Shown here piece by piece: positions 1 through 33,827 of a DNA stretch of 33,827 nt (positions within the stretch are counted from its first letter, which is position 1; the number at the start of each line of letters is the position of its first letter). This stretch comes from Acidobacteriota bacterium. GTDB taxonomy: Bacteria > Acidobacteriota > Vicinamibacteria > Vicinamibacterales > UBA8438. The position numbers were made by a program, and so were the translations under genes. A model generated the notes under the pieces. It was not told the origin of the DNA. It worked only from the letters and a program-made list of their open reading frames with translations, and made no database searches. The stretch is taken from assembly GCA_021296485.1 (NCBI GenBank), contig JAGWAI010000010.1, forward strand, positions 1 through 33,827, written 5' to 3'.

Positions 1-75
1 GCGGCCCGCCGGCCACGGAGTGGGGCAATGGGGTCCCCGCGAGTGGCCGGCGGGGGTTTGGGGCGCAGCCCCAAG
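1..75 (-). repeat. Intergenic repeat family A, copy A1
   Basis: Read on the minus strand this stretch matches two other spacers in the window (12110-12193 and 28106-28176). The head is a perfect hairpin, GGGGC-TGC-GCCCC, extended here by T-A pairs. It is followed by an AACCCCC block, then a GCGGGGACCCCATTG block, then a CCGTGGCCG tail. The copy may continue past the window edge. Its head ends only about 7 bases before the accC start codon, so the hairpin would lie in the accC leader. Confidence 0.75.
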
Positions 76-80
76 TAACA

Positions 81-1418
<1,338 letters not shown>

Positions 1419-1422
<4 letters not shown>

Positions 1423-2054
1423 ACCTGCCGGCGCTGTATGCCGTTGTCGATCAACAAACCACGGTGCGTTGCGGCTGGACGGTGCCGGCGTTGGCGCGCG
1501 CCCTGCTGGCCGGCGGCGCACGGTTGATCCAGTTGCGCGCGACCGCGTCCGGGAGCGGGCAACTGCTGGCCTGGTGCGACGACCTGGTCGCGGCGGCCCG
1601 GCCGCACGGCGCCCGCGTCATGGTCAACGACAGGGCCGACATCGCCCTGCTTGCCGGCGCCGGGGGGGTGCACGTCGGCCAGACCGATCTTGAACCGGCG
1701 GCCATCCGGCGGCAGCTACCGTCCGGAGCCGTCGTCGGCATATCCACGCATTCTCCCTCCGAGGTGGACCGCTCCGCTCGCGAGCCGGTGGCCTACGTGG
1801 CCGTGGGACCGGTCTATCCAACCGCAACCAAGCCCACGAACCGCGCCCCGGTCGGACTGGATCTTGTGCGCTACGCCGCGCGGGCCCAGCCACGGCCGGT
1901 GGTTGCCATCGGGGGCATCACGCTGGAGCGCGCACCGGAAGTGCTTGCCGCGGGAGCGTCGTCGGTAGCGGTCGTCTCGGATCTACTGCACGGCGGCGAT
2001 CCGGGCCGCCGCGCGGCCGCCTATGCGGAGCTTCCGGCGGCGGAACCGAAATAG
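1419..2054 (+). CDS. thiE: Thiamine-phosphate synthase
   Basis: ThiE joins hydroxymethylpyrimidine pyrophosphate and thiazole phosphate to give thiamine phosphate. The 211-residue TIM-barrel protein carries QLR (38-40), VNDRADIA (69-76), GVHVGQTDL (83-91), GPVYPTATKP (130-139) and AIGGI (163-167), all family hallmarks. The ATG was chosen because it forms an ATGA overlap with the accC stop and matches the family start; the two are probably translationally coupled. One oddity: the QLRxK loop, whose Lys contacts the pyrophosphate in the B. subtilis enzyme, reads QLRAT here, so Lys is replaced by Thr42. It could be a ThiE paralogue of the TenI type, but the VNDR and GPVYPT motifs favour ThiE. Its last 34 bases overlap the convergent transporter gene. 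Confidence 0.88.
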
Positions 2055-3418
2055 TCGCCGGTCAGGCGGCGGACCGTTCCGGTCAGGAACAGGAGTCCGA
2101 GCAGGTTGGGAAACGCCATGAAGCCGTTGAGCAGCGTGCCGACGGCCCATGCGAGCGGCACCGGAATGACCGAGCCGATCAGCACCAGAGTCGTGAAGAG
2201 TGCGCGGTACGGCACTATCATGCGCGAACCGAACAGGAATTCGAAGCACTTCTCGCCGTAGTAGCACCAACCGATCAACGTCGAGAAACCGAACAGCAGC
2301 GAGCAGATGGCCACAATTACGGGCGCCGGTGGTATGGATGTCGACAGCGCGGCGGCGGTGAGGTCGCCGCTGGCCCCGCGGTAAGCGGGATCCATCCAGA
2401 GGCCGGACGAGATAATCACGAACGCCGTCAGCGAGCAGACCACGATCGTATCGACGAACACTTCGAATATGCCGACGACGCCCTGCTCGGCCGGATGCTT
2501 CACCTGGGCGATACCGTGGGCTATCGGGGCGCTGCCGAGCCCCGCCTCGTTCGACAGCACGCCGCGGCTCACGCCCGCCGCCACGACCTGCGCCATCGTC
2601 GCGCCGGCAAAGCCGCCGATCGCCGCCGACGGCGTGAAGGCGTTGCCGAGAATCAGGCCGAAGACGTACGGGACCTGATTGATGTTGAGCAGCAGGAACA
2701 GGCCGGCGGTCAGCACGTACAGGATGATCATGGCCGGCACGATGCGTTCGGCAACTGCGGCAATACGTCGGATTCCGCCCAGCAGCACCAGCCCGACCAG
2801 GATGGTGATAAGCAGTCCCGGCACGATCTGCGGCACATCCAGTCCGGCATTGGTGCGCGCGGCCTCCACGAAGGTGCGGGCGACGGTGTTCGACTGCACC
2901 ATGTTGCCGGTCCCGAGGAGCGCGGTGCATGCGCCGAAGAACGCAAAGGCGTAACCGAGGCTCTTTCCCAGCCGCGGGGACGGAATGCCGCCCGTAATGT
3001 AGTACATCGGGCCGCTGGCCAGCTCCCCGGTGTCGCGGCGCACGCGGTAGTGAACACCGAGCACCGCTTCGGCGTACTTCGTCGCCATGCCGAACGCGGC
3101 GGACAGCCACATCCAGGCGATGGCGCCCGGTCCACCAATCAGGATTGCCGTCGCCACGCCGCCGATGTTGCCGTTGCCGACCGTCGAGGCAAGCGCGGTC
3201 GACAACGCCTGGAACGGCGTGATGGTACCGTCCGCCGCCTGTGTGCGGCCGAAGATGCCGGACAGCGCAAAGCGGACAGCCGCCGGGAAGCGACGAATCT
3301 GCACCAGGCCCGTGGCTACTGTGAGCAGCCCGCCGACGATGACCAGCACGAGCGGCATCGCGAACGGCTGCCAGACCAGGCCGTCGAGCGTTTGAATCCG
3401 TTCGGTGAGTGTATTCAC
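2021..3418 (-). CDS. AGCS-family sodium:alanine/glycine symporter
   Basis: This inner-membrane carrier probably imports alanine or glycine with Na+ (AgcS/DagA-type family). The 465-residue protein is strongly hydrophobic, with roughly 10-11 membrane segments. The diagnostic family motif GNGNIGGVATAI followed by GGPGAIAWMW occupies residues 81-104, and the second family motif, NEAGLGSAPIAHGIAQ, is in the middle of the protein. It starts with GTG 13 bases after the stop of the upstream NSS transporter, so the two are probably co-transcribed. Its 3' end overlaps the convergent thiE by 34 bp. The exact substrate cannot be read from sequence. Confidence 0.92.
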   Translation of the reverse strand: MNTLTERIQTLDGLVWQPFAMPLVLVIVGGLLTVATGLVQIRRFPAAVRFALSGIFGRTQAADGTITPFQALSTALASTVGNGNIGGVATAILIGGPGAIAWMWLSAAFGMATKYAEAVLGVHYRVRRDTGELASGPMYYITGGIPSPRLGKSLGYAFAFFGACTALLGTGNMVQSNTVARTFVEAARTNAGLDVPQIVPGLLITILVGLVLLGGIRRIAAVAERIVPAMIILYVLTAGLFLLLNINQVPYVFGLILGNAFTPSAAIGGFAGATMAQVVAAGVSRGVLSNEAGLGSAPIAHGIAQVKHPAEQGVVGIFEVFVDTIVVCSLTAFVIISSGLWMDPAYRGASGDLTAAALSTSIPPAPVIVAICSLLFGFSTLIGWCYYGEKCFEFLFGSRMIVPYRALFTTLVLIGSVIPVPLAWAVGTLLNGFMAFPNLLGLLFLTGTVRRLTGDYFGSAAGSSA

Positions 3419-3431
3419 CGTGGCCTGGTTT

Positions 3432-4787
3432 CTAGATGAAGGAGGCGAACGTCCAGACGATGATAGCGCCTATGGCCGCGGGACAGACCCACCGAACGAG
3501 AAAGCCCCAGGCGCGCGGTGCCGGGAACCAGGCCTGTTCACGCACCAATTCTTCCAGCGCGCGGTCGACGCGCCACGCCCATCCGATGAAAACGGCGGTG
3601 AGGAAACCGCCGACAGGCAGCGCGAAGTCGTTCCACGCGGTAGCCATCAGCGTCAGAAAATCCATCCCGACGCCGGGGACGCTGGTGAGCAGCGGCACCG
3701 CGCCGTTGCCCAGCGCGGAGGGAATCGCCAGCGCAAACACGCCGAGCGTAACCGTGATCACCGCCCGGGTGCGCGACCAGCCGTGCGCGTCGATGAAGTG
3801 CGCCACGGGTACCTCCATCAGGGAGATGGCCGACGTGAGCGCGGCGAGCGCCAGCAACACGAAAAATGCGGTGCCGAACAGGCCGCCGCCGGGCAGCGTG
3901 GCGAACAGCCGGGGGAGCACCGCGAATATCAGGCCCGGCCCGCTGCTGCCCGGATCGAATCCCGACAGCGAGAAGCCGGCGGGAAAGATGATGAACCCGG
4001 CCAGGAGGGCGATAGCGGTGTCGAGGAGCACGATCCACAGCGCAGCCCCGGCGATGCCGGTCTGCCGGCTCAGGTAGCTGCCGTAGGTCAGCATGGTGCC
4101 CATGCCGAGGCTGAGCGAGAAGAACGCCTGCCCCAACGCGGCGTTATAGACCGAAGCGTCCAGCAGGCTCGACGGGTCGGGCCGCAAGTAGTAGGCCAGC
4201 CCCTCGGCCGCCCCCGGCAGCGTGGCCGCGCGGGCGGCAAGCAGCACCAGTAACGCCACGAGCACCGGCATCATTGCCTTCGTGACCCGTTCGATGCCCC
4301 CGCGGACGCCGCCCAGCAGCACCCCGGCCGTGGCCACCAGGACGAGCAGGGCCAAGCCGACGCTGGCGGCTCCGTTGCTGGTGAAGTCGGCGAAGAACGC
4401 GCCGGCAGCCAGCTGCTCGCCCGCAAGTCTACCGGTCAGCGCGAACCAGGCGTATGCAACTGTCCAGCCGGCGATGACGCAATAGAAGGACAGGATGCCG
4501 CCGCCGGCCAGGACGCCCACGGCGCCCACCACCCACCAGCGCGTACCCGGACGCAGCAAGGCGAAAGACCGGACCGGTGAAAGCTGAGTCCTGCGGCCGA
4601 TGGCGAACTCGCCCACCATGATCGGCAGGCATATCAGCAGGATGCAGCCAAGGTAAATGGCGACGAACGCGGCGCCGCCGCCTTGACCGACGCGCGTCGG
4701 AAAGCCCCAGATGTTGCCCAGGCCGACGGCGGATCCGGCCGCGGCCAGAATGAAGCCAGTACGCGTCGCCCAGCTGCCGCGTGCCAT
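3432..4787 (-). CDS. NSS-family sodium-dependent transporter
   Basis: This is a neurotransmitter:sodium symporter family (LeuT/MhsT-like) inner-membrane carrier, probably importing an amino acid with Na+. The 451-residue protein has about 11 hydrophobic helices. The first helix reads GSAVGLGNIWGFP (residues 18-30), with GQGGGAAF just after, the unwound TM1 region that binds Na+ and substrate. In LeuT and most relatives the motif is GN(F/I)WRFP, where the Arg forms part of the extracellular gate; here that Arg is Gly28. It is the first gene of a two-gene transporter unit on the minus strand and is divergent from folD, sharing a 134-bp spacer. The ATG start gives the expected short N-terminus. 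Confidence 0.92.
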   Translation of the reverse strand: MARGSWATRTGFILAAAGSAVGLGNIWGFPTRVGQGGGAAFVAIYLGCILLICLPIMVGEFAIGRRTQLSPVRSFALLRPGTRWWVVGAVGVLAGGGILSFYCVIAGWTVAYAWFALTGRLAGEQLAAGAFFADFTSNGAASVGLALLVLVATAGVLLGGVRGGIERVTKAMMPVLVALLVLLAARAATLPGAAEGLAYYLRPDPSSLLDASVYNAALGQAFFSLSLGMGTMLTYGSYLSRQTGIAGAALWIVLLDTAIALLAGFIIFPAGFSLSGFDPGSSGPGLIFAVLPRLFATLPGGGLFGTAFFVLLALAALTSAISLMEVPVAHFIDAHGWSRTRAVITVTLGVFALAIPSALGNGAVPLLTSVPGVGMDFLTLMATAWNDFALPVGGFLTAVFIGWAWRVDRALEELVREQAWFPAPRAWGFLVRWVCPAAIGAIIVWTFASFI

Positions 4788-4814
4788 TAGGCCGGCATTG
4801 TATCGGAAACCAGG

Positions 4815-4830
4815 GCGGACGTCCGTCCGC
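4815..4830. other. Short inverted repeat in the NSS-folD spacer
   Basis: Arms GCGGAC and GTCCGC surround a 4-base loop. It lies between two divergent genes, 28 bases upstream of the NSS transporter start and just before the putative folD promoter. It could be an operator or a leader hairpin of the transporter transcript; nothing shows which. Confidence 0.3.
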
Positions 4831-4841
4831 GGTGGCGCGGT

Positions 4842-4871
4842 GTGACTTCACGGATCGACAGTGGATAGAAT
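4842..4871 (+). promoter_or_regulatory. Putative sigma-70 type promoter for folD
   Basis: The -35-like GTGACT (4842-4847, 4 of 6 to TTGACA) is followed after 18 bases by the -10-like TAGAAT (4866-4871, 5 of 6 to TATAAT). It sits about 50 bases before the folD start and in the right orientation. Assigned by motif match only. Confidence 0.4.
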
Positions 4872-4921
4872 GTGCGCGTCCCCACTATTCCAACCGATTG
4901 AATCAAGGGCGAAGGACGAAC

Positions 4922-5862
<941 letters not shown>

Positions 5863-5866
<4 letters not shown>

Positions 5867-6468
5867 CCGTCGGCGGACGCCAGCTCCCGATAAATTCGCT
5901 CGACCTGGCGGTCCGTCTCGTCGTACGACCCGCCGGTGCGGATGACGAAGTCGGCGCCGGCGGTCTTGACGCCGGTGGGCAGTTGCGCGGCCAGGCGCTT
6001 GCGGCCGGCGTCCGCTGACAGGCCGTCGCGGGCCGCGAGCCGCGCCAACTGGGTCGCCTCGTCACAGGCGGTGACTATCACGCGGTCGAACGCGTTCGCG
6101 CGGCCGGTTTCATACAACAGCGGGATGCAGGCGATGCCGAACGCGGCCGGGCGAGCCGCGACCGGGCGCAGGAACCAGTCGTCGATGGCGGCGCGTACCG
6201 GCGGGTGCACGATTGCCTCCAGGTCCGCGCGCGCGTCGTCATCGTCGAATACCCGGGCCGCCAGTCGCGCGCGGTCGAGCTTGCCGGCGGGGCCGAACAA
6301 TGCGGCGCCAAAGCGGGCCCGAAGCGCGCGCCAGGCCGGTTGACCGGGCTCGACGACCTTACGGGCCACAACATCGGCATCGATGGTCGGCACGCCCCGC
6401 GCGGCGAAACGCGAGAGCACGTACGACTTGCCGGTGGCGATGCCGCCCGTCAGCGCAACGCGTTGCAT
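5863..6468 (-). CDS. coaE: Dephospho-CoA kinase
   Basis: CoaE phosphorylates the 3'-OH of dephospho-CoA, the last step of coenzyme A synthesis. The 201-residue protein starts directly with the P-loop region: GGIATGKS is residues 8-15, followed by IDADVVARKVV, the conserved Asp-Ala-Asp of the family. IPLLYETG and the Asp-Glu-Ala-Thr-Gln segment before LARLAARDGLS are also typical. It is the last gene of the kdsB-pyrG-kdsA-kdsD-lapB-coaE run, starting 4 bases after the lapB stop, and ends convergently with folD in a 4-bp overlap. No terminator is visible between the two. Confidence 0.95.
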
Positions 6469-6472
6469 GCGG

Positions 6473-7693
6473 CTATGCCGGCGCCTCCTCGCTTTGCTCC
6501 GCCGTCGCGATGCGTTCCTCCACGAAGGTATTCCACTCGTGGCACTGCGGGCATTGCCAAAGCAGCTCGGTGCTGCGGTAGCGGCAACGCATGCAGACGT
6601 GCGGATCGAGATAGAAGACGGCGTCGCGCGTGAGGTTTATGTAGCGCGTTACGAGAGTAGCCCTGAATTCGAGCGCCGAGAGCGTGCGCCAGATCGCCTG
6701 ATGGATCGCCAGCCCGTGCGGATTGTGAACGAGTGACTCGAACAGGAGGTCCAGGCCGCGAACCGGATCGCCGTTCTCGGCCAGGTGCTGGCCGAGCGCC
6801 AGCCGCGCGCGCCAGTCCTGCGGATTCGCATCGACGAGTCGCCGGCACAGATCGAGGAAACGTGTCGGCACGGCAATTTCCGCATAGGCGCTCTTCAGGC
6901 GTGAAAACGCCAGGTACGCGCGGTCCGGGGCGATTTGCACGATCCTTTCCCATACGTCGATGGCGTCCTTCGGCTGGCCGAGCGCCAGCCGCACGTCGCC
7001 CAGGTTCAAATAGGCCGGCACGGTCTTGTCGTCCAGGTGGGTCGCCGTCTCGAAGTGCTTGATCGCCTGTTCGGGGCGCTGCTCCCGCATGGCCTGCAGG
7101 CCTAGCTCGTTTTCGAGGAATGCCAGTATCGCCTGGTCGCGCGGGTTCTGCTCGCCGCCCGCTGCCTCCGCCATGCGCTGGCGAATCACGCGCGCCTGCT
7201 GCCATTCGTGCTGCTCTTCGTGCAGCTTCTCGAGGTTGAGCAGCGCGTGCGTGTTGCGGGGATCGAGACGGACGACCTCCGAGAACGTCTCGGCAGCCCG
7301 GTCGATGAATCCGCCGTGCTTGAAATCCAACCCGAGGGAGAGCAGCACGTGCGCGTGCTCCAGCGTGGTCATGCGAGCTCGCTGCAGGAGGTGCTGGTGT
7401 ATCTGGATGGCCTTGCTGACCTGGCCGTTCTCGCGGTAGAGATTGCCCAGGATCAGGTGGATTTCGAGGGCGTCGCTGTCGAGCTCCGCAGCCTTGTTCA
7501 GCTCGTCGATGGCGAGGTCGATCTGATTCGAAACCAGGTGGTTGAGACCCAGGATGTAATGCGGTGAGCCTCTTGCCCTGCGCCGGTCGATCCAGCGCCC
7601 GCCGCGCAGCTTGTAGCGCTCCCATGCCTTGCCGGCGGCCAGCCCTGCCAACAGGGCGAGCAGCGCGGCAAGCAGGACCAGCGTTTCGGTCAT
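6473..7693 (-). CDS. lapB: LapB (YciM)-like TPR protein with rubredoxin-type zinc/iron site
   Basis: In E. coli, LapB is an inner-membrane-anchored cytoplasmic protein that controls LPS synthesis by promoting FtsH degradation of LpxC. This 406-residue protein has the same architecture: one N-terminal membrane helix (about residues 4-20), a basic juxtamembrane stretch, the family motif YILGLNHLVSNQIDLAID, then some eight TPR-like helical pairs, and a C-terminal rubredoxin-like knuckle C367-x2-C370 ... C381-x2-C384. It lies inside a Kdo operon, 6 bases after kdsD, which fits a role in LPS homeostasis. Whether it regulates LpxC through FtsH in this organism is inference. A generic TPR protein is less likely given the metal site. 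Confidence 0.88.
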   Translation of the reverse strand: MTETLVLLAALLALLAGLAAGKAWERYKLRGGRWIDRRRARGSPHYILGLNHLVSNQIDLAIDELNKAAELDSDALEIHLILGNLYRENGQVSKAIQIHQHLLQRARMTTLEHAHVLLSLGLDFKHGGFIDRAAETFSEVVRLDPRNTHALLNLEKLHEEQHEWQQARVIRQRMAEAAGGEQNPRDQAILAFLENELGLQAMREQRPEQAIKHFETATHLDDKTVPAYLNLGDVRLALGQPKDAIDVWERIVQIAPDRAYLAFSRLKSAYAEIAVPTRFLDLCRRLVDANPQDWRARLALGQHLAENGDPVRGLDLLFESLVHNPHGLAIHQAIWRTLSALEFRATLVTRYINLTRDAVFYLDPHVCMRCRYRSTELLWQCPQCHEWNTFVEERIATAEQSEEAPA

Positions 7694-7699
7694 GGGCGG

Positions 7700-8680
7700 T
7701 CAGAACAACTCGGTGCGCCACAAGTCGTGAAGGTGCACGATGCCCACCACGCGGCGGGCGTCGTCGACGACGACGAGTGAGGTGATACGGCGTTCCTCCA
7801 GTATCGCCAGCGCCTCGGCAGCCAGCGCGCCGGGCCGGATTGTCACCGGGTCCTTCGTCATCACCTCGTCCGCGCGCAGATCCAGCAGGCTGCCCGCTGC
7901 GGACAGCCGCCGGCGGAGGTCGCCGTCGGTGATGATGCCGGCCAACGTGGCGTCGGCGCGGGTCACGCACGCCGTGCCGAAACCCTTGCTGGACATGGTC
8001 TCCACAACGTCGCGGAGCGGTGTCGTCTCGTCGACCAGCGGCAGCTGATCGCTCGTGTGCATCAGGCGGTCGATGCGCAGCAGGCGCTTGCCGAGCTGCC
8101 CTCCGGGATGCAGATTGGCGAAGTCCTCCTCGCGGAATCCCTTGCGCACATGCAGCGTCATGGCGAGCGCGTCGCCGAGCGCCAGCGCGGCGGTGGTGCT
8201 GGCGGTAGGGGCGAGGTTGAGCGGACACGCCTCTTCGTCGACGCGGCACTCCAGTGCGGCATCGGCGGTCTGGCCGAGCGGGCTCGAGGCGGCTCCCGTA
8301 ATGGCGATGATGCGGACGCCGAGCCGCTTGGTCAACTCGGCGAGCCGCAATATCTCCGGCGTCCTGCCGCTTCGGGACAGGGCAATCAGCAGGTCTTCGT
8401 TGTGCACGGCGCCGAGGTCGCCGTGTGCGGCCTCCGCCGGGTGCACGAAGTAGGCCGGGGTGCCGGTGCTGGACAGCGTCGCCGCAATCTTGCGTGCAAT
8501 GATGCCGGACTTGCCCATGCCGCTCACGATCACCCGGCCGTTGCAGTCCGCCAGCAGTTGCACGGCGGCGGCAAAGTGCGCATCCAGCCGCGGGATCAAC
8601 GCTCGCACGGCGTCGGCTTCCGTCCGGAGCACCGCGCGGGCCAGTTCCAGGTCCACGCCGGCCGGGGTAGGTTCCTTCAT
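7700..8680 (-). CDS. kdsD: Arabinose-5-phosphate isomerase
   Basis: KdsD converts ribulose-5-phosphate to arabinose-5-phosphate, the entry step of Kdo synthesis. The 326-residue protein has an N-terminal SIS domain (about residues 35-180: IVSGMGKSG at 51-59, AEAAHGDLG, LIALSRSGRTPEI) and a pair of CBS domains (about 205-326). These are the standard KdsD/KpsF domain order and length. ATG at 8680 was chosen because it overlaps the kdsA stop as ATGA; longer in-frame extensions run antiparallel through kdsA and are not credible. The next gene is lapB, not the kdsC phosphatase seen in many Gram-negative clusters. Confidence 0.94.
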   Translation of the reverse strand: MKEPTPAGVDLELARAVLRTEADAVRALIPRLDAHFAAAVQLLADCNGRVIVSGMGKSGIIARKIAATLSSTGTPAYFVHPAEAAHGDLGAVHNEDLLIALSRSGRTPEILRLAELTKRLGVRIIAITGAASSPLGQTADAALECRVDEEACPLNLAPTASTTAALALGDALAMTLHVRKGFREEDFANLHPGGQLGKRLLRIDRLMHTSDQLPLVDETTPLRDVVETMSSKGFGTACVTRADATLAGIITDGDLRRRLSAAGSLLDLRADEVMTKDPVTIRPGALAAEALAILEERRITSLVVVDDARRVVGIVHLHDLWRTELF

Positions 8681-9525
8681 TGCGGAGCGCCGGCGTCGCG
8701 CGCCGGCGTGCCGCCGCCAACCCGGTCGAGGGCAAGCAGCCGCTCGAGGAGCGGTTCCAGGCGATCGAGAGCGAGGGCATTCTGTCCGTCGCTGCGGGCG
8801 GCCGGCGGATCGTCGTGGACTTCCATGAACACGCCGTCGACGCCCGCGGCAACCCCGGCCGCGGCCAAAGGCTCGATGAATTCGGACTGTCCGGCGGTCC
8901 GGCCGTCGCCGCCACCCGGCAATTGCAGGCTGTGGGTCACATCGAAGACAACCGGATAGCCCAACGATCGCATGATGGGGAAGGCCCGCATGTCCACCAC
9001 GAGGTTGTGGTAGCCGAAGCAGGCGCCCCGCTCCGTGACGAGAATCTGGTCGCGTCCCGTAGCGGTCACCTTCTCGATGACATGGCGCATGTCCTCCGGC
9101 GCGAGGAATTGACCCTTCTTGATGTTGACCGGGCGGCCGGTGGCCGCGGCGGCGGTGATCAGATCGGTCTGTCTCGAGAGGTAGGCCGGAATCTGCAGGA
9201 CGTCGGCGACCTCGGCGGCCGGCGCCGCCTGCTGCGGCTCGTGGATGTCGGTCAGGATTGGCACCCCGCAAGCGTCCTTGACCTGCTGCAGGACGCGCAG
9301 CCCGGCGGCCAGGCCGGGGCCGCGAAACGAGCGCACCGAGGTCCGGTTCGCCTTGTCGAACGAGGCCTTGAAGATGAGCGGCGCGCCGCAGCGGCGGGTT
9401 GCGGCGCAGATTGCGTGCGCCATGGCGAGAGCGTGCGACTCGCTCTCGATGACGCAGGGACCGGCAATGACCGCGAGCGGCTGGCCGTCTCCAAACGTCA
9501 CGTCGCCAACCGCAACCTGCTGCAC
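8677..9525 (-). CDS. kdsA: 3-deoxy-8-phosphooctulonate synthase (Kdo-8-P synthase), Cys-containing metal-dependent type
   Basis: KdsA condenses arabinose-5-phosphate with phosphoenolpyruvate to Kdo-8-phosphate. The 282-residue TIM-barrel protein shows AGPCVIES (residues 21-28), FKASFDKANRTS, TDIHEP, IPAYLSRQTDL and GGDGRTAGQSEFIEPLAAAG split across the C-terminal third. Cys24 in AGPCVIES marks the metal-dependent class (as in Aquifex); the metal-independent E. coli enzyme has Asn there. The start is GTG at 9525; the nearby ATG at 9533 is out of frame. It overlaps kdsD by 4 bp and follows pyrG after 61 bp. The C-terminal 20 residues, rich in Gly, Pro and Ala, look dispensable. Confidence 0.95.
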   Translation of the reverse strand: MQQVAVGDVTFGDGQPLAVIAGPCVIESESHALAMAHAICAATRRCGAPLIFKASFDKANRTSVRSFRGPGLAAGLRVLQQVKDACGVPILTDIHEPQQAAPAAEVADVLQIPAYLSRQTDLITAAAATGRPVNIKKGQFLAPEDMRHVIEKVTATGRDQILVTERGACFGYHNLVVDMRAFPIMRSLGYPVVFDVTHSLQLPGGGDGRTAGQSEFIEPLAAAGVAAGVDGVFMEVHDDPPAARSDGQNALALDRLEPLLERLLALDRVGGGTPARDAGAPQ

Positions 9526-9586
9526 ACCGCCATTATAGTCGCCGGCGGAACGCGCCCACCTGGGCGGCGAATGGGGCCTGACAGCG

Positions 9587-12045
<2,459 letters not shown>

Positions 12046-12051
12046 GGACTA

Positions 12052-12276
12052 CTAGCACCCCGTAGCAAAAGCCCCGCTGCATTCGACCGGCCATGCGGCA
12101 TCCGTCAGATGGGGCTACGCCCCAATCCCCCGGCAAGCCCTAGCGGGGACCCCTGCGCCCCGCGCCGCGCTTGCCGGGCCGCGCCGTGCGCGGCTTGTTC
12201 GTCGCTCACATATGCCTTGTCAGCCGGGCGCCTGGGCGGTCTCGGTGCGACGCGGGGTTTCGCCACGGGCTGCTAG
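12052..12276. repeat. Intergenic repeat family B, copy B1 (interrupted by a family A copy)
   Basis: The left end (12052-12106: CTAGCACCCCGTAGCAAAAG, then CCCCGCTGCATTCGACCG) and right end (12215-12276: CCTTGTCAGCC ... GCGGGGTTTCGCCACGGGC, then TGCTAG) match the two ends of the spacer at 15126-15288 and are imperfect inverted repeats of each other. The stretch TTGTTCGTCGCTCACATATG (about 12195-12214) is also shared. The right end carries the CTAG that holds the serA stop codon. The centre is replaced by a family A copy. No coding capacity, so it resembles a MITE or an extended palindromic repeat. Confidence 0.72.
12110..12193 (+). repeat. Intergenic repeat family A, copy A2
   Basis: It has the head hairpin TGGGGCTACGCCCCA, the following CCCCCGGC block and the CTAGCGGGGACCCC block, in the same order and spacing as copies A1 and A3. 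The tail after position 12154 is diverged (GC-rich, CGCCGTGCGCGG). It lies in the middle of family B copy B1, between that copy's left and right halves. Confidence 0.7.
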
Positions 12277-13862
12277 AGCTGGACGATGGCGGCCTGCCGC
12301 ACGGCCGGGATGCGCCGGATCTCGTCCAGCAGCTCGGCGCCGACCCCCTGCGACGAACCGCTACCCGTCTCCACGCTCACGACGCCGACGGCTCCCTCGG
12401 CGCCGCGGCCCAGTGCGAACGTGGCGATGTTGACGCGGTGCCGGCCCAGGATGGTGCCCACTTCGCCGATCACGCCCGGTTGATCGCTGTTGCGAATGAC
12501 GATGAGGGCGCCGTCGAGCGGGGTCTCGACCTCGACGCCGTCCAGCAGCACGAGGCGCGGCTCCTGAGGTTCGAAAACGGCCCCCTCGGCCCAGTGCTCG
12601 CCGCTGCTGGTATGGAGCTTGACGGAGATCAGGCTGGTGAAGTTGCGCGGCCGGGTGCTGTGCGACTCGATGATCTCGAGACCGCGCTGCTGCGCGATGG
12701 ACCGCGCGTTGACGAGAGTGACGGTCGAGGACAGCACGGCGCGGAACAGGCCGACCAGCACCGCGCCCACCAGCATGTCGTGGTTCCGGTGCGCGAGGTC
12801 GCCGTAGTAGCGAATGCCGACGCACTCGATCCGATCCTCGGTCAACTGTGCAAGGAAGCTGCCCAGCCGTTCGGCAAGACTGACGTATGGCTGCAGGCGC
12901 TTGAATTCCTCGGCGGACACGGACGGGAAATTGACGGCGTTGCGCACCACGCCCGAGCGTAGATACTCACGCACGCAGGTGGCCGTTTCGAGGCCGACCA
13001 ATTCCTGCGCCTCCTTCGTCGAAGCAGCGATGTGGGGCGTGGCGACCACCTCCGGCAGGTGCGTCAGGGTTGCCACCGCCGGTGGCTCGGTGTCGAACAC
13101 GTCCAGTCCGGCGCCCGCGACGTGACCCGAGGAGATAGCGTCGGCGAGCCCGCCTTCGTCGATCAGATCACCGCGCGCCGTATTGATGATCCGCACGCCG
13201 CGCTTGCAGCGTGCCAGTCGGGCGCTGTCGAACAGTCCGCGGGTGCCGGCGGTGGACGGCAGGTGCAGGCTGATGTAGTCGGCCTGCTCGCACAGCGCGT
13301 CGAGCGTTACCAGCTCGACATCAAGGTCGCCGGCGATTTGCGCGGAGATGTACGGATCGTGTGCGACTATCCGCATTTCGAACGCCTGCGCGCGCCGCGC
13401 CACCTCGCGGCCGATACGTCCTAACCCAAGCAATCCCAGGCATTTACCCCGTAATTCGGCGCCGTGCAACGTCTTCTTTTCCCAGCGGCCGTCCTTCATT
13501 GAAGCGTCGGCGCGAGGCACGGATCGGGCCAGCGCCAGCATGAGTGCGCAGGCATGCTCCGCCACGCTTATGCTGTTGGCGCCCGGGGCGTTGAGCACCA
13601 GGATGCCGCGTCGGCTGGCCGCGTCCAGGTCGATGTTGTCAACGCCGGTACCCGCGCGGGCAACGACGCGGAGGCGCGGGGCCGCGGCTATCAGGTCGGC
13701 GTCCACCTGCGTGGCGCTGCGCACGATGAGTCCGTCGGCGGCGCCAAGATCCGCCTGCAGCTCCGCGGCGGATCGACCGGCGCGTGCGTCTACGGTCCAC
13801 CCCTCGGCGCGCAGAAGTTCGGCTGCCGAAAGCGGCAGGGGGTCGGCGATGATGACTTTCAT
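12273..13862 (-). CDS. serA: D-3-phosphoglycerate dehydrogenase
   Basis: SerA oxidises 3-phosphoglycerate to 3-phosphohydroxypyruvate, the committed step of serine synthesis. At 529 residues it is the long form: NAD-binding catalytic domains (about residues 1-315; GLGRIG at 146-151; catalytic Arg230, Glu259, His277 with the same spacing as in E. coli SerA), an intervening ASB domain (about 320-450), and a C-terminal ACT domain (about 455-529, LIVIRNSDQPGVIGEVG) that usually senses serine. The stop codon TAG is the terminal TAG of repeat B1. It runs in the same direction as the Kdo cluster but is separated from it by 227 bp of repeats. Confidence 0.96.
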   Translation of the reverse strand: MKVIIADPLPLSAAELLRAEGWTVDARAGRSAAELQADLGAADGLIVRSATQVDADLIAAAPRLRVVARAGTGVDNIDLDAASRRGILVLNAPGANSISVAEHACALMLALARSVPRADASMKDGRWEKKTLHGAELRGKCLGLLGLGRIGREVARRAQAFEMRIVAHDPYISAQIAGDLDVELVTLDALCEQADYISLHLPSTAGTRGLFDSARLARCKRGVRIINTARGDLIDEGGLADAISSGHVAGAGLDVFDTEPPAVATLTHLPEVVATPHIAASTKEAQELVGLETATCVREYLRSGVVRNAVNFPSVSAEEFKRLQPYVSLAERLGSFLAQLTEDRIECVGIRYYGDLAHRNHDMLVGAVLVGLFRAVLSSTVTLVNARSIAQQRGLEIIESHSTRPRNFTSLISVKLHTSSGEHWAEGAVFEPQEPRLVLLDGVEVETPLDGALIVIRNSDQPGVIGEVGTILGRHRVNIATFALGRGAEGAVGVVSVETGSGSSQGVGAELLDEIRRIPAVRQAAIVQL

Positions 13863-13891
13863 GGAGTAACGCGACGGGCCGGTGCGTACAG

Positions 13892-13897
13892 TATAAT
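13892..13897. promoter_or_regulatory. Possible -10 element between serA and mdh
   Basis: TATAAT on the plus strand; the minus strand reads TATACT at nearly the same place (reverse complement of AGTATA), about 30 bases upstream of the serA start. No convincing -35 hexamer is seen on either strand at the right distance, so direction is uncertain; serA is the nearer gene. Confidence 0.35.
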
Positions 13898-13939
13898 GCG
13901 TCGCCGCCTGCTAGATGACCGGTTACCGGACAGCCTGCC

Positions 13940-13954
13940 GCACCATGATGGTGC
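13940..13954. promoter_or_regulatory. Perfect 15-bp palindrome, possible operator
   Basis: GCACCAT-G-ATGGTGC has 7-bp arms about a central G, 78 bases upstream of serA, upstream of the possible serA -10. Its size and place fit a dimeric regulator site. The regulator is unknown. Confidence 0.4.
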
Positions 13955-14005
13955 AAATCGCTAGAACGGCCCGATTGATGCGGTGTGCGCGTATCTGAAG
14001 GGGCA

Positions 14006-14051
14006 TTTTTCACAAGGTTTTCCACACATCCTGTTGAAGATCTCATCCACA
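14006..14051 (+). promoter_or_regulatory. Cluster of three DnaA-box-like 9-mers
   Basis: TTTTTCACA (14006-14014) and TTTTCCACA (14018-14026) both fit the relaxed consensus TTWTNCACA. TCATCCACA (14043-14051) is one base from TTATCCACA. All lie on the same strand, in a stretch that is about 57% A+T by my count. No dnaA, dnaN or other origin-linked gene is present, so a regulatory or DnaA-titrating role is more plausible than an origin. Confidence 0.35.
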
Positions 14052-14201
14052 CTCGCGGGTGCCTGACCTAAAGGTTCGGGCTTCGTTCGGGCTCGGGGAG
14101 CGGGGTTGGAGCGCTTCCGGGTGCAGGTACGGCCGGGCTCGGCGCGCGACGGTCGAGCTTGGGATCGACGACGGGCAGAGGAGCGCAAGGAGCAGAACCG
14201 C

Positions 14202-15128
14202 ATGAACAGGAAAGTCAGCGTCATTGGGTCGGGTAATGTCGGGGCCACCGCCGCGCGCAGCATCGCAGACAAGGAACTTGCCGACGTCGTCGTTCTCGAC
14301 ATACTCGAGGGCGTGCCGCAGGGCAAGGGTCTGGACATGCTCGAGGCCTGTCCGGTGGAGGGCTCGGACGCGCGCGTGCTCGGAACCAACGACTATGCCG
14401 ATACGGCCGATTCGGATATCGTCGTGATTACGGCAGGCTTGGCCCGCAAGCCGGGCATGAGCCGCGACGACCTGCTCACGAAGAACTACCAGATCATCAA
14501 GAGCGTGACCGAGCAGGTCGTGGCGCATTCCCCGAACTGCATCATCATCCCGGTCACCAATCCCCTCGACGCCATGTGCCAGGTTGTCTACCGCGCAAGC
14601 GGCTTCCCGCGCGAGCGCGTGGTCGGCATGGCCGGCGTCCTCGATTCCGCCCGCATGCGGACGTTCATCGCCCAGAAGCTCGAGGTTTCTGTCGAAAACA
14701 CGCACGCGTTCGTGCTCGGCGGCCACGGCGACACGATGGTGCCGCTGCCGCGCTACTCGACCGTTGCCGGCATCCCGATCACTGAGCTGCTCGACGAGGA
14801 GACGATCGACGCAATCGTGAAGCGCACCGCCGCCGGCGGTGCGGAGATCGTCAAGCTGCTGGGCAGTGGTAGCGCGTACTACGCACCCGGCTCGGCGGTG
14901 GTGGAGATGGTCGAGGCGATTCTCAAGGACAAGAAGAAGATCCTGCCGTGCGCGGCCTTCCTGCAGGGCGAGTACGGCGTAAGCGACCTGTACGTCGGCG
15001 TGCCGGTGAAGCTGGGGGCGCGCGGACTGGAGCAGATAGTCCAGATCGAGCTGTCCGAGTCGGAAGCGGCGGCATTGGCCAGGTCGGCGGAAGCCGTTCG
15101 CGAGCTGGTGCAGATCATCGGCGTGTAG
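14202..15128 (+). CDS. mdh: Malate dehydrogenase (LDH-like type)
   Basis: Interconverts malate and oxaloacetate with NAD(H) in the TCA cycle. The 308-residue protein has GSGNVG (residues 9-14), the NAD-selecting Asp33, Arg82 and Arg88 in [10 protein letters not shown] (Arg at the position that is Gln in lactate dehydrogenases, so malate is the substrate), Asp148/Arg151 and catalytic His175 in GGHGD. AAGGAG at 14187-14192 sits 9 bases before the ATG, which decides this start over the longer upstream frame. The TAG stop is the first three bases of repeat B2. mdh leads a run of TCA genes (sucCD, korAB). Confidence 0.97.
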
Positions 15129-15288
15129 CAGTCCATGGCAAGAGCCCCGCTGCATTCGACCGTCCATGCATCCGTCCTGAGCTGCGTTGTTTCTCGGTCA
15201 CGTATGCCGAATATGCTCCCTCGTCACGCCTTGTCAGCCCGGTGCTTGGGCGGTCTCGGTGCGACGCGGGATTTCACCACGGACTGCC
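15126..15288. repeat. Intergenic repeat family B, copy B2
   Basis: The left end (TAGCAGTCCATGGCAAGAGC, then CCCGCTGCATTCGACCG) and right end (CGGTCTCGGTGCGACGCGGG, then ATTTCACCACGGACTGCC) are imperfect inverted repeats of each other (GCAGTCC-N-TGG ... CCCGC). Each end matches the corresponding end of B1 at 12052-12276. Relative to B1 it lacks the nested A copy and has about 22 extra bases (near 15208-15229). The left end overlaps the mdh stop codon, and the right end stops about 5 bases before the sucC start. Confidence 0.75.
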
Positions 15289-15292
15289 AACG

Positions 15293-16459
15293 GTGAAAAT
15301 CCACGAGTACCAGGCGAAGGCGCTGTTCGCGCGCCACGGGCTGGCCGTGCCGCGCGGGGAGGTGGCGTTCACTGCGGCCGAGGCCCGCGAGGTCGCGGAG
15401 CGGCTCGGAGGCCGCGTCGTGGTCAAGGCGCAGATCCACGCCGGTGGGCGGGGCAAGGGCGGCGGCGTGAAGGTGGTGGCCGGCCCGGCCGAGGCCGCGC
15501 GGGTGGCGGAAGCGCTGATCGGGAGCAACCTGGTAACGCCGCAGACCGGCCCGGAGGGCCGCCGCGTATCGCGCGTGCTGGTGGAGGAGGGGCTGGACAT
15601 CGAGCGCGAGCTGTACCTGGGGCTGCTGATCGACCGGGCGCAGGAGCGGCCGGTGGTCATGGCGAGCTCGGCGGGCGGCATGGAGATCGAGCAGGTGGCC
15701 GCGGACACGCCGGAGCTGATCCTCCGCGAGACCATCGATCCCGGCCTCGGTCTGGCGGGATTCCAGGCTCGGCGGCTCGCGTTCGGGCTGGACCTGCCCG
15801 CGCGCCTCGTGCCGCCGGCGGTGCGCGTGATGCAGGCGGCCTACACCGTCTTCCGCGAAACCGATGCGTCGCTCGTGGAGGTCAATCCGCTGGTCGTGAC
15901 GGCGGGCGGCGATGTCATTGCCCTCGACGGCAAGGTCTCGCTCGACGATAACGCGCTGTTCCGCCATCCGGAGCTGCGGGAGCTGCGGGACCTCGCCGAG
16001 GAGGACGAGCTGGAGATCGCGGCGTCGAAGCATGCCCTCAACTACATCCGGCTCGACGGGACGATCGGGTGCATGGTGAACGGCGCCGGTCTGGCGATGG
16101 CGACAATGGATATCATCAAGCTCTCCGGCGGCGAGCCGGCGAATTTCCTCGACGTGGGCGGCGGCGCGAACGCCGATCAAATTCGCAATGCCTTCCGCAT
16201 CCTGATGTCGGACGCGAACGTCAAGGCGGTGCTCATCAACATCTTCGGCGGCATCCTGCGCTGCGACGTGCTGGCCGCCGGGGTCATTGCCGCCGTGCAG
16301 GAGCTCGACGTGGGCGTGCCGGTGGTCATCCGCATGGAAGGCACGAACGTGGAGGCAGGCAAGCGGGCGCTGCGCGAGAGCGGTCTGAACTTCACGACGG
16401 CCGATGCGATGGACGAAGCCGCCGAGCTCGTGGTGGCGGCCGCCGGCCGCGGCGTATGA
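15293..16459 (+). CDS. sucC: Succinyl-CoA synthetase (ADP/GDP-forming) beta subunit
   Basis: With SucD it interconverts succinyl-CoA and succinate with substrate-level NTP formation. From the GTG at 15293 the protein has 388 residues, exactly the usual SucC length. It has the N-terminal [11 protein letters not shown], the ATP-grasp segment [23 protein letters not shown], and the C-terminal [10 protein letters not shown] and [11 protein letters not shown] motifs. The start is GTG; the only upstream purine-rich sequence is GGA in the end of repeat B2, so the initiation region is supplied by the repeat. A malate-CoA ligase reading is possible in principle but the neighbourhood (mdh, korAB) favours SucC. 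Confidence 0.95.
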
Positions 16460-16474
16460 GGACGGGTTCATTTC

Positions 16475-17350
16475 ATGTCCGTGTTGATTGATCAGAACAC
16501 CCGCCTGCTCGTTCAGGGCTTGACCGGGCGGGAAGGCACGTTTCACGCGAAGCAGGCGGCCGCATTCGGTACCACCGTGGTCGGCGGCGTGACGCCCGGC
16601 AAGGGCGGACTGGTGCATGAGGGCTGGCCGGTATTCGACACGGTGGCGCAGGCGGTAGGGGAGACCGGCGCCGATGCATCGGTCATCTTCGTGCCGCCGT
16701 CGGTCGCCGCCGATGCCATCCTGGAGGCGGCGGACGCGGGTCTCTCGCTGGTCGTCTGCATCACCGAGGGTATCCCGACGATCGACATGCTGGGTGTGGT
16801 GCGCTACCTGGAAGGGCGGCCTACGCGCCTGATCGGTCCCAACTGTCCGGGCATCATCTCGGCGGGCAAGGCCAAGGCCGGAATCATCCCCGGGCATATC
16901 TGCCAGGAGGGGCGCGTCGGCATCGTGTCAAAGAGCGGCACGCTCACCTACGAGGCGATTCACCAGCTCACGCGACTGGGCCTCGGCCAGACCACGTGCA
17001 TCGGAATTGGCGGGGACCCCCTGATTGGAACCACGTTCGTGGACGCTTTGCGGCTGTTCGCCGACGACGAAGCAACGGAGGCTGTCGTGCTGATCGGGGA
17101 GATCGGCGGCGCGGCCGAGGAAGAGGCGGCGGCGTTCATCGGCAAGGCCTTTCCGAAACCGGTGGTCGGCTTCATCGCCGGGCAGACGGCCCCGCCGGGC
17201 CGGCGCATGGGCCACGCCGGCGCCATCGTGTCCGGCGGACAGGGAACGGCGGCGGAGAAGATGGCAGCGCTCGAAGCCGCGGGCGTGACCGTCGTGAAGA
17301 GCCCTGCCGGCATCGGCGCGGCCGTCCGGAGCCGGCTGCGGGCGGCCTGA
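16475..17350 (+). CDS. sucD: Succinyl-CoA synthetase alpha subunit
   Basis: SucD binds CoA and carries the phosphohistidine. The 291-residue protein has the N-terminal Rossmann CoA-binding domain ([24 protein letters not shown]), [12 protein letters not shown] (121-132), SKSGTLTYE, and the active-site His247 in [14 protein letters not shown]. It begins 15 bases after the sucC stop, with the usual gene order and length. Confidence 0.96.
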
Positions 17351-17355
17351 CGACG

Positions 17356-17364
17356 TGCTAAAAT
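17356..17364 (+). promoter_or_regulatory. Possible extended -10 promoter before korA
   Basis: TGCTAAAAT is a TGn-extended -10 element (TAAAAT, 5 of 6 to consensus) in a short A-rich patch between sucD and korA, about 40 bases before the korA start. There is no clear -35. It would allow korAB to be expressed separately from mdh-sucCD. Confidence 0.4.
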
Positions 17365-17402
17365 CAAGAGTTTTGTGGATACGGTAGATTGCGAGGCCGT
17401 GC

Positions 17403-19301
17403 ATGGCTGTTTCTGACATTGCTCTCCAAGACGCACCGCTGGCGGACGTCACGGACCCGGTCGTCAACGACTTCAGCATCCGGGTAGCCACCGTCAACGG
17501 GTCCGGCAGCCAGACGGCGAACCTGGTCCTGCTGCGCTCCATCTTCCGGATGGGCATACCCGTTTCCGGCAAGAACCTGTTCCCGTCGAACATCGCGGGA
17601 CTCCCTACCTGGTTCACGATTCGGGCCAGCAAGGACGGCTATATCGCCCGCAAGCCCGGCATCGACCTGCTGGTGTCGATGAACGCCGAGACGGCGCGCG
17701 AAGACGTGCTGTCGCTGGACTCCGACGCCGTCGTCGTCTATGACGCGCCGCTGAACCTCGACGGCCTGCGCGATGACCTGGTTTTCTACCCGGTGCCGTT
17801 CGACAAGCTGGTCGCCGAGATCTGCCGGGACGCGAAGCTGCGGCGGCTGGTCCGCAACATGATCTATGACGGCGTGCTGGCGAATCTGCTGCAGATCGAC
17901 ATGCAGCAGATGGACGCCGCGCTCGAAAAGCAGCTCGGCCGCAAGCCGAAGGCCGTGGCGCTGAACCGCGGCGCCCTCGAGATCGGCTACCGCTACGCGG
18001 CCGAGCATCTCGAGAAGCGGGATCGCCTGGTGCTCGCGCCAATGAAGAAGACCAAGGGGCTCATCCTCGTCGAAGGGAACGCCGCCGCGGCGCTCGGCGC
18101 GATGATGGCGGGCGTTACCGTGGTGACCTGGTACCCGATTACGCCGTCGTCGTCGCTCTGCGAGACGCTCATCGATTACCTCCAGAAGTACCGTCTCGAT
18201 CCGGAAACGGGCAAGGCGACGTTTGCCGTCGTGCAGGCGGAGGACGAAATCGCCGCCCTCGGCATGGCGCTCGGCGCGGGCTGGGCCGGAGCGCGGTCGA
18301 TGACCTCGACCTCGGGCCCCGGCGTGTCGCTCATGGGAGAATTCTCCGGGCTGGGATACTACGCCGAGGTGCCGGCGGTAATTTTCGACGTCCAGCGGGT
18401 CGGGCCGTCAACCGGCCTGCCGACCCGCACGGCGCAGGGTGACGTCCTGACCACCGCGTTTCTGTCGCACGGCGACACCCGCCACCTGATGCTGTTCCCG
18501 GCGTCGGTGGAGGAGTGTTACACCATGGCGATCGAGGCGTTTGATCTGGCGGAGCGGTTCCAGACGCCGGTGTTCGTCATGAGCGATCTGGATCTGGGGA
18601 TGAACACCTGGATGTCGAAGGCGTTCAACTACCCGAAGAAGCCGCTGGACCGCGGCAAGGTGCTCGACCAGGAAACGCTCGATCGGATCGGCCGCTTCGG
18701 CCGCTACCGGGACGTCGACGGCGACGGCATTCCGTACCGCAGCATCCCGGGCGCCGACATGCCCGCCTTCTTCTGCCGCGGGTCCGGGCACAACGAATGG
18801 GCGCAGTACAGCGAGCGTCCGGACGACTACCAGGCAAACGTGGACCGGCTCGCGCGCAAGTTCGAGACGGCCCGCAACTGGATGCCCGAACCGGTGGTGG
18901 AGATCAACCGCAAGGCGTCAATCGGCATCATCGCGTACGGCACGACGCACTGGGCCATCGTCGAGAGCCGCGACCAGCTGCTGGCGGAGGCCGACCTGCA
19001 GACGTCGTACTACAGGGTGTGCGCCTATCCCTTCCGGGACGCGCTGGTGTCGTTCATCGAGCGCTACGACCGTGTTTACGTGGTGGAGCAGAACCGCGAC
19101 GCGCAGATGCTGAGTCTGATGAAGCTCGACGTGCGGCCGGAGCTGGCCAACCGGCTGCGGAGCGTGCTGCACTACTCCGGAGATCCGATCGATGCGCGCA
19201 CGGTCACCGACAGCATCCTGATCCAGGAAGGCTACCGGGTGGAGAAGGCCGGCGCCCAGACGACCCGGCTGCCGCACAGCGCCGGTGTCGGCGGCGAGTA
19301 G
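17403..19301 (+). CDS. korA: 2-oxoacid:acceptor oxidoreductase, fused gamma-alpha subunit (2-oxoglutarate type)
   Basis: With KorB this forms a ferredoxin-type 2-oxoacid oxidoreductase, most likely interconverting 2-oxoglutarate and succinyl-CoA. The 632-residue protein joins a gamma domain (about residues 25-195; VNGSGSQTANLVLLRS, GIPVSGKNLFPSNIAG) to an alpha domain (about 215-620; GNAAAALGAMMAG, YPITPSS at 244-250, a hallmark of the pyrimidine-binding domain, and SGPGVSLM). No ferredoxin-like cysteine clusters are present in this subunit, as in two-subunit KorAB enzymes. Placement after sucCD supports 2-oxoglutarate over pyruvate or branched-chain oxoacids, but specificity is not proven. 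No ferredoxin gene is in the window. Confidence 0.88.
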   Translation: MAVSDIALQDAPLADVTDPVVNDFSIRVATVNGSGSQTANLVLLRSIFRMGIPVSGKNLFPSNIAGLPTWFTIRASKDGYIARKPGIDLLVSMNAETAREDVLSLDSDAVVVYDAPLNLDGLRDDLVFYPVPFDKLVAEICRDAKLRRLVRNMIYDGVLANLLQIDMQQMDAALEKQLGRKPKAVALNRGALEIGYRYAAEHLEKRDRLVLAPMKKTKGLILVEGNAAAALGAMMAGVTVVTWYPITPSSSLCETLIDYLQKYRLDPETGKATFAVVQAEDEIAALGMALGAGWAGARSMTSTSGPGVSLMGEFSGLGYYAEVPAVIFDVQRVGPSTGLPTRTAQGDVLTTAFLSHGDTRHLMLFPASVEECYTMAIEAFDLAERFQTPVFVMSDLDLGMNTWMSKAFNYPKKPLDRGKVLDQETLDRIGRFGRYRDVDGDGIPYRSIPGADMPAFFCRGSGHNEWAQYSERPDDYQANVDRLARKFETARNWMPEPVVEINRKASIGIIAYGTTHWAIVESRDQLLAEADLQTSYYRVCAYPFRDALVSFIERYDRVYVVEQNRDAQMLSLMKLDVRPELANRLRSVLHYSGDPIDARTVTDSILIQEGYRVEKAGAQTTRLPHSAGVGGE

Positions 19302-19334
19302 TTCGATCTCGACAGAGACCAGAAAGGCGAAACC

Positions 19335-20381
19335 GTGGCGACCGTCACCCCCTCAAACCCACGCAGGAACGTCAACCGGATCGGACTCGACACGAAGCAG
19401 TACCGCGGCACGAAGACCACGCTGTGCGCGGGTTGCGGCCATAACGCCATCTCGGAGCGGATCATCGGCGCGTGCTACGAGATGGGCATCGATCCCGGGC
19501 GGGTGATAAAGCTCTCGGGCATTGGCTGCTCCAGCAAGAGTCCCGCGTATTTCCTCGGCTCGGCGCACGGCTTCAACGCGGTGCATGGACGCATGCCGTC
19601 GGTGGGGACCGGCGCGCTGCTCGCCAACAGCAAGCTAATCGCGATCGGCGTCAGCGGGGACGGCGACACGGGCGCGATCGGGATCGGGCAGTTCGTGCAT
19701 TTGATGCGGCGCAACCTGCCCATCGTCTACATCATCGAGGACAATGGCTGCTACGGACTGACGAAGGGTCAATTCTCCCCGACCGCCGATCTCGGATCGA
19801 CGCTCAAGACCGGCGTGGTCAATGATCTGCCGCCGATCGATACTTGTGCGCTCGCGGTGGAGCTAGGTGCGACGTTCGTTGCGCGGTCGTTCTCCGGCGA
19901 CAAGAAGCAGTTGATGGCGATCCTCAAGGCGGCGCTCAGCCATCGCGGGACGGCGATGGTCGACGTGCTGTCGCCCTGCGTCACGTTCAACGATCACGAG
20001 GGATCGACGAAGAGCTATTCGCACGTGAAGGAGCACGACGACCCGCTCGAGGAGGTCAGCTTCGTGCCGTTCTTCGAAGATATCGCAGTGGACTACGAGC
20101 CCGGAACCACGCAGGCGGTCCCGATGCACGACGGTTCGACGCTGTACCTGACCAAGCTCGACGAGCAGTACGACGCGCTGGACAAGATCCAGGCGCTGCG
20201 CGTACTGAACGAGACCCGCCGGCGCGGTGAGTTCGCCACGGGCGTCATCTACGTGGAGCCGGATCGCGACGACTTCCTGGCCATGCTCAACCTGGTTGAC
20301 GAGCCGCTGGCGCAATTGCCGCAGTCGCGCGTCCGTCCGCAACGGGCGGCGCTCAACGAAATCATGGAATCGCTGCGCTGA
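19335..20381 (+). CDS. korB: 2-oxoacid:acceptor oxidoreductase beta subunit (thiamine-diphosphate binding)
   Basis: KorB binds thiamine diphosphate and one [4Fe-4S] cluster. The 348-residue protein has C31-x2-C34 (CAGCGH), Cys65 (GIGCSS) and Cys215 (LSPCVTFND) as likely cluster ligands, and the ThDP/Mg motif GDGDTGAIG (108-116) continuing to DNGCYGLTKGQ (136-146). It starts with GTG at 19335, preceded by AAAGG, 33 bases after korA. It is somewhat longer at its C-terminus than the shortest KorB proteins. A small perfect hairpin (20380-20396) overlaps its stop. Confidence 0.92.
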   Translation: MATVTPSNPRRNVNRIGLDTKQYRGTKTTLCAGCGHNAISERIIGACYEMGIDPGRVIKLSGIGCSSKSPAYFLGSAHGFNAVHGRMPSVGTGALLANSKLIAIGVSGDGDTGAIGIGQFVHLMRRNLPIVYIIEDNGCYGLTKGQFSPTADLGSTLKTGVVNDLPPIDTCALAVELGATFVARSFSGDKKQLMAILKAALSHRGTAMVDVLSPCVTFNDHEGSTKSYSHVKEHDDPLEEVSFVPFFEDIAVDYEPGTTQAVPMHDGSTLYLTKLDEQYDALDKIQALRVLNETRRRGEFATGVIYVEPDRDDFLAMLNLVDEPLAQLPQSRVRPQRAALNEIMESLR

Positions 20382-20396
20382 GCGGCATTGCCGCTC
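20380..20396 (+). terminator. Hairpin at the korB stop, weak terminator candidate
   Basis: GAGCGGC-ATT-GCCGCTC is a perfect 7-bp stem with a 3-base loop immediately after korB and before ndk. There is no T-run, so it may act as an RNA end-protecting or attenuating hairpin rather than an intrinsic terminator. Confidence 0.3.
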
Positions 20397-20413
20397 GGCA
20401 TGGTCCCGACTAC

Positions 20414-20824
20414 ATGGAACGCACACTAGCCATCATCAAGCCGGATGCCGTCGAACGCGGCGTCATCGGTGCGATCATCCAGCGCATGGAAGCCGCCGAT
20501 CTGCGGATCCGGGAGATGCGCCTCGTGCGCTTGACCAAGGCGGATGCCGAAGGGTTCTACGCGGTGCACCGCGACAAGCCGTTCTTCGACAATCTCACCG
20601 ATTTCATGTCTTCGGGACCAGTCGTGGTGCTCGCTCTTGAAGCGCCGGACGTAATCCGGCACTGGCGGCGCCTGATGGGCGTGACGGATCCGGCAAAGGC
20701 CGGCCGCGGGACGATCCGCCGCGAGTACGGCACGTCCATAGAGACGAACGCTACGCACGGCTCGGACGCGCCCGAGACGGCGGCGTTCGAGCTCGATTTC
20801 TTCTTCAAGGCCGCACACAGATAG
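20414..20824 (+). CDS. ndk: Nucleoside-diphosphate kinase
   Basis: Ndk equalises nucleoside di- and triphosphate pools through a phosphohistidine. The 136-residue protein starts with ERTLAIIKPDAVERG, has FMSSGPVVVLALE, and carries the active-site His115 in NATHGSDA. These are family signatures at typical length. It lies 32 bases after korB in the same direction. Following succinyl-CoA synthetase, which makes NTP, the pairing is metabolically sensible. Confidence 0.97.
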   Translation: MERTLAIIKPDAVERGVIGAIIQRMEAADLRIREMRLVRLTKADAEGFYAVHRDKPFFDNLTDFMSSGPVVVLALEAPDVIRHWRRLMGVTDPAKAGRGTIRREYGTSIETNATHGSDAPETAAFELDFFFKAAHR

Positions 20825-20899
20825 GCGCGGCGGGCCCAATGTGGGCGATCATCGTGGTTACCGCAGTGCTTGCGCCGCTTTCGCGGTAGGGCTGTCTCA

Positions 20900-21454
20900 G
20901 TGACGATCAAATCCGATTCGTGGATTCGGCGCATGGCTCTGGAGCAGCGGATGATCGAGCCGTTCGTCGAGAAGCAGGTGCGCAGCGGCGTCGTTTCGTA
21001 CGGCCTGTCGTCGTACGGCTATGACATACGCGTAGCGGACGAGTTCAAGGTGTTCACGAACATCAACACGACGGTGATCGACCCAAAGAAATTCGATCCG
21101 CTGTCGTTCGTCGATCTCAAGGCGGACAGCTGCATCGTGCCGCCCAATTCGTTCGCGCTCGCCCGTACCGTTGAGTATTTCCGCATTCCGCGGGACGTCC
21201 TGACGATCTGCCTGGGCAAGTCGACGTACGCCCGTTGCGGAATCATCGTGAATGTGACGCCCTTCGAGCCCGAATGGGAAGGCACGGCGACGCTGGAGAT
21301 ATCGAATACGACGCCGCTGCCCGCGCGGATCTACGCCAATGAAGGCATCGCCCAGGTGCTGTTCTTTCAGAGCGACGAACCGTGCGCGGTGTCGTACGCG
21401 GACAAGCGGGGCAAGTACCAGGCCCAGCAGGTGGTCACGCTTCCGAAGATTTGA
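20900..21454 (+). CDS. dcd: dCTP deaminase
   Basis: Dcd deaminates dCTP to dUTP, the usual source of dUMP for thymidylate. From the GTG at 20900 it has 184 residues, the family length, starting [12 protein letters not shown]. Ser108, Arg112 (GKSTYARCG) and Glu133 (TLEISN) correspond to Ser111, Arg115 and catalytic Glu138 of E. coli Dcd. The C-terminal [11 protein letters not shown] closes over substrate. An in-frame TTG 30 bases earlier is less likely because it adds residues absent from relatives. No dut gene is in the window; a bifunctional dCTP deaminase/dUTPase cannot be excluded. Confidence 0.95.
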
Positions 21455-21477
21455 GGCCCGCCGGCGCAGGCCGTTTC

Positions 21478-21507
21478 TTGACCCGGATTCTCGCTTCGTA
21501 GTACGCT
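21478..21507 (+). promoter_or_regulatory. Putative promoter of the respiratory operon
   Basis: TTGACC (21478-21483, 5 of 6 to the -35 consensus) and TACGCT (21502-21507, weak -10) are 18 bases apart, about 100 bases before the HEAT-repeat gene. The 155-bp spacer after dcd is the longest break before this operon. Motif match only. Confidence 0.35.
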
Positions 21508-21609
21508 TGGCCGGTTTGGATGGTCGCCGCCCGCCGGCGCTGCGTGAGGCATCGCGCTCAGTGGTGTCACGGTGGCCGGTTCACGTATTCCCAGGTGTGT
21601 TTGTAGCGT

Positions 21610-22545
21610 ATGGAGAAGCTTGACGAGCGCGAGCCCGGCCCTCGGCGCGGGCCGCTGACAGGCGCGCCTGCGCTCGCCGTCCAGTTCTTCCTCATCCCGC
21701 TGGCCGTGGTCGGCGTCGTGGTGCTCGTCTACGGCGGGTTCCGCATGCTCGTCACGAACGAGCGGACGCCCGAAGAGTTTCTCAACGATGTGCGGACCGG
21801 CGGCCGCGAGCGGCGTTGGCCGGCTGCCTACGAGCTTTCGCGAATGCTGGATGCTCCTGAGGTCGAGGCGCAGCATCCGGGCCTCGCACCGGCGATTCTG
21901 AGGGCCTTTGCCGACTCCGCGGGCGACGATCCGCGCGTGCGCCGTTACCTCGCACTGGCGGTCGGGCGCCTGCGGAACGTGCCGCCCGGAGCCGTCGAAG
22001 AGCTCGTCGCCGGGTTGGACGATCCGGACACCGAGACGCGCATTAGCATCATCTGGGCGCTGGCCTCGATCGGCGATGCCGCGGTGGTCGACGAAATCGA
22101 GGCGATGTACCTGAGTGATGACGCCGGCGTCCGCAAGATGGCGGTGTATGCTCTTGGCGCGCTGCCGCTGGACGAGCAGGCGGCCACGCTGCGGAACGCA
22201 CTGGACGACACGGTTCCGGATGTCCGCTGGAACGCCGCGGTGGCGCTTGCCCGGCACGGCCGCAGCGACGGCATGACGGTGCTCCGCAGAATGCTTGACC
22301 GCGACTACGTGCAGGGCACCGTCAGCCGTACGCCGGACCTGGATGCCCAGTTGGACCCGGTGGCGGAGGTCATGGTGAGCGGACTGCAGGCGGTGGGAGC
22401 GCTCAAGGCCGCGGAGCTGCGTGAGACGGTCGCCGAATTGAGCCGCAGCGACGCCAGCCTGCGCGTGCGCGAGATGGCGCTCAGAACCCTGGAGTTTCTC
22501 GAACCGGCAACGGTTGAGGCCGGTGTGGCGCGGAGCCACGGCTGA
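21610..22545 (+). CDS. Membrane-anchored HEAT-repeat protein
   Basis: Function not known. The 311-residue protein has a short charged N-terminus, one membrane helix (about residues 21-43), then tandem two-helix repeats of HEAT/PBS-lyase type (about 65-300), with recurring patterns such as VEELVAGLDDPDTETRISI and LRNALDDTVPDVRWNAAVAL. The repeats follow the only membrane helix, so most of the protein lies on one side of the membrane. Which side is not certain. It is the first gene of the run that continues with Rieske, cytochrome b and octahaem c genes (71-bp gap to the Rieske gene), suggesting an assembly factor or accessory subunit; that role is inferred from position only. Confidence 0.8.
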   Translation: MEKLDEREPGPRRGPLTGAPALAVQFFLIPLAVVGVVVLVYGGFRMLVTNERTPEEFLNDVRTGGRERRWPAAYELSRMLDAPEVEAQHPGLAPAILRAFADSAGDDPRVRRYLALAVGRLRNVPPGAVEELVAGLDDPDTETRISIIWALASIGDAAVVDEIEAMYLSDDAGVRKMAVYALGALPLDEQAATLRNALDDTVPDVRWNAAVALARHGRSDGMTVLRRMLDRDYVQGTVSRTPDLDAQLDPVAEVMVSGLQAVGALKAAELRETVAELSRSDASLRVREMALRTLEFLEPATVEAGVARSHG

Positions 22546-22616
22546 CGGCGCCGTGCAACGATTGACCATGACGTTCGGAGGCGATACTCCGGTACTGCAA
22601 CGAGGACTACGACCGC

Positions 22617-23309
22617 ATGGCTGACGAGCTAAAACCCGAAACCCCGCCTGCCGGCAAGCCGAAGCCGACAGCCGGCGCCGCGCCCTCGGCCCGGCCGGCG
22701 CGCGCCGTTCCGCCGCCGCCGAATCCGGCGCTGGCCGGGCGGACCACCAGCGCCGCCGCGAAGGCGCCGGTTGCGAAGCGCGCGAAGCCCGCGGCGGCGG
22801 ACGACACTTCTCCGCTCATGTCGCGGCGCGGCTGGCTGGGCTTGTCGTGGGGCGCTTTCACCGCGGCCACGGCCGGCTGCCTCGCCGCGACCGGCCGCTT
22901 CATGTTCCCCAACGTTCTCAACGAGCCGCCGCAGCAGTTCACGATCGGGTTCCCCGACGAGTACGCGGACGGGGTCGACGAGCGGTGGAAGGATCGCTTT
23001 GGCGTGTGGATCGTGCGCACGTCGTTCGATACCGTCCACGAGGCGCCCGGTTTCTACGCGTTGTTCTCCATTTGCACCCATCTGGGTTGCACCCCCAACT
23101 GGCTCGCGGCCGAGAACAAGTTCAAGTGTCCGTGTCACGGCAGCGGCTTCCGCCCGACAGGCGTCAACTTCGAGGGGCCGGCGCCGCGCCCCCTGGAGCG
23201 GACGCGCATCGTCATGGCGGAAGACGGCCAGATACTGATCGACAAGAGCCGCAAGTATCAAAGTGAGCTCGGGCAGTGGACCGATCCCGAGTCGTTCCTC
23301 GAGGTGTAG
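22617..23309 (+). CDS. Rieske [2Fe-2S] subunit of a cytochrome bc-type complex
   Basis: This protein moves electrons from quinol at the Qo site to the c-type haem subunit. The 230-residue protein has the two cluster-binding boxes C153-T-H155-L-G-C158 and C171-P-C173-H174-GSGF, including the disulphide cysteines of the high-potential class. A single membrane anchor (about residues 73-92) is preceded by SRRGWLG (69-75), a plausible twin-arginine signal. Unusually, about 65 residues rich in Pro, Ala and Lys lie in front of the twin arginines, a long cytoplasmic leader. The gene is separated from the cytochrome b gene by only 8 bases. Confidence 0.95.
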
Positions 23310-23317
23310 ACGACGAA

Positions 23318-24133
23318 ATGGCCCAAACCGAGACGGTTCAACCGAAGGAAGCGTTGCTCGTCCGCTGCTGGAACTGGCTGACGGAAACGCAGATCTGGAC
23401 ATCCGTATTCCGCCATGCCGCGCCGATCAACGACCGCAACCGCGTGCTGGTCATGCTGTCGAACGTGTTCCTGCACCTGCACCCGGTCAGGCTCAAGAAG
23501 CACGGCGTGCGGCTGCGCTACACCTGGTGCATGGGCGGCCTGAGCTTCTTCCTCTTCCTGGTGCTGACCTTCACCGGCCTGCTGCTGATGTTCTACTACC
23601 GCCCGACGCTCGAGTACGCCTACTCGGACATCGTCGGCCTGCGCGAGCACGTGCCGCTCGGCATCATGCGGGAGATGCATCGCTGGGGCGCGCATGCGAT
23701 GGTCATCACGGTCTGGCTGCACATGTTTCGTGTCTTCATGACCGGGTCGTACAAGCCGCCGCGCGAGTTCAACTGGAACATCGGGGTCATCATGTTGGTC
23801 CTGACCCTGCTGCTGTCGTTCACGGGCTACCTGCTGCCGTGGGACCAGCTGGCGATCTGGGCAATCACGGTCGGTTCGAACATGGCGCGGGCAACGCCCT
23901 TCCTCGGACACGAGGGACCGGGCGCGGCGCTGTTGGCGCTCGGCGACGTACAGCTTATTCACGCGGCGGACGATGCCCGCTTCGCGCTGCTCGGCGGCAC
24001 CTTCGTCGGCGAGGGGGCGTTGCTGCGGTTCTACGTGCTGCACTGCGTGGGGCTGCCGCTCGTTATCGGGTTTCTCATGGCCGTACACTTCTGGCGCGTC
24101 AGGAAGGACGGGGGCATTTCCGGTCCGCTCTAG
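23318..24133 (+). CDS. Cytochrome b, N-terminal (b6-type) subunit of a cytochrome bc complex (petB/qcrB-like)
   Basis: This membrane subunit carries two b haems. The 271-residue protein has four main transmembrane helices. The haem ligands are His121 and His135 in helix B (HRWGAH ... WLHMF) and His242 and His257 in helix D. The helix-D pair is 15 apart, as in chloroplast cytochrome b6, versus 14 in mitochondrial cytochrome b. Cys71 in WCMGG aligns with the b6 Cys35 (YCLGG) that covalently binds haem ci; FYYRPT further on is also b6-like. GAGGTG before the ATG at 23318 decides the start. The C-terminal half is a separate gene, as in b6f and Bacillus-type bc complexes. Confidence 0.94.
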
Positions 24134-24142
24134 ATAAGAACC

Positions 24143-25216
24143 ATGGATTTGATCAAGGCGTTTATCAATCTATTCGCGGACCCGCGCCTGTTCTTCGTCA
24201 TGTCGGTCGTGGCGCTGGCCGTGATCGTCTGGAAGCGGGAGCTCTTTTCGAAGGACGCGGTCGGCTACGGCATGCTCGGCTTCCTGGCGGTGTTCTTCGG
24301 CTTCGGCCTGTTCGACGAGAACTTCCGGCTGATCGTCGTCAAGCCCGACAACGTGCCGATCGTGGCGCTCATCTTCCTGGTGGTCTTCTTCACTTGGTAC
24401 TCCATACGTGAAGGGGTGCTCAACGACCGGCGGATCGCGGCGGGTGACGACCCGATCGAGAAACAGGAATCCGATCGCGTCTGGGTCTGGCCGGACCTTG
24501 TCTACACGGAGCTGATAGCGCTCATCCTGTGCACCGCGATCCTGATCGTCTGGTCGGTGGGCCTCGAGGCGCCGCTGGAGCAGCCGGCGAATCCGGCCAA
24601 CACGCCGAACCCGTCGAAAGCCCCGTGGTACTTCCTGGGTCTGCAGGAAATGCTGGTGTACTTCGACCCGTGGCTGGCCGGCGTGGTGCTGCCGAGCCTG
24701 ATCATCGTCGGATTGATGGCCATTCCGTATGTGGACACGAACCCGAAGGGGAACGGCTACTACACGTTCCGCGAGCGCAAGGTCGAAATCACGATCTTCC
24801 TGTTCGGGTTCCTGGTGCTGTGGTCGTCGTTGATTGTCCTGGGCACGTTCCTGCGCGGACCGAACTGGAACTTCTTCGGGCCGTTCGAGTACTGGGACAT
24901 CCACAAGCTGGAGCCGCTCACGAACGTCCAGTTGTCGGACTTCATCTGGGTGCGGATGCTGGGGCAGCCGCTGCCGGAGCACTGGTTCATTCGCGAGGTC
25001 TTCGGAATCATTCTCACGCTGGCCTACGTGGCGGTGCTGCCGCCGCTGCTGGCCAGGATGTTCCGGCGCTACTACGAAAAGCTCGGGGCGACGCGCTTCT
25101 ACGTCACGGCAATGCTGTTTCTGATGATGCTGTCGCTGCCGGTGAAGATGTTGACACGGTGGATCTTCAACCTGAAATACGTGGTATCGATTCCCGAGTT
25201 CTTCTTCAATATCTAG
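24143..25216 (+). CDS. Cytochrome b C-terminal domain subunit with extra membrane helices (petD/qcrC-like)
   Basis: This is the subunit IV-like partner of the b6-type protein, completing the quinol-oxidation site. The 357-residue protein is longer than PetD (about 160). Three additional N-terminal helices (about residues 15-31, 42-57 and 70-86) precede the conserved part, which begins at LEAPLEQPANPANTPNPSK. The Qo motif, PEWY in most complexes, reads A160-P-W-Y163, so the glutamate is missing. About five further helices follow (122-139, 177-196, 215-236, 283-305, 320-340). It starts 9 bases after the cytochrome b stop. Confidence 0.9.
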   Translation: MDLIKAFINLFADPRLFFVMSVVALAVIVWKRELFSKDAVGYGMLGFLAVFFGFGLFDENFRLIVVKPDNVPIVALIFLVVFFTWYSIREGVLNDRRIAAGDDPIEKQESDRVWVWPDLVYTELIALILCTAILIVWSVGLEAPLEQPANPANTPNPSKAPWYFLGLQEMLVYFDPWLAGVVLPSLIIVGLMAIPYVDTNPKGNGYYTFRERKVEITIFLFGFLVLWSSLIVLGTFLRGPNWNFFGPFEYWDIHKLEPLTNVQLSDFIWVRMLGQPLPEHWFIREVFGIILTLAYVAVLPPLLARMFRRYYEKLGATRFYVTAMLFLMMLSLPVKMLTRWIFNLKYVVSIPEFFFNI

Positions 25217-25268
25217 AATTGTCCGTGCAACGGCGCGGACTGTAGAGGGTGAGGCGAGCGTAGCGGAG

Positions 25269-28094
25269 ATGGCTGACAAGAGGTCTGTCGGACACGCGTA
25301 TAACGTTGATTTCCTGAACGTCGTTTTTGCGGCGTCCAGCATCTTTCTGTTCGTCACCACGATCCTGATGGTCTGGGACGATTACGACCGCCAATGGAAG
25401 GACTACCAGCGGCGCTTCGTGGAGCTGGAGCTGGAGGTGACGCGGGCCGGCCTGGCGGCAGCGCAGACCGACGTCGACCAGACGCAACTGGCGGAGCTGC
25501 AGGCGCAACGGGCGCAGGCGGAGGCGGAGCGGGACGCCAGCCAGGATCAGATCGACGCGTTGCAGGGGCAGCTCGAAGGGGTCGAGGCCGATCTGTTTCT
25601 GACAAATCAGGAATTCCAGTCGACGAAGGCGGTTTACGACGCCGAGCGTTACGAGTTCGAGGAGTTGCAGGAGGAGCATCCGGAGGAAGCGGAGTCGGAG
25701 CGCGCCGCGATAGACGAGATGTTCCAGCACTGGCTCGACCTGGGCCTCCAGGTGGAGCGCCTGACGGCGGATCGCGACGGCATTCGAGCGCAGATTGGAG
25801 AGTTCACGAACCAGGTTACGGAGATAGAAGCGCAAGTCCGTGAGCTGACCTCCGAGACCACACGCCATGGCGACCGCGTCGCCGATCTGCAGCCGAGCCT
25901 GGTTAACGACCTGATCCTGAACGCGCCGCTGCTCGACTTCATGGCGCCTACCATCACGGTGCGCCAGATCATCACTCCGGCAATCGTCGACGACGTCAAC
26001 TTCATCCGCGTTGCCAAGATGGACCGCTGCACCACCTGCCATCTGGCGATCGACCGGGAGGGTTACGAAGAATACCCGCAGCCTTTCCGCACGCATTCGA
26101 ACATTGAAGCGTACGTCGGCAGCGCCTCGCCGCACCCGGTCGGGCAGTTCGGCTGCACGGTGTGCCACGAGGGCATGGGCCAGTCGCTGACGTTCCGGCA
26201 TTCGTCGCACACGCCTGAAGGCGAGGAGCAGACGCTTGCGTGGGAGCACGATTTGGACTGGGAGGAGCCCCACCTCTGGGACTTCCCGATGCTTCCCACA
26301 AACATGACCGAGGCGTCGTGCGCGAAGTGCCACCAGGAGACGGTCTTCATTCCCGAAGGTCCCAAATTGAGCATGGCCTACGGCCTGTACGAGCGGGCCG
26401 GCTGCTACGCCTGCCACAAGACGCGCGGGTTCGAGGACCTGCGGCGCCCCGGACCCAGCCTGACGAAAATCGATTCCAAGCTGGAGCGGGACTGGGTGGC
26501 GCGCTGGATCCGGGAGCCGCGCGCCATCAAGTCGAGCACCTGGATGCCGCGCATCTGGTACAACAGCAATACCAGCTCGCCCGAGGACGCGGTCCGGAAC
26601 GAGGCGGAAATTGATGCGGTCGTGGCCTACCTGTTCGCGAGTTCGGAGAACCACGAGTTCGCGGTTTCGTCGCCGACGAGAGGCGATCCGGAACGCGGCC
26701 GCGAGATCGTCGAGTCGGTCGGCTGCCTGGCCTGTCACGTGGCCGGCGACGAGGATCGGCTGGATGCGGGGCCGCGCAGAACGTTCGGTCAGCCGCTGCA
26801 GAACATCGGCAGCAAGACTACGTTCGAGTGGCTGTTCGACTGGGTCCGCGATCCGCGGCATTTCAGCGCCGGGACGTACATGCCCGACCTTCGCCTGACG
26901 GACCGGGAAGTCGGCGATGTCGCGACCTATCTGGAGACGCTGGTCGGCGCGGACGGCGACGGACCGCGGGCCAGCTACACCGACGCGGACGTCACCGCGA
27001 TTCTGACCGACTACCTGCGCTCGATCGTGCCGACCGACGAGGCGAACGCGACGGTCGCGGCGATGTCGGCCGAGGAGCGGCAGCTCGAGCTGGGGCGGCG
27101 CGCAATCGGCCGCTACGGGTGCTACAGCTGCCACGAAATCTCGGGATTCGAGGATACGCAGCCGATCGGCATCGAGTTGTCGGAGGAGGGCACGAAGCTG
27201 ATCGCGCGACTCGACTTCGCCTTCGTGCACGAGATTCCGCACACCAAGGTCGAGTGGTTCAAGCAGAAGCTGCGGGACCCGCGCATATACGATCGCAGCC
27301 GCGTCCTGCAGCCGCTCGAGAAGCTGCGGATGCCGAATTACGAATTCAGCGAGGAAGAGACCACCCTGCTGGCGACGGCCATAATGAGCTTCCAGAGCGA
27401 GGTGCAACCGCTCGCCTCGCAGGCGCCCCGCTCGGCGCGGCACGACGCGCTTCGCGAGGGACGCAACCTGGTCCGCCGCCGCAACTGCGTGGCCTGCCAC
27501 GAGATAGAGGCGGACGGTGGCGACTATCTGCAACTCGTGGACGATGCGGCGCTGGCGCCGCCGCTGCTCACGCCCGAGGGAGCCAAGGTCAAGCCCGACT
27601 GGCTGTACGCCTTCCTGCGGGGGCCGATCACCATCCGGCCATGGCTCGACGTGCGAATGCCGACCTTCGGACTGGAGGATGATCATTGGAACGGCGTCAT
27701 CGACTATTTCGCCGCGATTTCCGACGTTGTCGGCCCGTTCAGGACCCATGAAGTCGAGCCTGAACCGGGAGTGATCCGCACGGGCGAGGAGTTGTTCGAC
27801 CTGCTCCGCTGCCAGCAGTGTCACGTGCTGGACACGATTCCGGAAGACCAGCCGACGGACAATCTCGCGCCGGACCTGCGCATGGCGCAGGAACGCTTGC
27901 AGCCGGACTGGATTCTGGACTGGCTGGTGGCGCCGCTCGAGATACAGCCCGGGACGCGCATGCCCATGTTCTGGACGGAGTACCCGGGGTCGTTGTACCC
28001 GCAGTTCGACGCGGATGGCATTCGCCAGATCGAGTCGGTGCGCGACTACCTGCTGACCTTCCGCGGTGGGCCCAGCCCGCTGACCGGGAACTAG
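25269..28094 (+). CDS. Coiled-coil octahaem cytochrome c, last gene of the bc-type operon
   Basis: A 941-residue protein with a short cytoplasmic N-terminus, one membrane anchor (about residues 13-35) acting as uncleaved signal, and a long Glu/Gln/Leu-rich coiled coil (about 40-205). Eight CxxCH haem sites follow, beginning at residues 254, 296, 351, 379, 486, 618, 740 and 848. The last five are each followed 47-70 residues later by a Met-Pro (Met426, 538, 688, 797, 898), the usual sixth ligand of class I cytochrome c, so they look like five tandem monohaem domains. The first three lack such a Met. Its position right after the two cytochrome b genes suggests it replaces cytochrome c1 or f and passes electrons onward in the periplasm; that is inference. 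No close family name is known to me. Confidence 0.9.
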   Translation: MADKRSVGHAYNVDFLNVVFAASSIFLFVTTILMVWDDYDRQWKDYQRRFVELELEVTRAGLAAAQTDVDQTQLAELQAQRAQAEAERDASQDQIDALQGQLEGVEADLFLTNQEFQSTKAVYDAERYEFEELQEEHPEEAESERAAIDEMFQHWLDLGLQVERLTADRDGIRAQIGEFTNQVTEIEAQVRELTSETTRHGDRVADLQPSLVNDLILNAPLLDFMAPTITVRQIITPAIVDDVNFIRVAKMDRCTTCHLAIDREGYEEYPQPFRTHSNIEAYVGSASPHPVGQFGCTVCHEGMGQSLTFRHSSHTPEGEEQTLAWEHDLDWEEPHLWDFPMLPTNMTEASCAKCHQETVFIPEGPKLSMAYGLYERAGCYACHKTRGFEDLRRPGPSLTKIDSKLERDWVARWIREPRAIKSSTWMPRIWYNSNTSSPEDAVRNEAEIDAVVAYLFASSENHEFAVSSPTRGDPERGREIVESVGCLACHVAGDEDRLDAGPRRTFGQPLQNIGSKTTFEWLFDWVRDPRHFSAGTYMPDLRLTDREVGDVATYLETLVGADGDGPRASYTDADVTAILTDYLRSIVPTDEANATVAAMSAEERQLELGRRAIGRYGCYSCHEISGFEDTQPIGIELSEEGTKLIARLDFAFVHEIPHTKVEWFKQKLRDPRIYDRSRVLQPLEKLRMPNYEFSEEETTLLATAIMSFQSEVQPLASQAPRSARHDALREGRNLVRRRNCVACHEIEADGGDYLQLVDDAALAPPLLTPEGAKVKPDWLYAFLRGPITIRPWLDVRMPTFGLEDDHWNGVIDYFAAISDVVGPFRTHEVEPEPGVIRTGEELFDLLRCQQCHVLDTIPEDQPTDNLAPDLRMAQERLQPDWILDWLVAPLEIQPGTRMPMFWTEYPGSLYPQFDADGIRQIESVRDYLLTFRGGPSPLTGN

Positions 28095-28105
28095 CGTCTT
28101 TGTCT

Positions 28106-28176
28106 CGGGGCTGCGCCCCGAACCCCCGGCCGCCGCTAGCGGGGACCCCATTGTCCAGCGCCGTGGCCGCCGAGGC
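28106..28176 (+). repeat. Intergenic repeat family A, copy A3
   Basis: CGGGGC-TGC-GCCCCG (head hairpin), then AACCCCCGGC, then CTAGCGGGGACCCCATTG, then CCGTGGCCGCCG, collinear with A1 and A2. The closing pair is C-G here but T-A in A1 and A2, a compensatory change. It starts about 12 bases after the octahaem cytochrome stop and could end or shield that transcript; no T-run follows. Confidence 0.75.
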
Positions 28177-28258
28177 GTGTCCCATCCTTGCCTTTTCTAG
28201 CGAAATGGTCGTTTTTCGACTCGGCCAGTGAGTCTTCAGGTAACCGGGAGACAGCGTT

Positions 28259-29980
28259 GTGATCACCGTTCCACCGGTTCTGGCAAGTGCGCTGAACAAC
28301 CTGGCCGCAGATTGGGAATCCGATGACGGGGTTTCCCGCCTATGGCGCGGCGACGCGGCGTTGTGGACCGGCGCCGACGAGGGCCGTTGGCTGGGCTGGC
28401 TGCGGGCGGTTCCCGTGTCATCCGGTGAGCTGAAGTCCCTGGAGGCGCTGCAGCGGGAAGTGCGTGCCGGAGGATTCGAGCATGCCGTGCTGATGGGCAT
28501 GGGCGGGTCTAGCCTTTGCCCGGACGTGCTGCGGCAGTGTTTCGAGCGGCCGGCCGGCGCGCTGCAACTGCACGTGATCGACTCCACCGATCCGGCGCAG
28601 GTGCGGGCGGTAGACGCGCGGATCGACTATGGGCGGGCGCTCTTCATCGTCGCGAGCAAGTCCGGTACGACGCTGGAGCCGGATCTGTTCCTGCGGTACT
28701 TTGCGGCGCGGGCGCGCCAGGCGTTGGGCGCGAACGCCGCCCGACAGTTCGTGGCCATAACGGACCCCGGGTCACAGCTCGAACAGTTGGCGCGCGCGGA
28801 ACGATTCGGGCATCTGTTCCACGGCGTTCCCGCCATTGGCGGCCGGTTCTCGGCGCTCTCCAACTTCGGTCTGGTTCCAGCCGCTGTCATGGGACTCGAA
28901 GTGGAGCGCCTGGCAGCGCGAGCCGCGGCAATGCGTGCGGCGTGTGAGGCGGACGTGCCGCTGCTTGAGAATCCGGGTGCGATGCTCGGGCTGATGCTGG
29001 CCGCGGGCGCACGCATAGGGCGCGACAAGTTGACGTTCGTGATGTCGCCGGCCTACAAACCCCTGGGCGCCTGGCTGGAGCAGCTGCTGGCCGAATCCAC
29101 CGGGAAGAACGGCGTCGGCCTCATTCCGGTTGACGGAGAGAAAGTCGGACCGCCCGAGGTCTACCGGGACGATCGGCTGTTCGTATACGTTCGCGATCAG
29201 CTGGCTCCCGACGCTGCGCAGGACGCGGCGGTCGAAGGTCTGGAGGCCGCTGGTCGCCCGGTCATCCGCCTCGTCCTGAAGGATGCATACGACCTGGCCG
29301 CGGAGTTCTACCGCTGGGAATTCGCCACGGCCGTGGCCGGATCGGCAATGGGTATCAACCCGTTCGACCAGCCGGATGTCGAGGCGAGCAAGGTCGAGAC
29401 GCGGCGGCTGACGGTGGCGTACGAAGCCGAGGGCGCGCTGCCGGCCGAAGAGCCGATCATTCGGGACGGCAGCATCTCGGTCTATGCGGATCGGATGAAT
29501 GCCGAGGTGATCGCGGGGCGCGCCGGCGACGGCCGATTGGAAAGCGTGCTTGGCGCCCATTGCGATCGCATCGGTCCGGGAGACTATCTTGCGCTGCTGG
29601 CCTATGTTGAGATGGCCGATCGCCACGCGCGCCCGCTCCAACGTATCCGACACGCCGTCCGGGATGCGCGTGGCGCGGCGACGTCGGTCGGTTTCGGGCC
29701 ACGGTTTCTACATTCGACCGGCCAGTTGTACAAGGGCGGTCCGAATACCGGCGTCTTCATTCAGATCACCTGCGACGACAGCGCGGACCTGGCTGTCCCC
29801 GGCCGCCGCTCGACATTCGGTGTGGTCAAAGCCGCGCAGGCGAGCGGCGACTACCAGGTGTTGTCGGACCGCGGCCGGCGGCTGCTGCGGCTGCACCTGA
29901 CCGGCAACGTGGCGGTGGGCCTGGACCGTATCGCGGACCTCGTGCGGCAGAACGTTCACCGCGGGGAAGCGGGTCCATGA
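28259..29980 (+). CDS. pgi: Glucose-6-phosphate isomerase, transaldolase-fusion type but stand-alone
   Basis: Interconverts glucose-6-phosphate and fructose-6-phosphate. The 573-residue protein has a tandem SIS fold, with MGMGGSSLCPDVLRQ, SKSGTTLEPD, GGRFSALSNFG, and the C-terminal FLHSTGQLYKGGPNTGVF near residues 481-498. These resemble the PGI half of the bifunctional transaldolase/phosphoglucose isomerase proteins more than the classical E. coli Pgi. No transaldolase domain precedes it: the upstream gene is the cytochrome, with repeat A3 between. It starts with GTG at 28259, preceded by GGGAG at about 10 bases. A full transaldolase gene must lie elsewhere if it exists. Confidence 0.9.
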   Translation: MITVPPVLASALNNLAADWESDDGVSRLWRGDAALWTGADEGRWLGWLRAVPVSSGELKSLEALQREVRAGGFEHAVLMGMGGSSLCPDVLRQCFERPAGALQLHVIDSTDPAQVRAVDARIDYGRALFIVASKSGTTLEPDLFLRYFAARARQALGANAARQFVAITDPGSQLEQLARAERFGHLFHGVPAIGGRFSALSNFGLVPAAVMGLEVERLAARAAAMRAACEADVPLLENPGAMLGLMLAAGARIGRDKLTFVMSPAYKPLGAWLEQLLAESTGKNGVGLIPVDGEKVGPPEVYRDDRLFVYVRDQLAPDAAQDAAVEGLEAAGRPVIRLVLKDAYDLAAEFYRWEFATAVAGSAMGINPFDQPDVEASKVETRRLTVAYEAEGALPAEEPIIRDGSISVYADRMNAEVIAGRAGDGRLESVLGAHCDRIGPGDYLALLAYVEMADRHARPLQRIRHAVRDARGAATSVGFGPRFLHSTGQLYKGGPNTGVFIQITCDDSADLAVPGRRSTFGVVKAAQASGDYQVLSDRGRRLLRLHLTGNVAVGLDRIADLVRQNVHRGEAGP

Positions 29981-29989
29981 TGATAGAAT
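29981..29989 (+). promoter_or_regulatory. Possible extended -10 promoter before the DUF1592 gene
   Basis: TGATAGAAT is a TGn-extended -10 (TAGAAT, 5 of 6) directly after the pgi stop and about 90 bases before the start of the next gene. No good -35 is present. Confidence 0.4.
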
Positions 29990-30079
29990 CTCACGGGCGC
30001 TTCCAGGTTCGGAAATGACTCGCGATCTGGTTGCCGTCATCTACCACCTGCCGGGAATCGCGTGTATCGGAAGGCTACT

Positions 30080-32569
30080 ATGACAAGGTGGCTGTTCAGG
30101 ACGACGGTCGGAGCGGCAGTCGTGGTCGTGCTCGGCGGGGGCCTGTTCTCGACTACAGGCCACGCCCAGGCAGTGTCCGGCGTGGAGTCGGCCGACGAAT
30201 TCCAGGGCTTTTTAGAGCAGTACTGCCTGCGATGTCACACTGATCGTCGGCAGCAAGCCGGGGCGGTCCCCATCTCGCTGGAGGGGGCCGACGTGGACGA
30301 CGTCGGCGCTCACGCCGAGTTGTGGGAAGAGGTGGTGCGCCGGGTCCGGGCGGGGCTGATGCCCCCGATGGGCTCACGGGGTCCTGACCCCACGACCCGG
30401 CACGCCGCGGCAACCTGGCTGGAACGGGAGCTGGACCGCGCCGCGGCAACCAATCCGCCTGCGGGCCGTCCGATGACCGCGCACCGGCTCAACCGCAACG
30501 AGTACCGGAACGCGGTGCGCGACCTGCTCGGCCTCGACGTCAACGTCGAATCCCTGCTTCCGCCGGACGACGTCAGCGCGGAGGGATTCGACAACAACGC
30601 CGATACGCTCTCAACGTCTACGACCTTGATGGAGCGCTACCTGGCGGCGGCCCGGCGTATCAGTCAACTGGCGATCGGAGACCCGGCCATGGTGTCGCGC
30701 GCCGACACCTACCGCGTCCCCCAGGCCGAAGTACAAGACGACCGTACGAGCGAAGACCTGCCGTGGGGGACGCGCGGCGGCCTTGCGGTGGAGCACTACT
30801 TCCCGCTGGACGGGGAGTATGTGTTCAAGATTGGCCTGCGCCGTAATTTCTACAACTACATCCGCGGGCTCGGCAATACGCCGCACCAGCTCGACGTGCG
30901 CGTCGACAAGGCGCTCGTCGCGTCGTTCGCGGTCGGCGGCGCGTACGACGGGCCGCGGTGCCCCACGAGCTTTTGCGGCCGCAGCGCGGGCGACCCGGGT
31001 GTCGCTGGGTGGGATTGGTACTCGGTACACGCCGACGATGACCTGGAAGTCCGGGTGCCGGTCGAAGCCGGGAAGCGGATGGTGAGCGTTGCATTCGTGA
31101 AGAAGCCGGCCTGGGACGAGGGCATCCTGCAGCCGGTCGCGAACCCGGCGGCCTACGGGTACAGCACCGATGAGCGCCAGGAAGGCAACCCCGCGGTCTC
31201 TGCGTTGGACATCACCGGCCCGTTCGGCGCGCAGTCGCCGCAGGCCACTGCGGCGCGGGATGCGATCTTCGTCTGTCACCCGGCCGCTGGCACAGATGAG
31301 GCGGAATGCGCTGGCGAGATCCTCGGCGGGCTCGCGCGGCGCGCCTATCGCCGCCCGGTGACCGCGGACGACCTGGCGATGCTGCGCGGCTTCTACGACG
31401 ACGGCCGGCGCGACGGGACCTTCGATGCCGGGATCCAGAGGGCCCTGGAGTTCCTGCTCACCGATCCGGAGTTTCTGTTCCGTGTCGAAGCCGCGCCGCC
31501 CGGGGATGTCGAGCCCGGGGTTGAGTACCCGGTCACCGACCTCGAGCTGGCCTCACGGTTGTCGTTCTTTCTCTGGGCCAGCATCCCCGATGACGAGTTG
31601 CTGGACGTGGCAGCTCGTGGCCGGTTGAGCGAGCCGGAAGAGCTCGAGCGGCAGGTGCGCCGGATGTTGGCGAGTCCCCGCGCACGCACGACGTTGGCCG
31701 AGCGGTTCTTCGGCCAATGGCTCGGCCTGAGCCTGATCCGCAACGCCGCGCCTGACCCGACTATCTTTCCGACGTTCGACGAGAACCTGCGCGACGCGAT
31801 GGATCGAGAAGCCCAGCTCTTTCTGGAGGCCCAGCTGCGCGATGATCGACCCGTGGTCGAGCTGCTGACGGCCGACTACACCTACGTCAACGAACGCCTG
31901 GCGCGTCACTACGGGATCCCGAACATCCACGGGAACCACTTCCGGCGCATGGAATGGCAGGATGATCGGCGGGCCGGTCTGCTGGGGCTGGGGAGCATTC
32001 TGACGCTCACCTCGTACGCGAACCGCACCTCCCCGGTCGCACGGGGCAAGTGGGTGCTCGAGACCTTGATGGGCACGCCGCCTCCGGAAGCGCCGGCCGA
32101 TGTGCCGGGCCTGGACGAGCGCGAGCCCGGTGAGGCGCCGACCTCGTTGCGCGCCCGCATGGCGCTGCACCGGGGCAACCCGGTCTGCGCGTCGTGTCAC
32201 CGGATGATGGACCCCCTGGGGTTTGCGTTGGAGAACTTCGATGCGATCGGGCGCTGGCGGACGACGGAAGAGACCGGAATCCCGGGCGAGATCGGCCCGG
32301 TCATCGATACATCGGGCACGACGCCGGACGGCAGCGATTTCGACGGCGCGGCCGGCCTGCGGACGATCCTGGCAAGCCGCGAGGACCTGTTCGTCGGCTC
32401 CGTGATCGAGCGGTTCCTGACCTATGCGACCGGACGGACGCTGGAAGCGTCCGACATGCCCGTGGTCCGGCAGATCCAGCGACAGGCCGCAGCGGACGAG
32501 TCGCGCTGGTCTGCCGTGATTCTCGCTATCGTCAACAGCAGACCGTTTCAGACGAGGAGGGCAGGCTGA
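30080..32569 (+). CDS. Secreted DUF1587/DUF1592/DUF1588/DUF1585 protein with two c-type haem sites
   Basis: Biochemical function unknown for this family, which is abundant in Planctomycetes and Acidobacteria. The 829-residue protein has a Sec-type signal peptide ending near residue 31 (cleavage after AQA) and an N-terminal haem site CLRCH (49-53). The DUF1587 box HRLNRNEYRNAVRDLLGLD begins near 134. Next come a beta-rich insert, the DUF1595/DUF1592 region (LLTDPEFLFRVE near 455-466 and onward to about 610), DUF1588 with a second haem site CASCH (703-707), and the C-terminal DUF1585. GGAAGG ahead of the ATG at 30080 favours it over the GTG at 30062. The stop overlaps the next start by one base (TGATG). 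Confidence 0.9.
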   Translation: MTRWLFRTTVGAAVVVVLGGGLFSTTGHAQAVSGVESADEFQGFLEQYCLRCHTDRRQQAGAVPISLEGADVDDVGAHAELWEEVVRRVRAGLMPPMGSRGPDPTTRHAAATWLERELDRAAATNPPAGRPMTAHRLNRNEYRNAVRDLLGLDVNVESLLPPDDVSAEGFDNNADTLSTSTTLMERYLAAARRISQLAIGDPAMVSRADTYRVPQAEVQDDRTSEDLPWGTRGGLAVEHYFPLDGEYVFKIGLRRNFYNYIRGLGNTPHQLDVRVDKALVASFAVGGAYDGPRCPTSFCGRSAGDPGVAGWDWYSVHADDDLEVRVPVEAGKRMVSVAFVKKPAWDEGILQPVANPAAYGYSTDERQEGNPAVSALDITGPFGAQSPQATAARDAIFVCHPAAGTDEAECAGEILGGLARRAYRRPVTADDLAMLRGFYDDGRRDGTFDAGIQRALEFLLTDPEFLFRVEAAPPGDVEPGVEYPVTDLELASRLSFFLWASIPDDELLDVAARGRLSEPEELERQVRRMLASPRARTTLAERFFGQWLGLSLIRNAAPDPTIFPTFDENLRDAMDREAQLFLEAQLRDDRPVVELLTADYTYVNERLARHYGIPNIHGNHFRRMEWQDDRRAGLLGLGSILTLTSYANRTSPVARGKWVLETLMGTPPPEAPADVPGLDEREPGEAPTSLRARMALHRGNPVCASCHRMMDPLGFALENFDAIGRWRTTEETGIPGEIGPVIDTSGTTPDGSDFDGAAGLRTILASREDLFVGSVIERFLTYATGRTLEASDMPVVRQIQRQAAADESRWSAVILAIVNSRPFQTRRAG

Positions 32570-33827
32570 TGTTCATTGCCAAGAAGGCGATCCCGCGGCG
32601 CACCGTTCTGCGAGGCGTGGGGACGGCGCTGGCGCTGCCCTTCCTGGATGCCATGGTGCCGGCCCTGACCGCGGCCGGCAAGGCCGCGGCGATGCCGACC
32701 AAGCGTCTTGGTGTCGTGATTGTGCCGAACGGCGCTCCTCGCGAGTACTGGACCCCGGAGGCGGCAGGCGCAGACTTCGAGTTGACACCGGCCCTGAAGG
32801 CGCTCGAGCCGGTGCGCGACCAGGTCGTGGTGCTCACGGGACTGTACAGCGTCGGCGCCGCGCGGCCCGGCGTGGGCACCAGTCACTCGGCGGCGGCGGC
32901 CGCCTTTCTGACCGGCGCCAAAGCGAAGCGCACGGCCGGGTCGGCGCTGCAACTGGGCATTTCGATGGACCAGGTTGCCGCCAGTGCACCGGGACTGGGG
33001 CTCGAGACGCCGCTGCCCTCGTTGGAGCTCTCGCTCGAGGGCGGGGACACCGTCTATGGCGTGTCGACCTGCGACGGCGGCTTCAGCTGTGCGTATCTGA
33101 ACAACTCTTGGGCGAACACGACGACCCCCATGCCGCGCGAAACGAATCCGCGCACGGTGTTCGAACGCCTGTTTGGCGATGTCGGTAACACGAGCGCCGA
33201 GGTGCGCCGCACGCGCGCAGAGCAGCAGCGGAGCGTGCTCGACGTTGTCATGGGCAAGGTTGCCCGTCTGCGGGCGGGACTGGCGCCCTATGACCGGCGC
33301 AAGATCGACGAGTATCTGGAAGCCGCCCGCGAGATCGAACGACGCATCGAGATCGTCGAGCAGCAGGCTGACCGCGAGCTGCCCGAGATTGCGGCTCCGC
33401 AGGGGATCCCGATCTCGTATGAAGAGCATGCCACCCTGATGTTCGACCTGATGGTGCTGGCCTATCAGACCGACATGACGCGCGTGGTCTCGTTCATGGT
33501 CGGGCGTGAGGAGAGCGGCGCGACCTACCCGCAGATCGGCATTTCGGAGCCGCACCATCCGCTCAGCCATCACCAGGACGCACCCGAGAAAATCGAGAAG
33601 CTGGCGAAGATCAACGCGTACCACATGCAGCTCTTCACCGACTTCCTGCTGAAGCTCAGGTCGACCGAGGACGGCGACGGCTCGCTGCTGGACCATCTCA
33701 TGATCCTCTACGGATCGGCGATCCGGAACTCGAACCGACACAACACGAACGACCTGCCGATCCTGGTGGTCGGTGGCGGGGCCGGCCAGATCGCCGGAGG
33801 CCAGCACGTCGTCTTTGCGGAGGACAC
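32569..33827 (+). CDS. DUF1552 protein, Tat-type leader, cut by the window end
   Basis: Function unknown. DUF1552 proteins are regularly encoded next to DUF1592-type proteins and are exported. The frame stays open for 419 codons to the window edge, so the C-terminus is missing. The N-terminus IPRRTVLRG (residues 8-16) followed by a hydrophobic stretch is a twin-arginine signal. Later segments such as VPNGAPREYW, TSHSAAAAAFLTG, a helical part rich in Arg and Glu, EPHHPLSHH, and LYGSAIRNSNRHNTNDLP followed by GGGAGQIAGG are typical of the family. Its ATG overlaps the upstream stop (TGATG), so the pair is probably translated together. Confidence 0.9.
   Translation, partial: MFIAKKAIPRRTVLRGVGTALALPFLDAMVPALTAAGKAAAMPTKRLGVVIVPNGAPREYWTPEAAGADFELTPALKALEPVRDQVVVLTGLYSVGAARPGVGTSHSAAAAAFLTGAKAKRTAGSALQLGISMDQVAASAPGLGLETPLPSLELSLEGGDTVYGVSTCDGGFSCAYLNNSWANTTTPMPRETNPRTVFERLFGDVGNTSAEVRRTRAEQQRSVLDVVMGKVARLRAGLAPYDRRKIDEYLEAAREIERRIEIVEQQADRELPEIAAPQGIPISYEEHATLMFDLMVLAYQTDMTRVVSFMVGREESGATYPQIGISEPHHPLSHHQDAPEKIEKLAKINAYHMQLFTDFLLKLRSTEDGDGSLLDHLMILYGSAIRNSNRHNTNDLPILVVGGGAGQIAGGQHVVFAED

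Follow-up and report, generated by a model that had tools for sequence, protein, structure and literature searches.

An octahaem cytochrome c gene in an Acidobacteriota operon for a putative b6f-like Rieske/cytochrome b complex related to Kustd1480-1485 of Kuenenia

Acidobacteria are abundant in soil, and the wiring of their respiratory chains is poorly known. In the window (the whole 33,827-nucleotide stretch of Acidobacteriota DNA analysed here) an operon for a Rieske protein and split cytochrome b ends in a gene for an octahaem cytochrome c. The best explanation is that this protein serves as the c-type subunit of a b6f-like complex of Rieske protein and cytochrome b, and that this complex is a homologue of Kustd1480-1485 of the anammox bacterium Kuenenia stuttgartiensis without the NAD(P) oxidoreductase of the latter. 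The octahaem bc-type architecture is already known from Kuenenia. New here are the absence of the NAD(P) oxidoreductase and the presence of a conserved HEAT protein instead, a longer subunit IV, and a cupredoxin gene, sometimes with a cytochrome oxidase gene, adjoining in related loci. A literature search that ran mostly outside the subscription journals found no paper describing the Acidobacteriota version.

Organization of the operon

The gene order is HEAT, Rieske, cytochrome b6, subunit IV and octahaem, with the octahaem gene last, all on the same strand and separated by intergenic gaps of 71, 8, 9 and 52 nt respectively. The components are as follows.

21610..22545, plus strand: HEAT-repeat protein, a single membrane helix at its N terminus (Pfam HEAT_2, 6.8e-21; neighbourhood survey)
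22617..23309, plus strand: Rieske [2Fe-2S] subunit, cluster motif C-T-H-L-G-C...C-P-C-H-G-S-G-F (Pfam Rieske, 5.1e-07)
23318..24133, plus strand: cytochrome b6-type subunit, 271 aa from the ATG at 23318 (Pfam Cytochrome_B, 3.2e-39)
24143..25216, plus strand: petD-like subunit IV of 357 aa, with about 8 hydrophobic segments and the Qo motif KAPWYF (Pfam Cytochrom_B_C, 8.5e-08; motif conservation)
25269..28094, plus strand: octahaem cytochrome c, 941 aa (ORF and motif count, homologue alignment, AlphaFold2)

An alternative GTG start of the cytochrome b6 gene, at 23276, would overlap the Rieske gene. The haem-b histidines of cytochrome b (H135, H149, H256 and H271) are all invariant, and C85 aligns with Cys35 of b6, the haem-cN cysteine, in an alignment to 1q90_B. 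No cytochrome c1 or cytochrome f is present among the Pfam and NCBIfam matches of the operon proteins, and the octahaem gene takes their place in the operon. A promoter and terminator scan of the operon gave nothing above chance.

Genes for sucD, a 2-oxoacid:ferredoxin oxidoreductase, ndk and dCTP deaminase (dcd) precede the operon (window 16475-21454), and the whole order from sucD through ndk, dcd and HEAT to the octahaem gene is kept in same-order relatives. Downstream are a glucose-6-phosphate isomerase (PGI)-like gene (28259-29980), which matches the C-terminal part of the bifunctional transaldolase/phosphoglucose isomerase family PRK09533, and a gene for a DUF1592/DUF1588-type (planctomycete-type) cytochrome protein (30062-32569). 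An antisense ORF of 981 aa (25206-28151, minus strand) fully overlaps the octahaem gene; no support for it was found, and it is likely a by-product of high G+C.

Haem sites, ligands and fold of the octahaem protein

The first-pass annotation described a membrane-anchored protein with eight CxxCH sites and a Met-Pro after each of the last five, arranged as a three-haem module and five tandem monohaem domains. Re-reading of the ORF placed the eight sites at exactly the residues that it had given (254, 296, 351, 379, 486, 618, 740 and 848), and all 16 cysteines of the protein lie inside these motifs; in 5000 same-composition shuffles of the sequence the number of CxxCH motifs averaged 0.0064, with a maximum of 1. 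Exactly five MP pairs occur in the protein (426, 538, 688, 797 and 898), one after each of the last five CxxCH motifs, and the anchor corresponds to a hydrophobic helix at residues 13-39 recognized by both AlphaFold2 and hydropathy. Anchor, long helices, eight haem sites and Met-Pro pattern are all kept in homologues, and the parts of the protein map to the gene as follows.

25305..25385, plus strand: membrane anchor, residues 13-39 (predicted helix and hydropathy)
25392..25889, plus strand: putative long helical hairpin, residues 42-207 (AlphaFold2, tip indels, distance from membrane helix to haem 1), missing in short (B-type) homologues
26028..26348, plus strand: three-haem module, CxxCH 254/296/351 with conserved His276/His289/His314 (homologue alignment; low model confidence)
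26361..26639, plus strand: class I-like cytochrome c domain 1, CxxCH 379 and Met426 (alignment, AlphaFold2)
26688..26936, plus strand: cytochrome c domain 2, CxxCH 486 and Met538 (alignment, AlphaFold2, Pfam Cytochrom_C 475-558)
27069..27389, plus strand: cytochrome c domain 3, CxxCH 618 and Met688 (alignment, AlphaFold2)
27435..27719, plus strand: cytochrome c domain 4, CxxCH 740 and Met797 (alignment, AlphaFold2)
27765..28052, plus strand: cytochrome c domain 5, CxxCH 848 and Met898 (alignment, AlphaFold2)

Across 53 homologues the eight CxxCH motifs are kept, with the exception of one B-type ORF that has seven. Met426, Met538 and Met688 are invariant, Met797 is missing only in the seven-motif ORF, and Met898 is present in every coiled-coil-type member and mostly absent from the short types; His276, His289 and His314 are invariant or nearly so. 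Because these distal His and Met residues are conserved, the alignment indicates that haems 1-3 would be bis-His ligated and the remaining five His/Met.

The AlphaFold2 model (53 sequences, mean pLDDT 81.7, pTM 0.77) consists of the membrane helix (13-39), the long helices (42-207), a beta pair (233-254), the three-haem region and, for each of the five predicted His/Met haems, one small helical domain, although the three-haem region is poorly modelled (pLDDT 43-62 for residues 250-310). Ligand conservation and predicted fold thus both agree with a three-haem module plus five tandem monohaem domains. The Pfam matches are of Cytochrom_C, CBB3 and c7 types, and the best fold match of the model in a Foldseek search of the PDB is SoxX; together with the five Met-ligated domains, these rule out an octahaem enzyme of the HAO/OTR type. 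A sequence search of the PDB with the octahaem protein by itself yielded no useful match.

Linkage of the octahaem gene to bc genes

At a cut-off of E <= 0.001, octahaem matches were found in 34 of 40 near relatives and in 160 of 297 genomes across the phylum, partial and short-type matches included. Gene neighbourhoods were surveyed at 38 loci, and then at loci from Planctomycetota, Zixibacteria, Bacteroidota, Ignavibacteria, KSB1 and others. At 33 of 35 loci of the coiled-coil type, the gene immediately upstream of octahaem is that for subunit IV, and one further locus is split between contigs. Cytochrome b or subunit IV is also upstream in the short-type loci examined; the linkage of octahaem to bc genes is kept in Acidobacteriota, Planctomycetota and Zixibacteria. 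In most of the Acidobacteriota coiled-coil-type operons a HEAT gene lies just upstream of the Rieske gene. Because the octahaem gene closes the bc operon and so consistently adjoins subunit IV, the earlier proposal that it encodes the haem-c partner of a bc-type complex is well supported.

The survey, in which homologues are mostly beside bc genes, revealed two breaks. In one genome (G163) the octahaem gene is located away from bc genes. In the other (G297) it occupies the usual syntenic slot (L073, 8726-11164), from which HEAT, Rieske, cytochrome b and subunit IV are gone, and no cytochrome b match is left anywhere in this 99% complete genome.

Multihaem proteins often act as periplasmic conduits or reductases, and the octahaem protein might be a free-standing one that shares only the operon and receives its electrons by collision, for example in metal or extracellular reduction. 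The general habit of multihaem proteins, the persistence of the octahaem protein in G297 and the unlinked gene in G163 would all suit such a role. However, adjacency to subunit IV is the rule at coiled-coil-type loci, the window operon has no c1 or f gene for an alternative partner, and the Kuenenia homologue has been modelled inside a complex (PMC12954380), so that we regard a free-standing conduit as unlikely and favour a subunit of the Rieske/cytochrome b complex.

Relationship to Kuenenia and the NAD(P) oxidoreductase module

The best PDB match of the window Rieske protein is 9rk3 (E 3.9e-46), the solved Rieske protein Kustd1480 of Kuenenia stuttgartiensis, followed by 9rk4 (the Kuste4569 Rieske, 1.3e-19) and b6f (3e-16), placing it in the Kustd1480 group. 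A 100% identity match to Kustd1480 is found in one genome (G367), where the operon runs Rieske, cytochrome b, NAD(P) oxidoreductase, subunit IV (277 aa) and octahaem (948 aa, eight CxxCH); because its Rieske protein is identical to 9rk3, we take this operon to be Kustd1480-1485, with Kustd1485 as its last gene. The window octahaem protein matches Kustd1485 over residues 10-931 (337 bits, E 4e-105, 26% identity), and both proteins share the anchor, the long helices, the eight haems and every one of the eight distal ligands. The Kustd1480-1485 complex has already been modelled with the octahaem protein as a part (PMC12954380), and an atypical octahaem cytochrome beside a b6f-like operon has been noted in Nitrospina, Kuenenia and Methylomirabilis (PMC3578206). 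The architecture is therefore already described, which corrects the first-pass view that no known complex has it, whereas the mention there of anammox bc-like complexes as relatives is borne out by the Kuenenia homologue.

It has been proposed that the Kuenenia complex carries out electron bifurcation, in which one quinol electron goes uphill to NAD(P)+ via a cytoplasmic oxidoreductase and one goes downhill via the octahaem protein. The window complex could do likewise, as its Rieske, b6, subunit IV and octahaem proteins are all homologous to Kuenenia subunits, and the NAD(P) oxidoreductase gene is present in many short-type and in Planctomycetota coiled-coil-type operons (the gene is seen in Kuenenia L213, 7541-9241, and in L183 and L217). 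However, the window operon has no such gene, nor does any of the surveyed Acidobacteriota operons of the coiled-coil type, and a multi-cluster ferredoxin gene is found upstream of HEAT only in L069-L071. We consider bifurcation of this type improbable, and an NAD(P)H-generating function is not favoured for the window complex because the NAD(P) oxidoreductase module is absent.

The genes for this multi-[4Fe-4S] ferredoxin are directly upstream of HEAT in L069 (3503-3952), L070 (4086-4559) and L071 (11920-12393, minus strand), and in L184 one immediately follows the octahaem gene (4774-5247, minus strand). The ferredoxin could be a low-potential partner of the octahaem complex.

The long helical region

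The first-pass annotation described about 165 residues of coiled coil, which it suggested might trimerise or hold the haems off the membrane. The extent stands, in that AlphaFold2 predicts helices at 42-68, 71-90, 92-136 and 138-207 that make up about 165 residues (about 166 residues of long helix in all), but heptad periodicity is only moderate for 138-207 (19 of 1000 shuffles scored as high) and not significant for 71-136, so that it is safer to speak of long helices that probably form an antiparallel coiled-coil hairpin than of a coiled coil in the classical sense. Residue 137 is an approximate point of symmetry of the helical stretch, with arms of similar length on either side; insertions in the homologue alignment cluster at the tip, at about residues 137-155; and, after SoxX, the best PDB folds in the Foldseek search are mostly antiparallel coiled-coil hairpins (segments of SMC, colicin and iSH2), none of them significant at E 0.001. 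For these reasons an antiparallel hairpin is the favoured model, its geometry derived indirectly from secondary structure, indels and fold matches. The DSSP break at residue 137 is of one residue only, which leaves some room for a single kinked long helix.

The distance from the membrane helix to haem 1 is bimodal. Among Acidobacteriota proteins of the coiled-coil type it is nearly always 216-223 residues (227 in one), and in those of Planctomycetota and Zixibacteria 192-210, compared with 46-85 in the short (B-type) proteins. In an unrooted tree of the haem region, built by a quick method, a branch with SH-aLRT 100 sets the short type apart, and one change is enough to account for which proteins have the hairpin; this suggests that the hairpin separates two branches of octahaem complexes. 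The octahaem protein of G297 keeps its haems but has a stretch of about 106 residues from membrane helix to haem 1, as against the usual 218 or so. As a single case, G297 suggests a natural uncoupling, with the long helices serving the complex, and a docking role for the membrane helix and hairpin fits, since the stretch is shortened where no cytochrome b match is found.

Cytochrome bc complexes are dimers, which counts against a trimeric arrangement of the octahaem protein. That the region trimerises, or is a stalk keeping the haem domains far from the membrane, would accord with the predicted long helices and the very constant distance to haem 1 in most Acidobacteriota members, but it is highly unlikely given the near-symmetry and tip insertions, by which the hairpin would return to its own base, the mostly antiparallel fold matches, and a published AlphaFold3 model of the Kuenenia homologue in which the long helices wrap the complex and the Rieske protein (PMC12954380).

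Proposed electron path and candidate acceptors

We think it likely that the operon encodes a Q-cycle complex whose octahaem subunit accepts electrons from the Rieske protein and conducts them to a periplasmic acceptor; the results themselves are the gene order, the homology, the conservation of haem sites and ligands and the predicted domain layout, and from these we infer the physical complex, the path and direction of the electrons, the hairpin belt and the identity of the acceptor. The first-pass reading of the protein as acceptor of Rieske electrons and as a periplasmic wire is a reasonable one. Quinol would be oxidised at a Qo site to which cytochrome b6, subunit IV and the Rieske protein all contribute. 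One of its electrons would cross the membrane via haems b and the predicted haem cN; the second would leave the high-potential Rieske cluster for the octahaem protein, in which three bis-His and then five His/Met haems would act as a wire to the periplasmic acceptor, most likely a cupredoxin or a haem-copper oxidase. The N-terminal membrane helix and hairpin would dock the octahaem protein, probably encircling the membrane core and the Rieske head like a belt.

In many homologous operons (L058, L060, L061, L064-L066, L069-L071, L077-L079, L082 and L086) the octahaem gene is directly followed by a gene for a protein in which a cupredoxin-like domain precedes a carboxypeptidase-regulatory-like domain. 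The cupredoxin assignment is based on weak matches (Pfam 0.06; best blue-copper chain 0.012) and a C-x2-H-x2-M loop as in amicyanin, which was not seen in L060. A coxA gene directly follows the cupredoxin-like gene in L070 and L071, and is upstream in L086. The cupredoxin-like protein is a candidate acceptor of electrons from the octahaem protein; cupredoxin homologues exist in the window genome, where they lie elsewhere and not beside the operon.

COX1 is present in 22 of 25 genomes, including 18 of the 18 good ones. Neither COX1 nor NrfD was found in the window's own draft genome, which is 88% complete, and relatives have both; a single cytochrome b gene was found in the same draft. In view of its completeness and of the COX1 and NrfD of the relatives, we do not claim that the octahaem complex is the organism's only complex III.

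More tentatively, the data may reflect a hairpin-belted octahaem complex III, widespread in the phylum, that lacks the NAD(P)H module and passes quinol electrons along its eight haems to a dedicated amicyanin-like cupredoxin and on to a haem-copper oxidase, a proton-pumping arrangement unlike bc1, b6f or alternative complex III, and either descended from the anammox type or ancestral to it; we hold this as a possibility somewhat short of even. The findings suggest that a complex regarded as a curiosity of anammox bacteria is in wide use in place of complex III, with an NAD(P)H module that is optional. With this operon two matters become open to experiment: the reason for having eight haems, and whether NAD(P)H formation as proposed for anammox bacteria is a property of the core complex or is confined to complexes that have the additional subunit.

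Comparison with known systems

The Geobacter Ext cluster (ExtP/ExtQ/ExtS; GSU2930-2937) has similar b-type subunits and multihaem neighbours, but its multihaem proteins are different ones, encoded in separate genes, and the window b-type subunit scores 258 bits against ExtP, below the 290 cut-off. The b6f, bc1 and actinobacterial dihaem bcc complexes share the Rieske and cytochrome b core and the Q-cycle motifs, and have cytochrome f, c1 or the dihaem QcrC where the window operon, which encodes neither c1 nor f, has the octahaem protein. Kuste4569-4574 of Kuenenia has the same core subunits and a hexahaem protein (363 aa) that resembles the octahaem protein in its anchor and first two haem sites, but differs in having six haems, no hairpin and a separate HAO-like protein.

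The short (B-type) complexes (for example Geothrix campi L129, Ignavibacteriales L104 and Brocadiaceae L133) are clear homologues with the same eight haems and operon logic; they are without the hairpin, have haem 1 correspondingly closer to the membrane helix, and mostly lack the haem-cN Cys and Met898, and many have an NAD(P) oxidoreductase gene. Compared by description, Nitrospina gracilis and Methylomirabilis oxyfera are similar in having a split cytochrome b and an 'atypical octaheme' cytochrome in the same operon (PMC3578206).

Kustd1480-1485 shares with the window a Rieske protein of the same group, a cytochrome b of the b6 type that has the four haem histidines and the haem-cN cysteine, a separate subunit IV with extra helices, and an anchored, long-helix octahaem protein with identical haem ligands, the three bis-His and five His/Met haems being predicted from conservation. 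Kuenenia has the NAD(P) oxidoreductase (Kustd1483) between cytochrome b and subunit IV and no HEAT gene, whereas the window operon has a HEAT gene and no Kustd1483-like gene, and subunit IV is 277 aa in Kuenenia compared with 357 aa in the window. The window Rieske motif CPCHGSGF, known from sequence, has Ser and Phe as in Kustd1480 (PMC12954380), a type for which a midpoint potential above +300 mV would be expected.
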